The notes under the pieces: model-generated
Databases searched by the model: none
Seen by the model: the letters and a program-made list of their open reading frames with translations, nothing else
Told to the model about the DNA's origin: nothing
IMG/VR virus record: IMGVR_UViG_3300010158_000027
Coordinates: 124,001-188,000 of that record
DNA from: a virus
Direction: 5' to 3' (one strand)
DNA length: 64,000 nt
Shown here: piece by piece, positions 1 to 64,000 of the stretch
Layout of the letters: every line of letters starts with the position of its first letter
Position numbering within the stretch: the first letter of the stretch is position 1
Position numbers and translations under genes: made by a program

Positions 1-509
1 GAGCGGTTCCTGTGGGAATGTTATCAAAAAGTGAAATTATTTTAAATTGTTATTTGATTGATGAAAAAGAAATAGAAAACAATCCCGACTTATTGGGGGA
101 TTATAACGTACCAAGATATTTGGCAGCATTTAATAAAAGGATCGAACCATTACTTGTAGTTTATTCTCCTGAAATAAGAAAGGACATTTTAATTGAGGAT
201 CCAAAAGACCAACCGATATTCACTAAATCACAAACTGAATTAGGTAGAGGATTCCCAATGAAAGAAAAAGATCAGGACATGATAGATGAGGTATTAACTT
301 TATCGGACATGGAGATTAATTTTTGGCAAACTGTCGGAATCGATCCTTATTATATGTATATAGATGATACCATCAACTTAGTCGATATTGGGAGGGTTAA
401 CCATAATAGAGAATTAATGAATAAGGTGACTAAAGTTGCGAAGGTAGATTCCGACGAATATTATGAGTTCGACGTAGATGGGGATTTAATTTCTTTAATA
501 CACGATTAA
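1..509 (+). CDS. Unknown protein, C-terminal part (5' end outside window)
   Basis: The reading frame is open to the left edge, so the ATG at 18 and GTG at 12 are probably internal and the gene starts upstream. The visible part is about 168 residues, acidic, with no membrane segment and no motif I recognise. It ends in a run of Asp-rich beta-like sequence (EYYEFDVDGD). It converges on the minus-strand gene at 506-838, sharing 4 bases with it. The position next to neck genes suggests a virion or assembly role, but that rests only on context. Function unknown. Confidence 0.7.
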   Translation, partial: AVPVGMLSKSEIILNCYLIDEKEIENNPDLLGDYNVPRYLAAFNKRIEPLLVVYSPEIRKDILIEDPKDQPIFTKSQTELGRGFPMKEKDQDMIDEVLTLSDMEINFWQTVGIDPYYMYIDDTINLVDIGRVNHNRELMNKVTKVAKVDSDEYYEFDVDGDLISLIHD

Positions 510-838
510 GAGTCCTTCATACCATCAGAAGAAAGTATATACCAAAAGGATCCTATGAACATAAATTCAACACAGGATCCTTTTGTTAATTCTACCTCAT
601 TAAATTCCTCATCTATTAATTCCTTTGATTTAACTAAAACGTTTGTTAATGCTTTAATTACTATGTGATCGGTACTTGTTGAGTCCAAATAGATAGTACA
701 ATTGTCAATACCCTTAATAATTAACGCATATTCGCCGTTAGTAGTATACGACTCATTAGTTACAATTGCGGATTCAGAGGTTTCAACCTCATGCCCGTTA
801 ATGATCCTTTTAGATGGGATTGATCTAAATATTGCCAT
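506..838 (-). CDS. Small beta-rich protein of unknown function next to neck gene
   Basis: 110 residues, starting 6 bases after the stop of the gp13-like gene on the same strand, so the two are probably one transcript. The sequence is polar with alternating hydrophobic residues, as in a small beta-sandwich, and has no Cys pair or membrane helix beyond one isolated Cys or two. Small beta-rich proteins in this position of phage genomes are often head decoration or head-tail joining proteins, but no family match is recognised. A plus-strand reading frame covering 702-1244 overlaps it antisense and is rejected because it crosses two better genes. Confidence 0.65.
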   Translation of the reverse strand: MAIFRSIPSKRIINGHEVETSESAIVTNESYTTNGEYALIIKGIDNCTIYLDSTSTDHIVIKALTNVLVKSKELIDEEFNEVELTKGSCVEFMFIGSFWYILSSDGMKDS

Positions 839-844
839 AAAAAG

Positions 845-1963
845 TTATATGATGTTATACGGACTTTGGAATGCCCTAAATTTCAATAGTTTATTAAGGT
901 TTTCGGCTTGTAATGCCTTTTGTTCCATTTGTTTTTCGGGTCTTAACCTTTCTAATCTGAGCCTTAGTTCTTCAGTTAGTGATACTTTTTCATCTTTCGC
1001 TTCAGTTTGTAATGTGGTATATTCTAAAGTTAATTCAGAATCGGGAGTTTTTAAGTTACCGCTATATTTACCCCTAACTCTTGCCAAGGCTTCTTTACAA
1101 TATGCAGTAAACCACCTTCTAACCCAAGTTTGTCCTGGTGAATTCAATTCGTCCCATTTCATCTCATCAATAGGGACATCGGATGGTAGTCGCACAATGT
1201 CTGGATTTTTTGCCAAACAATCAGCTCTATCGTTTGTTTCATAATACCAATACCATACTTTATATCCTTTATTTTTCATATTTCCAAAATCGAATTTACC
1301 ACCAGGGGTATTCATTAAATGGATTGCTTTTTTTCCTTCAGGTAGCGCAGTAATTCTATACGTTAACTCGCCGGTGATAATCCTTCGTTTCATGCTGATA
1401 TCCGACATCCTTAAAAGGATATCAAATGCTGGTGTCACAAAATAGTTTCCTGAAGTTCCCATTTGTGAGAACCCAGCACCACCACCAAGTCCAACACCAC
1501 CTGCTCCACCAAAACCACCCATGAATGGGTCGAAATATGCAGCATCCAATTCAGAACGACTGAACCATAACAATTCGTTAATTTCTCTACCTGCCGGCAC
1601 CTCGTATATTTGTTGATTGGGTATTAAATCGATATAATCCTTTTTTAATACGTAATCACCACCCGTTTGTAGTCCGACGATTTTAGAATATGCGTAGGTA
1701 TATTGGGTTTCCCAATCCATACTTCTGGTGGTTAAAGCCCTTGTTAATGATTGCTCATCTAAATTTAAACCATATAGAGACGACCACTGACTTTCAATTA
1801 GCCAGTCATTAACATATTGAGCATAATCTTGGATGGACATTTCTAAAAGGGAGTCCATCATTTCGTCCTCTATTTCGACAGAACGTAAAGGGGCACCCAA
1901 AAGATGTTTAATTCTTTTATATAATTTACTTCTTTCAGGTTCTTGGATTATTATAGTAGACAT
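845..1963 (-). CDS. Neck / head-completion protein, gp13-like
   Basis: 372 residues. The segment at about 279-302 (TWVRRWFTAYCKEALARVRG followed by KYSG) matches the pattern seen in T4-type gp13 neck proteins, where a Trp-initiated amphipathic helix ends in an (I/V)RGK(F/Y) turn. T4 gp13 joins gp14 to seal the filled head before the tail docks. A Gly-rich loop at about 148-168 is an unusual low-complexity insertion. The C-terminal 60 residues are a charged helix rich in Glu, Arg and Leu. The ATG is preceded on the minus strand by TATTTATATTA about 14 bases upstream. The gene is oriented against the main tail cluster, whereas gp13 and gp14 are neighbours on one strand in T4. Confidence 0.55.
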   Translation of the reverse strand: MSTIIIQEPERSKLYKRIKHLLGAPLRSVEIEDEMMDSLLEMSIQDYAQYVNDWLIESQWSSLYGLNLDEQSLTRALTTRSMDWETQYTYAYSKIVGLQTGGDYVLKKDYIDLIPNQQIYEVPAGREINELLWFSRSELDAAYFDPFMGGFGGAGGVGLGGGAGFSQMGTSGNYFVTPAFDILLRMSDISMKRRIITGELTYRITALPEGKKAIHLMNTPGGKFDFGNMKNKGYKVWYWYYETNDRADCLAKNPDIVRLPSDVPIDEMKWDELNSPGQTWVRRWFTAYCKEALARVRGKYSGNLKTPDSELTLEYTTLQTEAKDEKVSLTEELRLRLERLRPEKQMEQKALQAENLNKLLKFRAFQSPYNII

Positions 1964-1977
1964 AAAGATATTTTTAA

Positions 1978-1985
1978 TATAAATA
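1978..1985 (-). promoter_or_regulatory. TATTTATA element, candidate late promoter
   Basis: Read on the minus strand this is TATTTATA, 14 bases before the ATG of the gp13-like gene. The same octamer recurs before most virion genes in the window. Assignment as a promoter is inferred from recurrence and position. Confidence 0.4.
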
Positions 1986-4853
1986 TCATCTACCTTTAAA
2001 AATGATATTTAACATCTCTTCAATGGATGATGCGTCATCCATGATATCGTCTCCCATGACTGTCGATATAATCTTTTTCTTTCTATTTAAGATGTCATAG
2101 ATTAACCCTTCTATTGTGTTTTCAAACAGGGGATAATAAACTGATGTTGAATTTTTTTGTCCGATTCTATGTGACCGATCTTCCGCCTGAGCATGTTCTG
2201 CGGGAACAAATGATAAGTCATTCATTATTACCGCTTCAGCCGAAGTTAAAGTTATACCAACCCCAGCAGCCTTTAAGTTCCCAACAAAAACTTTAATTTT
2301 ATCGTTTTCCTGAAAGTCGTCCACCGATTTTTGTCGATGATGTTTGGAACAACTACCATCCAAATAAACCGCTTGTTTTTCAAAATGATTGTAAATTTCA
2401 TGTAAAGTATCGGTAAAGTTTGTAAAAATTATAACTTTTTTTCCTTGTTCGAGTATGTTTTCAGCCAACTCGATGGTTGTTTTAACTTTTTCTTGTGCGA
2501 TAACTTTTCTTACCTTCATTATTTTACTGAACTGTATTGTTAGTGAATTCGATTCGTCACCGCTCTTATCATACCAATCAAAATATTCACCCATCAACTC
2601 TTCGTAATTATCTGATTTCAATCTTAAATAGACAGGGGTGATAATTTTTTCGGGTAAATCTAAAACGTCGTCCTTTAATCTTCGTAAAATATGTGTTTGG
2701 GTTCTATCTCTTAATTCATCTAAATTCGACGCCCCCGCCACGTTCCAAACTTTTCTACTACCAACATTAAATTGGAATCCATTACAGTATCTTCTAGCAT
2801 ACGACATCCAATTTGCCGCCACGGGACTTTCAACCAAACTCAAAAGATTATAATAGTTCATCGGTCGTGATGTCATTGGTGTTCCCGTTAATAACCAAAC
2901 CCTTTCAATGGATACCGCAATATCGTTTACGATTTTTGTTCGGGCAGCTTGGGGGTTTGATATCATGTGAGATTCGTCCATAATAACCAAATCGAATTTG
3001 GACTTTAAAATTGTCGATTCCTCTCTTTTTTTTACGTCGTGGAAATTTTTTAAGATATCATAATTAATAATGACAAAATCATGTTCATCTGAATATTTTT
3101 TACCCTCCGATATATACACACTTCTGTCGGTGTAGTTTTCGATTTCTCTTTGCCAATTTATTTTTAAAGATGCTGGACAAACAATTAATATTTTTTTTGC
3201 TCCCGTTTCTAACGCCGCAATAATTGTCGATGTTGTATTGTGGGTTACAATACAATGTTCGGTAACATATAGTTTATCAGGAGAATCTACCGATATGCAA
3301 ACACTTTCTTCAAATCCAACTTTTTCAATATTTTTAATATATCTTCCAGTTGGGTATTTTTTTGGTTCGATATATCTATCGGACTTTCTTTTTAATCTGA
3401 AGGGATTCATACCTGAAGGTAGTTTAATATTAACTCTATATGCTAATTTACCTTCCATTTTAATCCCTTTATATATGTATGTGGGGATACGAGTATTAAC
3501 TCTGGCAACACCCCCTAATGTTTGTACCACTTCAACAACGTCATCACAAAGTTGTTTTGAAATGGTACAATATTCAGTCCCTAAAAAAGTTTCATTTCCG
3601 TTAAACATACAGTGTCCGTCAGTATCCATTAATCCTTGTAGAATTGCCAATCTATTTTCAATTGATGAATATTTGTATATATCAGGTATGAATTTGTTAT
3701 GGGATCGAGCCTCGTTAAGTTTGAGTTCGTTTAATATATCCCTACCAATAAATTTATTTCCTTTTCTTTTATTGTCAATTTTTTTATTTTCATTTAAATT
3801 AAAACCGTAAAATAATTCATCATAATCGTCGCAGTGAACTGTAAAAACACAAGACGATTTAGTTATATGACCATCTCCCAAAATCAGACCTAAAAAATAA
3901 GGGTTAATCGGAAGGGTATCATTTCGTTCAAACTGTATCGGTTTAACTATCGGTATTTGCCATTTATTATTACCATTTGACGATTTATAGTGGGTTTCTA
4001 TCTCATAATCTTTAGTTGAGTTAACTCCATTACCTTTTATTATAATTTTACCCCCCTCAAACATTTGTTTGGTGGATAGTACTAATGATTTTTTTGTCCT
4101 ATCGTTTTTTCGATTACTACCATAATTTGGGGACGATACCGACCATAAATGTTCATCCCCTGATAAAATTGAAAATCCGTCATTGAATGTAATTTTATAT
4201 GTTTCCTTTAAACCTTGTGGAAATACACCAACAACGTTATACGATTTGCCGTCACTACCAATAACGTTATCTCCGACTTTTAAATCCCCAATTTTTTTTC
4301 TACCATTTGGAGTAAATACCTTATTATTCTTAGGCTCGCACTTGCCCAAACCCATATCGTCCGCCAAAATAAACTTTTTGTTACCAACCAATTTTTGAAT
4401 TGCCTCTTTTTGGTGTTCCATTGGGGGTCTCACATCGTATTTTGTGTAATCGACAACAACGTTTTTTACTTCGTTGTTTTTAATTATTGCCGTTTTCGGT
4501 AACCAAAAATCATGAATGGTTTCACCACTAAACACTTTTCCCCAAATATGATACGACTTATCTTTTTCAACCAAAAGTTTTTCAACGTAAATTTCTGTTG
4601 GTTCTTTGGTATACATTTTATCCTCCATCATCTTTTTACCGAAGTAGGAATCTAACTTAACCCATTTTTTTGCAACTTTTGGTAATATGTTATGGAAATT
4701 TATTATGTAATCTGATTGGGGTCTTGTGGGTGTAAACGACTTACTATTAAGTTTCTTATGTTTTAAATTTAGGATATAGTTATTTGATCCAACATATTCA
4801 TCTAAAAGTTGAAGTGCTTTAGTTTCGGGAGTCCTTGAAATTATGTCGTCCAT
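1986..4853 (-). CDS. SNF2-family DNA helicase/translocase with in-frame intein
   Basis: 955 residues, of which 172-539 are an intein; the joined host protein would be 587 residues. Host motifs are a Q-like HQKEAIQ, Walker A split as DMGLGK | TTST, the Walker B box DESH at 626-629, LLTGTPM, and a C-terminal SNF2 signature ending RSHRIGQ. The combination of DESH and HRIGQ favours a SNF2/SMARCAL1-like branch-migrating or annealing ATPase over T4 UvsW, though the role in replication or recombination may be similar. About 140 residues precede the ATPase core. Activity needs removal of the intein, because the intein separates the P-loop Lys from the following Thr. Gene order puts it next to neck genes, not with the other replication genes. 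Confidence 0.88.
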   Translation of the reverse strand: MDDIISRTPETKALQLLDEYVGSNNYILNLKHKKLNSKSFTPTRPQSDYIINFHNILPKVAKKWVKLDSYFGKKMMEDKMYTKEPTEIYVEKLLVEKDKSYHIWGKVFSGETIHDFWLPKTAIIKNNEVKNVVVDYTKYDVRPPMEHQKEAIQKLVGNKKFILADDMGLGKCEPKNNKVFTPNGRKKIGDLKVGDNVIGSDGKSYNVVGVFPQGLKETYKITFNDGFSILSGDEHLWSVSSPNYGSNRKNDRTKKSLVLSTKQMFEGGKIIIKGNGVNSTKDYEIETHYKSSNGNNKWQIPIVKPIQFERNDTLPINPYFLGLILGDGHITKSSCVFTVHCDDYDELFYGFNLNENKKIDNKRKGNKFIGRDILNELKLNEARSHNKFIPDIYKYSSIENRLAILQGLMDTDGHCMFNGNETFLGTEYCTISKQLCDDVVEVVQTLGGVARVNTRIPTYIYKGIKMEGKLAYRVNIKLPSGMNPFRLKRKSDRYIEPKKYPTGRYIKNIEKVGFEESVCISVDSPDKLYVTEHCIVTHNTTSTIIAALETGAKKILIVCPASLKINWQREIENYTDRSVYISEGKKYSDEHDFVIINYDILKNFHDVKKREESTILKSKFDLVIMDESHMISNPQAARTKIVNDIAVSIERVWLLTGTPMTSRPMNYYNLLSLVESPVAANWMSYARRYCNGFQFNVGSRKVWNVAGASNLDELRDRTQTHILRRLKDDVLDLPEKIITPVYLRLKSDNYEELMGEYFDWYDKSGDESNSLTIQFSKIMKVRKVIAQEKVKTTIELAENILEQGKKVIIFTNFTDTLHEIYNHFEKQAVYLDGSCSKHHRQKSVDDFQENDKIKVFVGNLKAAGVGITLTSAEAVIMNDLSFVPAEHAQAEDRSHRIGQKNSTSVYYPLFENTIEGLIYDILNRKKKIISTVMGDDIMDDASSIEEMLNIIFKGR
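3237..4340 (-). mobile_element. Intein with LAGLIDADG homing endonuclease, in helicase Walker A
   Basis: 368 residues (172-539 of the helicase). It begins with Cys directly after GLGK, has an N-terminal splicing block (KNNKVFTPNGRKKIGDLKVG) and ends with the penultimate His and final Asn of VTHN; Thr is the +1 extein residue. Two LAGLIDADG helices are visible: FLGLILGDG at 320-328 and ILQGLMDTDG at 404-413, each with the catalytic acidic residue. All the splicing residues look intact, so it is probably active in splicing, and the two-motif endonuclease is probably active in homing. A P-loop is a favoured intein site because it is so conserved. Confidence 0.9.
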
Positions 4854-4880
4854 AGTATTAAATTAATAGTAGTAAATAAT

Positions 4881-4888
4881 AATAAATA
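4881..4888 (-). promoter_or_regulatory. TATTTATT element before helicase gene
   Basis: Minus-strand TATTTATT lies 27 bases before the helicase ATG, in the 57-base gap between divergent genes. It is a member of the recurrent element family, and the gap must hold promoters for both directions. Confidence 0.3.
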
Positions 4889-4899
4889 ATCAATCAAAG

Positions 4900-4907
4900 T
4901 ATTTATT
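4900..4907 (+). promoter_or_regulatory. TATTTATT element abutting gp14-like start
   Basis: TATTTATT is followed by only three bases and then the ATG at 4911. If it is a -10-type box, the transcript would start inside or at the ATG and be leaderless; otherwise it acts as an A/T-rich translation signal. Confidence 0.3.
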
Positions 4908-4910
4908 ATT

Positions 4911-5426
4911 ATGACACAGAATAGAGTTCCAATTACAAGATTAAATAAATTCTTCTCAGAGACGGATTTTAATTTAGATATTTCTATGGGCGAGGAGTGG
5001 CTCCATGGCGACATGAACTTTACGGTAGTACTATATAGGGTCGACAAACAAAAAACAAATACTGATGATGTATATGGTGAAGCGTTGACTGACGGAATAC
5101 AATTCTTAACCCCAATAGAGTTAAAAGGGTACGTTAAAATCGAAGCACCAGTAAACTCAGATTACGCAAGTTCTAAATTATCTCAAATCGAGCCAGGAAA
5201 TATGAATTTTAACATATACCAAAGTTATTTGGATCAGTTGGCAATAGAAATTTCTTTGGGTGACTATATTGGGTATTATGAAACTGAAGATACGGTAAGA
5301 TATTATACGGTAGTAAATGACGGTAGGATAACGTCAGATAATAAGCACACATATGGAGGGTATAAAAAATTCTACAGAACAATAATCGCAACCCCATCAA
5401 CTAACAACGAATTCAAAGGAATATAA
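4911..5426 (+). CDS. Neck protein, gp14-like
   Basis: 171 residues. The central part (TDDVYGEAL at about 53-61, then PIEL-x-YVKI) resembles the segment of T4-type gp14 neck proteins that follows a Leu-Tyr-Arg strand, with later GDYIGYYE and a terminal set of strands. In T4, gp14 acts with gp13 to close the head vertex. The next gene resembles gp15, which supports the order gp14-gp15-gp18. The ATG at 4911 was chosen because the segment ITRLNKFFSE before the next Met looks conserved in style. The similarity is judged by eye only. Confidence 0.5.
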   Translation: MTQNRVPITRLNKFFSETDFNLDISMGEEWLHGDMNFTVVLYRVDKQKTNTDDVYGEALTDGIQFLTPIELKGYVKIEAPVNSDYASSKLSQIEPGNMNFNIYQSYLDQLAIEISLGDYIGYYETEDTVRYYTVVNDGRITSDNKHTYGGYKKFYRTIIATPSTNNEFKGI

Positions 5427-5427
5427 A

Positions 5428-6468
5428 ATGGCATTACCTAAAAAAGAAAAAAAATATCTACCTCTCGTTCCCACTAAAGTTGGTCCAGAAAGAAGGCAAG
5501 AAATGTTAGATGATATTACAGTTGACGGTACGTATTTACCAAAAGGTGTTTTACATGCTGATTTAGATAGGGGAATATTAGATTTCGTAAAGGACGATAT
5601 AACATTAACTGTTGATGGTAAAACGGTACCAACGGTCAATAAAATCATAACAACTCAGAGTTGGTCACAATTTACCGAAACGTGGGATTTCCAAGATTTA
5701 GATAAAAACGTTTCATTACCTTTCATTATAACGGTAAGACAACCTGAGGTAAAATATGGTAAATTCCAAGGCGGTGGGGCGAATATCCCTGAAAGACTTA
5801 GGTTCTCATACTATACGGTTCCGACTTGGGATGGACAAAGAAAGGGTGCGGACGTTTATAAAATACCACAACCAGTACCTGTCGATGTTATATATACTAT
5901 TAAAATATTTTGTAATAGAATGCGAGAAGTGAATGAATTCAATAAAATCATGATGCAAAAATTCACCTCAAAACAAGCATACACACAAATTAAGGGTCAC
6001 TATATGCCAATAACGTTAGAAGATCCAACAGATGAATCGGCAAAAGACATCGAAAAAAGAAAGTATTACGTACAGAGTTATAAAATTACATTAAATGGGT
6101 TGTTGATTGATGAAGATGAATTCCAAGTCTCCCCCGCAATCACACGACAAGTTTCTCTTTTTGAATTTCAAACATCTAAAAAATCTAAAAGGGCTAAAAT
6201 TGAACCTCCAAGACCGAACTCATTTGATTTGGATTTAAGTTTTGTGTCGGGTAATACTCAATTAAGTGAGGTGTTTAGGTATACCGCAGATATTAATGTT
6301 GGTATGACACAAAATGTATCATCATTCTCTGTAACCATTAACGGTAATTATGCTGGGGATGATTTAAGTATAATACAAATCAACGATGGGGATACTCTAA
6401 TTATTAATATTATAAAAAACGATATTACTAAAATTGCATCTATAAAAACTATTGCGGTGTTGGTTTAA
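5428..6468 (+). CDS. Tail terminator / sheath stabiliser, gp15-like
   Basis: 346 residues, one base after the previous stop. The middle third carries the pattern of gp15-type terminators: a Pro-Val-x-Val-x-Tyr strand into an Ile-Phe segment (PVDVIYTIKIFCNRMREVNE), a helix, then a strand pair around RKYYVQSYKITLNG and an acidic DEDEF turn. T4 gp15 caps the completed sheath and tube and joins the tail to the neck. The last 90 residues look like an added beta domain, which makes the protein longer than T4 gp15 (272 residues). Its position immediately before the sheath region agrees with this role. Confidence 0.55.
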   Translation: MALPKKEKKYLPLVPTKVGPERRQEMLDDITVDGTYLPKGVLHADLDRGILDFVKDDITLTVDGKTVPTVNKIITTQSWSQFTETWDFQDLDKNVSLPFIITVRQPEVKYGKFQGGGANIPERLRFSYYTVPTWDGQRKGADVYKIPQPVPVDVIYTIKIFCNRMREVNEFNKIMMQKFTSKQAYTQIKGHYMPITLEDPTDESAKDIEKRKYYVQSYKITLNGLLIDEDEFQVSPAITRQVSLFEFQTSKKSKRAKIEPPRPNSFDLDLSFVSGNTQLSEVFRYTADINVGMTQNVSSFSVTINGNYAGDDLSIIQINDGDTLIINIIKNDITKIASIKTIAVLV

Positions 6469-6618
6469 TTACTCACCATAAATATCTTTTTCTTTAATAC
6501 AACTCTTCTTAATTAAGTTTTCTAAAAACACATAAATCTTCAATCCATTATCTTGGCAATACGTTTTTAAGATGTTGTGGGTTTCTTCTGAAATCTTTAT
6601 ATTTTTTATTTTTTTCAT
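6469..6618 (-). CDS. Small RHH-like protein, minus strand
   Basis: 49 residues, MKKIKNIKISEETHNILKTY at the start, then a short turn (CQDNGLKIYVF) and a second helix ending in LIKKSC. A beta strand followed by two helices of this spacing is the ribbon-helix-helix layout of small DNA-binding repressors. The stop codon sits flush against the stop of the gp15-like gene (no gap), and the ATG is preceded on the minus strand by TATTTATA three bases upstream. It lies in the gap before the sheath gene and could regulate it. The DNA-binding role is inferred. Confidence 0.6.
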   Translation of the reverse strand: MKKIKNIKISEETHNILKTYCQDNGLKIYVFLENLIKKSCIKEKDIYGE

Positions 6619-6713
6619 ATTTATAAATATAATAAGGTAGAAAAAAGGTAGAATTTTTTCATACTTACATATATTTATTATCTTTTAATCACGTTTTTTG
6701 GAAATTTTGTAGG

Positions 6714-6721
6714 TATTTATT
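6714..6721 (+). promoter_or_regulatory. TATTTATT element before sheath gene
   Basis: TATTTATT with 32 bases to the sheath ATG. A second copy lies at 6672-6679. The leader ends AATAGACAAAATGGC, nearly the same as the tube gene leader (AATAGACAATGGC), so the two most abundant tail proteins share a 5' region. Confidence 0.45.
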
Positions 6722-6753
6722 AATAAAAATAAATCTTTAATTAAATAGACAAA

Positions 6754-9700
6754 ATGGCATCTACTACAAAAGTATTCGTTTCTCCTGGAGTGTATACCTC
6801 AGAAAGAGACTTAACTTTCGTTGCACAAAGCGTTGGTGTAACAACATTAGGTTTGGCTGGGGAGACTTTACAAGGTCCAGCATTCGAACCGATTTTCATA
6901 ACAAACTACGATGAGTATCAAGTATACTTCGGAGGTACAAGTCCCGAAAAATACTACAATACTCAGATACCAAAGTATGAGACGTCTTACATTGCTAAAG
7001 CGTACTTACAACAATCAAATCAATTATTTATAACGAGAGTTTTAGGACTTTCAGGTTATGATGCTGGACCATCTTGGTCGATTGTAACTGCAGGTAACGT
7101 TGATCCGGCAACTCTTTCGGTAACGGCAACTACAGGGCCTGTTTATGTGAACTTTACTGGTACTACAGGTGCTAGTTCAAATATCACTATAACAAGTGTA
7201 CCTTCAGCATTAAGTTCAAAATTTTATGAGACTTACACTAGTTACGACGGTGGAACATCTACATTGAGTCAAGACTTTAAAAATTATATATCAGCTCAAG
7301 TTGGGTTATATAGTACATCATCAGCATTATCAGGAAGAACCGCATATTTTTGGGGTTCAGTTAGTTCAACCACATTTAACTCAGTTACTGGTTCATCAGT
7401 TGCAGGGGCGGCGACAGCATACACTGAAACATTTGGGGTTAATAACGTTAACGTTTCAATCGCAGATTTAAGTTCATCATCAAATGATGCATGGTATTAT
7501 GGATTATTTGATTACAGTCAAAGTATTACTAATGTGAATTCATATAATGGTTATGGGTTTGGTTCGGTTTTAAGTAGTATCACAGGTTTAACTAATGGTG
7601 TTTACTCAGGTACAATGAAAACATACATAACTAACTACTCAGGTTCACCTTATAGTGAATATGATAATCTTGTTGTTGCGACTTTAAGATCTAGAGGTAT
7701 CACTAATTATTCAAGTACAAGTCACGGACCGGCTTTCCAAGTCACAGGAACCACTGATGTGGCAATCAATTGTGCTGGTGGATATTCTGCGGTAACTAAA
7801 AACCCATACGAAACATTCGCAATCTCAGGGATTACTAAAGACGGAGACACATTTAGTTTTGAGACATCATTGTCAACAACAGATACACAATACATTTCTA
7901 AAGTATTTGGTAGAAGTAATTTTGGTAAAGATAGAACTGAAGTTCCTTTACTTGTTGAAGAAACGTACTCAAGTTTGTTACAATCGGGGTATAGAGAAAG
8001 TAAAGTTAGAGGAATTTATTGTGATTTAGTATCTTTACCTGGTGTGACTGACACAACAAGTAATGACTATTCTGATTCATTAGGATTCTATTTGGAACAA
8101 TACCAAACACCTGAAACACCTTATTTAGTTTCAGAACTAAGAGGTAATAAAGTTTTTAAATTATTTAAATTTAAATTAATTTCTGACGGTAACGCGGCAA
8201 ATAAATTGGTAAAAATGTCTATTGGTAATATTTCATTCGCCAATGGAACTTTCGACGTATTCATTAGAGATTTTTATGATAACGACCAAAACGTTAGAGT
8301 TATTGAAAGTTTCACTAATTGTTCTATGGATCCTAACCAAAACAATTATGTAGCAAATAAAATAGGAACATCTAACGGAGAATACCAAGTTAAGTCTAAA
8401 TACGTTATGTTAGAAATGAGTGACGAAGCTCCGACAGACGCATTACCTTGTGGTTTTGATGGTTACATCAGTAGAGAGTATGCAAATGCGACTCCACCGT
8501 TTATGGTTTATAAAACACAATATTTAAAAGCGGGTGATGTAATTTATAACCCACCTTTTGGTTCTTCATCAGGAGGGGATAATGCAGTTATCTCTAACGG
8601 AGAAAACCCAAGAAGAGCCTATTTAGGTATTTCAAACATAACTGGAATTGATTATGATTTCTTCGAATATAAAGGTAAACAAATACCTGCAAACTTAGGA
8701 ACTGACACTTCAGGGATTGGTTGGGGTTATAAAACTAAAGGATTCCACATGGATAGTGGAGCGACTATTGTTACTATGGTTGTTAATTCAGCAACAACGG
8801 AAGCATTTGTAGTTGGTGCTGGAGCATTTAGAAGTGAACCTGAAAACTCCGATAACCCATATTACAAATCAAATACACGTAAATTTACATTATATCCTTA
8901 CGGTGGATTCGATGGTTGGGATATCTATAGAGAATATAGAACTAATGGTGATTCATTCGCGTTGGGTCAATCAGGATTCAAATATGGTGCGGCACCTTCA
9001 GTGACATATCCAACAGCATCAGGATGGGGAGCATTTAAACAAATTTCAGGTCCTAATCAAGAGACATGGGCAAACACTGACTATTACGCATTTAAAATGG
9101 GACAAAGCAGTTTCGCAAATCCTGAGTCGGTTAATATTAACGTATTTGCAACTCCAGGTATTGATTACGTAAATAACTCAAACTTAGTTGAAGATGCGAT
9201 TGATATGGTTGAAACTGACAGAGCTGATTCAATTTACATCTGTACGACTCCTGATTTTAATTTATTTTTACCAACTTATTCTGATATTGAAGAAGGATTG
9301 ATTTATCCACAAGAAACGGTAGATAATTTGGAATCTACGGGTATAGACTCTAACTACTCAGCAACTTACTACCCATGGGTTTTGACAAGAGATAGTGTAA
9401 ATAATACACAACTTTATTTACCACCAACAGGTGAAGTGGTTAAAAACTTGGCATTAACTGATAACATCGCCTTCCCTTGGTTCGCATCTGCGGGTTACAC
9501 AAGAGGTTTGGTAAATTCTATCAGAGCACGTAAAAAGTTGACACAAGAAGATAGAGATACCTTATATAAAGGTAGAATAAACCCAATCGCTACTTTCTCT
9601 GATGTTGGTACGGTAATTTGGGGTAACAAAACGATGCAAGTTAAGGAATCTGCACTTGACAGAATTAACGTTAGAAGATTGTTACTACAAGCTCGTAAAT

Positions 9701-9969
9701 TAATTTCAGCGGTGGCAGTTAGATTATTGTTTGAGCAAAATGACGATAAAGTTAGACAACAATTCTTAGACTCAGTTAACCCAATCTTGGATTCAATTAG
9801 AAGAGATAGAGGTTTGATTGATTTTAGAGTAACGGTTTCAAACACACCTGAAGATTTAGACTCAAACACTTTAACGGGTAAAATTTATTTAAAACCTACA
9901 AGAGCGTTAGAATACATTGACATCGAGTTTGTTATCACACCAACAGGAGCATCGTTTGACGATTTATAA
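6754..9969 (+). CDS. gp18: Tail sheath protein (gp18 family)
   Basis: 1071 residues. The N-terminus (VFVSPGVYTSERDLTF) is the signature start of contractile sheath proteins, and the C-terminal 200 residues hold the conserved sheath core: RINVRRLLLQARKLI, then the FLDSVNPILDSIRRDRGL helix and the final strand pair TGKIYLKPTRALEYI. Hundreds of copies surround the tail tube and contract at infection. T4 gp18 has 659 residues; here the extra 400 residues between the ends are Ser/Thr/Gly/Tyr-rich and probably form surface-exposed insertion domains. The gene has its own candidate promoter and is followed by a hairpin terminator. Identification is firm. Confidence 0.95.
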   Translation: MASTTKVFVSPGVYTSERDLTFVAQSVGVTTLGLAGETLQGPAFEPIFITNYDEYQVYFGGTSPEKYYNTQIPKYETSYIAKAYLQQSNQLFITRVLGLSGYDAGPSWSIVTAGNVDPATLSVTATTGPVYVNFTGTTGASSNITITSVPSALSSKFYETYTSYDGGTSTLSQDFKNYISAQVGLYSTSSALSGRTAYFWGSVSSTTFNSVTGSSVAGAATAYTETFGVNNVNVSIADLSSSSNDAWYYGLFDYSQSITNVNSYNGYGFGSVLSSITGLTNGVYSGTMKTYITNYSGSPYSEYDNLVVATLRSRGITNYSSTSHGPAFQVTGTTDVAINCAGGYSAVTKNPYETFAISGITKDGDTFSFETSLSTTDTQYISKVFGRSNFGKDRTEVPLLVEETYSSLLQSGYRESKVRGIYCDLVSLPGVTDTTSNDYSDSLGFYLEQYQTPETPYLVSELRGNKVFKLFKFKLISDGNAANKLVKMSIGNISFANGTFDVFIRDFYDNDQNVRVIESFTNCSMDPNQNNYVANKIGTSNGEYQVKSKYVMLEMSDEAPTDALPCGFDGYISREYANATPPFMVYKTQYLKAGDVIYNPPFGSSSGGDNAVISNGENPRRAYLGISNITGIDYDFFEYKGKQIPANLGTDTSGIGWGYKTKGFHMDSGATIVTMVVNSATTEAFVVGAGAFRSEPENSDNPYYKSNTRKFTLYPYGGFDGWDIYREYRTNGDSFALGQSGFKYGAAPSVTYPTASGWGAFKQISGPNQETWANTDYYAFKMGQSSFANPESVNINVFATPGIDYVNNSNLVEDAIDMVETDRADSIYICTTPDFNLFLPTYSDIEEGLIYPQETVDNLESTGIDSNYSATYYPWVLTRDSVNNTQLYLPPTGEVVKNLALTDNIAFPWFASAGYTRGLVNSIRARKKLTQEDRDTLYKGRINPIATFSDVGTVIWGNKTMQVKESALDRINVRRLLLQARKLISAVAVRLLFEQNDDKVRQQFLDSVNPILDSIRRDRGLIDFRVTVSNTPEDLDSNTLTGKIYLKPTRALEYIDIEFVITPTGASFDDL

Positions 9970-9990
9970 TAAAAACTAAAATAATAAAGG

Positions 9991-10020
9991 ATGGGGAGTA
10001 GAAATATTCCCCATTTGTAT
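9991..10020 (+). terminator. Hairpin terminator after sheath gene
   Basis: ATGGGGA (9991-9997) pairs with TCCCCAT (10008-10014) around a 10-base loop. The following bases are T-rich but interrupted (TTGTATATTT), so it may be only partly efficient. Confidence 0.55.
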
Positions 10021-10027
10021 ATTTATA
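10020..10027 (+). promoter_or_regulatory. TATTTATA element after terminator
   Basis: TATTTATA runs into TAAAAAAAAGATT and the ATG at 10041, 13 bases downstream. It restarts transcription after the sheath terminator, if the element is a promoter. Confidence 0.4.
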
Positions 10028-10040
10028 TAAAAAAAAGATT

Positions 10041-10178
10041 ATGATAATAGAAAAAAAATTAATCAAAGAAAGTGTTGGTATCGATAAGAAAGAGTCACAA
10101 ACTTTTTCAGATAAAAAACAAAATATTGTTATTACTGAAGCTCAATTAGAAAAACTATTGGAAAAACTTAAGAAGTGA
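10041..10178 (+). CDS. Small unknown protein coupled to HAD phosphatase
   Basis: 45 residues, basic and helical, ending NIVITEAQLEKLLEKLKK. The ITE-x-QL-x-(K/R)L ending is a style I associate with many very small phage proteins, but no function is known. Its TGA stop overlaps the ATG of the next gene by one base (TGATG), so the two are likely translated together. It was recognised from its start context (an element 13 bases upstream), not from length. Confidence 0.55.
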   Translation: MIIEKKLIKESVGIDKKESQTFSDKKQNIVITEAQLEKLLEKLKK

Positions 10179-11077
10179 TGAAATACACTAAAGAGATATA
10201 TAAATACGTACGTAGACAAAAATTAAACGAGGGATTTAATTCGGAGGGAACTCCTGATTTAAAATACTACGCGTTTGATTGGGATGATAATATTGTGTTT
10301 ATGCCAACAAAAATTATGGCTATGTCTGAAAATGAGGAGGAGATTCCTTTATCTACCGAAGACTTTGCGGAACATAGACATCAGTTAGGTGTTGAACCGT
10401 TTCCATATAAAGGAACTACCATAGTTGGGTACGCACCAGATCCTTTTAGATTTTTTGGTGTTAAGGGAAATAAGAACTTTATAGTTGATTCATTAATGGC
10501 ATCACCCGGTCCTTCATGGAATGATTTTGTTGAATGTATTAATGGGGGTTCGATTTTTGCTATTATCACAGCAAGGGGACACAATCCCGAAGTTTTAAAA
10601 GAAGCGACGTTTAATTATATTGTTTCAAATCATAACGGATTAAACTCAAAGACTTTAGTCGATAACTTAAAAAGATATCGAAATTTAAATACTGAAGAAG
10701 TTTTTGAATCGGTAAGTGACGTAAATTTCCAAGATAAGGATTTAATACAGGAATATCTTGATTTGTGTGTATTTGAACCGGTAACATTCGGGGAGGGTAG
10801 TGCGTCGAACCCTGAAGAGGGTAAAATTAAAGCGATGAGAAGATTTATTTCATATTGTCGACAAATGGCTCAGGAGGTTTCAAAAACGTCCAAACATAAA
10901 GGAAACCCAATGTTTAAAGACGACGTTTCAAATAATGAGATTCTACCGGTAATTGGTTTTTCAGATGACGATTTAAGAAATGTTGAGAAAATGAATGATT
11001 TCCTAGAAAAAGAATATCCAGAAAAACCAGTAGATATATATTTAACTAAAGGAGGAGAAAAAGTTAAATATAATTAA
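10178..11077 (+). CDS. HAD-superfamily phosphatase-like protein
   Basis: 299 residues from the ATG at 10178; a GTG three bases upstream is also in frame, but the overlap with the preceding TGA favours the ATG. Motif I is FDWDDN with D34 and D36 as nucleophile and acid/base; motif II Thr is T131 in IITARGHNP; a motif III Lys may be K216 (NPEEGKIKA); motif IV is IGFSDDDLRN with acidic residues 263-265. The full catalytic set therefore appears present. The substrate is unknown; nucleotide, nucleic-acid 3'-phosphate or protein phosphate are all possible. An enzyme between sheath and tube genes is unexpected. Confidence 0.75.
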   Translation: MKYTKEIYKYVRRQKLNEGFNSEGTPDLKYYAFDWDDNIVFMPTKIMAMSENEEEIPLSTEDFAEHRHQLGVEPFPYKGTTIVGYAPDPFRFFGVKGNKNFIVDSLMASPGPSWNDFVECINGGSIFAIITARGHNPEVLKEATFNYIVSNHNGLNSKTLVDNLKRYRNLNTEEVFESVSDVNFQDKDLIQEYLDLCVFEPVTFGEGSASNPEEGKIKAMRRFISYCRQMAQEVSKTSKHKGNPMFKDDVSNNEILPVIGFSDDDLRNVEKMNDFLEKEYPEKPVDIYLTKGGEKVKYN

Positions 11078-11148
11078 TAATCTCTAGTCTAGTAGAATAA
11101 TAATTTTTAACCGGGACAAAGTAAATAGAAAAAAAATAAACAAGGTGA

Positions 11149-11156
11149 TATTTATA
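11149..11156 (+). promoter_or_regulatory. TATTTATA element before tube gene
   Basis: TATTTATA, 34 bases before the tube ATG, the same spacing class as before the sheath gene (32 bases) and with the same AATAGACA leader end. Confidence 0.45.
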
Positions 11157-11190
11157 ATAAAATAAATAAAACTAATAAAAAAAATAGACA

Positions 11191-11679
11191 ATGGCTGATT
11201 TATTAATGAAAATGCCCTTTCAGTACGAACCTAAAAAAAGTAATAGGTTTATATTGAGTTTCCCTTCTTCTTTAGGGATCAATTCTTGGTATGTTGAAAA
11301 AGCATCTAGGCCAAGTATAAAAATAGATACGAAAGAGATCAAATTCTTAAATACTCAAACGTATGTTGCAGGAGCGTTCAACTGGGAATCGATTTCAGTA
11401 ACTCTAAGAGATCCTATCGGTCCTTCGGCATCTCAAGCAGTTATGGAATGGGTTCGTTTACATGCTGAGTCTGTAACAGGACGTATGGGTTATGCTGCTG
11501 GTTATAAAAAAGACGTGGATTTAGAAATGTTGGATCCTACAGGTGTTGCCGTTGAAAAGTGGATATTACAAGGTTGTAGTATTACCGACGTTAAATTTAA
11601 CAGTGTTGGGTATGATTCATCAGATATTATGAAAATCGATATGACATTACAACCTGATCGTTGTATACTAGTATACTAA
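11191..11679 (+). CDS. gp19: Tail tube protein (gp19 family)
   Basis: 162 residues, close to T4 gp19 (163). The layout is typical of tube proteins: an N-terminal NRFILSFP strand, RPSIKIDTKEIKFLNTQTYV, then WESISVTLRDPIGPSA with a short helix, and a closing strand pair WILQGCSITDVKFNSVGYD followed by DIMKIDMTL. The protein stacks as hexameric rings inside the sheath and forms the DNA conduit. It has its own element upstream and a strong terminator downstream, so it is a single-gene transcript, as expected for a highly expressed virion protein. Confidence 0.93.
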   Translation: MADLLMKMPFQYEPKKSNRFILSFPSSLGINSWYVEKASRPSIKIDTKEIKFLNTQTYVAGAFNWESISVTLRDPIGPSASQAVMEWVRLHAESVTGRMGYAAGYKKDVDLEMLDPTGVAVEKWILQGCSITDVKFNSVGYDSSDIMKIDMTLQPDRCILVY

Positions 11680-11701
11680 TAATTTTTTTAAAAATAAAAT
11701 A

Positions 11702-11730
11702 AACCCATCTATTAAGGTGGGTTTTTTATT
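11702..11730 (+). terminator. Rho-independent terminator after tube gene
   Basis: AACCCATC (11702-11709) pairs with GGTGGGTT (11716-11723) over 8 bp with one G-T pair and a 6-base loop, followed by TTTTATTT. Confidence 0.85.
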
Positions 11731-11769
11731 TACTATAGATTTTAACAACATATTTTTAAATAAAAAACT

Positions 11770-12528
11770 ATGGATAACGCATTGGATTACGGTCAACAAC
11801 AATTTAATTTACCTCATGATGTGGTAAAACTGCCTTCTCGAGGGGTTTATTATACCCCAAAAAAAGAAGCACTTAAAGTTGGTTATTTAACCGCTTCAGA
11901 TGAAAACATTTTAATGTCCCCAAACAACACTAAAGATGGTGTGGTTAAAACATTATTAAGAAGTAAAATTTATGAACCTGGATTCGACATTAACCAAATG
12001 ATAAATGTTGATGTACAGGCAATTTTAATATTTTTAAGAAACACCGCTTTCGGTTCTGAATATGAATTCACAGTTAGAGACCCAAAAACAAATTCTACTT
12101 TCGATACAACAATATTGCTTGATGAGATTAATTATTTACAACCTAAACATAATTCAAACGAAGAAGGATTATTTGATTTTGAATTACCAAAAAGTAAAAA
12201 TAAAGTAAAATTAAAACTTTTAACTTTAGGCGATGAGAGTGATATTGATACTCTAATCGAACAATATCCTAAAGGTATGGTAAGTCCCATTATAACTAAA
12301 CGTTTAGAAAAACATATTGTGGAATTGGATGGTAACAGAGATAAGGGTGCTATCGCTACGTTTATTAATCAAATGCCAATATCCGATTCAAAAGATATTA
12401 GAAAATTCATTTCAGAGTGTGAACCTAAAATGGATTTAGATAGAAAAGTTATCGCCCCGTCTGGAGAAGAGGTCACCATTGGTGTCACTTTTGGGGTGGA
12501 ATTTTTTCGGCCTTTCTTCCAATCATAA
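11770..12528 (+). CDS. Baseplate hub / tape-measure chaperone, gp26-like
   Basis: 252 residues. It has the pattern of the T4 baseplate gp26/gp51 group: an LPSRGVYY opening, GYLTASDENIL, then LRSKIY, and a mid-protein FLRNTAFGSEYEF that stands where the family has its central (L/I)R-x-x-(A/S)-(F/Y)G strand. The C-terminus reads VEFFRPFF, reminiscent of the FFWP-type ends of such proteins. In long-tailed phages the gene between tube and tape measure makes a chaperone for the tape measure. A second reading frame overlaps its 3' end in the +1 frame (see next entry), matching the G/GT organisation of other tails. Confidence 0.6.
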   Translation: MDNALDYGQQQFNLPHDVVKLPSRGVYYTPKKEALKVGYLTASDENILMSPNNTKDGVVKTLLRSKIYEPGFDINQMINVDVQAILIFLRNTAFGSEYEFTVRDPKTNSTFDTTILLDEINYLQPKHNSNEEGLFDFELPKSKNKVKLKLLTLGDESDIDTLIEQYPKGMVSPIITKRLEKHIVELDGNRDKGAIATFINQMPISDSKDIRKFISECEPKMDLDRKVIAPSGEEVTIGVTFGVEFFRPFFQS

Positions 12529-12661
12529 AAAAAACATTTTAGATGAGTTTTATTATTTAGTAAAGTTTGCGAACTTCTCGTATTCTGACGTTATGAGAAT
12601 GCCAACTTTCGAAAGAAGGTATTTTTTTGATAAATTGGTTGAAGAGTACGACAAAAATTAA
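12509..12661 (+). CDS. Probable +1 frameshift extension of the gp26-like gene
   Basis: About 50 residues ending MPTFERRYFFDKLVEEYDKN, in frame +1 relative to the 11770 gene. No ATG lies upstream of 12592 in this frame, only TTG/GTG codons inside the gp26-like gene, so independent initiation looks poor. The overlap holds GAA TTT TTT CGG C: a Phe tRNA slipping from TTT (12505) to TTC (12506) before a rare Arg codon would join the two frames into a product of about 296 residues. The coordinates given start after the proposed slip. Alternatives are a sequencing error, RNA polymerase slippage on the T6 run, or a nonstandard start. Confidence 0.55.
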   Translation, partial: GLSSNHKKNILDEFYYLVKFANFSYSDVMRMPTFERRYFFDKLVEEYDKN

Positions 12662-12669
12662 AAATAACC

Positions 12670-12677
12670 TATTTATT
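12670..12677 (+). promoter_or_regulatory. TATTTATT element before tape measure
   Basis: TATTTATT, 15 bases before the tape-measure ATG and immediately after the stop of the frameshift frame. Confidence 0.35.
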
Positions 12678-12692
12678 AAATAAAATAAGAGT

Positions 12693-14651
12693 ATGTTTTT
12701 ATTTCAAACGACACCAACTGGTGATGAATTTACTGACGGGTTTAAGTTATATACTGAGGGTATAAAAAAAGTGTGGGAGGGGTTAGGCGCGTCACTAATA
12801 CCTGAAAACAATATTGAAATCCTAACCTCAATGGAGTCAAAGGCAAAATCCATTCAAAGAGCTATCTCCGGAGTGGCCCTTAACCCGGCTAGTGCCACGG
12901 CATTTAGAGGAAAAATTGAAGATATTTATTTTGGTGTTGTCGGATTAAATGATGGGATAGTACAAATTGGTGGTACCGTTAAGGATATTACCGATGGTAT
13001 GCAGGCTATGAGTGACACTTTAGGTCGAGTAATCTCTCCATCATCTACGGTTTTAACTAAGATGGTCGAAATGTCAAAAGCCACAGGTATTGGTACTTTG
13101 GAATTGGGGAAAATGACTGCCGAATTTATGAGACTTACTTTTTCACAAGAGAAAAGTATGAAACTAATAAATACTATAAGTGAAGCTGCGAGAAGAAGTG
13201 GGTTAAATGTGAAAGGGGTTTTAGCTGAGGTACAAGCTAATCTTTCTAAAGTAAATGCGTATAGTTTTAAAGGTGGTGTTGAGGGATTAACCAAAATGGT
13301 TTTAGAAGCGAAAAGATTAGGGGGGACAATTGAGGATATTGGAGCTGCGAGTCTTGGTAGAAGTTTCGCATTTGACCCTGAAAAGGCTATTGAAGCGGCA
13401 TCATCGATGTCAATGCTTGGTGGGTCTATGAGTGATCTTATGAATCCGTTCCAATTAATGAATATGGGAGCAAACAATGTGGGTAAACTACAAAGTAATT
13501 TACTTGAAATGTCTAAGTCGGCATTTAAAGTTAACGAAGCCACCGGTGAAATTGAATCAAATGCCATTGCTCAACAAAGATTATATGAACAATTAAAGGC
13601 TTTCGGTAAAGAGGGTGAATACGATAAGTTCATTAATATGGGTCGTGAGAGTGCAAAACAAGCCATGATAGTTAAAAAGGTTAGTGACAGTGGTTTAGGT
13701 AAACTTTTTGGTGAAGGAAAAATGTTTGACGAAAAAGAACAAGGGTTAATTTCTCAATTGGCTGAGGTCGGTAAGGATGGAAAAATATCTTTAGAACTTC
13801 CTGGAATGGAAAAGATTCAAGACTTAACCGCAACATTAGCTAGCCCCAAAGGTCCTAAAGAATTAGAAAAAGCATTAATAGAGTACCAAAGACAAGCATC
13901 AATGAGTGATAAGGACATTGCAATAAAAAATTTAACCACTGTTGAGCAACAGTTAGTTGTTCAAAAAACTATAGAACAAGCAATCTTAAGACAATACACA
14001 TCAACGGAAAGAACAAAGATATTAAAAGACGTGGAAACGTCGTTAAATGCTAATCGAGAGATCGCTGAGAAAATGAGTGGACTTATGGCTCCTTCCGCGA
14101 AAGCCGCAATTGCCGCCATACCCGCAACCTCGGCAGGTATCACCACCGCTTTTAATGATAAAATGGGAGGGGCTAATGCGTATTTACGAGAAAAATATCT
14201 TAAGAAAGAATCGGAGGAGAGCGAAACAGTTGTTAAGGATGGTTTTTTCGATGGAGAAAATAAATCACTAAGAATGGGTAAAGGTGAAATATTTAATTTT
14301 ATAAAAGAGGATCAAGCAATTTTTGCCCCCGATTTAAATGGGAAATTAGGTATTTTAAAGGAAGCGTATCTTAAAATGCAAGATTTCACATCAGGACTTA
14401 ATAGTATGGCACCAAAAGAGTTACCAACTGTAAGATTACCAAAAACCGAATCAACACAAAAAACTGAAGTTACGGAGACTAAAGTACAAAAAATAGAAGG
14501 ATCTGGGACTGTAAACATTAATGTTAATATAACAAGTAGTGGTAATTTGGCTGACACACTTATTAATGATAGACGATTTAAAAATGATTTGGAAAAAGAA
14601 ATCCTATATGTTATTAAAAACAAGGATGTATTAATGGTGAAAAAACCATAA
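12693..14651 (+). CDS. Tail tape measure protein
   Basis: 652 residues, almost wholly helical in character, with long Ala/Gly/Lys/Glu stretches and an Ala-rich hydrophobic patch at about 467-490 (APSAKAAIAAIPATSAGI). The end has the recurrent tape-measure tail GTVNINVNITSSGNLADTL followed by a charged helix. It sets tail length by spanning the tube and acts in hub assembly (T4 gp29 role). Position directly after the proposed chaperone pair is the standard order. T4 gp29 is 590 residues, so the tail should be similar in length or slightly longer. Confidence 0.82.
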   Translation: MFLFQTTPTGDEFTDGFKLYTEGIKKVWEGLGASLIPENNIEILTSMESKAKSIQRAISGVALNPASATAFRGKIEDIYFGVVGLNDGIVQIGGTVKDITDGMQAMSDTLGRVISPSSTVLTKMVEMSKATGIGTLELGKMTAEFMRLTFSQEKSMKLINTISEAARRSGLNVKGVLAEVQANLSKVNAYSFKGGVEGLTKMVLEAKRLGGTIEDIGAASLGRSFAFDPEKAIEAASSMSMLGGSMSDLMNPFQLMNMGANNVGKLQSNLLEMSKSAFKVNEATGEIESNAIAQQRLYEQLKAFGKEGEYDKFINMGRESAKQAMIVKKVSDSGLGKLFGEGKMFDEKEQGLISQLAEVGKDGKISLELPGMEKIQDLTATLASPKGPKELEKALIEYQRQASMSDKDIAIKNLTTVEQQLVVQKTIEQAILRQYTSTERTKILKDVETSLNANREIAEKMSGLMAPSAKAAIAAIPATSAGITTAFNDKMGGANAYLREKYLKKESEESETVVKDGFFDGENKSLRMGKGEIFNFIKEDQAIFAPDLNGKLGILKEAYLKMQDFTSGLNSMAPKELPTVRLPKTESTQKTEVTETKVQKIEGSGTVNINVNITSSGNLADTLINDRRFKNDLEKEILYVIKNKDVLMVKKP

Positions 14652-14658
14652 TAAAATC

Positions 14659-14666
14659 TATTTATA
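14659..14666 (+). promoter_or_regulatory. TATTTATA element before large baseplate gene
   Basis: TATTTATATATAAAATTAATAA then ATG at 14681; 14 bases separate the octamer from the start. Confidence 0.4.
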
Positions 14667-14680
14667 TATAAAATTAATAA

Positions 14681-17600
14681 ATGGAGAGCCCATTATCATT
14701 TGATTCTACTGAAAACTTTAGAAAAAAACTATTGCTTAAAAATTTAAAACCTTATAAGGTTGATGGTTTTTACGCTAGTAATGACGGTAGTGTAAATACT
14801 GAAATCGTTTTAATCGATTATTCAGTAATAGATGAACAAACTGTCGATGTGACTGCGAAACAAATAGAACCAAGACTTATTGGATTAAATAAGTATACAC
14901 CTATAGGTGGAACGTTTGGAGATTTAGTTTCTATAAATTTAAACTTAAATTCTCAAACTAATTTTGGTAATTATAGTTACATTCAGTCTGAAGGATCAAA
15001 ACTTGAAAGTTTTGGTAGACAAAAAGAGGTTGAATCAATTGTCCAAAACCAATACGGACCTGAGGGCCAACAAAGTAAAACAACGGTTACCCCCAATTTA
15101 AATTTCCAAAATAAACCAAATGAGGGTAACTACGGATATCCTGATAGTGTTGGTAGTGAAATAGAATTGGAGGGTGATAAACAAGAGAAGTTATCAAGAG
15201 TATTAAACAAGTACTCACCGAGTAACATACAGAACGGATACGGAGACTCTGTACTGTTTCCGTTATTAGTTATTGGATCAAACCAAGGAGACTACCTATA
15301 CGTCTCTAATGGACCAAATTTAACAACGTCACAATCGCAAGATAGTGCGTATGTTACAAACCTTTACGGACCAAACGGTGGATTTGATTCTCCCGTTAAC
15401 ATTGGTTTAACTTATCAAACACAATCAAATAAGGGTGAATATAGTTTTGGGGTTTCAGCACCAAATAGAACAACGGAACAATCACAAAAAGTTTCATATA
15501 TTGCAAACATATTTGGACCTGAAAACCAACCGAATGGTTTTGGTGATATGATAAATCCTAATTTAGATTACCAAACATATTCAAACCAAGGTGAGTTTAA
15601 TTATGAAACTTCGTCACCTAGTAAAACTACCGAACAGTCACAATCCTTTTTATATACAAAAAATAGGTATAATAATGGTGATGGTACGTATGAGGTTTTA
15701 AGTGTTGAAGATTTAGCTTTTGAAAATATTAATGCGCCGTATTATAGTAGTAAAACTACTTTTGTGTTTTTACCTTCTGACTATACCCCGTTTAGTATAT
15801 TAAGTAATAATGATATTAATGGTATTGTTGGTAGTGAAGGTTCTTTAAGTCAAGATTCTGATTTGGCAAAATTAGGAGCAAAACAATTGCAAAAAGAATT
15901 TAAAGCAAGATTAGCATTTGAATTATTACAACAAACCTTAGGTAGAACCATATTAACTAATTCATCAATTGATCCTAACAGTGGGGGGGTTTCGGTAAAA
16001 CCGAATTTAGATCCTTTCGATGCGTTAGGTGTGGTTATGAATAAAATACCATTATTACAAAAAGACTTTAGAATTACATCTATTGGTGGTGGTATATTGG
16101 GGGAAACCCTGTCGTTCACATCTAGGTTATCTGGTCTTTATTCTCCTTATTCGTTAATACCTGGTTCATACTTTGACTACCCTAGTAAAAATTTATTATC
16201 ACAAGTTACAAGTAACCCTATTGGTGCCGTTGCTGGTATAGTTACGAATTTAGCAACAAAAATATTAAGCGCAAATATAGACACAGGTTCTGAAAGATTA
16301 TTGGCAAACACATCAAGTGCGACTAGAAGTCTATTATTTGATTTGTTATGGTATAACCAATACCGACCTAAATACAGATTAGATTCTGGGTTTAGCCCTA
16401 ATCTAATCGCCCCTGGAGGTAATTTTTATGTTGGTAAAACTAAAAATTATTTAAGAGATTTGGTTAGTCCCGTAACGGACTTACCAAAGGATAGAAACGG
16501 TAACCCATCAATTGGTCCTGTTTATGATTATGGTAGGGTAGGTAGAGATTTTGAAGGTACTAAGGTTAATGAAAAATTATTTGGTTTAAATGCCAGGCCG
16601 TTCTATGATAAGCTGGGAGGTATACAGGGGGGATTTACTTGGTCAGCTAAAAAGAATTATTTGGATCCGGGTAGGTTTGTTGGACTTAAAAACGAAAAGG
16701 GTGAGGATGTTCCAGGTCAAATTAGTAAGGTTTTTGAAAACGGAATTAAAGACTCTTTTAACAAAACAAAATCCTCTGATATTGAATTAACTCCAGGATC
16801 GATTTTAGATGTTACTCAAAAGTTGGTGGACGCTGGAAGTTTGGCATTAAATAAATTAGAGCACGTTGGTAATGCCATCAATCAAATATCTAAAGTCTTT
16901 AATGATGGGTATATTGAAACAACGAAGGGTTCTAGGGTTAGGAGGTATCTAACTCCGACAGCCGCGGGACAAATTAAAGGAAGTGAGGTTAAAACAGTTG
17001 TTGGGTATGAATATGCGAGACTATTCACCAAAGACAGACCGTATTATTCGTTCGACGAACTACAAAAAAAAGATGGTAATATTAGAAAATATAGTAGTTC
17101 CGTTTTTGACAATACATATAATTTAAATATAGCACCTACCGTAGGTGTTGATTCTACCAACATACAGTTAAATAGTCAAGGTAAGATGGGCGCTAAAAAA
17201 TATATGTTCTCTATTGAAAATTTGGCATGGAGAACATCTAGTAGAGTTGGATATAGAGTTGAGGATTTACCTGCGAGCGAGATAGGACCTAACGGTGGTA
17301 GAGTTATGTGGTTTCCACCGTATGACTTATCTTTTGACGATAACACGCAGACAAATTGGCAGGATAATGTTTTTTTAGGTAGAACAGAACCTGTGTACAC
17401 GTTTACTAATTCAAAAAGGTCGGGAACTATTAAGTTTAAAATTGTTGTCGATCATCCATCTGTGATGAATATTTTAGTGAAAAAAGAATTAGAGAAATCT
17501 GACGAATCTGAAGCGACAAAAGTGATTGATTCGTTATTTGCTGGATGTTTAAAATACGACCTCGTGGACTTACTTAAAAAGTTTCCGATGTTTAGTTATA

Positions 17601-19753
17601 GTGACATTTACAAAGTAATTGAGAGTTTAAATAGTCCGAGTCAAATTAAAGCGGCATCAGAAGCTTTACCAAATACTAACGACCCAGTACCGAGTGAATA
17701 TGCCGAAGCCGTCGCTATTGGTCAGGCAGCAGCTTCGATAAATGACAGAATGGCGAATGGTTCCACCACCCCCAATAACTTAATGAATGGTACACCAGCA
17801 AACCTCACCGCGGCTTATAACGATAACCCCAATAACACTAATACACAAACGGACGGTAAAAGAGATGTTGTTGAAAATGGAAATATCCTTAGAACTGATT
17901 TAACAAAAAGATTACTTAGAAAATTATTAAATGAGGCTAATTACTTTGAAATGATTAAGGAAACGAACCCTATGATTTATGATGGGATAAGAAGTAAATT
18001 TAAAAATTTCCATCCGATGTTTCATTCGATAACACCTGAAGGGTTGAATTCTAGACTTACGTTTTTAAATCAATGTATGAGACCTGGAGAAACTATACCA
18101 ACTGCGGTTGATAATGGAGGTAAAACACAATTTGAATATAATGACGTATTTAATAGTGCTTTTGGAACTCCACCGGTTTGTGTTCTAAGGGTGGGGGATT
18201 TTTATCATAGTAAAATCATTATTGAGAGACTTCAAATACGTTACGAGGATGGTAGATTTGATATAAATCCTGAAGGAATTGGGTTACAACCAATGATTGC
18301 TGAGGTTGATTTAAGTTTTAATTTCATTGGTGGACATGGAATTAATAATCCCGTATCTGAATTACAAAATGCGTTATCTTTTAACTATTACGCCAATACT
18401 GAAATGTACGATGAACGAGCGACGATAACTGAAGACGTTTTAACTAAGTTTGATTCTGAGTTATTGGCGGACATTAAAAATTTAACAGGATTGGTAAACC
18501 CATTAGGGACACCTAAGGGTAGTGGTATTGGTAGTACGATAGGTACGATAAAAACAAATGTTCTTGATTTACAAACAAGCGCAATTACCGGAACTATCGA
18601 ATATAAAGACAAGATGGTTGAATTTATAAAGGCGACTGGAGGATATTTTAATGCTCAATTTAATAGTCTAAAAAAAATAAAAGATGAATTACATTTAGGT
18701 GGACTTTTACTTTACACTAAAGACAGAAATTATAAACAAGGGTATTTTGACTACTTAAGTGGTACGACAAATAGTTTAATGACTACAATATTAGGTAAAC
18801 CCGAAAACTATCAAAATAGATTAGATGATTTAATATCCAGAGGTAAGGACGACGTTGATGGGTTATTAACCCCACCACTAACCCAAGTTGAATTGCAAAA
18901 TTTCCCTAATGCTCAAATTAGAAAGGTAAAAAGACAATTAAAATCAATGATTGATGACGTTAAGACGGAGTATTTGGCGGTTTTGGAGGAGGGACAAACA
19001 AGTATAATAAAAGAAGAACTTAACTTTATTACGTTATCTGATCAGTTGAATTTTGTGATTAATAAAAAAGATGGGTATGAAACGGAGAAAAAAACCATAA
19101 TAATTTATGACTTATCTGGTAAAACCGGCACAATTGATGGGAATACGGATACGTATGACGAATTGAAAACTGACTTTTTAAAAATAGGTGGTGACTTAAA
19201 TGTCTTTATGAGTAACTTAGATTCTTTCGGTATTGTACCAACAGGAGAAACCTACACATATAAGGATGATTTTAAAACACAATTATATTTAAATGAGAAC
19301 GAAACTATAGAAAGTCCGACAGAGACTAACGTATTTTATATGTTGTTTGGAAAGGTGATTATAAAGGATCCGAAAACTTTTGTTAACGCATTAGTGGCAG
19401 CAATCGGGGAAGACGCAACAAATAAAACGGAATGGGAAACATTTATCTATGCGAATTTAGGGTTTACCTATGTTGGTGGAGTGCCGACAGAAAAACCCAT
19501 TGGGCTTGTGGCGGATTTTAACAGGTCTAAAAAAAGAATTGATGAACAATTTACGGATTTTAAAAATACGTATTTTGACCCACTACTTCCTAACAACACA
19601 TATAAACCATTCACTAATGTTAAAGAGAGATTACTTGACTATAAAAAACAAGAACCTACAAACACAGATGATGAAACTAACCTTAGAAATGTTTGGCAAA
19701 GTGTGGATGGTGGAGATGCGGATAAATATAATTTGAAGAAAAAAATGAACTAA
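14681..19753 (+). CDS. Giant baseplate/tube-cap protein with N-terminal repeats
   Basis: 1690 residues. After an N-terminal helix (TENFRKKLLLKNLKPYKVDG) come five degenerate repeats of about 50 residues (about 70-330), each opening N-x-(Y/F)-x-P and containing N-x-G-(D/E/N)-(Y/F). Around 850-960 a beta segment (WRTSSRVGY, then MWFPPYDLSF, later RSGTIKFKIVVDHPS) and around 1165-1240 another (PPVCVLRVGDFYHSKIIIER to GHGINNPVSELQNALSFNYY) look like tube-cap/LysM-type baseplate domains in the position of T4 gp48/gp54. The C-terminal 400 residues are charged and helical. It sits between tape measure and gp53, one base before the gp53 start, so a baseplate role is likely; exact equivalence is not established. 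Confidence 0.6.
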   Translation: MESPLSFDSTENFRKKLLLKNLKPYKVDGFYASNDGSVNTEIVLIDYSVIDEQTVDVTAKQIEPRLIGLNKYTPIGGTFGDLVSINLNLNSQTNFGNYSYIQSEGSKLESFGRQKEVESIVQNQYGPEGQQSKTTVTPNLNFQNKPNEGNYGYPDSVGSEIELEGDKQEKLSRVLNKYSPSNIQNGYGDSVLFPLLVIGSNQGDYLYVSNGPNLTTSQSQDSAYVTNLYGPNGGFDSPVNIGLTYQTQSNKGEYSFGVSAPNRTTEQSQKVSYIANIFGPENQPNGFGDMINPNLDYQTYSNQGEFNYETSSPSKTTEQSQSFLYTKNRYNNGDGTYEVLSVEDLAFENINAPYYSSKTTFVFLPSDYTPFSILSNNDINGIVGSEGSLSQDSDLAKLGAKQLQKEFKARLAFELLQQTLGRTILTNSSIDPNSGGVSVKPNLDPFDALGVVMNKIPLLQKDFRITSIGGGILGETLSFTSRLSGLYSPYSLIPGSYFDYPSKNLLSQVTSNPIGAVAGIVTNLATKILSANIDTGSERLLANTSSATRSLLFDLLWYNQYRPKYRLDSGFSPNLIAPGGNFYVGKTKNYLRDLVSPVTDLPKDRNGNPSIGPVYDYGRVGRDFEGTKVNEKLFGLNARPFYDKLGGIQGGFTWSAKKNYLDPGRFVGLKNEKGEDVPGQISKVFENGIKDSFNKTKSSDIELTPGSILDVTQKLVDAGSLALNKLEHVGNAINQISKVFNDGYIETTKGSRVRRYLTPTAAGQIKGSEVKTVVGYEYARLFTKDRPYYSFDELQKKDGNIRKYSSSVFDNTYNLNIAPTVGVDSTNIQLNSQGKMGAKKYMFSIENLAWRTSSRVGYRVEDLPASEIGPNGGRVMWFPPYDLSFDDNTQTNWQDNVFLGRTEPVYTFTNSKRSGTIKFKIVVDHPSVMNILVKKELEKSDESEATKVIDSLFAGCLKYDLVDLLKKFPMFSYSDIYKVIESLNSPSQIKAASEALPNTNDPVPSEYAEAVAIGQAAASINDRMANGSTTPNNLMNGTPANLTAAYNDNPNNTNTQTDGKRDVVENGNILRTDLTKRLLRKLLNEANYFEMIKETNPMIYDGIRSKFKNFHPMFHSITPEGLNSRLTFLNQCMRPGETIPTAVDNGGKTQFEYNDVFNSAFGTPPVCVLRVGDFYHSKIIIERLQIRYEDGRFDINPEGIGLQPMIAEVDLSFNFIGGHGINNPVSELQNALSFNYYANTEMYDERATITEDVLTKFDSELLADIKNLTGLVNPLGTPKGSGIGSTIGTIKTNVLDLQTSAITGTIEYKDKMVEFIKATGGYFNAQFNSLKKIKDELHLGGLLLYTKDRNYKQGYFDYLSGTTNSLMTTILGKPENYQNRLDDLISRGKDDVDGLLTPPLTQVELQNFPNAQIRKVKRQLKSMIDDVKTEYLAVLEEGQTSIIKEELNFITLSDQLNFVINKKDGYETEKKTIIIYDLSGKTGTIDGNTDTYDELKTDFLKIGGDLNVFMSNLDSFGIVPTGETYTYKDDFKTQLYLNENETIESPTETNVFYMLFGKVIIKDPKTFVNALVAAIGEDATNKTEWETFIYANLGFTYVGGVPTEKPIGLVADFNRSKKRIDEQFTDFKNTYFDPLLPNNTYKPFTNVKERLLDYKKQEPTNTDDETNLRNVWQSVDGGDADKYNLKKKMN
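14888..15670 (+). repeat. Five ~50-residue protein repeats in baseplate gene
   Basis: Repeat starts in the protein are NKYTP, NQYGP, NKYSP, NLYGP and NIFGP, each about 50 residues apart, with a sixth partial copy at NRYNN. Copies 3-5 also share TT-(S/E)-QSQ. DNA copies have diverged, so the repeat is visible only at protein level. Confidence 0.75.
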
Positions 19754-19754
19754 G

Positions 19755-20072
19755 ATGGAATATTACAGAAGATATGATAAGTTTTTAATTAATGGTTTAC
19801 AAACTGTTGTACCTTATGTTAGTATTGGTAATCGTCCATCGGATCAAAAATACGTATATAGAGAAAACCAAAGTAGGTTGGATAAAATCAGTTATGAAAA
19901 GTATGGTAGCCCATATTTTGGTTGGTTAATTTTAAATGCAAACCCAATTTATGGGGGACTTGAAACGAATATTCCTGATGGAACGATTTTAATTATACCA
20001 TATCCGTTATTAAGTGCTTTGCAAGACTACAAAAATGCGGTAGATACCTATATTTTTTATTATGGCAGATAA
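19755..20072 (+). CDS. Baseplate wedge protein, gp53-like
   Basis: 105 residues. The core DKISYEKYGSPYFGWLIL followed by NANPIYGG and IPDGTILIIPYP is the LysM-like fold of T4 gp53 (a wedge component that joins adjacent wedges around the hub). T4 gp53 is larger (196 residues), so this is a compact version. Start follows the upstream stop by one base, and the last 11 bases overlap the start of the next gene, so all three genes are translationally coupled. Confidence 0.65.
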   Translation: MEYYRRYDKFLINGLQTVVPYVSIGNRPSDQKYVYRENQSRLDKISYEKYGSPYFGWLILNANPIYGGLETNIPDGTILIIPYPLLSALQDYKNAVDTYIFYYGR

Positions 20073-23000
20073 TTTAAATCAAAAGTCAATCTACGTTGAA
20101 ACAGATTACGATAACATAATACTGGTTGACCCTAATAAGATTGTTATTGATAATGAGGTGAAAGAACGTCTTGTTAATCACGAAGACTTAGTTTTCTACG
20201 CGAATTTAGAGACTAATGTAATTCCTAGAACAAAATTAGCCGTTGGGGATTCTTTTGATAGTCCTGTGATAAATAGTAGTATTGCCAATCTAAAGGGTGG
20301 TATGGACGGATCACAAATTAATTTTCTACAACCTCATGGTAAAAAAACCGGGGCATTTGATACTAGTTGGTCTGATCAGTTATCGGGATTAGGAGCTAAA
20401 GAAGGTAAGGGAATAAACCAAACCACAGAATCCGCACAAAATAGAGACGGTAAAATTGTTTATAATCGAAATGTTAAAACAACTCAAAATACCCAACTAT
20501 TGGGGATAAAAGACATAAGTGTTAATATTTCGGGACTTGGAATACCGACAGTTAAGATTACTCTTGTTGATGTGCAGGGTAGAACATTATTCGAACAAGG
20601 AGAAAAATCTATTTATTCTGTATTTTTTAATTTACCGTATCCGTTATTTTATTTAACACTTAAAGGTTACTATGGGAAGGCAATAAGATATGCGTTGAAC
20701 CTGACAAAATTTAACGCATCGTTCGAACAAAGATCGGGTAACTATATTATTGAATTAAATTTTATTGGGAGAAATACGGGACTTTTGAGTGACACGTTAC
20801 TTAGTTATGCTAAAACTGCGCCAAAAATGACACCAACAACTATTAATGTAAAACCAACAACCACAACAAATATATCAACTAATAGTAGTAACACAACAAC
20901 AACTCAATCATCTGTGGGTGAACAAACGCTAAAAGAGGTATACACGATATATAAATCAAAAGGTTTAATTGATAATAACTTTCCGGAATTAAGTATTGAT
21001 GAATTTATTGAACGTGCGGATAGTTTTGTTACTAATATGGAGCAAGGTATAAAAAACGGAGATTTTGTCGTTTTAAGTGATGTGTCTAAATTTAGAAATG
21101 AATTATTAGAAATTAAAGATAGGGTGTATGCTGTACCTATTGCAAAATATTTAGATACGAATAACTATATAGTCTATAATAAACAAATTTATTATCCGTT
21201 TAGGGCGAATATTGATTACCAAAAAAGAGAAACAATAATTGCTGATATAGAATCTGAAATTAAGGCAACAAATAATAATTTAAAAAATAACGCATCCTTT
21301 GGTGATAATGCTGAGTATGTTATTGCGGGAAACACAACAAAAAACCCAATAACCGTATCGTTAGATAGTAATGTTATTTTTGAAAAAGTCTCATACGATC
21401 AACTCACTACCGAAGATTTTAAAAATACATTAAAAGTTAGACTAGGTAGGGATCCTGAACAGGATGAACTCGATAGGTTTAGGGTGCAAACCACACAAGA
21501 CTTCCAACTATACGGTAAAAAAATAGATACGGCTACCGGTAATTTGGTGGACGACATACCAACCCTATTTAAGTATGGTGAATCAAAAATTGGAGATACG
21601 GGTCCGTTTAAAATAAATAGTTTTTTATATGATATAGATCGTGGACTAACTAGAATTAGTGCTGCGGAACAAGAGATTGAACAACAATTCACCGACGATT
21701 TGGCAACAAAAATTATAGACGACAAAAGTGGGCTTGGATTTAAACCCACCATAAGAAATATTTTTGCAATTTTAATCGCTGGTGTGGACACATTTTATCG
21801 ACTAATGGATAAGACACATACAAACGCTTGGAATCAGAGAACTAACCCATATAGGGTTAATAGTATTATCCCACCAGATAAGAATTTTGGTATTGACTCC
21901 AAGAATGTGATTAATGGTGTAGGACAATTAAATGATGCTAATTTAGTTTATCCTTGGCCGACATACTTCACTAAACAAAAACAAAAAGACGACACAAGCG
22001 GAAGAGAACTTTATACTGTAAATTATATTGGTGATAGTAAAAACTTGGCAACGACTAACGGTGGAGACTACACCGCTTGGCCCGAAATTGCCTTTTTGGA
22101 GGATTACATATCAGCATCAACTAGTAAGTCTCCATTAAAAAATAGAAGCGCATATACTAACCCCACTGAAGCATCAAAATACGGATCTTCAAATACGTTG
22201 GAGTTTCCATTTGAAACGTTTCCTTATGAGAACTTATCAGAAATATCTTTCCTTTATGAGATGTACGAAAGGTTATATACGTTGGTTAATTATACTAACA
22301 TATACCGAGGCGATTATAAGACATTGCAGGTTGATAAATTTTTGGCAGATATGGAGGCTCGAAATGTTATGTTAGGATCATCAAACAGCATTTCTCTAAA
22401 AGAAAAATTAAAAACATCTAAATTTAATTTAACCACACTAAGGGGATATTTAAAAAATATTTCAAATAACGGAACGGGACAAAGTTGGGGTAATTATGAA
22501 AGAGATTTGTACGTTACCGAATATATTGATAATATGGTTAAAACTGATTCTGGAATATATTCATTAGACACTATTAATGGTAGATCAATATCGTTAGAAA
22601 ACAGTGTACCATTAATTACTGAATTTGAAAAATTTTTAAAAGGTTCCGAACAGAAAAAGGTTAGTTTTTTAGAAACGCTACCCTTTGCTAATAAACAGTT
22701 TTTCAAATCGGTACTGTCTTTGACACCCGAAGACTATAACGATACGTCAAAAACTGTGATATTTTTAGACGATAAAAAAACAATCGCCAGACTTAACGAA
22801 TCGACCGACGTTAAAGTGATAAAACCATTTTACGTGGGAACCAAAAGTATTTTTAATAATTTTAATGTAAAAATTTTAACAAATAAAAATGTTGGTACAA
22901 TTAATAGTTATATAACATTTAAATCTTTTTATGGTGATAGGACATTTGAATCCGGATACATAACTGAAAAGGCAGTTATTTATGATTCATCATATAACGG

Positions 23001-26000
23001 AAATGTTGGGAATAATATCCAACGAACATCTTTTTTAAATACCCCCCATTTTATCAACTCAATTTTAAAGGGGGTGGAGAAAGAAAAAAATGGTGAGACA
23101 AACCCATACGTGAGTACTGGTTATCTTTTTTTAAATTCACTACCACTTGAAAGTACTGAAGGGGCTCTTAATGATTATGATAACGAAAAGTTTGTGGGGT
23201 ATTTAGCATCATCGTTTAAAAAGTTTTCAGCAATACACCAAATGCCGTACGCATCACTATTAAAGTTTGGGTCACTGTGGCATAGATATAAAAAATATGA
23301 AGAAGAAGGTATAGATATCTTAGATGATGTTTGGACAGATTTTGATTATAAAGCATATTATGACCCAACAGGGGATACTTTAAATCGAGAATATAAAATT
23401 GTAAACTACACTGGTGGTTCTGAAAGTTTTAGGGCGTATAGAAATGAAACGATTACTACATCAAAAACGAGGGACGTTTTTAATTATGGGTTTTACCCTA
23501 AATTAATGAATGACTTTCATTACTTTTTCACTAAAAAAGATTTATTTAATACGTATGATCAAACAGAATTTAAAGATTTATATGATAGTGGTAAATTAAA
23601 AATTGGACTTAACACTAAAGCGGGAAAAATCGCAACATACGGGACAGATATTACTGATATTAATAGATCAATTATAAATAATTCTTATTATCAGTATTTA
23701 ATTTTTGATAAAGACCCGACAATTGACAAGTCAAATAAGGTATATATACCCATCCCGTCTTGTGGGGGAATTCCGATAAATCAGGCGAATTATGAATGTT
23801 TTAATAGTTTAAATAAATTAACCATCGAAATTAAAGATAACCCATCGGTGTATAATGGTAGTGTTAGAGCTTTTTGGGGATCACCACAATTTGGGTATTT
23901 TGATAATGGGTTAATCACAAAACCAACACCATACGAATACATTAACACATCTATTGGGCAAATATATGGTTCGATACAGACTTTATTTGCTTGTTTCGAT
24001 AAAAAGACTTTAGACACATTTGAAACCGCATTTTTGTCTTTCTGTAAACCGGACCCGACTTATACGGACTTAAATACTATACAAAAAGAAACAACGATAA
24101 GTAAACGTTATTCGTCCGAATTTAAACAATTAAAATTTGTACTTAAAAAAATATTCACATTAAAGGATACCGAGTTAAATATAACTAACCAACAAAATAA
24201 TGATGGTGAAGAAATATCGCAAAAACAAGTATACCATGTTACAAAATATATTCAGGAATTTTTAAATTTTGACGTTATTTTAAAATTAGGTAATGTTGGT
24301 GGGTATGATAGAAAAGTGTTTAATAGTTTTGTTAATGTCGCACCATTTACACCTATTAATCCTATAGTGTTTAGTCCTTACGTGACAGGAACTTTGCCTG
24401 GTGCAGGACAAGGTACCACGCTTTTAGCTTCACAAACTAATCATAGTGATGAATGGAAAACACTAAAAACCCATGTCGGGTTTTCAACTATACAGGGTGT
24501 TAATTATTCCGATACTGGATCCACAATAACTGATTTCTTTATTGATATGAATATTGGGTTCACTGTGGATAATATAATAAACCTAACCCAACTGATTAAA
24601 GTATTTGCGAAAGAAAAAATAAATAAATTATTAGATGGTGAACCTTTTAGTGATACTATATTTAATACGTTAGTTAAGGATTTCTTATTGGAAAGGGAGG
24701 GAATATTATCCGATATGGTTACTGAAGTTTCGTCTTATTTAGACACCAACTTACCAAATATTACTATTACTAATAATAATACTAAGTCAGTTTTAGAGGG
24801 CAATGTCGCTAAGCTTAGTATGTATAACACTTTCCAAGCGTTTAACGATAAGTGGGTTGCTGGCAGTGATTTTACGACAAGAACAATGTTCGAAGACTTT
24901 TTATTTCACGACACGGCTAATCATGATATTGGTGATCAATTACAGATAGATATTATGTCGGTAAAAGAGTTATTAAAAAATAGTGATCCGGCAACCGATA
25001 TATTATTAATAATTGGTGACATACTTAAAAAATGTGGAGATATGTTATTTTTCTCCATGCCTGCGTATATTAATTTTTATGGGTTAAATAGTCCATTAAA
25101 AAAACCGACACCTTTAAACATTGATATACCTAATTCATTGTTCGGTACTTGGACCAACGTTAACTATTTAGATTCTAGACCTAAATTTATTTGTGTTTAC
25201 GTGGGAAAACCATCTGAAAGACCGGATTCGAAGGCTAATGAATTTGTTTTATATGCTGACGATAGCTTTGATTTGAGAAACCCAACAACAAACCCTCTAA
25301 GAATTGCGACGGATAAACAAAACCCATCTGTATCAAATAAGGTTGTCGCGTTTAATGTTGATTTTGGTATTAGAAACCAAAACATGTTTAGTAGTATAAA
25401 TGTGAGTATGAACGATAAAAAACCAACCAACGCGACGTTTTTGGTGAATGACCAACTGGCAAACGGGGTAAACGGAGATAAATTAGCACAACAAACAACA
25501 TCATTATATAGTTTATATAAATCAATGAGTTACGCTTGTACCGTAACATATATGGGTAATGCTATGATACAACCTTTAATGTATTTTAATTTAAGACACG
25601 TACCTTTATTTTATGGTCCATATTACATCTTCGAAGTAAAACATACAATATCTTCTGAAAAATTTGAAACCGAATTTCATGGGTCTAGAATGCCTAAATT
25701 TGCGTTACCACAACCCGATAACTTAGCTACGTTTATTAAAGTAAACTATTTGGAAAATTACAAATCGGAAATACTAAAACAAGAAAATCCGAGTACCAAA
25801 AATGAAGAGTCACTTACTTTGTTGGATCCTGAAAACCAAGTAAATGAGAATAACTTAAGATTAAAACCTGAGGAAGATTGTCAATTAAGGGTTAATGAAA
25901 ACTATAAAACATTACCATACGATAAATTGGTTAGAGACGAAATGACACTTGTAGATTTAAAGAATTTAATTAATAGTGCGGTTACTCTTGATAGAACAAT

Positions 26001-26499
26001 GAAGGTGTTAATATTTACTATCGCAATTTCTAGACCAATGAATTTATTAAAAAGTGATGTTATCAGTGTCCCTAACAATAATTTATTTGAAGTGAGCGCA
26101 ATTAATAATTATTTTGGTAATGGTCCTGAATTTAAAAAATTACTTTGTTATGATGATGGAGTTGCGGGAGTACCTATTTTTTCATTTGATAATAAATCCC
26201 AATCCGCTAAAGTTTTGAATCGGTGGTATAATCAGATATCTAAAATGGTACCAAACCTTAATATTTTAAATACTGCCGTGGGTTTAACTCCTGAGCAAAT
26301 TGAACAAAAAACCATCACCCAATTAATAATAACTACATGGGACAATTTAAGTGGTGTTGGCGGACTAAATCCATTGGATGAGCAAGGAATAAGATCATTT
26401 GTTTTAGATAACGTTAATAGTGGTAACAAACAGGCTAAAGACGCCTACGAACTTTACCAAACGTTAGTTGAAGGGGCTCAAAGGTATTTCCCTATGTAA
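20062..26499 (+). CDS. Giant baseplate protein, probable hub-like C-terminal part
   Basis: 2145 residues. The N-terminal 260 residues contain beta segments (LLGIKDISVNISG, then PTVKITLVDVQG and GNYIIELNFIGRNTGLLSD) typical of tail-tip scaffolds. A short Thr/Asn/Ser-rich linker follows at about 256-290. Near the C-terminus, VTYMGNAMIQPLMYFNLRHV, PLFYGPYYIFEVKH and an FHGSR turn match the pattern of gp27/late-control hub proteins, in which a strand pair carries the Gly-Pro-Tyr turn. I see no lysozyme motif. It probably combines functions that T4 splits over several hub proteins. It starts inside the gp53 gene by 11 bases. Confidence 0.5.
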   Translation: MADNLNQKSIYVETDYDNIILVDPNKIVIDNEVKERLVNHEDLVFYANLETNVIPRTKLAVGDSFDSPVINSSIANLKGGMDGSQINFLQPHGKKTGAFDTSWSDQLSGLGAKEGKGINQTTESAQNRDGKIVYNRNVKTTQNTQLLGIKDISVNISGLGIPTVKITLVDVQGRTLFEQGEKSIYSVFFNLPYPLFYLTLKGYYGKAIRYALNLTKFNASFEQRSGNYIIELNFIGRNTGLLSDTLLSYAKTAPKMTPTTINVKPTTTTNISTNSSNTTTTQSSVGEQTLKEVYTIYKSKGLIDNNFPELSIDEFIERADSFVTNMEQGIKNGDFVVLSDVSKFRNELLEIKDRVYAVPIAKYLDTNNYIVYNKQIYYPFRANIDYQKRETIIADIESEIKATNNNLKNNASFGDNAEYVIAGNTTKNPITVSLDSNVIFEKVSYDQLTTEDFKNTLKVRLGRDPEQDELDRFRVQTTQDFQLYGKKIDTATGNLVDDIPTLFKYGESKIGDTGPFKINSFLYDIDRGLTRISAAEQEIEQQFTDDLATKIIDDKSGLGFKPTIRNIFAILIAGVDTFYRLMDKTHTNAWNQRTNPYRVNSIIPPDKNFGIDSKNVINGVGQLNDANLVYPWPTYFTKQKQKDDTSGRELYTVNYIGDSKNLATTNGGDYTAWPEIAFLEDYISASTSKSPLKNRSAYTNPTEASKYGSSNTLEFPFETFPYENLSEISFLYEMYERLYTLVNYTNIYRGDYKTLQVDKFLADMEARNVMLGSSNSISLKEKLKTSKFNLTTLRGYLKNISNNGTGQSWGNYERDLYVTEYIDNMVKTDSGIYSLDTINGRSISLENSVPLITEFEKFLKGSEQKKVSFLETLPFANKQFFKSVLSLTPEDYNDTSKTVIFLDDKKTIARLNESTDVKVIKPFYVGTKSIFNNFNVKILTNKNVGTINSYITFKSFYGDRTFESGYITEKAVIYDSSYNGNVGNNIQRTSFLNTPHFINSILKGVEKEKNGETNPYVSTGYLFLNSLPLESTEGALNDYDNEKFVGYLASSFKKFSAIHQMPYASLLKFGSLWHRYKKYEEEGIDILDDVWTDFDYKAYYDPTGDTLNREYKIVNYTGGSESFRAYRNETITTSKTRDVFNYGFYPKLMNDFHYFFTKKDLFNTYDQTEFKDLYDSGKLKIGLNTKAGKIATYGTDITDINRSIINNSYYQYLIFDKDPTIDKSNKVYIPIPSCGGIPINQANYECFNSLNKLTIEIKDNPSVYNGSVRAFWGSPQFGYFDNGLITKPTPYEYINTSIGQIYGSIQTLFACFDKKTLDTFETAFLSFCKPDPTYTDLNTIQKETTISKRYSSEFKQLKFVLKKIFTLKDTELNITNQQNNDGEEISQKQVYHVTKYIQEFLNFDVILKLGNVGGYDRKVFNSFVNVAPFTPINPIVFSPYVTGTLPGAGQGTTLLASQTNHSDEWKTLKTHVGFSTIQGVNYSDTGSTITDFFIDMNIGFTVDNIINLTQLIKVFAKEKINKLLDGEPFSDTIFNTLVKDFLLEREGILSDMVTEVSSYLDTNLPNITITNNNTKSVLEGNVAKLSMYNTFQAFNDKWVAGSDFTTRTMFEDFLFHDTANHDIGDQLQIDIMSVKELLKNSDPATDILLIIGDILKKCGDMLFFSMPAYINFYGLNSPLKKPTPLNIDIPNSLFGTWTNVNYLDSRPKFICVYVGKPSERPDSKANEFVLYADDSFDLRNPTTNPLRIATDKQNPSVSNKVVAFNVDFGIRNQNMFSSINVSMNDKKPTNATFLVNDQLANGVNGDKLAQQTTSLYSLYKSMSYACTVTYMGNAMIQPLMYFNLRHVPLFYGPYYIFEVKHTISSEKFETEFHGSRMPKFALPQPDNLATFIKVNYLENYKSEILKQENPSTKNEESLTLLDPENQVNENNLRLKPEEDCQLRVNENYKTLPYDKLVRDEMTLVDLKNLINSAVTLDRTMKVLIFTIAISRPMNLLKSDVISVPNNNLFEVSAINNYFGNGPEFKKLLCYDDGVAGVPIFSFDNKSQSAKVLNRWYNQISKMVPNLNILNTAVGLTPEQIEQKTITQLIITTWDNLSGVGGLNPLDEQGIRSFVLDNVNSGNKQAKDAYELYQTLVEGAQRYFPM

Positions 26500-26526
26500 T
26501 AATTTAAATTTTTCACACTATCGGTA

Positions 26527-26534
26527 TATTTATA
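26527..26534 (+). promoter_or_regulatory. TATTTATA element
   Basis: TATTTATATATAAAATAAAG before the ATG at 26549, 14 bases away. This ends the large baseplate unit and starts a two-gene unit. Confidence 0.4.
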
Positions 26535-26548
26535 TATAAAATAAAGTT

Positions 26549-26773
26549 ATGAATGTAAAAAATTTATTAGACGACTACCTTAACAAGGATACTAGAGTAA
26601 CTGAAAAACAAACACAAAACGGATTTAAAGAAGTTTGTGATTTAGATACTGGTGATTGTTATACGGTTAGAATGAAGGATGGGTTGATTGAAAGAGTCGA
26701 CAACACAATTAAAACAAATAGAACGTTAAGAGTTGAAACGCCTACTGGTGTTAAAACATTATTGAATGGTTAA
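26549..26773 (+). CDS. Small protein of unknown function
   Basis: 74 residues, MNVKNLLDDYLNKDTRVTEK then a two-Cys CDLDTGDC turn and beta strands (YTVRMKDGLIERVDN). No family recognised. Its candidate promoter and close link with the next gene (overlap or 10-base gap depending on that gene's start) suggest it is part of the same virion or assembly unit. Confidence 0.6.
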   Translation: MNVKNLLDDYLNKDTRVTEKQTQNGFKEVCDLDTGDCYTVRMKDGLIERVDNTIKTNRTLRVETPTGVKTLLNG

Positions 26774-26783
26774 AAATATAAAA

Positions 26784-27488
26784 ATGAATTTAGAAAGAAA
26801 GATATTAGAGGAATTAAAACGTTTTAACGATATTAACACGTATATCATTAAAGAACAGGGTGAAGTTCCACCACCACCACCTGAAGAAGGTGGAGGAGAC
26901 TTAGGACTTCCACCCGCACCTCCGGCAGATGCGGCAGCAGGAGCTCCCCCAGCAGATGCTCCGGCACCACCAGCGGCAGATTCAGGAGCTGATGAAATAC
27001 CGGAACCTGTTGATGTTGACACAGATCCAGATGTTGAAGAAGTGGATTCGGATGGAGAAACAAAAGGTGATGATGGTGAATCTGAGGAGTTAGATATCAC
27101 TGATTTAGTTACCGCTCAGCAAGAAATCAAAACCAAGCAAGACGAATTTATGGATGGTATATTTACTAAGTTAGATGATTTGGAGTCAAAACTAGTACAT
27201 ATGGACGATATCATGGCTAAGATTAATTCACTAGAAACTAAATTTGATAAGTATAGAGAAAAAACTCCTGAAGAAAAATTAATGTTAAGATCGTTAGATT
27301 CGTACCCATACAGTCAAAAGTTAACCGATTTCTTTGATGATAAAAAACCGGAAATGGAGGAAACGGGCAAAAACGAATATATATTAACGTCGGACGATGT
27401 TGAGGACTTCTCCCCTAATGAGATGAAAAAAACGTTTAACCAATATAACGAAAGAAATGAAAGGTTAAAAAGAAAAAATAGAATATAA
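26784..27488 (+). CDS. Pro/Ala-rich acidic coiled-coil protein
   Basis: 234 residues from the ATG at 26784, chosen because A-rich sequence precedes it and MNLERKILEELKRF is a natural N-terminal helix; an upstream ATG at 26766 adds six residues. After a 24-residue helix comes a low-complexity segment (about 28-75: runs of Pro, Gly, Ala), an acidic segment, a coiled coil (about 115-170: LDDLESKLVHMDDIMAKI and on), and a folded end. Such a linker-plus-coil layout suits a scaffold, core or virion-bound protein. No family assignment. A terminator follows 3 bases after the stop. Confidence 0.6.
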   Translation: MNLERKILEELKRFNDINTYIIKEQGEVPPPPPEEGGGDLGLPPAPPADAAAGAPPADAPAPPAADSGADEIPEPVDVDTDPDVEEVDSDGETKGDDGESEELDITDLVTAQQEIKTKQDEFMDGIFTKLDDLESKLVHMDDIMAKINSLETKFDKYREKTPEEKLMLRSLDSYPYSQKLTDFFDDKKPEMEETGKNEYILTSDDVEDFSPNEMKKTFNQYNERNERLKRKNRI

Positions 27489-27490
27489 AA

Positions 27491-27518
27491 AGAAGGTGTC
27501 GTAAGACACCTTTTTTAT
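27491..27518 (+). terminator. Rho-independent terminator, GTAA tetraloop
   Basis: AAGGTGTC (27493-27500) pairs perfectly with GACACCTT (27505-27512) around GTAA, a GNRA-type tetraloop, followed by TTTTATTT. It separates virion genes from the replication block. Confidence 0.9.
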
Positions 27519-27546
27519 TTGACATTGGACAAAAATCACTTATAAT
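27519..27546 (+). promoter_or_regulatory. Sigma-70-like promoter for SSB gene
   Basis: TTGACA (27519-27524), 16-base spacer, TATAAT (27541-27546), directly after the terminator and 39 bases before the SSB ATG. It matches the bacterial housekeeping consensus and, unlike virion units, has no TATTTATA element. Probably an early or middle promoter read by host polymerase. Confidence 0.75.
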
Positions 27547-27585
27547 TGTTATAGATAAAAGAGTTAAAATTTAAAAAACAAATCT

Positions 27586-28440
27586 ATGGCAAATTCAATT
27601 GATGCGGTACTCGCACAGTACGAGAAGAACTCAACACCGAGTTCACAAAAACAAACAATTTCACAAGAAGACAGAATGAAAAGATACTTTTCAGCTATCC
27701 TTCAAAAGAATGAAAAATCAGCACAACGAAGAGTTCGTATTTTACCAACAAAGGATGGTTCATCACCATTTGTTGAAGTATGGTACCACGAAATCCAAGT
27801 AAACGGACAATGGCTTAAGTTGTATGACCCTGAAAAAAATGGTAACGAAAGATCACCACTTACTGAGGTTTATAATGAACTAATCGCTACGGGTAAAAAA
27901 GAAGATAAAGATTTGGCGGGTCAGTATCGTTCACGTTTATTTTACATCGTTAAAGTTGTGGATAGAGATAATGAGCAAGACGGAGTTAAGTTTTGGAGAT
28001 TCAAACACAATTACAAACAAGAGGGTGTCTTGGATAAGATTCTACCTATTTGGAAAGCGAAAGGTGATTTGACTGATTCTGAAAAAGGGCGTGATTTGAT
28101 TATCGAATTAATCAAAGCAAAAACACCACAAGGAAAAGAGTACACGGTTGTTCAAACTATTATGTATGATGATCCAGCACCGATACATGAGGATAAAGAA
28201 ATCATGAGTGGATGGGTAGAAGATGAACTAACATGGAATGACGTTTATGCTAAAAAACCTGTTGAATATTTAGAGGCTGTAGCTGTGGGTGAAACGCCAA
28301 TGTGGAGTTCCGAACTTAAAAAATATGTTTATGGTGAAGCTGCCGAAATCTCATTAGGTGGTGGTAAACCACAAGAAGAAGTGGTTGCGGTTGTTGACCC
28401 ACAAGCGGGTGACACCCCTGACGAGGAATTACCATTCTAA
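27586..28440 (+). CDS. Single-stranded DNA-binding protein, gp32-like
   Basis: 284 residues. It resembles T4 gp32 in layout: a basic N-terminus, an OB-fold (RRVRILPTKDG, VEVWYHEIQVNGQWLKLYDP, LFYIVKVVDRD) and an acidic C-terminal tail ending DTPDEELPF. T4 gp32 coats displaced strands and recruits UvsX, gp41/gp59 and polymerase through its tail. Two points differ: the sequence has no cysteine at all, so the gp32 zinc site is absent, and the terminal EELPF imitates the partner-binding tip of bacterial SSB (DIPF). It sits first in the replication block with its own promoter and terminator, in keeping with high expression. Confidence 0.8.
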   Translation: MANSIDAVLAQYEKNSTPSSQKQTISQEDRMKRYFSAILQKNEKSAQRRVRILPTKDGSSPFVEVWYHEIQVNGQWLKLYDPEKNGNERSPLTEVYNELIATGKKEDKDLAGQYRSRLFYIVKVVDRDNEQDGVKFWRFKHNYKQEGVLDKILPIWKAKGDLTDSEKGRDLIIELIKAKTPQGKEYTVVQTIMYDDPAPIHEDKEIMSGWVEDELTWNDVYAKKPVEYLEAVAVGETPMWSSELKKYVYGEAAEISLGGGKPQEEVVAVVDPQAGDTPDEELPF

Positions 28441-28446
28441 TTTATT

Positions 28447-28484
28447 GATCGTGGACACATACATTGATGTCCACGATCTTTTTT
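28447..28484 (+). terminator. Strong terminator after SSB gene
   Basis: GATCGTGGACA (28447-28457) pairs perfectly over 11 bp with TGTCCACGATC (28468-28478) around a 10-base loop, then six Ts. Confidence 0.93.
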
Positions 28485-28515
28485 AACAAAACATTTAACA
28501 AAACACATAGATAAT

Positions 28516-29499
28516 ATGGCAATTAAAAAGAAAGAAATATCTTTGGAATCAATCAAGGGTAAATTCTCAACTAAAACAAAATATAAACCAGAAAGTTTTT
28601 ATAATTGTGGTGAAGCATTTATGGGAGCATGTGGATTACCGGGACCCGTAATGGGGGGAATCAATATGTTTTTAGGTCACTCTAACACATCTAAAACTAC
28701 GGCAATGATACTTGCGGCTGCTGACGCACAAAGAAGGGGACATTTACCGGTGTTTATTATAACGGAAAAAAAGTGGAGTTTTGAGCACTCAGTTGAGTTA
28801 GGGTTACAAGCTGAAAAAAATGAAATTGGTGAGTGGGATGGTCAATTCATCTTTAATGATAGTTTTGATGTTATTGAACAGGCGACTGATTTTATTAACG
28901 ATATTCTTGACGCTCAAGAAAAAGGTGACATTCCTTATAGTTTATTGTTTCTGTTTGATAGTATTGGGTCAGTTCCGTGTCAGATGACTTTTGATGGTAA
29001 AGGTGGGTCAATGCACAACTCAAGAGTGCTTGCGGATAAAATAGGAATGGGGATACATTCTAGAATTTCTAAATCTAAAAAAGAAGATTATCCTTATTAT
29101 AATACTTTAGTTGTGGTAAATCAACCATGGGTGGAATTACCGGATAACCCATTTGGGCAACCCGAAATTCGCGCCAAAGGCGGTATTGCGATATGGTTAG
29201 CTAGTAGTTTAATATTCTTATTTGGTAATCAGAAAAAGGCGGGTATTAATCATATTGATGCCACTAAAAATGGTAGAAAGGTGTCGTTCGCAATTAGAAC
29301 AAAGATATCTATTTTGAAAAATCACGTAAATGGTTTAGGATATAAGGATGTCAAAATAATCGCAGTACCACAAGGATATATTGCTGACACAAAAGAAGCT
29401 TTGGATAACTACAAAAAAGAGTACTCGGATTATTGGGCAACAAAATTGGGGTATACGGATTATTCTTTGGACGAATCTACTGACGACATTGACGAATAA
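28516..29499 (+). CDS. uvsX: RecA-like recombinase UvsX
   Basis: 327 residues. Walker A is GHSNTSKT (54-61), with Ser where RecA has Gly, as in T4 UvsX-type P-loops; the Walker B strand is LLFLFDSIGS; a RecA-like GGIAIWLASSLIFLF strand follows, and the end is acidic. UvsX polymerises on SSB-covered DNA and drives strand exchange for recombination-dependent replication and repair. It follows the gp32-like gene and precedes RNase H, so the recombination-replication set is together. T4 UvsX is 391 residues; this one is shorter, mainly at the ends. Confidence 0.9.
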   Translation: MAIKKKEISLESIKGKFSTKTKYKPESFYNCGEAFMGACGLPGPVMGGINMFLGHSNTSKTTAMILAAADAQRRGHLPVFIITEKKWSFEHSVELGLQAEKNEIGEWDGQFIFNDSFDVIEQATDFINDILDAQEKGDIPYSLLFLFDSIGSVPCQMTFDGKGGSMHNSRVLADKIGMGIHSRISKSKKEDYPYYNTLVVVNQPWVELPDNPFGQPEIRAKGGIAIWLASSLIFLFGNQKKAGINHIDATKNGRKVSFAIRTKISILKNHVNGLGYKDVKIIAVPQGYIADTKEALDNYKKEYSDYWATKLGYTDYSLDESTDDIDE

Positions 29500-29537
29500 T
29501 AAAATATAAATAATTATACTTTTTAGTTATTTGGTGA

Positions 29538-29545
29538 TATTTATT
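29538..29545 (+). promoter_or_regulatory. TATTTATT element abutting small RHH-like gene
   Basis: TATTTATT with three bases to the ATG at 29549, the same arrangement as before the minus-strand RHH-like gene at 6618 and the gp14-like gene. Confidence 0.3.
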
Positions 29546-29548
29546 AAT

Positions 29549-29713
29549 ATGGGGAGAAGAAAGGTTGAAGAAGAAAAAAAGAAAGTAAAATTGGCGGTGT
29601 CTATTGATCCCGACTTACCACAATACTTTAAGGATAAATCTATAAACTTATCTTCTCTTGTTAATAAACTATTAAAAGAGTATATTAGAAATGGAGACAA
29701 AAGTTTGTACTAA
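29549..29713 (+). CDS. Small RHH-like DNA-binding protein
   Basis: 54 residues from ATG 29549. A very basic and acidic N-terminus (MGRRKVEEEKKK) is followed by a strand VKLAVSIDPDL, helix, and INLSSLVNKLLKEYI, which is the strand-helix-helix pattern of ribbon-helix-helix repressors, with a Ser-Ser-Leu-Val start of the second helix. It overlaps the HNH gene by 23 bases. A small regulator next to a homing endonuclease is common in phages. The role is inferred from pattern. Confidence 0.6.
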   Translation: MGRRKVEEEKKKVKLAVSIDPDLPQYFKDKSINLSSLVNKLLKEYIRNGDKSLY

Positions 29714-30464
29714 ATGCGATGTTGAAAAAAATATTTGTGATTTTTATTTAGATAGACAAAAGAAAAATGGTTTATCTTCTGATTGTAAAGTTTGTAGAAA
29801 AAAAAGTGTTAAAAACTACGGAGAAAAAAACCCCAATAAAATTAAACAAAGTAAACAAAAGGAATATTTAAAAAATATTGAAAAGTATCGTACTCTTAAT
29901 AAAAAATGGAAAAGTGAAAATCCAAATTATATGTTAAATTATTTGAAAATTTATTATGATAAAAATAAAGTACAATTACTTGAAAAACAAAAAAAATATT
30001 ATGAATCCAATAAAGGGAGTATTTTAAAAAAATACCAAGAGTACGTTAAAAATAATAGCAAAAAAACATCAAAAAATCAGAAAGAATATCGTACTAAAAA
30101 TAAAGAAGGGTTGAGAGAGTATATTAATCAATATAAAAGAAAACGTAGACAAACCGATATTATTTTTAAATTAAGAGATAATATTAGTCATAGAACTAGA
30201 CAAATATTTAAATATTTTAACACAGAAAAAAAAAACAAAACCTTTGATATTGTTGGTTGTTCGCCAGAATTTTTAAAGGAACATTTAGAAAACCAATTTG
30301 TTGTCGGTATGGGTTGGGATAACCGGAATGAGTGGCATATTGACCACATAATTCCATTATCATCGGCAAAAACAGAAGAAGAATTATACTGTTTATGTCA
30401 TTATACAAATCTCCAACCATTATGGGCTGAAGACAATTTAAAAAAGAGTAACAAAATATTGTAG
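29691..30464 (+). CDS. HNH homing endonuclease, free-standing
   Basis: 257 residues. N-terminal zinc-finger-like C6-x2-C9 and C32-x2-C35, then a very Lys/Asn/Tyr-rich helical linker (about 40-165), then an HNH nuclease at the end: WHIDHIIPL (215-223, with H219 as likely base) and the N-x-LW-x-EDNLKKSNK segment. Such enzymes cut homologous phage DNA and spread their own gene, and lie between conserved genes, here uvsX and RNase H. Composition is more AT-rich and Lys-rich than its neighbours, which fits a mobile origin. The start at 29691 lies within the preceding gene. Confidence 0.85.
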   Translation: METKVCTKCDVEKNICDFYLDRQKKNGLSSDCKVCRKKSVKNYGEKNPNKIKQSKQKEYLKNIEKYRTLNKKWKSENPNYMLNYLKIYYDKNKVQLLEKQKKYYESNKGSILKKYQEYVKNNSKKTSKNQKEYRTKNKEGLREYINQYKRKRRQTDIIFKLRDNISHRTRQIFKYFNTEKKNKTFDIVGCSPEFLKEHLENQFVVGMGWDNRNEWHIDHIIPLSSAKTEEELYCLCHYTNLQPLWAEDNLKKSNKIL

Positions 30465-30485
30465 TAACAATTATAAAAAATACAA

Positions 30486-31493
30486 ATGATTAAAACATTA
30501 GTTATTGATGCGAACAATCTATTAAAGATAGGATTCCACGGAGTTAAAGGGTATTTTAATGGTGTTGAACATGTGGGTGGTATTTGGCATTTTTTAAATA
30601 CCACTCGTAGGTTCATTGATGAGGGTAATTTTGACAAGGTGATCGTTGCTTGGGACGGAGTTACCAGTTCATCAGAACGAAGGTTATTTTACCCCAACTA
30701 CAAACTAAATAGACGGGCACCATCTGATGAAAACTTGGAACTATCATTTAACAAACAAAAAGTAAGAGTAAAACAATACTTAGAGGAAATGTTTGTTAGA
30801 CAAATTGAGTTTGAAAACTCGGAAGCCGACGATTTAATCTCATATTACTGTCAAATATCGATAGGTGAACACAAAACCATTTTTAGTGGAGATAGGGACC
30901 TCACACAACTTATATCAGAAGATGTATGTATCTATTCGCCTAACACTAAAAAGTACTATAAGAATGGAGATAACATTAAACTACACGAGATAGAGATACC
31001 CCACTATAATGTTAAAACATTTAAAATCGTTTCTGGAGATAGATCAGATAACATTGATGGGATTTATTATTTAGGTGAAAAAACATTTGTAAAGTTATTT
31101 CCCGAAATCCTTGATACTAAAGTATCTTTTACCGATATTTTAACAAGGGGTGAAGAACTTTTAAAAGAACAGAAAGATAATACCGTACTTAAAAATTTAC
31201 TGACGGGTAGAACAAAGAGTGGTATATTTGGTGACGAATTCTTCCAAGTCAATGAAAAACTTGTTGATTTATCGGAACCGTTGATAAGTGAAGAAGGAAA
31301 AGAGATGGTTAGATTGTATTACTCCGAGTCGTTGGATCCTGACGGAAGAGGTTATAAGAATCTAATTAGAATGATGATGGAAGATGGGCTTTTTAAATAT
31401 TTACCAAAAAATGATGATGCTTGGGTTTATTTTTTAAAACCATTTTTAAAACTAACAAGAAAAGAAAAAACAAAATTTAAAACAAAAAAGTAA
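30486..31493 (+). CDS. rnh: RNase H / 5'-3' exonuclease (T4 Rnh-like, FEN family)
   Basis: 335 residues. The start (MIKTLVIDANNLL) gives the first metal Asp (D8); AWDG, then RRLFYPNYKLNR, SEADDLISYY with the metal-binding acidic pair, FSGDRDLTQL and VSGDRSDNIDG complete the active site and helix-hairpin-helix entry of FEN-type nucleases. T4 RNase H (305 residues) removes lagging-strand RNA primers. Four bases separate its stop from the next gene, and the helicase follows, in line with a replication operon. Confidence 0.88.
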   Translation: MIKTLVIDANNLLKIGFHGVKGYFNGVEHVGGIWHFLNTTRRFIDEGNFDKVIVAWDGVTSSSERRLFYPNYKLNRRAPSDENLELSFNKQKVRVKQYLEEMFVRQIEFENSEADDLISYYCQISIGEHKTIFSGDRDLTQLISEDVCIYSPNTKKYYKNGDNIKLHEIEIPHYNVKTFKIVSGDRSDNIDGIYYLGEKTFVKLFPEILDTKVSFTDILTRGEELLKEQKDNTVLKNLLTGRTKSGIFGDEFFQVNEKLVDLSEPLISEEGKEMVRLYYSESLDPDGRGYKNLIRMMMEDGLFKYLPKNDDAWVYFLKPFLKLTRKEKTKFKTKK

Positions 31494-31497
31494 AAGT

Positions 31498-31953
31498 ATG
31501 AAAGATCAGAACGATGTAACGAAGGTTGAATTCTTAATGACACTTAACAATAATTTTGTGGTACAAAGATTTTTTAATGTTAAAGGGTATAATGAAAACG
31601 CTAAAAATAGTGTTGAATTTTACGAATACATTAAAAGTTTATCTGAGGAATTACAAACAAAGTTAAGAAACAAGAGCGTTGTCTATATGTTGGAAAATAG
31701 ATTCCAAATTGAGGAGGACAAAAACGTTTTAGAGACATCAAATACCGATGGACCTGAAACATTTAATATTATTTTAAAGGTAGGAAATCTGACAATTTGT
31801 CATAGAGTCATTGATGCGAAAGTGTACCCTCCGAAGGTAAGATACACCCTGGATATACGCCCATCCATAAAAAACATTTTAAGAGAATTGACTGACATTT
31901 TATCAGATGAAAATTTATCTTTTGAGATGATGACTTATTCATTGGCTCAATAG
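31498..31953 (+). CDS. Unknown protein between RNase H and helicase
   Basis: 151 residues, mixed alpha/beta, with segments FLMTLNNNFVVQRFFNVKGY and VRYTLDIRPSIKNIL. No motif recognised. In T4 the helicase loader gp59 and other small replication factors lie near rnh, so a helper role is possible, but length and sequence give no match to gp59. It starts 4 bases after the RNase H stop and ends in TAG. Confidence 0.6.
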   Translation: MKDQNDVTKVEFLMTLNNNFVVQRFFNVKGYNENAKNSVEFYEYIKSLSEELQTKLRNKSVVYMLENRFQIEEDKNVLETSNTDGPETFNIILKVGNLTICHRVIDAKVYPPKVRYTLDIRPSIKNILRELTDILSDENLSFEMMTYSLAQ

Positions 31954-31961
31954 TATTTATT
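31954..31961 (+). promoter_or_regulatory. TATTTATT element before gp41
   Basis: TATTTATT, 27 bases before the helicase ATG and one base after the upstream stop. It is the only element of this type seen before a core replication enzyme, so it could be functional or chance. Confidence 0.25.
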
Positions 31962-31988
31962 AAAACACAATAAAAAAATCTATAAAAT

Positions 31989-33362
31989 ATGTCAGACAAA
32001 AAAAACTTCGGGTACTTAGGAAATACGTTTCAAATTCAACTTTTAAACAACATCGTAACGTATAAAACATTCGCTAATTCCATTATTGAAGTTATTGATC
32101 CTCACTATTTTGATAACCAATATTTTAAAATCATTTGTCAAATGATTAGAGAATATTATACAAAATATGATCACACACCCACGTTTGATACCCTCGAACA
32201 ACTAACTAAATCTGAAATTAGTTCACCAATGGCTCAAAAAAGTGTATTAGATACTATTGAGCAGGTTAGAAATGTTTCAGATGAGGGATCAACATTTGTT
32301 CAAGAAAAATCCCTAAAATTCTGTAAACAACAGGAACTCCAAAAAGTGATGATAAAAACTCAATCAATTATCGATAAAGGTGATTTTGAGAGTTACGACA
32401 AGTTAGAGGAAATGGTACGTGGAGCACTACAAGTTGGTGAGGTAGATAAAGGTACCACCGACGTGTTTTTTAACCTTGACGAGGTATTAAATGAGGACTA
32501 CAGACACCCAATTCCTATTGGTGTTCCCGGTATTGATAACCTGTTAAAGGGTGGTTTAGCGAAAGGTGAAATCGGAGTTATTTTGGCACCTACCGGTGTT
32601 GGGAAATCAACATTCACAACTAAGATTGCGAACCACGCATTTAACTTAGGATACAACGTACTTCAAATATTTTTTGAGGACAACCCTAAGATTATTCAAA
32701 GAAAACACATTACACTTTGGACTGGAATTCACCCCGACGATTTAACTGAAAACAAGGATGAGGTAATGGCAAAGGTTAAACATATCGAATCAACAAGAAA
32801 AAATAAGTTGATAATGAAAAAGTTACCATCCGATACCGTAACGATGAATCAGATTAAAAATCAAGTTAGAAAGATGATTGCCGATGGAATTAAAGTTGAT
32901 ATGATTATATTGGATTATATCGATTGTGTTGTACCCGATAAAAATTTGGGGGACGAATGGAAAAGTGAAGGTTCGGTGATGAGAGGGTTTGAAGCTATGT
33001 GTCATGAATTGGACATCGCAGGATGGACAGCAACACAAGGGAATAGAAGTTCGATATCGTCTGAGGTGGTAACAACTGACCAAATGGGGGGTTCCATTAA
33101 GAAAGCACAAGTTGGTCACGTAATCATTACGGTGGCTAAAAGTCTACAACAAAAAGAGATGAATTTGGCAACAATAGCGATTACTAAATCGAGAATCGGT
33201 AAAGATGGAATCATATTTGAAAACTGTAAGTTCGACAATGGTATGTTAGAAATCGACACCGAACAAAGTGTGACATTTTTAGGGCACGAAGAACAAAAAG
33301 AAGTGAAAAATCGTAATAGAATTAAAGAACTATTGGCGAAAAAAAAGGAACAACAATCTTAA
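31989..33362 (+). CDS. gp41: Replicative DNA helicase, gp41/DnaB-like
   Basis: 457 residues, near T4 gp41 (475). Walker A is APTGVGKST (200-208); Walker B strand VDMIILDYID; later QGNRSSISS and GHVIITVAKS-x-QQKE followed by ATIAITKSRIGKDG, the DnaB-type motifs 3-4 and Arg finger region. The first 150 residues form the N-terminal hexamer-collar domain. It unwinds the fork 5'-3' on the lagging strand and works with primase and gp32. Position in the replication block agrees. Confidence 0.9.
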   Translation: MSDKKNFGYLGNTFQIQLLNNIVTYKTFANSIIEVIDPHYFDNQYFKIICQMIREYYTKYDHTPTFDTLEQLTKSEISSPMAQKSVLDTIEQVRNVSDEGSTFVQEKSLKFCKQQELQKVMIKTQSIIDKGDFESYDKLEEMVRGALQVGEVDKGTTDVFFNLDEVLNEDYRHPIPIGVPGIDNLLKGGLAKGEIGVILAPTGVGKSTFTTKIANHAFNLGYNVLQIFFEDNPKIIQRKHITLWTGIHPDDLTENKDEVMAKVKHIESTRKNKLIMKKLPSDTVTMNQIKNQVRKMIADGIKVDMIILDYIDCVVPDKNLGDEWKSEGSVMRGFEAMCHELDIAGWTATQGNRSSISSEVVTTDQMGGSIKKAQVGHVIITVAKSLQQKEMNLATIAITKSRIGKDGIIFENCKFDNGMLEIDTEQSVTFLGHEEQKEVKNRNRIKELLAKKKEQQS

Positions 33363-33385
33363 AATAAATAATTAAAATTAAAAAA

Positions 33386-35245
33386 ATGGATATTTCGCAA
33401 AAAATATTAAGTGACATTACTGTCTTTATGAAATACGCTAAGTTTCAACCGGAAAAGAACCGTAGAGAGACTTGGGAAGAGTTAGTAACTCGTAACAAAG
33501 AGATGCACCAAAAGAAGTTTCCTCATATTAAAGATGAGATAGAATCAACATATAAAATGGTGTACGATAAAAAAGTTTTACCATCAATGAGATCATTACA
33601 ATTCGGTGGTAAACCAATTGAGATTTCTCCAAATAGAATTTACAATTGCGCATATATGCCAATTGATCATGTGGATTCATTTGCTGAAACAATGTTTTTA
33701 CTTTTAGGTGGAACGGGTGTTGGGTATTCAGTTCAAAAACACCATGTTGAAAAATTGCCTGACATTAAAAAACCAAACCCAGAAAGAACAAGACGTTACC
33801 TTATTGGTGATTCTATCGAGGGATGGGCGGACGCAATTAAGGTGTTAATGGAATCATATTTGGGTTATAAATCATCAACACCAGTATTTGATTTTTCAGA
33901 TATCAGACATAAAGGTGCGATGCTTGTGACATCAGGTGGGAAGGCTCCAGGCCCACAACCATTAAAAGATTGTGTTCACAACATCACAAAAGTAATGAAC
34001 AGTAAAAAAGATGGTGAAAAATTAACACCAATCGAAACTCACGATATTGTATGTCATATTGCGGACGCAGTACTTGCCGGAGGGATCAGAAGAGCGGCAC
34101 TGATTTCATTATTCTCGGCTGACGATGAAGAAATGATTTCTTGTAAGTCAGGTAACTGGTGGGAATCAAACCCACAAAGAGGTAGAGCAAATAATTCGGC
34201 AGTATTACTTCGTCACAAAATAACTAAAGATTTCTTTATGGAACTTTGGAAACGTATTGAATTGTCAGGAGCAGGTGAACCTGGAATTTACTTATCTAAC
34301 GATAAAGATTGGGGAACAAATCCATGTTGTGAAATCGCACTTAGACCCTTCCAATTTTGTAACTTGTGTGAGGTTAACGCTTCAGACATTGAATCACAAG
34401 AAGACTTTGAAAAACGAGTTAAAGCTGCAGCATTTATTGGAACATTACAAGCGGGATACACTGACTTTCATTATTTGAGAGACATTTGGAAAAGAACGAC
34501 CGAAAAAGATGCACTTATTGGTGTGGGTATGACGGGTATTGGTTCAGGAACGGTTTTAGGGTATGATATGAAAAAAGCGGCTAAAGCAGTTAAAGAAGAA
34601 AACGAAAGAGTTGCGGAACTTATCGGGATTAATAAATCGGCAAGAACAACGACAGTTAAACCGTCAGGAACATCATCATTGGTTTTGGGGACGTCATCTG
34701 GTATCCACGCATGGCATAACGATTATTATGTGAGAAGAATCAGAGTGGGTAAAAACGAATCAATCTACTCTTACTTGGCAATCAATCATCCAGAATTAAT
34801 TGAGGATGAGTTTTTCCGACCACATGATACTGCGGTGATAGGTATACCACAAAAGGCACCAGAAGGGTCAATTTTGAGACACGAATCAGTATTCCAAATG
34901 TTGGAAAGAGTAAAAAAAGTGGCTCAGGAATGGATTAAATTTGGACACAGAAATGGACAAAATACTCACAACGTATCTGCGACAGTTTCAATTAAAGAGG
35001 ACGAGTGGGACTTGGTTGGTGAATGGATGTGGGAAAACAGAAACGCATATAACGGATTGTCCGTATTACCCTATAACGGTGGTTCGTACACCCAGGCTCC
35101 TTTTACCGATTGTACGAAGGAGGAGTATGAAGATTTAATAAAAACATTAACTAATATTGACTTAACTCGTGTAGTTGAATTACAGGATAATACCGACCTA
35201 AGAGGTGAAGTTGCATGTGGTGCGAACGGATGCGAAATTGCTTAA
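33386..35245 (+). CDS. Ribonucleotide reductase, class II (B12-dependent, monomeric type)
   Basis: 619 residues. The active-site triad is N312-x-C314-x-E316 in NPCCEIAL; C88 in YNCAYMPID and a Cys in the second half would form the reducible pair; C611 and C616 in the C-terminal CGANGC shuttle electrons. The Gly-rich GGTGVGYSVQ and TTVKPSGTSSLVLGTSSGIH segments are typical of the adenosylcobalamin-dependent monomeric enzymes (Lactobacillus RTPR type). It makes dNTPs without oxygen or a separate radical subunit. An allosteric ATP cone is not obvious. It depends on host cobalamin supply, as no B12 genes are visible. Confidence 0.85.
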   Translation: MDISQKILSDITVFMKYAKFQPEKNRRETWEELVTRNKEMHQKKFPHIKDEIESTYKMVYDKKVLPSMRSLQFGGKPIEISPNRIYNCAYMPIDHVDSFAETMFLLLGGTGVGYSVQKHHVEKLPDIKKPNPERTRRYLIGDSIEGWADAIKVLMESYLGYKSSTPVFDFSDIRHKGAMLVTSGGKAPGPQPLKDCVHNITKVMNSKKDGEKLTPIETHDIVCHIADAVLAGGIRRAALISLFSADDEEMISCKSGNWWESNPQRGRANNSAVLLRHKITKDFFMELWKRIELSGAGEPGIYLSNDKDWGTNPCCEIALRPFQFCNLCEVNASDIESQEDFEKRVKAAAFIGTLQAGYTDFHYLRDIWKRTTEKDALIGVGMTGIGSGTVLGYDMKKAAKAVKEENERVAELIGINKSARTTTVKPSGTSSLVLGTSSGIHAWHNDYYVRRIRVGKNESIYSYLAINHPELIEDEFFRPHDTAVIGIPQKAPEGSILRHESVFQMLERVKKVAQEWIKFGHRNGQNTHNVSATVSIKEDEWDLVGEWMWENRNAYNGLSVLPYNGGSYTQAPFTDCTKEEYEDLIKTLTNIDLTRVVELQDNTDLRGEVACGANGCEIA

Positions 35246-35273
35246 TATGAAAGTAACATGGGGAAATGACACG

Positions 35274-35305
35274 ACGCTAACATACCAAGTTTTGTTAGCG
35301 TTTTA
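35274..35305 (+). terminator. Terminator after ribonucleotide reductase
   Basis: ACGCTAAC (35274-35281) pairs perfectly with GTTAGCGT (35294-35301) around a 12-base loop, followed by TTT. A 26-residue reading frame runs through it and is not considered a gene. Confidence 0.8.
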
Positions 35306-35328
35306 TAATCAAAGGAAAAATAATTAAA

Positions 35329-35556
35329 ATGAATGTAAGTGCATCTAAAGATTGGATACAACAATTATATGTGAAGGAGTTTATTACTCCCAAACTTTTA
35401 CCATCTGACTTTTATTATAATAAAGATGGAAGGATGGTTATGACTGAAGAGTATCATAAACGTCGAGGTAAATGTTGCGGAAGTGGGTGTTCACATTGCC
35501 CCTACACACCACCCCACCAAAAAGATAATATAGATTTACAAGGATCCCGACATTAG
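35329..35556 (+). CDS. DUF5522-like Cys-rich small protein
   Basis: 75 residues. The segment DFYYNKDGRMVMTEEYHKRR followed by GKCCGSGCSHCPY matches the DUF5522 pattern: a YYN-x-(D/E)-G turn, TEEYH, then CC-x-x-GC-x-HCPY, probably a metal or cluster site. That family is known mainly as a cellular protein, frequent in Bacteroidota; its function is unknown. A phage copy next to a ribonucleotide reductase may reflect host capture, perhaps a redox or metal helper. The stop TAG lies inside the following terminator hairpin. Confidence 0.75.
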   Translation: MNVSASKDWIQQLYVKEFITPKLLPSDFYYNKDGRMVMTEEYHKRRGKCCGSGCSHCPYTPPHQKDNIDLQGSRH

Positions 35557-35575
35557 GTTGGGATTTTTTATTTTA
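35544..35575 (+). terminator. Terminator overlapping the end of the DUF5522-like gene
   Basis: ATCCCGAC (35544-35551) pairs with GTTGGGAT (35557-35564) with one G-T pair and a 5-base loop, followed by TTTTTATTTT. Confidence 0.88.
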
Positions 35576-35579
35576 CCGC

Positions 35580-35613
35580 TATTTATAACAAAAGTTACAA
35601 CATTATATTTATA
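35580..35613 (+). promoter_or_regulatory. Two TATTTATA elements before gp25 gene
   Basis: TATTTATA occurs at 35580-35587 and again at 35606-35613, the second four bases before the ATG at 35618. This begins the baseplate-wedge unit. Confidence 0.4.
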
Positions 35614-35617
35614 TAAT

Positions 35618-36079
35618 ATGGCAGACGGAATTACTTATGGTTTAGGGTTCCCCTTTAGACAAAGTCAAAAGGGAACTTATGTGTATTTAACGGAAACTAC
35701 TGGTGATGAAATTAGAAGTAACTTAATACATTTATTATTAACCCGACGTGGTTATAGATATTACTTACCCGATTTTGGGACTAGACTGTATGAGTTTATT
35801 TTTGAACCATTAGACGGACAAACCTTTGATACGATTAAAAGTGAAATCGAAGAGACGGTTAGGAAGTATATACCAAACCTAACAATAGAGAACATCACAA
35901 TTGAGGGGTATGTTGATTCTGAACCATCTATCGGTGATATGCCTACAGAACAATTCGATATACCTATTTATAGGGTACCTGGAGCAAATACGGAGGAATA
36001 CACCGCGAAGGTTAAAATAGAATACACCGATGACAATAACCCATTTGGGTCTAAGGAGTTTGTAATTATAAATTTATAA
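35618..36079 (+). CDS. gp25: Baseplate wedge protein gp25 (GPW/gp25 family)
   Basis: 153 residues from ATG 35618; upstream in-frame codons cross the terminator and are excluded. The fold signature is clear: DEIRSNLIHLLLTRRGYRYY, DFGTRL-x-EF-x-FEPLD, then an (I/V)-x-x-I-x-E-x-V-x-KYIP helix and a final beta hairpin. gp25-type proteins join sheath to baseplate wedge and are conserved in all contractile tails. T4 gp25 is 132 residues. The gp6-like gene follows after 4 bases, as usual. Confidence 0.9.
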   Translation: MADGITYGLGFPFRQSQKGTYVYLTETTGDEIRSNLIHLLLTRRGYRYYLPDFGTRLYEFIFEPLDGQTFDTIKSEIEETVRKYIPNLTIENITIEGYVDSEPSIGDMPTEQFDIPIYRVPGANTEEYTAKVKIEYTDDNNPFGSKEFVIINL

Positions 36080-36083
36080 TATT

Positions 36084-37922
36084 ATGGCGAATAAAAAAAT
36101 ATCATATACTGAAAGAGATTTTGAAGGGATAAGAAGGGACCTTATGAATTTCACGCAGGAGTACTACCCGGAATTAATACAAAATTTTAACGACGCTTCA
36201 GTTTTTTCCGTACTTATGGATTTAAATGCTGCGGTTGCTGATAATTTACACTTTCATATAGATAGAAGTATACAGGAAACTGTACTACAATATGCCCAAC
36301 AACGATCGTCGGTATTTAATATTGCAAGAACTTACGGTTTAAAGGTTCCGGGGTATCGACCCTCAGTGGCGATTGTTGACATTTCAATTACGGTAAAACC
36401 ATTTGGAGATGCCGAAGATGTTAGATATTTAGGAATTCTAAGATCGGGAGCTCAATTTAACGGTGGAGGAACAACCTTTGAAACCTTATACGATGTTGAC
36501 TTCTCAAGTCAGTTTAACAGAGAAGGGTTCGTTAATAGAACTAAAAAACCAATATTTGACCAAAATAACAATATTGTTAATTATGTAATGACAAAACGAG
36601 AAGTTGTTGTTAATGGAACAACAAAGACGTTTAAAAAAGTAATTAATAGTTCCGATGTTGTACCTTTTTATAGTTTTTTTCTACCCGAAAAAAATGTTTT
36701 AGGGGTGACTTCGGTGATACAAAAAGACGGAACCACCTATTTGAATGTACCAACATATTCTGAATTTGCTGGAGACAACAACAGATGGTATGAGGTTGAC
36801 GCTTTAGTTGAGAATACCGTCTTTATCGAGGACCCAACAAAACCTATAGATAGTGCTGGGGTTAAGGTGGGGAAATACCTTAAAACTGAAAACAGATTTA
36901 TTACTGAGTACACACCTGAAGGGTTTTTAAAGGTACAATTTGGTGCTGGAACAACAACTCCAGATGATCAGTTAAAAAGTTTTACAGCAACTGGGGTACC
37001 ATTGAACTTAGCGAACTATCAAAATAATATTGGTTTGGGATTAACAATTAAACCCAATACCACATTATTCGTTCAATATAGGGTTGGGGGTGGACTGGCA
37101 TCAAATATAGGTGTCGGAGCAATCACACAAGTAGGTACTGTTGATTTCGCAGTTAATGGACCATCAGATCAGTTTAATCGAGATGTTATACAATCATTAC
37201 AGGTAAATAACGTAACTGCGGCTATTGGGGGAGCTAACCAACCAACCATCGAGGAGGTTAGAAATATGGTAACCTATAATTTCGCAGCACAAAAACGAGC
37301 AGTAACCATAAACGACTATAAATCGCTTATTGACACAATGCCTGGAAATTTTGGAGCACCAGCAAAGGTATCTATAAGTGAAGTGGATAATAAAATATCG
37401 GTAAAAATTTTATCATACGATCAAACGGGAGTATTAACTCAGACGGTTTCTAATAATCTAAAAACAAATTTAGCAACATACCTTTCTAAATATAGAATGA
37501 TAAATGACTACGTATCTATTGAAGTGGCTAAAGTAATCGACTTAGAATTTGAAGTATTTGTTGTTCTCGAAAGTGCTGGATCACAATCGGAAGTTATTAC
37601 TCAAGTGATAAATAATATTAGTAATTACATGGCTCCACAATCAAGAGAATTGGGACAAAATGTTAACGTTTCAGACATAAAAGGTAATATCCAAGACATT
37701 TCAGGGGTACACACCCTTTCAGAAATCAGAGTCTATAATAAAGTAGGTGGGCAGTACTCATCTTCTGAAACCTCTCAAAGATATGTTGATAAAGTAACCA
37801 AACAGATAGATTTAATAGACGAGACGATATTCGCCGAACCAGACCAAATTTATCAAGTTAGATTCTCAAACAAAGACATTAAAGTTAGGGTTAAAAACTT
37901 AACTACGGTAGACTTTTCTTAA
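36084..37922 (+). CDS. gp6: Baseplate wedge protein gp6 (J family)
   Basis: 612 residues, close to T4 gp6 (660). The start (ISYTERDFEGIRRDLM) and DASVFSVLMDLNAAVADNL-x-F are typical, as are VNGPSDQFNRD, ATINDYKSLI-like VTINDYKSLIDTMPG, and the C-terminal VNVSDIKGNIQDISGVH. gp6 forms the dimeric ring that clamps the wedges and triggers contraction. Neighbour of gp25 in the same unit. Confidence 0.88.
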   Translation: MANKKISYTERDFEGIRRDLMNFTQEYYPELIQNFNDASVFSVLMDLNAAVADNLHFHIDRSIQETVLQYAQQRSSVFNIARTYGLKVPGYRPSVAIVDISITVKPFGDAEDVRYLGILRSGAQFNGGGTTFETLYDVDFSSQFNREGFVNRTKKPIFDQNNNIVNYVMTKREVVVNGTTKTFKKVINSSDVVPFYSFFLPEKNVLGVTSVIQKDGTTYLNVPTYSEFAGDNNRWYEVDALVENTVFIEDPTKPIDSAGVKVGKYLKTENRFITEYTPEGFLKVQFGAGTTTPDDQLKSFTATGVPLNLANYQNNIGLGLTIKPNTTLFVQYRVGGGLASNIGVGAITQVGTVDFAVNGPSDQFNRDVIQSLQVNNVTAAIGGANQPTIEEVRNMVTYNFAAQKRAVTINDYKSLIDTMPGNFGAPAKVSISEVDNKISVKILSYDQTGVLTQTVSNNLKTNLATYLSKYRMINDYVSIEVAKVIDLEFEVFVVLESAGSQSEVITQVINNISNYMAPQSRELGQNVNVSDIKGNIQDISGVHTLSEIRVYNKVGGQYSSSETSQRYVDKVTKQIDLIDETIFAEPDQIYQVRFSNKDIKVRVKNLTTVDFS

Positions 37923-37973
37923 AATTATTTATTTTGGTGTAAAGATGATTATTATTAAAAATACCAAAATAAC

Positions 37974-37981
37974 TATTTATC
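37974..37981 (+). promoter_or_regulatory. TATTTATC element before giant tail gene
   Basis: TATTTATC, 13 bases before the ATG at 37995. An 8-bp inverted repeat ATTTTGGT/ACCAAAAT (37931-37970, 24-base loop) stands just upstream and may be a weak terminator or an operator. Confidence 0.35.
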
Positions 37982-37994
37982 AACAAAGGGAAGT

Positions 37995-40900
37995 ATGAGT
38001 AAAAACTATAGGTTTAGAACTAAGGTAGGACAAGATAGGGAAGTAAGGTTACAAATCGATCAAGATTTTGATATGATTGAAATCTTATCTTTAAAACTTA
38101 AACAAGAAGATGTCTATACTAGATTTTGCGCTGACTATGGTGTTGTTGCTGGTAGAGTAATAGCTAATGGTGGTTATGGTGTACCAAACGTAACTATATC
38201 AATATTTGTTCCCTTATCTGCTCAAGATGAGAATGACCCGATAATCTCGACATTATACCCATATAAAGATAGTGATCAAAAAAATGAAGATGGGTACAGA
38301 TACAACCTATTACCTTACAAACAAGAGTATGGTGGGCATACACCAACAGGAACCTTTCCTGACATACAAGACATATTAGAAAGAAAGGAGGTACTTGAAA
38401 TATATGAAAAATATTACAAATATACCGTAAGAACCAACGATAGTGGTGATTTTATGATTGTGGGGGTACCTTTAGGTATGCAAAAAATAGTAATGGATAT
38501 GGATTTATCCAATATCGGTTGTTTTTCGCTTAGACCCTCAGACTTAATAAGGATGGGTATGGGTGTTGAAACACAATTTGCGGGTTCACTATTTAGATCA
38601 TCCACAGATTTAGCGACACTTCCACAAATTGTAAATTCTAAAAAAGATATAGAAGTAACATCGTTTTGGGGTGAGAATGAAATTTGTAATGTTGGTATTA
38701 CGAGGGTTGATTTTGATCTTAGAGAGTTAGGTATTAAAATAGAGCCACAAACGATTTTTATGGGGTCTATGGTATCCACCACCGAAGAAGGTGCCTTGGG
38801 TGCCAATTGCAAACCAAAATTCGATAGTGGTAATCTTTGTGACTTAATAAGTGCTCCAGGTAATATATTAGCCATTAGACAAACAATTTATACCGATTCA
38901 ATCGGATATCCAATACTTGAGGAGTTTAAACTACCTGAGGGGGGTATAATTAACGAAGATGGTACTTGGCTTACCGAATTACCGATGAATCTTGATTTCG
39001 TCACAACAAATGAATTTGGAGAGCAAGTCTTTTCTAACGACCCTAAAAATGGGATACCAACAAAAGCAAAATACCGATTTAGAATTCAATATCAGAATGA
39101 GGATGGGGATAATTCGTCAATAATAAGAGCAGATTATTTGGTGCCCAACATCAAGGAATATGGGTGGAAGTCGGGATCATCATTTGAAAATGAACCAACA
39201 TATCCTGATTTACAAAAAAAATCATATGCGTTTAGTTTAGATTGGCAAGACTATGGGGATACAGGAACAACATTAGGACAACAAATAATACAAGAGGCGA
39301 TTAATTGTGATGATAAATTTTTTGAATTTAATTTTAATCGGGTATACACTATAAGTAATTTTATTGATAGATGGAAATGGGGATACAATAGGTCTAGACA
39401 TTTAGGTATAAAAGAAATTACTGATAGAACTTGTAATAGTACCACCAATAAGATGCCAGTTAATGATGGGGTTAGGAACTTCGATTTTATCTTCTTTTTG
39501 TTTAACATACTAATAACAATCGTTAGTCCAATATTTATGACGATTATTGTGATTTATCATTTCATGGCTTTTATCTACCCATATATCAGAAACTTTATAA
39601 ATTTTTTTGTAAAAATAATTAATCCAATAATCGAATTTCTTTGTGAATCGGTTAATTTCTTTAGAAGATTATTTAATAAACCTGAAAAGAACTGCTCATC
39701 CAAACAACTTAACGAATTACCCGAAAAGGTATTCGCAAGACTATCATTACCGATGATGGCGTATCCCGATTGTGAAGCCTGTAGTTGTGAATCCGTACAA
39801 ATGGGTAAGGACCCAAATATTCCTTATAATGATTACACAAACGAAGCGATAAACCAAAGTCAATTAATCGATGTTAATAGTGTTAGTGAGTGGACATGGG
39901 TGGAGACTGAAGAGTATAATAAAATTCAAAATTACTGCGAAACGTTTCCAAAGGGTTGTGGGATTACGTTAGATACATTAACATACGGAATTAATCAAGG
40001 GTTTGCAGGATATTCTGGACCGTTAACCAACGGGAAGTATAAATTACAAAAAACACCAATAACCACTTGGATATCTCAGGATTCTCCAGTTGGTGCACAA
40101 TCATACACCATTCATTGGGCTCAAGTTTTAAACCAAATGAATGCTAGGGAAAGGTATTTTGAAGGTAGTTCAGTTATTACTACCATAGTTAAAAACAAAA
40201 ATTTTTTAAACGTTGAACAACCATCCAACCCAATGAAGGATCAACCTTTAATTTTAATTTGTGATCCAGGAACTTTAGAGAGTATTGGTGGTGCCGGTAC
40301 TTTAATTACGTTTACTAATGTTTTGGACATCAACGACCCAAACATCACAGGATCAACGTTAAACCAATTTAGTACTCAGTCAGTGACGGGAACGTCATCA
40401 TATAGTACGACAGATTTAGTAAATCGAACAGTACAAAATGTGTTACCGGTTTATACTGAAGAAATAGTTGTTGATCGTACGTTAAAATTAAAACTAACAA
40501 AAGAATCACAAGCATATAAATTTAAAGGTGGGGTAGAGTACTTTCAAGTCATTACGGGAAATACATTAGATCATTTTAATCAGTATCTTACAACCCCATT
40601 ATGGACGTCGTTTATTGGTCAATACATATATAGTCCCGGTATGAAATTTAGATGGGGGAAGGGGTTTGGTGAGTACGGTACTTTTGGTAATGCACCAGAT
40701 AATGCCGTCACCTCAATATCGTTTACACCGTCAGAAGATGGGATATTTTTAGGGGGTAAGTTTTTAAAATATGGAACAAATTTTAACCAACATTTAGTTA
40801 AAATTGATACAGCCACTGGGAATGGTTTGGTTTACACACAAAAGACAGTGGGAGATGGAGGATTTACCAAATACGGTGAGGGTGATGGTTTTTTGGGTCC

Positions 40901-43900
40901 TGATTTAGTGAGCGTGGTGGAGTCAACAACATCTGGGGGGTTATTTGTTGGTGGATCATTTGATAGTTACGATGGGGGTAATGGGTCGGGAATGGTTAAA
41001 TTAGCCGCTGATGGAACTTTAGACCCGTTATTCCCCAATTTTGCTGGTTTTACTTCATTCCTTGGTAGTGATTTAATTAAAGTAAGCGATTTAAAAATAC
41101 AGCCATGGGATAATAAAATAATTGTTACGGGATTTTTTGATATGTTTAATTATGTTCCGTTAACTGTACCTCAAGATATTGTTAGATTAAATTCGAACGG
41201 TACTATTGACGGTACATTCGTACCGCCAGCCTCGTTTTCTGATGGGGGTAAAATTGCGATAGACACCGACGTGTTAAGTCCTTATTACCAAAAAATTTAT
41301 ATAACAAGAAACATTACGGGAGGTGCGAATAAATTAAAAAGATATAACACGGACGGAACTGTAGATGCAACATTTAACTGTTCGTTTAACACGACTGTGA
41401 TTACCTCCACAAAAATACAAACAATTAAAATTGATAAAAATGGTAAGTTACTTGTTGGTTTAGATGGTGATTTCTGGTATATCGGAGGAGAACTTGTATC
41501 TGGAATTGTTAGATTAAACCATGACGGGTCATTAGATACTACGTTTAATATGGGGTCAATGGGTGTCCCATCCGGTAAAAAGGTTACCGCAATAGAAGTA
41601 CAATCCGATGGTAAAATTTTGGTTGGGGGGGATTTCACCCAATACAATGGGGTGGATAGATTAAATATTTTAAGATTAATGGATGACGGAACGTTAGATG
41701 GTACGTTTTATTATGGGGCGGATTTTTCTACCAACTTTGGTTCATATGTTTCAGCAATAAAGACACTCACTAACGGTAACATCGTGGTTGGTGGTTTATT
41801 CTCTAATTCAGATAGTACAGCACAAAAAAATGTTAGAGTTTTAAATCCCGACGGAACAAATCGCGCGGGGTTCTCATTTGCATCTCCAACAGCCCCAATG
41901 GATATTTGGAGAAATGTTGCGAGAGGTTATACCGAAACACCACCAGAGGTATTTAGTGGTTTTAAGGGTAAAGAGCTCATATTTTTAACTAGAGGGGTTG
42001 ATCCATACACGGAAAAACAAACAATAGAATATGATATATCTAAATTATTTAATCGACCACCTAATACCCTTAAAGTTAAAGGTGAATATTATTTAAATAT
42101 CCCTATACAAAGTTGTTCACCCGAATCATTAAGTTCCGGAGATTGGGCAATACCTGGAGTTACCCCAGCAACGTGGAGAAGCTCATACCGTACACCCGAG
42201 TCTTTAGATGTTGTGAATAATAAAAACTATAAAATATATCACAAACCTTTTAATGATTTTACAATACAAACGCCATGGACAGCATTTACAAACAACTCTG
42301 TTAAATATTATACATCGACAGATAAATCAAGGGTGACACATAGAGCGTATGACGACGATATATTTACGATATCTGATTTTACGACTAACGGAACTTACTG
42401 CCCTGTTTCATATATAGGAACGAACGGATATAGTACTTTAGGGCAGGGTTGGGGTATTGGTGATCCTCCCGAAACCATAAATCCTACTAGTCCTGTTTAT
42501 CGAAATGGGGTCACATTTGATCAGGGGGCTATCGAAGGGGTATCATTTATTGGTTCTAATATTACCCCTGGAAATATAATAAATTTAGAAGATAGTTCGA
42601 ACTTTATAAGGGTATATGCCCCATCGTATCTGATAGATAACCCAACATATGATGTCACGATGACGGAGAAAGACAGGTTAGTTTTACGAACGGATAGACT
42701 ACCAACATCAACAAATACAGAAATTAACGGTAACACATCATTACCATTGTTTTTAAATGATAATTTTTTCATATATAAAATTTCGGAAGAAGGTGACGTT
42801 TTTGCTGTGGACTTAACCATAAACCAACAAACGGATACCACAAATAATATGCAAGACTTTAGTGGTGATTCGCAAAGTGCGGTTTCAGACGCTATTTTGA
42901 ACAGTTTAACCTGTGAAGGGTTAACTAGTTTACAGTGTTATACAGGTGTTGGTGGAGAATTTAGTGTGGTAACACCATGTGCCGCTAACCATGATGGGGA
43001 TTTAACGAAACAAAGAGTTATTGGAGGATGTTATTATTTTGTTCAGGACCCATATCTGAATATTAATTCAATAAAAGAGGATTTTAAATTCTTCGCCGAA
43101 TGGAAGGCTAGATTTAGGTTGACATTCGCAGCGTGTAGAGGCGTTATCGGCCACGTGTTCCAAAACAATTGGGTTAATGGTATGTTATATGCCTTCTCTT
43201 TCAGAAAGAAAACGTTGTATGACTCTCAGGGCGACGTGAAAAAATACGTCTTTTGTGGTTCGAACGATCCATCATTTAATCCGATAAGACCAAATCAAGG
43301 TCCGATATTTTTTGATAAGGATAGAACATCATTTTTTTATCGATCAACACCATATTCGTATGAAACGGGGAAATTTGTAGGACAAAAACCAAAATATAAA
43401 CAATTATTAGGTTTTGGTTCTTGGATTGATGCTAATTATAAAGGACAAAACGAGAGAAATATATTTTTCCCAACAACTATTATGGATTTAGGACCAAGAG
43501 ACGAATTCACAAAAGAGATTTGCTTTAATCCGCAATTAGATGGTTATTTGGTTGATACAATGAAAACAACGTCGTACAACGACACTAGCGATATTTTATT
43601 GTTTTTTATCTTATCGAGACTATTAGATAGTAATTTTTTGGAGCAATTATTAGGGCTTGGAGATTCTTCGGTTAAAGGGTTATTTAGTCGAAGTGAGGAT
43701 AGGTTAGATGGTGATGCGACACAAATGTTTAGTATAAATTCAGAATATGGTATAGTACCGTTTAATGATGATAACTATAATGATGATGATATATTTTTAT
43801 ATAACACCACAACTTCGACTAATAAATCGGGGTCGGTAATTGGTTTATATTTCTCTTCAGACACAAAAAATAGAATTTTATTAACACCTGGAATATCAAC

Positions 43901-44309
43901 ATACGGGACAGTATTACAACAAAATGGGTATCCAAAAACACAAGAAGTACCTATGTATAAATGGGAAAGTGATTTGACATCCCCATCACCAAGTTTATTT
44001 GGTAGTGAATTAAACGATTGGTATACCGGCATTGAAGGTGGAGGATTCTATTCCGTACCTTACCAAAGTATGCAATTTGATACTGCTGATTATTTTAAAC
44101 CACAAAACGGTACTGGACCATTTAACGGAGCAACGGGGTATATTTATAATTACGATACGGACGGGAACCCAAACCAAAACGTAAAATCGTACCCGGCAGA
44201 TCAATCTAAGAGATTCGTAGTTGGTGCCCCATACCATTTTTATTTTGGATTAGGGAAGGGAAAAAGCGCAATTAACAGGTATATAACTAAATATATTTTA
44301 GGGAAATAA
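37995..44309 (+). CDS. Giant tail/baseplate protein with propeller and hydrophobic insert
   Basis: 2104 residues, in the place of T4 gp7 after gp6. At about 50-180 lies a carboxypeptidase-regulatory-like beta domain (VVAGRVIANGGYGVPNVTIS and FMIVGVPLGMQKIVMDMDL). At about 496-550 is a long hydrophobic stretch (FFLFNILITIVSPIFMTIIV and on) able to form two or more membrane helices. At about 908-1295 are seven repeats of the DUF5122/delta-60 type (for example SDGKILVGGDFTQYNG then DGTLDGTF), one per propeller blade. The rest is beta-rich. It should belong to the baseplate periphery; the mixture of domains suggests a role at the cell surface during infection. Confidence 0.55.
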   Translation: MSKNYRFRTKVGQDREVRLQIDQDFDMIEILSLKLKQEDVYTRFCADYGVVAGRVIANGGYGVPNVTISIFVPLSAQDENDPIISTLYPYKDSDQKNEDGYRYNLLPYKQEYGGHTPTGTFPDIQDILERKEVLEIYEKYYKYTVRTNDSGDFMIVGVPLGMQKIVMDMDLSNIGCFSLRPSDLIRMGMGVETQFAGSLFRSSTDLATLPQIVNSKKDIEVTSFWGENEICNVGITRVDFDLRELGIKIEPQTIFMGSMVSTTEEGALGANCKPKFDSGNLCDLISAPGNILAIRQTIYTDSIGYPILEEFKLPEGGIINEDGTWLTELPMNLDFVTTNEFGEQVFSNDPKNGIPTKAKYRFRIQYQNEDGDNSSIIRADYLVPNIKEYGWKSGSSFENEPTYPDLQKKSYAFSLDWQDYGDTGTTLGQQIIQEAINCDDKFFEFNFNRVYTISNFIDRWKWGYNRSRHLGIKEITDRTCNSTTNKMPVNDGVRNFDFIFFLFNILITIVSPIFMTIIVIYHFMAFIYPYIRNFINFFVKIINPIIEFLCESVNFFRRLFNKPEKNCSSKQLNELPEKVFARLSLPMMAYPDCEACSCESVQMGKDPNIPYNDYTNEAINQSQLIDVNSVSEWTWVETEEYNKIQNYCETFPKGCGITLDTLTYGINQGFAGYSGPLTNGKYKLQKTPITTWISQDSPVGAQSYTIHWAQVLNQMNARERYFEGSSVITTIVKNKNFLNVEQPSNPMKDQPLILICDPGTLESIGGAGTLITFTNVLDINDPNITGSTLNQFSTQSVTGTSSYSTTDLVNRTVQNVLPVYTEEIVVDRTLKLKLTKESQAYKFKGGVEYFQVITGNTLDHFNQYLTTPLWTSFIGQYIYSPGMKFRWGKGFGEYGTFGNAPDNAVTSISFTPSEDGIFLGGKFLKYGTNFNQHLVKIDTATGNGLVYTQKTVGDGGFTKYGEGDGFLGPDLVSVVESTTSGGLFVGGSFDSYDGGNGSGMVKLAADGTLDPLFPNFAGFTSFLGSDLIKVSDLKIQPWDNKIIVTGFFDMFNYVPLTVPQDIVRLNSNGTIDGTFVPPASFSDGGKIAIDTDVLSPYYQKIYITRNITGGANKLKRYNTDGTVDATFNCSFNTTVITSTKIQTIKIDKNGKLLVGLDGDFWYIGGELVSGIVRLNHDGSLDTTFNMGSMGVPSGKKVTAIEVQSDGKILVGGDFTQYNGVDRLNILRLMDDGTLDGTFYYGADFSTNFGSYVSAIKTLTNGNIVVGGLFSNSDSTAQKNVRVLNPDGTNRAGFSFASPTAPMDIWRNVARGYTETPPEVFSGFKGKELIFLTRGVDPYTEKQTIEYDISKLFNRPPNTLKVKGEYYLNIPIQSCSPESLSSGDWAIPGVTPATWRSSYRTPESLDVVNNKNYKIYHKPFNDFTIQTPWTAFTNNSVKYYTSTDKSRVTHRAYDDDIFTISDFTTNGTYCPVSYIGTNGYSTLGQGWGIGDPPETINPTSPVYRNGVTFDQGAIEGVSFIGSNITPGNIINLEDSSNFIRVYAPSYLIDNPTYDVTMTEKDRLVLRTDRLPTSTNTEINGNTSLPLFLNDNFFIYKISEEGDVFAVDLTINQQTDTTNNMQDFSGDSQSAVSDAILNSLTCEGLTSLQCYTGVGGEFSVVTPCAANHDGDLTKQRVIGGCYYFVQDPYLNINSIKEDFKFFAEWKARFRLTFAACRGVIGHVFQNNWVNGMLYAFSFRKKTLYDSQGDVKKYVFCGSNDPSFNPIRPNQGPIFFDKDRTSFFYRSTPYSYETGKFVGQKPKYKQLLGFGSWIDANYKGQNERNIFFPTTIMDLGPRDEFTKEICFNPQLDGYLVDTMKTTSYNDTSDILLFFILSRLLDSNFLEQLLGLGDSSVKGLFSRSEDRLDGDATQMFSINSEYGIVPFNDDNYNDDDIFLYNTTTSTNKSGSVIGLYFSSDTKNRILLTPGISTYGTVLQQNGYPKTQEVPMYKWESDLTSPSPSLFGSELNDWYTGIEGGGFYSVPYQSMQFDTADYFKPQNGTGPFNGATGYIYNYDTDGNPNQNVKSYPADQSKRFVVGAPYHFYFGLGKGKSAINRYITKYILGK
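40718..41880 (+). repeat. Seven DUF5122-type propeller repeats
   Basis: Each unit has a G-(K/N)-(I/L)-(L/F/I)-V-G-G-x-F strand, a Y/F-N turn, an R/K-L strand and DG(T/S)-(L/I)D-x-(T/L)F. Seven copies fit a seven-bladed propeller. Known from bacterial surface and secreted proteins. Confidence 0.8.
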
Positions 44310-46054
44310 TGAGAAAACAAGATGAAATAAGGATTGTTTTAGGTAATAAACGTTTTATTGGGTCGTCTAACCAACCGGTGCAGGTACAATTACCACTTAT
44401 CGGGGATAGAAGAAATTTTGTACAAGGTGATAGATCAAACGTCGTAAACTTACAAGATGTATTTGAAACGGAAAGACAATCGTCCAACATTTTTAGACTT
44501 TCGGGTAAAATTGTTAATATATTTAACAATACCCTTTCAGGAAGAACGGAGTACACACCATTTAAAAATAGTCTATTTTATGTCAACCCAACCACATCCG
44601 TAACAACAAACGTTTGGGAGGGTTACCCACCATATCAAGAATTTGGGTTTATCAGGGAGGATATGGTTAGCGGACATCTAAATTTTGTACCAAAAAGCTC
44701 AACAACCTACAATTGGAGTATATATACGTCGTACGCATTTAGTAGTACAACTAATCAAGTAATGTCGTACACTGACGAAACGTATAACGTTACAAATACT
44801 AATTTTTCCGTATCTGAGGGTGTTCCCTTTGTTATCGATAATGGTGTTTATAATGGGAAGGATTTAGTATATTTTTACTGCGGAACTAACCATAATTTAA
44901 CCCCCGGTCAGTTTGTGAAATTAAATATTACCATTAACGGTAAAAATGTTTTTCAAGTTTATGATGTGGGCGATGGGACATATAATTCCGAGACGCGAGT
45001 TTTTAGTGTGTATAATTTAAAATTTGAACCCACCGATATCCAAACGGGTAAATATGGTAACTTTAAAAGGATATTAACATTAACTAATAGTGCTGAAACA
45101 GAATCAAGATATTACGTTAGGTTACATAAAATCTTAACCACACAAGACGAAACCTTTCTAACTAAAATGGCTTTTGAAAACAACCCATTTCCGATTAAAC
45201 GAAAGTTAGAGTATTCTGGGTTAACACCCAACAACACCCAAAGGGTTTCGGTTAAAGACGGTAGACAAACCTACGGATATACCATAAATAAGGATATAGA
45301 TATAACTAATCTAATCGATAATACTGGTAAACCGATACGTGAGTTATTTGTTTCTATCATAAATAAAGGTTATGGGGGATGGTTTAATAAACCGGACACC
45401 CAAACCAGCGCGATTGATATCGGTTGGGATTTTAATTTTACAAAAACAAATATTAATTACTGGTGGACACACAATTCAAGTAATAATAAAGATAATATTC
45501 CTGTTGACTCTTACATTAAAAATGGAAAAACCTTTTACTATAATAAAACATTAAACGTTGGTGATATAATAAAAGGTGATTTTTGTGAATATAACGATAT
45601 TGAACAAACAGAATACGTGTTATCCGATTTATATCACAAATATAGTTTTAATTCAGAACTTTTTACCCCAAACCATTCCGATAGTGGGGTCGCTTCGTTA
45701 ACTGGGTTTTATAGTGTAATCGATACGATGTTACCTCCAGGGTACTCGTACAAACCACATTATTCAATACCGATTAGGGTTTTTAGTAATTATATTGAGG
45801 CAACAGACATCAATCAAATATCCCAAGTACCATTTCATGCGTATTATTCTAATAATAATGAGGAGTTAATTTGGCGAGACGTTTATACTTATGGTTATAC
45901 GGATAGTGATGGTAGAGGTGTGAATTCCCCATTTATTAACGGGGCACATTACCCATTTGGGGATATAATATTTTTACAACACCCGATGAGTAGAGACACT
46001 AGTGGTTTCTTCACTAACGAAATAAATCAACCAACAACGGATGACTGTGAATAA
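44309..46054 (+). CDS. Tail-tip structural protein of unknown fold
   Basis: 581 residues. Its ATG shares one base with the preceding TAA (TAATG). The start (EIRIVLGNKRFIGSSNQPVQ) and Tyr/Asn/Thr-rich beta character are those of a baseplate or fibre-attachment protein. No catalytic motif. Given by position as a virion protein in the gp7-gp10 region of T4; no equivalence claimed. Confidence 0.5.
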   Translation: MRKQDEIRIVLGNKRFIGSSNQPVQVQLPLIGDRRNFVQGDRSNVVNLQDVFETERQSSNIFRLSGKIVNIFNNTLSGRTEYTPFKNSLFYVNPTTSVTTNVWEGYPPYQEFGFIREDMVSGHLNFVPKSSTTYNWSIYTSYAFSSTTNQVMSYTDETYNVTNTNFSVSEGVPFVIDNGVYNGKDLVYFYCGTNHNLTPGQFVKLNITINGKNVFQVYDVGDGTYNSETRVFSVYNLKFEPTDIQTGKYGNFKRILTLTNSAETESRYYVRLHKILTTQDETFLTKMAFENNPFPIKRKLEYSGLTPNNTQRVSVKDGRQTYGYTINKDIDITNLIDNTGKPIRELFVSIINKGYGGWFNKPDTQTSAIDIGWDFNFTKTNINYWWTHNSSNNKDNIPVDSYIKNGKTFYYNKTLNVGDIIKGDFCEYNDIEQTEYVLSDLYHKYSFNSELFTPNHSDSGVASLTGFYSVIDTMLPPGYSYKPHYSIPIRVFSNYIEATDINQISQVPFHAYYSNNNEELIWRDVYTYGYTDSDGRGVNSPFINGAHYPFGDIIFLQHPMSRDTSGFFTNEINQPTTDDCE

Positions 46055-46883
46055 TAATTATTTTAGAAAAATAGTAACAGGTACTGAGGAGTATATTAAT
46101 ATCCCTTTAGAAATTACTTTCGATATGGAAGGTAGGGGTGATATGATTCGGGAATGGGAGAATGAGGTAATAAAAGACATAATAAATCCAATAAACGATT
46201 TTGAAGTCACTAAATTCGCACACAAAGATTACTACGTACTTGGGGAATTAAAAACGGACATTAATTACGAATTTAACTTTTTTAATTATTTAAACACACC
46301 AATGTCAGCAACTACTAGTGATTGGGGTAGTGATTATCAAAACGCATCGTTTACAGATTCTGAAATCTATTATTTTGCTAATTCATTTAAAAATAGCTTT
46401 TTTAAGTTGGATTTTTATGACACCAACCAAACCGAAAACCAAACAAACCTATTAAGTATAATAATACCAACACAGCAAGGATTAAAGGAACCAGGAACCA
46501 TTGGTCCACCATTAAATCAGACATCAGTTGAGGTGAAAAAACCAAAATTTGTGTTGGACTATGCTGGCGCAGATAAAGAAGGGTTTTATGTGTATGGGTT
46601 AAAAGATAAAAATTATTTAAATAGGACGGAATTTTATGTTAGTGCAAAATTCTTTAACGGAAAAAAGGGACAATTTATTCGAATGATTAATCAACCACAA
46701 TCAACAATGACGGGGTTGAGTAAATTTAACGTAGATAAGACTGAATTGTTTTATTATAAATATGAAATAAATTATGATACTTATGATTATCAGGTATACA
46801 CTTTTAGTAATGGTATAGGTAACATAAAAAGAGTGGGATCGTCTAGTGATCCAATAATGTGGTATGAATATGTTAATCCATAA
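46041..46883 (+). CDS. Structural protein of unknown function
   Basis: 280 residues, starting 14 bases inside the preceding gene. Segments such as EEYINIPLEITFDMEGRGDM and KFVLDYAGADKEGFYVYGLK are beta-like with an acidic N-terminal half. Coupled by overlap at both ends, so probably made in fixed ratio with its neighbours. No family recognised. Confidence 0.5.
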   Translation: MTVNNNYFRKIVTGTEEYINIPLEITFDMEGRGDMIREWENEVIKDIINPINDFEVTKFAHKDYYVLGELKTDINYEFNFFNYLNTPMSATTSDWGSDYQNASFTDSEIYYFANSFKNSFFKLDFYDTNQTENQTNLLSIIIPTQQGLKEPGTIGPPLNQTSVEVKKPKFVLDYAGADKEGFYVYGLKDKNYLNRTEFYVSAKFFNGKKGQFIRMINQPQSTMTGLSKFNVDKTELFYYKYEINYDTYDYQVYTFSNGIGNIKRVGSSSDPIMWYEYVNP

Positions 46884-47968
46884 TGGCATCAGAGAGAATT
46901 AATATAGTAATATCCCCCGAAATATTAAATAGAGATTTATTTAATATAAATTACGACGGAAATACTTTTGGGATTTATTCTGGAATGACACAAATCTTAA
47001 GTGGAGGGGAAACCGGGGGATCACTCTTAACGGGGTTAACCATACCCATTTTATTTACTGAAACTTTTAATGATTTAGGTTTTTATGATGAATTTGATGG
47101 GTTTATTGATCAGGCGGACACCGTGAACAATTTCATCCTTTCAGGTGACGCCACTAATCCTTATTTGGTTACTCTTTATAATAGTGCAGGATTTAAAACG
47201 AATAATTATTTGGAGGTTTCAAACTACATTGTTGATTGGGGGGATGGAAGTAGCTCAGCAACCTTAAATGTTACATATAATACCCAACCACATTATTACC
47301 CACCAACACCACAAACGTACACAATAAAAATGACCCAAAATAATTTATGGGGAACAACAAATGTGTTTAAAAATGTGACTGTACCATTTACTGGAGTTAC
47401 AGTTAATAACGTTTTAGATAACGTGACATTCACTCAAAACGGAGGAAATTGGTCGGGGATTCCGATAAGTTACGATTTTATATTTACAGGTGATAGCAAT
47501 AACAATATACAAAATCAAATATCAAGTTATTATACTGCAGTGCCTTTTATAGTGTCTGGATTCACTAACTCTAAATTAAATCTTTTAAGAAGGTGGGGAC
47601 CAAACCCATTTACGGTTGGACACATCATGTCTTTAGGGCATAATAAAATTGGGTATGTTGATGAAATTACTGAAACATACACAGCATATACAATAAACAG
47701 TATTAATTACTTTGATTTTAAAGAAAATAAAAAAACCATATTTTTTGTCGAGTCCTCAGGTTTAACCGCTAATGATATGGTGGTTTCGGGATTAACAAAG
47801 GATGAATTATTGCTTGATTTTGTAATGGATCCCGAAGTTCAGTCTGACGTTTTCATACAAAGAGGGAATTATAGCGGTACTGAACAATTACAAAGATTAG
47901 GTGAAGTGGATAATTTAGGTGATTTAATAAGGTACGGTTATGGTTATTTTATATTAAATGAGACATAA
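46883..47968 (+). CDS. Tail protein with PKD-like domain
   Basis: 361 residues, starting one base inside the preceding stop. At about 117-172 is a PKD-like immunoglobulin domain (VDWGDGSSS followed by TYTIKMTQNNLWG), a fold common on secreted and surface proteins of Bacteroidota and in phage fibres. The rest is beta-rich with a SGLT repeat-like turn. The role is probably adhesion or spacer. Confidence 0.55.
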   Translation: MASERINIVISPEILNRDLFNINYDGNTFGIYSGMTQILSGGETGGSLLTGLTIPILFTETFNDLGFYDEFDGFIDQADTVNNFILSGDATNPYLVTLYNSAGFKTNNYLEVSNYIVDWGDGSSSATLNVTYNTQPHYYPPTPQTYTIKMTQNNLWGTTNVFKNVTVPFTGVTVNNVLDNVTFTQNGGNWSGIPISYDFIFTGDSNNNIQNQISSYYTAVPFIVSGFTNSKLNLLRRWGPNPFTVGHIMSLGHNKIGYVDEITETYTAYTINSINYFDFKENKKTIFFVESSGLTANDMVVSGLTKDELLLDFVMDPEVQSDVFIQRGNYSGTEQLQRLGEVDNLGDLIRYGYGYFILNET

Positions 47969-47983
47969 AAGCTCAATAAACTC

Positions 47984-47991
47984 TATTTATA
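47984..47991 (+). promoter_or_regulatory. TATTTATA element
   Basis: TATTTATAAATA, 11 bases before the ATG at 48003; the copy also contains the reverse-orientation TATAAATA. Confidence 0.4.
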
Positions 47992-48002
47992 AATAAAAAA
48001 GA

Positions 48003-48911
48003 ATGGCATTAGGTGCATATGGTATAGTTAGACCCGCAGACGTTTCACCACAAGATGTTGAAATAATATTAAATTACACACCATCAAGGGATGTTACGAA
48101 TAATTTTGTACTTAAAAAATTAGACGCGGCGAGTATTTTAACCCCGTATTTCCACAATAGTGATACGGGGGGAAACGCTAACATCGAAATACTCGGTGGA
48201 TTATATAATCTTAAATTACCCGCAAGTGAATTTAATAAAGTTGGTATATATACTTTGTATGTAAGACCCGCTGAGATAAGAACAAAAATTGAGGATTGTG
48301 GGATTTTATCAGCATTACCGAATGTTAAGGGTATCGTTTTAAATCTTAATAACGTACCACAACAATATAGAAACAAATTCACAAACCAGGGATTGGTTGG
48401 GTTTAGAATTGAATATTTAAATTCTGACGGAACAAAAATTCCCAACTTTTATAGAATAGTAACCTCATCTTTTTTCTGTGAACCGATTATTACTGATCAA
48501 GTAAATACGTCACAAAAAGTGATAAGATATAGATATTTAGAGAATGCTGGTGATTTATTATTTTGTACACTTTCACCATCGGCATCACCAACAAATAAAC
48601 CAAGCGCTACTCCATTTATTGGGCAACCAAACCAAAATATAATAATAACTAATACATTTTTTAATCCAATAACTATGGACATCCAAATCGCGGAGCACGA
48701 TATCGATACTTTGGCTATTGCATTATATGGTAATCAAACTAAGAGTATTGATGATGGTATTTACACACTTTATGATAGTGCAAATAACATATATAAACAG
48801 TACAATCTATTTGAGGTTAGAGACAACTTTAATGAATTATTATATGAGGTTAGACAAGATAGAGGGGTAAACATAGATTTTAGTAAAAACTTTACAAATA
48901 TTATTAGTTAA
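48003..48911 (+). CDS. Tail-tip protein of unknown function
   Basis: 302 residues. The N-terminal half is beta-rich (VEIILNYTPSRDVTNNFVLK; KVGIYTLYVRP). A short Ser/Pro/Thr linker (SPSASPTNKPSATPF, about 196-212) separates it from a C-terminal domain. Its stop overlaps the next start by one base. It resembles fibre adaptor proteins in layout, but no match is recognised. Confidence 0.5.
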   Translation: MALGAYGIVRPADVSPQDVEIILNYTPSRDVTNNFVLKKLDAASILTPYFHNSDTGGNANIEILGGLYNLKLPASEFNKVGIYTLYVRPAEIRTKIEDCGILSALPNVKGIVLNLNNVPQQYRNKFTNQGLVGFRIEYLNSDGTKIPNFYRIVTSSFFCEPIITDQVNTSQKVIRYRYLENAGDLLFCTLSPSASPTNKPSATPFIGQPNQNIIITNTFFNPITMDIQIAEHDIDTLAIALYGNQTKSIDDGIYTLYDSANNIYKQYNLFEVRDNFNELLYEVRQDRGVNIDFSKNFTNIIS

Positions 48912-51898
48912 TGGCAAAAACTAAATATACCTTCCCACCACAACCAGCAATTGGTTCTGCGACGTTTTCTGATGATTTAGTTGGGTTACAATTAGTCGGA
49001 GGGGGAGGATTGACGCTTGGAAATTTTGAATTCACATCAGCAATTACTGAAAAAAACAATCGTTCATTTACCACTGGAGTTTTTTCGGAACCATTTAATT
49101 TAGAGAATTTACAAATCCCTACAATTGAACAAGCAAAGATTTTAATACAAAAAAATTTCCAAGTATATCCTAATTATGACTTATCACAAATTACAAGTTT
49201 TTCTTTGTATGGTTCTTTACAAAAAAGGATGTCAGCATCCATCACTAAGATAATTAACTTTTTCCCGGCAGCGATACAGGTCGACACGGTAAATTATGCG
49301 CTACAAACGGGGAATACCGCCAGTAATATAGTATATGATGAGATAGCTCATGAAACGTCATTTGATATTGATGTCACCTACCTTAAAAACCCATTTGATA
49401 TTGATTATTCGTTAAATGCTAATAAAAACATTTCGGCAAGACCGATGAAGGTTTCTAAATATAGAAATTTATCTAGTTATTATACTGACTTTTCGTTATA
49501 TATCGAAAACTTTGATGTCGAATATAAAGTCGTTGATTTTGACGCATCACCAACCCTTACTGGGGGTACGGTGACGGTTTACGTCGAAGGGAAACCATTT
49601 ACGTCGACAACAACAACGGACACGTTAATACTTAAACCTAACGATTTAGTCACCGAAAAAGTTTTTAGTGATGATTTTGATGTGGTTGAGGATTATATGT
49701 TAAATAGGGTTTCAAACCCATTATATACTACGGTTTTTAAATATCCCGACTACGACAGTAACGGTAATTTCGTTATGTATACTAAAAAAGTTGTGTGGAA
49801 TTTAGATGGTTTATGGAATTTAGATATTAGAACTGAATTGTTTGATACGTATCTTGCAAACATAAATTACATTGCCGAAGCTTTAGATGTCTATAAAACG
49901 AATTTAATTAGTAGGTTTTTAACTTCAGGGTCATTAAAAGAATTTGATACCCAAGATCAAAAGGTTGAAAAAGTATTACAATTATATGGTAGAAGTTTTG
50001 ATGAAGTTAAAACGTTCGTCGATTCACTTACACATATGACTTCAGTTAATTATGTTGTTGGGGATGACATACCGTCACAATTATTAAAAAATTTAGCACA
50101 AACATTAGGTATAAATACTAATATGTCACCCATAACTAACGACTCTTTGTTGGGTACGATATTCTCAACGGCAACTGAAGTTATATATCCTGGACAATTA
50201 AACCAACAAACCCCTGCGGAATTAAACTACCAGTTTTATAGAAATATAATATTAAATTCTGGATTTTTATTTAGATCTAAAGGTACTAGGAAATCGATAG
50301 AATATATTTTAAGAATGGTAGGTGCGCCTGAGGCGTTAATAGAATTTAATGAATATATCTACATCGCCGATCAAAAAATATCGTTAGATGAGTTTAATGA
50401 GCAATACATTCAAATATCGGGAGGTACTCAATACGTTGAATCACCAGCGTATTTAACGAGTAACACCTTTAAGATTTTAGGAACACAATATACAGGATTC
50501 ACATCTAGTGGGTTTTTAAGACAATCTAATTTAGATTTAATATATTATCCGTTTAATCTTGATACTGGGTATCCTCAGCGTCCTGAGTATACCGACGATT
50601 ACTTCTTTCAAAAAGGAGCGGGATGGTTTGAAGTCACTCCCGATCATCGATCAAGTGAGCAGATTAATACCTCATTATCTAATTTCAATGTCAGTCCCGC
50701 AGTTATTAAAACTAGTTTAAAACCATTCACATATGGGGAGGATTATTTGGACAGGTTTAGAAAGTTCCCATTTTTAGAAATTGGGTATAATTTAACAAAA
50801 ACAATAGATAATAAGAAGTCGTGGAAAGCTGACGAAGTGGGGTTAAGGAAATATAACGAATCCCTATCCCAAACAAATTATTATGTTGAGGACGAAAGGT
50901 TAGTGTTGAATGTTAAAAACATGGAGGTTTATTTGAACATGGGTCAAGGTATCACTTATGATATTTGGGAAATGTCATCTAAATATGGTTATCCAATCCC
51001 AAATTCGGGATTAACGGCACCATACCCAACGCCAGGGCTTAATGACTGGACGGTTATTAACCCTAAACCTGATAAGAAAACATTTGCGGAGTTTGCCCAA
51101 ACATTCTATAATAATTTAATAAATGTTAGAAATAGACAAACCATATTTGATGGTAAAACGGGCGGGTATCCGGCTCTACAGTCTATTTTTTGGAAATATT
51201 TACAAACCGATCAAACTATAAACATACCGAATAATAAATTCACCTACCAAAAAATGATTGATTTCACTTTAGGTTTAGGTGACTATTGGGTGAGGTTCTT
51301 AGAGCAATTTGTACCAGCAACCACTATTTGGAATACGGGGCAAAAAATGGACAACTCAATATTTCACAGACAAAAAGTTGTTTGGAGAAGACAAAGGAGT
51401 TGTGAATACATTGCGTTGTCTTGTATACCATGTGAGTATAATGGACAACCTTATACGTATGATTGTATCGATCAAACAACACAATGTACTTTACCAACAT
51501 TTGACCCAGCATCGGTTTTAAACCAAAAAGTACAACAGTTGTACGCATCTTCAGGGTTTACGAGTACCGATTGTGACGTCACTACAATAATTGCTAATTG
51601 GTCGGTAGTTTTAAAATTGAAAGATATTGTAACGAATGTTGAAACCACATTAATTGATGAACCTATTTTTACGTCCTACGGACAAAGCGCAATCGACACG
51701 TCGACGAACCTACCGGTTTCATATTATAACATTATAAACTATATTGACAATGCCCTCGAGTATTTATATCAAAACGGATTAAACTACTCTTTTGTTGGGG
51801 GAACCCTAATTATTAGTAACTCATCTTGTTACGATAATTTTACAAATAAACAATTAAACCTAAATATTGGTTTAAACATACAAATTAATTGTGGATAA
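48911..51898 (+). CDS. Large baseplate-associated protein
   Basis: 995 residues. Mid-protein helices (LFDTYLANINYIAEALDVYK, then VEKVLQLYGRSFDEVKTFVD, IPSQLLKNLAQTLGI) and the segment FRSKGTRKSIEYILRMVGAP look like a P2 gpI-type or wedge-type tail protein that links fibres to the baseplate. The last 150 residues are Cys-containing (CEYIALSCIPCEYNG). One-base overlaps with both neighbours couple it to them. Equivalence to any T4 gene is not claimed. Confidence 0.5.
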   Translation: MAKTKYTFPPQPAIGSATFSDDLVGLQLVGGGGLTLGNFEFTSAITEKNNRSFTTGVFSEPFNLENLQIPTIEQAKILIQKNFQVYPNYDLSQITSFSLYGSLQKRMSASITKIINFFPAAIQVDTVNYALQTGNTASNIVYDEIAHETSFDIDVTYLKNPFDIDYSLNANKNISARPMKVSKYRNLSSYYTDFSLYIENFDVEYKVVDFDASPTLTGGTVTVYVEGKPFTSTTTTDTLILKPNDLVTEKVFSDDFDVVEDYMLNRVSNPLYTTVFKYPDYDSNGNFVMYTKKVVWNLDGLWNLDIRTELFDTYLANINYIAEALDVYKTNLISRFLTSGSLKEFDTQDQKVEKVLQLYGRSFDEVKTFVDSLTHMTSVNYVVGDDIPSQLLKNLAQTLGINTNMSPITNDSLLGTIFSTATEVIYPGQLNQQTPAELNYQFYRNIILNSGFLFRSKGTRKSIEYILRMVGAPEALIEFNEYIYIADQKISLDEFNEQYIQISGGTQYVESPAYLTSNTFKILGTQYTGFTSSGFLRQSNLDLIYYPFNLDTGYPQRPEYTDDYFFQKGAGWFEVTPDHRSSEQINTSLSNFNVSPAVIKTSLKPFTYGEDYLDRFRKFPFLEIGYNLTKTIDNKKSWKADEVGLRKYNESLSQTNYYVEDERLVLNVKNMEVYLNMGQGITYDIWEMSSKYGYPIPNSGLTAPYPTPGLNDWTVINPKPDKKTFAEFAQTFYNNLINVRNRQTIFDGKTGGYPALQSIFWKYLQTDQTINIPNNKFTYQKMIDFTLGLGDYWVRFLEQFVPATTIWNTGQKMDNSIFHRQKVVWRRQRSCEYIALSCIPCEYNGQPYTYDCIDQTTQCTLPTFDPASVLNQKVQQLYASSGFTSTDCDVTTIIANWSVVLKLKDIVTNVETTLIDEPIFTSYGQSAIDTSTNLPVSYYNIINYIDNALEYLYQNGLNYSFVGGTLIISNSSCYDNFTNKQLNLNIGLNIQINCG

Positions 51899-54816
51899 TG
51901 GCTTGTATTTCAGGTTATACTAACGACGTATATTATAGTTATTTTGATTGTTGCGGTAACTTACAAACAGGTATTGGACCATTGTACCAATCTGTCTGCG
52001 TTGACCAATCATTATCGGGTAGTGCCGTTGGGGTTTATTTGGACCCACTTTCGGCTTGTACCCAAAATTGTAATACTGGACCCTTAAGTTATAATTTTAT
52101 AACGAGTGGTAATTGTGGTACAATTTCTGCGGGAACAATAACCGTTAATGTCTATGGGGGATCACAACCATATACGATTGATAATGTAAGTCCGGGTAGT
52201 ATATCTGCTCAGACAAACACATCACAATTTGTCTTTACTGGGTTAACGGGAGGGACATACGTTTTTAGAATAAATGACAGTTTAGGGTTACAAAATAGTG
52301 AAGTTTACTTTAATGCTGTGATATCCGAATGTTATACCGCCACAGTGACGTCCGTAACGGGAACAACTTGTGGATTGAGTAACGGAGCTATGGTTGTTAA
52401 TTCGACATCGACATCGGCACCTTATAAATTAGTTATTAATAAAGACGGGAATTTTAATTCAATACTTGACGCCACATCTTTACCTTATACTGTGACTGGT
52501 TTGGATGATGGTATATATGATGTTTTAATATACGATTATGGGTTTACCACGGCAAGAACTGAAAACGTAATTATTAGTGGGAGTACGGGGATTGACTACG
52601 GTTTTTGGGTGGTTAACGCGGCGAACTGTGTTACCAACGGAGGAAAGGCGGCAGTTACTGGTACAACAGGTACGGGTCCGTTTACTTATCTTTGGTCTAA
52701 TGGGCAAACGGGGCAGTTGGCAACGGGACTAACTCAGGGAGTTTTGTCTGTGTTAGTTACCGATTATTATGGGTGTACAACCGAAAAACAAGTTTTAATA
52801 GGACAGGCACTTCCTTTAGGTGTCGGACTAACAACGTCAATAAACCCATCTTGTAGTGGTAGTGACGGATCATTAACATTTAATTTAACTGGAGGTACCG
52901 CACCTTTTTATTATTCGGCAAACACTGGAACTGTTGGTTACACGTTATCTAATAGTTTTACATTGGATAATTTAGCGAGTGGTTCATATGTTGTGAATAT
53001 TAGAGATGCTAACTTTTGTGAGCTAGTTGTTGGTGGGTTTCTAATATCTCAAAACGGATTTTATAATGTAAGTAATACTATCACTAATTCTGTTTGTAAT
53101 CAAAACTCCGGTAAAATTAGTACAACATTAAACGGAACTTTTGGGAATTATATATACGCATTAACGGGACTAACAACCAATGAAGTTAGAAATACCGTAT
53201 CGACAAATCAAACGAACTTATTTGATAATTTACCTAACGATACATACCTACTATTCATATCGGGACAAAACACGACATGTATATATAGTGAAACTATTGT
53301 TGTTTCGTCACAAGAGAAGTTTTCAGTTAATGTTTCATTAACCGGATCAACGTGTGGAACACCAAATGGGGTTGCGATGATTAACGTGGGTACTGGCTAC
53401 ACTAATTGGGATACGGGTAACGGATTATTAGATTATTCGTTAAGTAATGGACAGCAAGTGTATGACATTAATTTATCCGCATTTACATATACTAATTTAG
53501 TGGCTGGAACTTATACTTTAAATGTTACCGATGAGAGTAATTGTACTGTCAGTAAAACATTTACAATCGCTTTGGGTGGGACTTTAAATAGTTCCATTTT
53601 AACTAACGATTGCCAAGGTGGTGGAGCGGGTTCTGCAAATGTTATAATTTTTGGTGGTGAGCCACCATTCACATATATATGGTCAAATAACGTACCTATA
53701 GGTGAAACCGGTAATACCGTAAATAACCTTACTGGTGGATCATATAGTGTCGAAGTGGTTGATGGTAGTGGATGTACAAAATACCACAATTTTACAATAG
53801 ATTGTACATCGACACTGGTTACTGGTGATACCACTTATAGTATCTGTAGTTCTCAGTTCACAACAACAACGGGAACAAAAAGAGGTATATCAGAAATGTT
53901 AAGTGAAGGGTTTTTAGATTTAACCACCGGTTATACTAATTGTATATTAAATTCGGTAACTTTAAATTGTAATATAACTCTAAACGGTAGTGGTTATAGT
54001 CAGAGTTTTGTTATTGCTAATGACGAGATTTGGAGAGAATCTATTGAAACGATTTTAGCGTCAATACCCGAAGTTGGTAGTTATGATGTTAATTTATTAA
54101 ATAATACGTTAACCATAAAATCTAATTGCACCAACGGGGGGATTGACCCAATTGGTAATGGTGAGTTTGTTTTAGAACTTGAAATAAATTACGATATAAG
54201 TTGTGAAGGTGTTTTACCGGCACCGACACCTACACCAACAGCAGTACCATACCCACTTTTCTTTGTGAAGGCTTGTTGTGTATTGGATAGTGATGGTATT
54301 ATGGGGTTACCTGCAGTTTTTGCTACGGGTACTAGAATTGTGGGTACTAATGGTAAATGTTATCAAAAATCATCAGCTAGTGTTGGACCAGCAACTCTGA
54401 CTTGGGATGGTGGTACTACATATGTGGATTGTCCTAGTTGTTTAAGTGTACATCCATGTCCAACACCAATACCTACGGCAACACCAACGCCAACACCTAC
54501 ACCTACAGGTATGCCGAGCTACACAACATGGTACGGTACTGGTAATATGGTTTCACAACCATACGCTGGTCTGGCTTGTAGTGAAGTAAATTGCTCAACA
54601 CAATTCTACACTACGGGATTAACTTTAAATGTTGGTGACGTTATTTATTTGGACGCAGCATTGACGACAAATATAGGTGGTTTAGCGGTTAATTATGGAC
54701 CATCCAGCGGTGGGTGGGGAGTTATGTTCTTATCTAATGATTGTCCAATTGTTGGGTCGAGAACGATAACTAAAGTAAACAATCTAGGTAAAATCATATT
54801 AAAATACACTTGTTAA
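51898..54816 (+). CDS. Adhesin-like fibre with SprB repeats and Thr-Pro linkers
   Basis: 972 residues from ATG 51898, which overlaps the preceding TAA by one base; a TTG nine bases upstream is not needed. After a Cys-rich N-terminal module (FDCCGNLQTG) come about seven repeats of 70-85 residues of the SprB type, clearest at about 237-300 (GPFTYLWSNGQTGQLATGLT then VTDYYGCTT) and 561-638 (PPFTYIWSNN ... GGSYSVEVVDGSGC). Thr-Pro linkers at about 776-785 and 855-873 flank a Cys module (GKCY ... CPSCL). SprB repeats form the long gliding adhesins of Flavobacteriia. The protein is probably a tail fibre or appendage that contacts the host surface. Confidence 0.7.
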   Translation: MACISGYTNDVYYSYFDCCGNLQTGIGPLYQSVCVDQSLSGSAVGVYLDPLSACTQNCNTGPLSYNFITSGNCGTISAGTITVNVYGGSQPYTIDNVSPGSISAQTNTSQFVFTGLTGGTYVFRINDSLGLQNSEVYFNAVISECYTATVTSVTGTTCGLSNGAMVVNSTSTSAPYKLVINKDGNFNSILDATSLPYTVTGLDDGIYDVLIYDYGFTTARTENVIISGSTGIDYGFWVVNAANCVTNGGKAAVTGTTGTGPFTYLWSNGQTGQLATGLTQGVLSVLVTDYYGCTTEKQVLIGQALPLGVGLTTSINPSCSGSDGSLTFNLTGGTAPFYYSANTGTVGYTLSNSFTLDNLASGSYVVNIRDANFCELVVGGFLISQNGFYNVSNTITNSVCNQNSGKISTTLNGTFGNYIYALTGLTTNEVRNTVSTNQTNLFDNLPNDTYLLFISGQNTTCIYSETIVVSSQEKFSVNVSLTGSTCGTPNGVAMINVGTGYTNWDTGNGLLDYSLSNGQQVYDINLSAFTYTNLVAGTYTLNVTDESNCTVSKTFTIALGGTLNSSILTNDCQGGGAGSANVIIFGGEPPFTYIWSNNVPIGETGNTVNNLTGGSYSVEVVDGSGCTKYHNFTIDCTSTLVTGDTTYSICSSQFTTTTGTKRGISEMLSEGFLDLTTGYTNCILNSVTLNCNITLNGSGYSQSFVIANDEIWRESIETILASIPEVGSYDVNLLNNTLTIKSNCTNGGIDPIGNGEFVLELEINYDISCEGVLPAPTPTPTAVPYPLFFVKACCVLDSDGIMGLPAVFATGTRIVGTNGKCYQKSSASVGPATLTWDGGTTYVDCPSCLSVHPCPTPIPTATPTPTPTPTGMPSYTTWYGTGNMVSQPYAGLACSEVNCSTQFYTTGLTLNVGDVIYLDAALTTNIGGLAVNYGPSSGGWGVMFLSNDCPIVGSRTITKVNNLGKIILKYTC

Positions 54817-54819
54817 AAG

Positions 54820-55107
54820 ATGCCATACTCCATAGATATATCTAATATTGTTGGTGGGACACCACCATATAGTCTTTATGTGTGTGATGAAAACATGAAT
54901 AACTGTTTTTTGTTAGGACCAACAGGGGGGACGTATTATTTTAATTCTTTTTTTTCTGGAGCACAAACTCTAATAATTAAAATTGTTGACAGTACGGGGT
55001 GTCTCACATTTAAGTACATTTATTGTGATATTGATACTTTCTTTATTTTAACTGAGACTGAACTCATAATAACCACAGAAAGTGGGGATGAATTAGTATG
55101 GATATAA
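54820..55107 (+). CDS. Small SprB-like single-domain protein
   Basis: 95 residues, 3 bases after the previous stop. It contains one repeat-like unit ([18 protein letters not shown], later IKIVDSTGC) and a short acidic end ([10 protein letters not shown]). Paralogues are at 55109 and 59527. Perhaps a cap or a free copy of the fibre module. Confidence 0.6.
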
Positions 55108-55108
55108 A

Positions 55109-55714
55109 ATGATTATTGAAATAACGGGGGTTACAAATGGTAATGGACCATATGACATTTATTTATGTGATTCGGGGTTAACGGGTTGCTTTTATGTGTC
55201 TGGAGTTACCACTATACCACCAACAATAACCATTGATAGTAATAATTTTTTTCCAGGTGTTGACCCTCTAAAGGTGAAGATTATTAATAGTATTGGGTGT
55301 ACGGATGTTATGGACGTTACTTGTATACCAACACCAACACCAACCCCTACGGCGACACCAACCCCGACAGCCACGCCAACTGCGACACCAACACCTACGG
55401 CAACAGCAACACCAACGCCAACACCTACCCCAACACTGGCTCCCCTCGATTTCCAAACCTTAGTTATTTGTTCATTACCTTCAGGTATCCTTGTCCAACT
55501 TAACACTATAACAGGAGGGGTTCCGCCTTATGATGGTGGATCTACCGTATTCTCAACCCAAGCTGCCGCGTTATTAAACACGTCATGGATATTAAACGTT
55601 GGTAATATTAGTTATGGGGTTTCTAGTTTGGCTGACGACACCTATTGGTTAGTTGTAAAAGACTCTGTAGGTACTATATTAGCAAAATCTGTAACAACGA
55701 CTTGTTATCCGTAA
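55109..55714 (+). CDS. SprB-like module with Thr-Pro mucin-like linker
   Basis: 201 residues. Unit one (about 1-72) is SprB-like ([18 protein letters not shown] ... INSIGCTDV); residues 74-113 are almost only Thr, Pro and Ala; unit two (about 114-201) is another such domain (GGVPPYDGG ... LVVKDSVG). It is the gene immediately before the glycosyltransferase pair. The linker would be an extended, Thr-rich stalk and a plausible O-glycosylation target. Confidence 0.65.
55327..55445 (+). repeat. Thr-Pro coding repeat, synonymously diversified
   Basis: ACN-CCN and ACN-GCN codon pairs with all four third bases mixed, so protein is repetitive but DNA is not identical between units. Similar blocks lie at 54223-54252, 54460-54515, 58474-58555, 58591-58648 and 58927-59010. 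Confidence 0.8.
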
Positions 55715-55798
55715 CGACGTAAACTAAAATATTCGTAAATTTTAATTATTACTACCCTTTTTGTTGGATTTACGTTATTTTTTGAATAAAAATTAAAC

Positions 55799-57049
55799 AT
55801 GAATACAATTTTTATTCAAATTGCTGCCTATCGAGATCCCCAACTTAATATAACAATTAAAGACTGTATTAAAAACGCTAAACACCCTAAAAATTTAGTG
55901 TTTGGTGTTTGTAATCAATTTCACCCAGACGATGAATTTAATATTGATGAATACCAAAATGACGAAGGATTTAGAATTGAGAATGTCCTTTATTCCAACT
56001 CTAAAGGGACTTGTTGGGCTAGAAACTTATTACAACAAAGATATAGTGGAGAAACATATACTCTACAAGTGGATTCCCATATGAGATTCGCACCCAATTG
56101 GGATGTTGAACTAATTAAAATGATTAAACAACTACAAAAGAAAGGATTTAAGAAACCCCTTTTAACTGGATACGTTTCCTCTTTTGATCCTGAGAATGAC
56201 CCGGCAGGTAGAGTCCAAGATCCTTGGAGGATGTCATTTGATAGATTTATACCTGAAGGTGCCGTATTTTTCTTACCCGAAACGATTCCGAATTGGCAAA
56301 CATTAACGGAACCAGTTCCTGCTAGATTCTACTCAGCACATTTTTGTTTTACATTAGGAATCTTTAGTCAGGAGGTACAACATGATAATGAATTTTATTT
56401 CCACGGCGAAGAAATTGCTGTGGGTGTTAGAGCATACACTCACGGGTATGATTTATTTCATCCACACAAAACTTTAATTTGGCACGAATATACTCGTAAA
56501 AACCGAGTTAAAAGTTGGGACGACGATAAAGAGTGGGGTAAAAAAAATGAATCAGCACATTTAAAAAACAGAAAACTATTCTCAATGGATGGTGAGGTTT
56601 ATAACCCAGATGAGTTCGGAAAATACGGTTTCGGAACTGAAAGGACACTTAGGGATTATGAAATTTATTCTGGATTACTTTTTTCAAAAAGAGCGACACA
56701 ACAATATACCATAGATAAACACTACCCACCAAATCCCTATGATTATAAAACCGAAGAAGAGTGGGTTAATAGTTTTTCATCTATTTTTAAACATTGTATT
56801 GATGTGTATCGTGGTAGTTTAACGGACACGGATTACGATTTTTGGGCGGTAATATTTTTAGATAAAAATGGAGATGAAATCTTTAGAAAGGATGCCGATA
56901 AGAACGAAATTAGTGGTATTTTAACTAAACAAGGTGATTTTGTTAATATTTGGAGAGAATTTAATACAACAATTAAACCATCAGAATGGGTTGTTTGGTT
57001 ACATACAGAATCAAAAGGTTGGGGTGAAAAAATAACGGGGAAATTATGA
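55799..57049 (+). CDS. GlcNAc-transferase-like glycosyltransferase (PF11397/GT60 type)
   Basis: 416 residues. It starts IFIQIAAYRDPQL-x-x-T-I, has SKGTCWARN, the metal/sugar-nucleotide motif QVDSHMRF (D92-S-H94) and later FHGEEIAVGVRAYTHGYDLF plus HEYTRKNR, the layout of the family that includes the Skp1 hydroxyproline GlcNAc-transferases of eukaryotes and many bacterial relatives. It therefore should use a nucleotide sugar (UDP-GlcNAc in known members) on a protein. The acceptor is unknown. It lies between two Thr-Pro-rich fibre genes and overlaps the next glycosyltransferase by four bases (ATGA), so both are made together. Confidence 0.8.
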   Translation: MNTIFIQIAAYRDPQLNITIKDCIKNAKHPKNLVFGVCNQFHPDDEFNIDEYQNDEGFRIENVLYSNSKGTCWARNLLQQRYSGETYTLQVDSHMRFAPNWDVELIKMIKQLQKKGFKKPLLTGYVSSFDPENDPAGRVQDPWRMSFDRFIPEGAVFFLPETIPNWQTLTEPVPARFYSAHFCFTLGIFSQEVQHDNEFYFHGEEIAVGVRAYTHGYDLFHPHKTLIWHEYTRKNRVKSWDDDKEWGKKNESAHLKNRKLFSMDGEVYNPDEFGKYGFGTERTLRDYEIYSGLLFSKRATQQYTIDKHYPPNPYDYKTEEEWVNSFSSIFKHCIDVYRGSLTDTDYDFWAVIFLDKNGDEIFRKDADKNEISGILTKQGDFVNIWREFNTTIKPSEWVVWLHTESKGWGEKITGKL

Positions 57050-57843
57050 GAATTGAAAAACCGACAATAGTTACCGCATTATTTGATATTGGTAGAGATG
57101 CTTGGGATGGATACGAGTTATCCTACGGTACTTATCTATATTGGATGAAATCGATATTGATGTACGACACCCCAATGGTTATATATACCGATGAAAAGTT
57201 ATATGATGAGATAAAAAAAAATAGAATGGTTTGTGACCCAAACTTAGAAAAAACCATTTTTGAAATTAAAAAATTGGAGGATTTAGTTGCCCACCAGACG
57301 TATTATAAACCGGTAAGTGAACTTATGGTTTCAGATGAGTTTAAATCTAAAATACATTTTAATGTCCCAGAAATGACAAAACCATTATATAATATTGTCA
57401 TTTTTAATAAGCTGTTTTATATACAGGAATCAATAATGAAAAAACATTTTGATTCTGATTTTTATATTTGGGCGGACGCGGCAATCCTTAGAAGTGATGA
57501 TCCGACAATTAAAAAAGATTTCCCAAACGTGGATAAAATAAATGATGGATTTAATGATAAAATCACTTTTTTTAGTCATGAATTGGAATTTACAACACCA
57601 AATAAAGACTACCATTTAGTATCACAATTTAGATACATACATGGAGGATGTTTTTTTGTACCAAATAATAATTCGATTGATTTACTATTGGAGAGTTTTA
57701 AAAAAGAAATAAACGAGTCGTTAAATCGAGGGTTTGTTGGTAGTGAAGAAAAATACTTAGATTTTTGTTATCTGGAGAATAAGTCTGAATATAACCTAGT
57801 TAAATCCGATTGGAGGCAATATTTTGACATATTTGGAACTTAA
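57046..57843 (+). CDS. HtrL/YibB-like glycosyltransferase-type protein
   Basis: 265 residues. The start TIVTALFDIGR-x-x-W and PMVIYTDEKL, then the helix ending KLFYIQES and FYIWADAAILR with an Asp in place of a DXD-like site, and RYIHGGCFFV agree with the HtrL/YibB family, which has a GT-A-like fold. Family activity is poorly known; sugar transfer is inferred. Coupled by overlap to the GT60-like gene and followed by a new fibre unit. Confidence 0.65.
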   Translation: MRIEKPTIVTALFDIGRDAWDGYELSYGTYLYWMKSILMYDTPMVIYTDEKLYDEIKKNRMVCDPNLEKTIFEIKKLEDLVAHQTYYKPVSELMVSDEFKSKIHFNVPEMTKPLYNIVIFNKLFYIQESIMKKHFDSDFYIWADAAILRSDDPTIKKDFPNVDKINDGFNDKITFFSHELEFTTPNKDYHLVSQFRYIHGGCFFVPNNNSIDLLLESFKKEINESLNRGFVGSEEKYLDFCYLENKSEYNLVKSDWRQYFDIFGT

Positions 57844-57869
57844 ATACTTCAATAAAATAAAGTTTTGAT

Positions 57870-57877
57870 TATTTATA
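57870..57877 (+). promoter_or_regulatory. TATTTATA element before Thr-Pro fibre gene
   Basis: TATTTATATATAAAG, 18 bases before the ATG at 57896. Confidence 0.4.
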
Positions 57878-57895
57878 TATAAAGTTTAAACTTTA

Positions 57896-59521
57896 ATGGC
57901 AAATTTATTATTCCAGGGTTGTTGTTACGATGGTTATCAGTATGTTACTAATGATGGTGATTGGGTTGCGACGGGAGGTACCGCGACGGTAGGTTTAACC
58001 TATCATTTTTCTGGTGATCCTGTTGTACCTAATGGTTGTTATACTATTGTCTCATCATTCGTTGCTGGGTTTAGTTCAGAAACATTTACACAATTAACGG
58101 GAACATACACTCTACAAACCGATTGTTCTGACACTCTATGTATGACGGCAAATTGTTGTTCAAACATTGTGTGTGTTAGCATACCATTAGATGCGTATTC
58201 GGGACTTAATGGTAATTATACGGTATCGGGTGGATTTAATGGATATCCCTATTGGACGGGAGGAACTAGTGGAGGAACCATCTATTTTAATTCAACGAGA
58301 TGGTGTCTTTCAACAGGACTAAATCAAAGTTGTTTATTTTATGGGTCTAACCCAACGTTATATGAATGTCCTGATTTAGATACTAGTATTGTTTATAGTG
58401 GTGTTTGTGTACCAACACCAACACCATATGACCCATGTTCTATTTTAGATTTTGATATATTGACCGAATGTTTGATACCGACACCTACGCCGACACCCAC
58501 GGCAACGGCAACACCCACTCCGACACCAACACCTACCCCAACACCTGATCCGTGTTTAGGGTACTCAGTTGATATTAGTTTTAGTGCAACAACACCGACA
58601 CCAACGGCAACACCATCACCAACGGCAACACCAACACCTACGTTCGCTTACTCAATTAATTCGGGGGTAACCTTTGTGATTGATAGTGGTAATTTTAATT
58701 GTGTGGATGTTAAAGTGTTAACTGATTGTAATAGTAGTGAGATTTATTACGTTTCTGGTCCTCTAGTTTATTCTGGTGGAGTCATTAGTTCAGGAACAAC
58801 ATTTTTTGGTATTATAAATGGTGATTATAAGTGTTTAACATATACTGAGGATAATGCGGGAAGTCCTGGAGACTTATTAACCTCGATTATATCGACGGGA
58901 AGTAGTTGTTCTACTTGTGTGGTAATAACGCCAACACCAGCACCTACGTTGACCCCTACCGCCACTCCAACACCGACGCCAACATCCACTCCAACACCAA
59001 CATACGCACCTAATACTCAATTTGTGTTTACGTCTTGTACTAATAATTCGATGATAATACAAAATATGACACCACCTTCGAATGTTAATATAGGGTTGGT
59101 AGTTAAAGACTTGTCGGGTAATTGTTATAGTTATGTTGGGAATTATGTTGCTTATGTTCCACCTGCAGGATATATATGGTCAAATATTAACGCCTTTACT
59201 GCCGCTACTGCAACGACATATAGTACTTGTATTTCTTGTTTAACTCCTTCACCAACACCAGGACCCGCTTACCGTACTTGGAACGCGAAAGGTGAGTTTA
59301 CGGTTTCATGTCCGACATGTGAATTAGTAAATGGGGGAGCCGACATGACTTTCTATAGTTCATCTGCAGATACGATATTACAAACGGGGGTATATATTTA
59401 TGAAGACACTACTTTAGTTACTCCTGTAATAACGAGTTATGTTAAATATTCAAATAAAATTTATTCAGTAGATTTAAATGGTAAAATTACTGAATTTTGC
59501 ACATTAAACGGTAATTGTTAA
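57896..59521 (+). CDS. Modular Cys-rich fibre with three Thr-Pro linkers
   Basis: 541 residues. Modules separated by Thr-Pro blocks at about 194-219, 233-251 and 345-373. The first contains CCYDGYQY and a NGNYTVSGGFNGYPYWTGG ... GTIYFNS ... WCLS motif that recurs in the 61302 gene; the third has GNCYSYVG ... CISCL, shared with the 51898 protein; the last (YRTWNAKGEFTVSC ... FCTLNGNC) is related to the C-terminal module of the 51898 gene. Looks like an interchangeable adhesin. No signal peptide, so it is a virion protein and not secreted. Confidence 0.6.
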   Translation: MANLLFQGCCYDGYQYVTNDGDWVATGGTATVGLTYHFSGDPVVPNGCYTIVSSFVAGFSSETFTQLTGTYTLQTDCSDTLCMTANCCSNIVCVSIPLDAYSGLNGNYTVSGGFNGYPYWTGGTSGGTIYFNSTRWCLSTGLNQSCLFYGSNPTLYECPDLDTSIVYSGVCVPTPTPYDPCSILDFDILTECLIPTPTPTPTATATPTPTPTPTPTPDPCLGYSVDISFSATTPTPTATPSPTATPTPTFAYSINSGVTFVIDSGNFNCVDVKVLTDCNSSEIYYVSGPLVYSGGVISSGTTFFGIINGDYKCLTYTEDNAGSPGDLLTSIISTGSSCSTCVVITPTPAPTLTPTATPTPTPTSTPTPTYAPNTQFVFTSCTNNSMIIQNMTPPSNVNIGLVVKDLSGNCYSYVGNYVAYVPPAGYIWSNINAFTAATATTYSTCISCLTPSPTPGPAYRTWNAKGEFTVSCPTCELVNGGADMTFYSSSADTILQTGVYIYEDTTLVTPVITSYVKYSNKIYSVDLNGKITEFCTLNGNC

Positions 59522-59526
59522 ATAAT

Positions 59527-59814
59527 ATGGGGACAATAGTTTCATTAACATCAACAACAGGTATACTACCACTGGACATATGGATATGTGATTCCTGCGA
59601 TAGTACCGCCACCTGTGTTTATTATGACACAACATCATCTTTACCGTACAGTTTTACTTTACCTTCTGAATATGAGAATAATATCATTTACGCCATCAGA
59701 GTTATCGATGATACTGGTTGTATTTATTGTAACTCGGTAAGTGCATTAACTTTACAATATCAAGACGGAGGATATGCTGAATTTCAAGATGGGGATGAAT
59801 TTGATTTCCAATAA
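59527..59814 (+). CDS. Small SprB-like single-domain protein
   Basis: 95 residues from ATG 59527 (a TTG four codons upstream is rejected). Contains TTGILPLDIWICDSCDSTATC and VIDDTGC, the same pattern as the 54820 product, and ends with acidic EFQDGDEFDFQ. Follows the fibre gene by 5 bases. Confidence 0.6.
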   Translation: MGTIVSLTSTTGILPLDIWICDSCDSTATCVYYDTTSSLPYSFTLPSEYENNIIYAIRVIDDTGCIYCNSVSALTLQYQDGGYAEFQDGDEFDFQ

Positions 59815-59834
59815 AAGACTATATAAAAAATAAA

Positions 59835-61139
59835 ATGGCAAGATTAACAGATAAAACATTAGCATCAACAACGGCAATAACACCAACAACGTTGATATAT
59901 ATCGTAACAACCGGAGACACTTCACAAAATTCTGCCGGTTCGGGGTATAAAGCGGAATTACAACAATTAGTGTCTATTTTTGGTGGAACATCTGGAGGTT
60001 CAGGAACTAGCGGTATTAATGGAACTAGCGGTATTAATGGAACTAGTGGAATTAATGGTACTAGTGGTATTGACGGAACAAGTGGCACATCTGGTATCGA
60101 CGGAACTAGCGGTATCAACGGAACTAGTGGAACATCAGGTATTGATGGTACTAGTGGAATTAACGGAACTAGTGGGTCGTCGGGTATTAGTGCTGACTAT
60201 ATTGGTACATGTCTCGATAATATTAATATATCATCATTATATTCAGGGTTAACTATCAATATAACGACATCCCCTAATTTATCTTATACCGTTGCTCAGC
60301 ATGTTATCGTAGCTTTTTCAAATACGGAACATTTTCATGGTGACGTTTTGACATATACCGGTTCTACGGGTCAGATACAATTAGAAGTAACAGAAACTCA
60401 AGGGTCTGGAACACACTCCACTTGGACAACCAATTTAGATGGGGCGTCTGGGGGTAATGGCTCTTCAGGCACTAGCGGTATTGATGGTACTAGTGGATTG
60501 TCGGGATCAAGCGGTACTAGTGGTTCTTCAGGAACTAGTGGATTGTCGGGATCAAGCGGTACTAGTGGTTCTTCAGGAACTAGTGGATTGTCGGGATCAA
60601 GCGGTAGTTCTGGGGTAAATGGTACATATACGGGAGGAACTATTAGTGGAGGAACAAACTTCACTGGTGGGTTGAGCGCTAACACGGTTAGTATTAGTGG
60701 TGTGACGGTAAACCCAAAACAAACAATTGCGTTATTTTTTGGTCATGATTCAACGAGTCCTGCAGATACTCAAACTTACTTTATTGGTAATGCGATAAAT
60801 CTAGCGGCAACAACTTCAGGGTCAGACAGTAGAAGAGTCATATTACCAAAAACGGGTAACATTGTTAGAGTTGATATTTGTCAAAACGTAGGAGGTACAG
60901 TCCAAACTGGGGCTACCGAATATAGTACATTCACGATAAATAATACAACACAATCCACACAATCAACAATAACGACTACATACATTTATACGGCATCGAC
61001 AGGAAATATTGCATATGACTTAGTGTCTCCATTACCGGTAACTGTTGGGGATAAAGTGGAAATAAGATGGACAACACCCGCTTGGGTTATTAACCCAACA
61101 AGTGTTAGACAACAAATGAACGTTTATTTAGAATATTAA
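59835..61139 (+). CDS. Collagen-like fibre protein
   Basis: 434 residues. After a 50-residue N-terminal attachment module (MARLTDKTLASTTAITPTTL) come two Gly-X-Y blocks, about 51-118 (GTSGINGTSG units) and 203-260 (GSSGTSGLSG units), around a beta domain (about 119-202), then a C-terminal beta domain (about 275-434, TIALFFGHDS onwards). Phage collagen-like stretches form triple-helical fibre shafts; here Thr, Ser, Asn and Ile stand in for Pro. The trimer should have a distal receptor-binding or head domain at the C-terminus. Confidence 0.75.
   Translation: MARLTDKTLASTTAITPTTLIYIVTTGDTSQNSAGSGYKAELQQLVSIFGGTSGGSGTSGINGTSGINGTSGINGTSGIDGTSGTSGIDGTSGINGTSGTSGIDGTSGINGTSGSSGISADYIGTCLDNINISSLYSGLTINITTSPNLSYTVAQHVIVAFSNTEHFHGDVLTYTGSTGQIQLEVTETQGSGTHSTWTTNLDGASGGNGSSGTSGIDGTSGLSGSSGTSGSSGTSGLSGSSGTSGSSGTSGLSGSSGSSGVNGTYTGGTISGGTNFTGGLSANTVSISGVTVNPKQTIALFFGHDSTSPADTQTYFIGNAINLAATTSGSDSRRVILPKTGNIVRVDICQNVGGTVQTGATEYSTFTINNTTQSTQSTITTTYIYTASTGNIAYDLVSPLPVTVGDKVEIRWTTPAWVINPTSVRQQMNVYLEY
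60495..60605 (+). repeat. Perfect 45-base tandem repeat in collagen-like gene
   Basis: Copies begin at 60495 and 60540 and are identical over 45 bases; a third partial copy begins at 60585 (21 bases). Each encodes 15 residues, five Gly-X-Y triplets. The copies are very similar at DNA level, so they are recent or are maintained by recombination. Confidence 0.9.
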
Positions 61140-61141
61140 TC

Positions 61142-61300
61142 ATGGAACTAGGAACATACGTAATTGAAACATATACCGTAAATCACCCAACAGCGGGTAT
61201 ATTAACGAAGCAAAAAATAACATACTACAATAGAAGAAATGAAATCGAAACTATTGAATATTATTATGGGGATATAAGACAAGGGTACACAATAAGATAA
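61142..61300 (+). CDS. Small protein of unknown function
   Basis: 52 residues, MELGTYVIETYTVNHPTAGI then a Tyr-rich end (YYYGDIRQGYTIR), lying between two fibre genes with only 2 bases and 3 bases of gap. Beta-rich; no family. Too short for routine calling but in frame, well spaced and Tyr/Thr-rich like its neighbours. Confidence 0.55.
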   Translation: MELGTYVIETYTVNHPTAGILTKQKITYYNRRNEIETIEYYYGDIRQGYTIR

Positions 61301-61303
61301 AAT

Positions 61304-62915
61304 GGGACAATTTAGTGGAAATACATGTAATATTATAACACTCTTCCCAATGGGGGTTGAATGTTCGGCAGTGAATTCATCTTCGCCGTATAATAATGAT
61401 GGTGCAATTTATTTGACAATTACTGGAGGAACACCACCTTATAAGATTTCATGGAATAATGGTTCTCAGACACAATACTTAACGGGTTTACAATTTGGAA
61501 CGTATACTGCTAATATAACGGATTATTATGGTGATTTTAGTGCAACAACAACTTGTATCGTGAGTACTAATTATGCTGCAATTTTAGAGGAGTTTTTTAA
61601 TTGTACCAACCCAACAGAAAAGATATATTACGTAGCAAACATTAACTCTTTATACCCAAGTAATGGTGTGTTCACTTTAACATCACAATCAGGATGTTGG
61701 GTTAGTGCAGGTATTATTACAAATACGGGACAAACGTTTTACAATTATAGTGCAATAACCACTTCAGGACCATTTGTGGACTGTGATGACTGTTTACCTA
61801 CAACGCCAGAAATAGAAAGTATATCAGGTATGTGTTTAACTACCGTTAAGTCAGTTTTTGGTGTACCATCGTCAACACAATACCAATTTTATTCTGCTGA
61901 TACAATGAACGGATACCCTACGTGGGTTTCAACATCACCTGACCAAAAAATTTATTTTAATACTATGACAAGTCAATGGAAAGTTTCTGGTTGGACATTA
62001 AGCGGTATACCGTCGTTAGGATTAAATGTTTCTCCACCTTTGGGGGTATGGACAGTGGATGGTAGTCCTCGAACTGTTAACGTAAGTGCTGGTAATTGTG
62101 ATGATAAAATTGTTGTGAGACTACGAACGACTGACCCATCATGTAACGTAGCGTCTGACGGACTTATTCAGGTTGGTGGGGTTATTGGTGGAACGGCACC
62201 ATATACGTATTCATTGGATAACATTGTGTACCAAACATCGATTATGTTTAATAATTTACCAGTTGGGAGTTATACTGTTTATGTGAAGGATATTATTGGC
62301 AATATCGGAACGGCGATAGCGGTATTGACGGGAATAAGTACAATAACAACATATCAGATAAATTTATCTCTTATTAGTACTCAAACGTTAAACACAACAA
62401 ACTACGCTCAAAAAATATATAATTGGGGTATTAACGTGACACCACCATTACCAGCAAACCGATCGGTGTCGTTTACGTTATATGATACTACATCAATGTC
62501 TGCGGGTACCGCATCTAACGGATCACCCGTTTTGACATATTCTAACACAACTGGTACGACAGGGACAAGTCAGTTTGTTACGTCAACATTGACAACAACA
62601 ACAAATAGTTATACGAACATACTTTGTCACCCTAATTATTATACAACAGGCATCACTCGAACGTATAATGTTAGTATATCGGGTACAGGTGTTGTTGGTG
62701 GTCAGATATTACAAAAAGTACAAGTCGTTAATAATGGGGTAAAGTGTACGACTACTGGATCAATAAAGGATACGTTATCTATTGGTAATGTCGTTTTAAA
62801 TAATCAACAAGTGTGTGAACAAATAAGTCCTTCAGTAACGCCAATTACCGTTGTTGTTGGAATGTCCGGAACCATAGCTTCCATAACCATAGGCACAGGT
62901 AGTGCATCGATGTAA
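61304..62915 (+). CDS. Adhesin-like fibre with SprB-like and Cys modules
   Basis: About 537 residues; the ATG is at about 61302-61304. SprB-like units at about 12-85 (TGGTPPYKISWNNGSQTQYL; ITDYYG) and 270-345 (GGTAPYTYSLDN ... LPVGSYTVYVKD). Between them are a Cys module ending DCDDCL, matching those in the 51898 and 57896 proteins, and a GYPTW ... IYFN ... W module matching the 57896 protein. The rest is Thr/Ser/Gly-rich. It is another combination of the same building blocks, probably host-recognition. Confidence 0.6.
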
Positions 62916-62923
62916 TATTTATA
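62916..62923 (+). promoter_or_regulatory. TATTTATA element before last gene
   Basis: TATTTATA with four bases to the ATG at 62928. Confidence 0.35.
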
Positions 62924-62927
62924 AAAT

Positions 62928-64000
62928 ATGTCATATATAATAAAAAACACAAGCGGATTAATAAATACAATTTTAACCGACGCCGCTAGGAAAAAGATAT
63001 CACAAGGTAAGTTCGATATCGCATATTTCCAAGTCGGAGATAGTGAGGTTAGCTATAATTCAATTACTAATCAGAATTATAACGATCTTAATGTTTTGAT
63101 GCCGCAATATAACGCGGATAATAACACACCCATACCCGAATTTAACCGATTAAACGTTAAGTACCCACTATTTGTTGACTCAACATCTGGAAGCACTTTT
63201 GGTATACCATATGATTCATCTTTTGTTGATAATATTTATAATTCCGCAGCACCTAGAGGGTTTTTCACGGGTAATACGACATATACCACATCGGCATATA
63301 CGATAAACCCTAATTTTATTGTGGGTAATGGTAATCTAAATTCGGGTAATACTTTAGTTATTTCGGCTAATACAATTGACGCGTCAGTATCAGGAACCGT
63401 AACTCCAGGTATGTTTGTGAATATATTAACAAATAATCCGACAAGTCCTTTAACAGGAAACACACCTATGTTTACCTATTTGGTGACGGGAATAACGGGG
63501 GATACGTCATCCGCAAATACGGTAACGATATCTGTCGATAGACAATTACCCAATTTACAATCTATGGGGTACACCGGAAATTCGTTTGTTGTGTTTTACC
63601 CATCAGGAATGACTGGACTATATGATACGGTAACACCACAACCATATTGGGCAACAAACGTTTTCAACTTTGAAACAAACTGTGACGTTTCACAAACGGA
63701 TGTTAAAGTTTGGAATATGAACATTCCTTGGACGGAATCACCAGCAGGAACATTTAACTCCGTAAATCAAGATTATAATTATTTTTCAGCATCAACATAT
63801 GTTGGAACAAAAGAGTATTTAGGATACGGTAGTAACGCAGGACAAATAGACACGGGTAGTGTGTATTTCAATAACTCATTTAATGAGAGTATTATTCTAA
63901 GTCCATCGGATCAAAAATCAATCGCAATTGTACACTATACGAATCAATCTATTGATAACTTTTATGGTGAAAAATTCGCACAACAAGAGTATGATCCTGC
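62928..64000 (+). CDS. Tail protein, N-terminal part (3' end outside window)
   Basis: At least 357 residues, still open at the right edge. N-terminus SYIIKNTSGLINTILTDAAR, then KKISQGKFDIAYFQVGDSEV, is a style seen in large phage tail and fibre-attachment proteins, where the (L/I)T-x-x-(A/G)R-x-x-(I/M)-x-(Q/E)G segment and the YFQVGDSE turn are recurrent. The middle is Thr/Asn/Gly-rich. Probably a baseplate- or fibre-linked protein. The ATG at 62928 follows a TATTTATA element. Confidence 0.6.
   Translation, partial: MSYIIKNTSGLINTILTDAARKKISQGKFDIAYFQVGDSEVSYNSITNQNYNDLNVLMPQYNADNNTPIPEFNRLNVKYPLFVDSTSGSTFGIPYDSSFVDNIYNSAAPRGFFTGNTTYTTSAYTINPNFIVGNGNLNSGNTLVISANTIDASVSGTVTPGMFVNILTNNPTSPLTGNTPMFTYLVTGITGDTSSANTVTISVDRQLPNLQSMGYTGNSFVVFYPSGMTGLYDTVTPQPYWATNVFNFETNCDVSQTDVKVWNMNIPWTESPAGTFNSVNQDYNYFSASTYVGTKEYLGYGSNAGQIDTGSVYFNNSFNESIILSPSDQKSIAIVHYTNQSIDNFYGEKFAQQEYDP

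Follow-up and report, generated by a model that had tools for sequence, protein, structure and literature searches.

Two genes of glycosyltransferase type lie among the fibre genes of a virus record from IMG/VR, and three of the neighbouring fibre proteins carry Thr-Pro blocks. This raises the question of which molecule the two enzymes modify. The window analysed in this work, a stretch of 64,000 nucleotides, corresponds to positions 124001-188000 of the 281,269-base record. Profile matches to tail sheath, baseplate, helicase and ribonucleotide reductase in the genome indicate a large myovirus. We consider it reasonably probable that this phage has a small O-glycosylation system of the mucin type, in which a GT60 enzyme would prime Thr residues of the fibres and an HtrL-type enzyme would extend the glycan. 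The class of the GT60 enzyme and the position of its gene beside the phage's own Thr-Pro fibre genes, here and in many relatives, imply that the phage probably sugar-coats its own fibres.

The fibre region and its Thr-Pro blocks

The genes of the fibre region are arranged in the order 972-aa SprB-repeat protein, 95-aa protein, 201-aa protein, GT60, HtrL, 541-aa protein, 99-aa protein, collagen-like protein and a further SprB-repeat protein. The features considered here are as follows.

51898..54816, forward strand: fibre-like SprB-repeat protein (972 aa when read from ATG) whose C-terminal part holds a Thr-Pro linker; likely glycan acceptor
54820..55107, forward strand: small fibre-module protein, 95 aa, with an SGxPPYxxYVCD-type domain
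55109..55714, forward strand: short fibre protein of 201 aa, encoded directly 5' of the GT60 gene; its Thr-Pro/Ala block spans 36 residues; most likely acceptor
55799..57049, forward strand: GT60-type polypeptide glycosyltransferase (PF11397, phrog_24687), 416 aa; proposed initiator (alpha-HexNAc to Thr)
57046..57843, forward strand: HtrL_YibB-family protein (PF09612) of 265 aa with a GT-A fold in its model; proposed second-sugar transferase
57896..59521, forward strand: fibre protein of 541 aa; it contains 19 TPxP sites and three to four Thr-Pro blocks; likely acceptor
59835..61139, forward strand: collagen-like fibre with Gly-Thr-Ser and Gly-Ile-Asn repeats; alternative Thr/Ser acceptor

An alternative start of ORF 51898 is the TTG at 51889. 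The 95-aa (54820) and 201-aa (55109) proteins have a small domain in common, and the SGxPPYxxYVCD-type domain recurs 5' of the GT60 gene in relatives. A search with the 57896 fibre against annotated phages gave no match. Scanning the fibre region for promoters and terminators gave results at chance level, which have no bearing on operon structure. SprB repeats (PF13573) were identified in the fibre proteins 51898-54816 and 61302-62915. Such repeats are known from the gliding adhesins of Bacteroidota, and their presence in the fibre proteins hints at a host from this phylum.

In-frame Thr-Pro blocks were found in gene 51898 (12 residues, 54472-54507), in gene 55109 (36 aa with 18 Thr, 55328-55435) and in gene 57896 (58478-58543, 58586-58639 and 58952-58981). 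The blocks of 55109 and 57896 reach 17-18 Thr plus Pro per 20 aa versus a shuffled maximum of 15 (1000 shuffles per protein), and the block of 51898 reaches 15 versus a shuffled maximum of 12 (1000 shuffles). None of the other ORFs of the window attains 13 per 20, and the Thr-Pro blocks are thus confined to these three genes within the window. The preliminary description of this DNA had reported three fibre genes with such blocks and, between the last two of them, two glycosyltransferase genes coupled by an ATGA overlap (at 57046); the coordinates, frames and shuffles agree with it. The Thr and Pro codons of the blocks vary synonymously, which indicates that it is the protein sequence that is conserved. 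In the alternating blocks, Thr is present on 72% of its parity positions and Pro on 41% of the positions of the other parity, with a threshold that is symmetric in Thr and Pro. By the same comparison, Thr is above Pro in 31 of 32 loci, so Thr is favoured as the selected residue. TPxP contexts suit pp-GalNAc-T-like enzymes.

Gene neighbourhoods in phages and bacteria

A GT60 enzyme is encoded by 80 IMG/VR loci, and removal of near-duplicates left 36 phage loci, among them those of XacN1 and RAS14. A Thr-Pro block is located within 7 kb of the GT60 gene in 30 of the 36 loci by the relaxed definition and in 23 by the strict one; among 80 random viral loci, 2 and 1, respectively, have such a block. 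Of the genes directly 5' of GT60, 18 of 33 contain a Thr-Pro block, versus 16 of 281 distant genes from these loci (p = 1e-11, with genes taken as independent); directly 3' of GT60, 1 of 36 genes contains one. It could be argued that the glycosyltransferases have a different target within the virion, for instance the collagen-like fibre or Ser/Thr at other sites in the fibres, and that the adjacency to Thr-Pro blocks merely reflects the fibre locus. The collagen-like Gly-Thr-Ser fibre gene lies 2 kb 3', GT60 genes also occur 3' of fibres without Thr-Pro blocks, and in several loci a collagen-like or non-Thr-Pro fibre gene is directly 5' of GT60. However, the Thr-Pro enrichment of the gene directly 5' is far above that of the other genes of the same loci, collagen-like genes are present in only a few loci, and the bacterial GT60 homologues also adjoin Thr-Pro proteins. 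Modification of another virion part is therefore considered unlikely.

By scanning species genomes, GT60 relatives were detected in Bacteroidota, Gemmatimonadota, Burkholderiales and others. A Thr-Pro protein is adjacent in 6 of 51 non-redundant bacterial loci; 6 of 92 adjacent genes have a Thr-Pro block versus 1 of 335 distant genes (p = 5e-4), where the numbers are small and some of the GC-rich ORFs may be spurious. Several of the adjacent Thr-Pro proteins have N-terminal twin-arginine-like signals, and one has a C-terminal Bacteroidota sorting domain. In some bacterial loci, GT60 is paired with HtrL. As a separate observation, two Pseudoduganella GT60 genes (L528, L534) are located directly 3' of genes for very long Thr/Pro-repeat proteins of up to about 1400 aa, with the repeats Asp-Thr-Pro-Ala-Pro-Thr and Thr-Glu-Pro.

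In the reverse comparison, PF11397 was detected in 7 of 50 contigs picked for an in-frame Thr-Pro block versus 1 of 50 random contigs (p = 0.03); most of the 43 Thr-Pro contigs without GT60 are short fragments. Among contigs of at least 60 kb, it was present in 5 of 9 Thr-Pro contigs versus none of 10 random ones (p = 0.011). Large records obtained via two lineage anchor genes contained Thr-Pro blocks in 33 of 33 and PF11397 in 24 of 33 cases, and the corresponding values for random large contigs were 1 of 10 and 0 of 10. Both features are near-core in the lineage, so their co-occurrence is largely a matter of shared ancestry, and this near-core status is what chiefly limits the comparative argument. 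A polB-anchored presence/absence test within the lineage, in which the flanks were incomplete, was not significant (p = 0.23-0.32). Co-occurrence is thus weak evidence, and the adjacency of GT60 and Thr-Pro genes is stronger. In two relatives the GT60 gene lies away from the anchor gene; one of them (L559) has a Thr-Pro gene directly 5' of it, and the other (L560) has none there. The preliminary description had named an equal frequency of the glycosyltransferase genes in relatives without Thr-Pro fibres as an observation that would speak against it. Such a pattern was not seen, in a weak test where nearly all relatives have Thr-Pro blocks and some Thr-Pro contigs have no glycosyltransferase.

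The two enzymes and their possible substrates

The assignment of the first enzyme to PF11397/GT60 and of the second to HtrL/YibB was confirmed by profile search. The 55799 product belongs to PF11397 with E = 2.9e-64 (218 bits versus a Pfam cut-off of 21), and the 57046 product belongs to PF09612 HtrL_YibB with E = 7e-21 (75.5 bits versus a cut-off of 24.1). In 35 homologues of the 55799 product, D92-S93-H94, H202-G203-E204-E205 and H229 are invariant. The protein thus has the features of GT60, i.e., a predicted GT-A fold, DxH in place of DxD, an acidic ED-type motif (E204/E205) and a C-terminal His229. The best 23 PDB matches of its AlphaFold model (pLDDT 91.2) are all mucin-initiating pp-GalNAc-Ts, although the fold alone does not fix the acceptor. 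Sequence search of solved structures with the 55799 or 57046 product gave no match. Replacement of DxD by DxH was reported for both GT27 and GT60, which group together among GT-A enzymes and have polypeptide Ser/Thr O-glycosylation in common (PMC7185993). Furthermore, protist mucin-type O-glycans are started by GT60 enzymes (PMC8724618). Motifs and model therefore point to a glycosyltransferase of the polypeptide-acceptor class. HtrL_YibB (PF09612) is a family of unknown function in Pfam. The model of the 57046 product (pLDDT 90.8) resembles GT-A glycan-extending enzymes of the retaining class, such as blood-group glycosyltransferases, LARGE1 and XXYLT1, and on this basis we propose that it is a GT-A enzyme which may transfer the second sugar.

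The cassette could also alter a surface polysaccharide of the host during infection, e.g., the LPS core or O-antigen, and thereby block superinfection. The cassettes are variable, like surface-glycan loci, and HtrL is mentioned in papers on Acinetobacter lipooligosaccharide outer-core loci. On the other hand, the GT60 enzyme has no obvious N-terminal membrane anchor in its sequence, belongs to the polypeptide-acceptor class and is encoded among virion genes, which makes a role at the host surface quite unlikely. The preliminary description had laid emphasis on hydroxyproline, so that GT60 would act on the linkers as in Skp1, following a prolyl hydroxylase, with Thr named as an equal possibility. 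The Skp1 hydroxyproline GlcNAc-transferase is indeed a PF11397 member, related to a Golgi counterpart (PMC8724618), and Pro is abundant in the linkers. However, the P4H-type oxygenase PF13640, the only profile used in this search, is absent not only from the window, as had been remarked from the outset, but from the whole genome and from 28 of 29 relatives, which makes a P4H route encoded by the phage unlikely. Moreover, Thr is better kept than Pro in the blocks and represents their constant residue. We therefore judge the hydroxyproline route to be very unlikely. The idea that the enzymes glycosylate phage DNA against restriction has hardly any probability in our view. The GT60/GT27 fold and the motifs suggest that the acceptor is a polypeptide, the genes lie among fibre genes and no DNA-modification pathway was identified with the one profile searched (PF00303). 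In favour of this idea, DNA glycosylation is described as a known role of many phage glycosyltransferases (PMC12619734), and a thymidylate-synthase-family gene is present in the same genome (G000:C1:244991-245980, E = 3e-87).

The proposed mucin-type system and its relation to known systems

The idea that the phage decorates its own Thr/Pro stalks is thus retained as regards glycosylation of the stalks, which is supported by adjacency in phages, weaker adjacency in bacteria, the enzyme class and the virion glycoproteins of XacN1; the hydroxyproline/Skp1 emphasis is given up. A gene for a Thr-rich, Pro-containing candidate acceptor is found beside that of the candidate initiating enzyme, as would be expected of a mucin-type system. 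The acceptor Thr, the kind of sugar, the sequence in which the enzymes act and what the phage gains are inferred as follows. In the linkers of the adjoining fibres 55109, 57896 and 51898, where Thr and Pro alternate, the GT60 enzyme (55799) would attach a HexNAc to Thr; this sugar is probably GlcNAc, with the UDP-GlcNAc of the host as donor. The HtrL-type enzyme (57046) would add the next sugar. The gain may lie in stalks that are extended and resist proteases, or in a changed recognition by the host. Many relatives have extra genes between GT60 and the HtrL-type gene, with Pfam matches to GT10, GT34, GT2, epimerase, O-methyltransferase and carbamoyltransferase, and their variable products could extend, fucosylate, carbamoylate or methylate the glycan. 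Carbamoyltransferases (Carbam_trans_N/C) are encoded directly 3' of the GT60 gene in two loci (L058, L083), which suggests carbamoylated glycans. Another locus (L561, bases 1-16000 of record G001) has two GT60 genes in tandem, whose products measure 427 and 424 aa, and an HtrL-type gene lies 3' of them.

By comparing the 55799 enzyme with the protist GT60 polypeptide alpha-GlcNAc-transferases (T. cruzi, Dictyostelium), the Pfam/CAZy family, DxH and proposed Thr-rich acceptors are found in common, whereas the phage enzyme is phage-encoded and cytoplasmic, its acceptor would be a virion fibre, and its activity is a predicted one. Family and cytoplasmic location are also common to the Skp1 hydroxyproline pathway, but no prolyl hydroxylase was found for the phage in the PF13640 search, and Thr is the likelier acceptor. 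The animal pp-GalNAc-transferases (GT27) provide the best PDB structural matches and share DxH and polypeptide Ser/Thr acceptors. They differ in that identity is about 11%, no ricin-type lectin domain was identified and the phage C-terminus is a different, predicted beta-rich region.

The cultured Xanthomonas phage XacN1 encodes a protein (ORF334) 48% identical to the 55799 product, with a carbamoyltransferase gene and HtrL-type genes among those in its vicinity. Two XacN1 proteins have Thr-Pro blocks, and the glycosyltransferase gene is not adjacent to them. At least two virion glycoproteins were reported for XacN1, with phage glycosyltransferases suggested as the cause (PMC5852040). In the main text of that report, as far as it was consulted, the glycoproteins are given without names or assignment to the Thr-Pro proteins, and tail fibres were not seen (PMC5852040). 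In mycobacteriophages (Freeman, 2023) as in XacN1, phage-encoded glycosyltransferases are tied to virion glycosylation, as we propose here from the genes. Unlike the proposed fibre linkers, the sites in mycobacteriophages are reportedly the C-termini of capsid and tail tube proteins. A 2025 study on large aquatic phages of Bacteroidota mentions mycobacteriophage virion glycosylation and describes four core glycosyltransferase families with no target assigned (PMC12619734). No paper linking GT60 to Thr-Pro fibres was found in the literature searched, which lies outside most subscription journals.

Phage virion glycosylation is known in few cases, and the acceptors are mostly without a defined enzyme. 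Across large aquatic phages, a single enzyme class is repeatedly found with the same acceptor motif and gene arrangement, and the idea can therefore be tested directly. Virion glycosylation is of an already known kind, and there is a real chance of a wider system of bacteria and phages. We tentatively hypothesize, as a possibility that falls somewhat short of probable, a mucin-type O-glycosylation system of bacteria and large phages in which GT60 would prime Thr of Thr-Pro stalks, exchangeable transferase cassettes would give each phage its specific fibre glycan, and the bacterial homologues would do the same on exported Thr-Pro surface proteins. If true, mucin-type initiation, which is usually discussed for eukaryotes, would extend to phages and bacteria, and there would be an explanation for the variable islands of transferase genes that lie next to fibre genes.

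Elsewhere in the window, a SNF2-type helicase of 954 aa (1986-4853, reverse strand) probably contains an intein: the region between its helicase motifs also matches models of Hint and of LAGLIDADG homing endonucleases.
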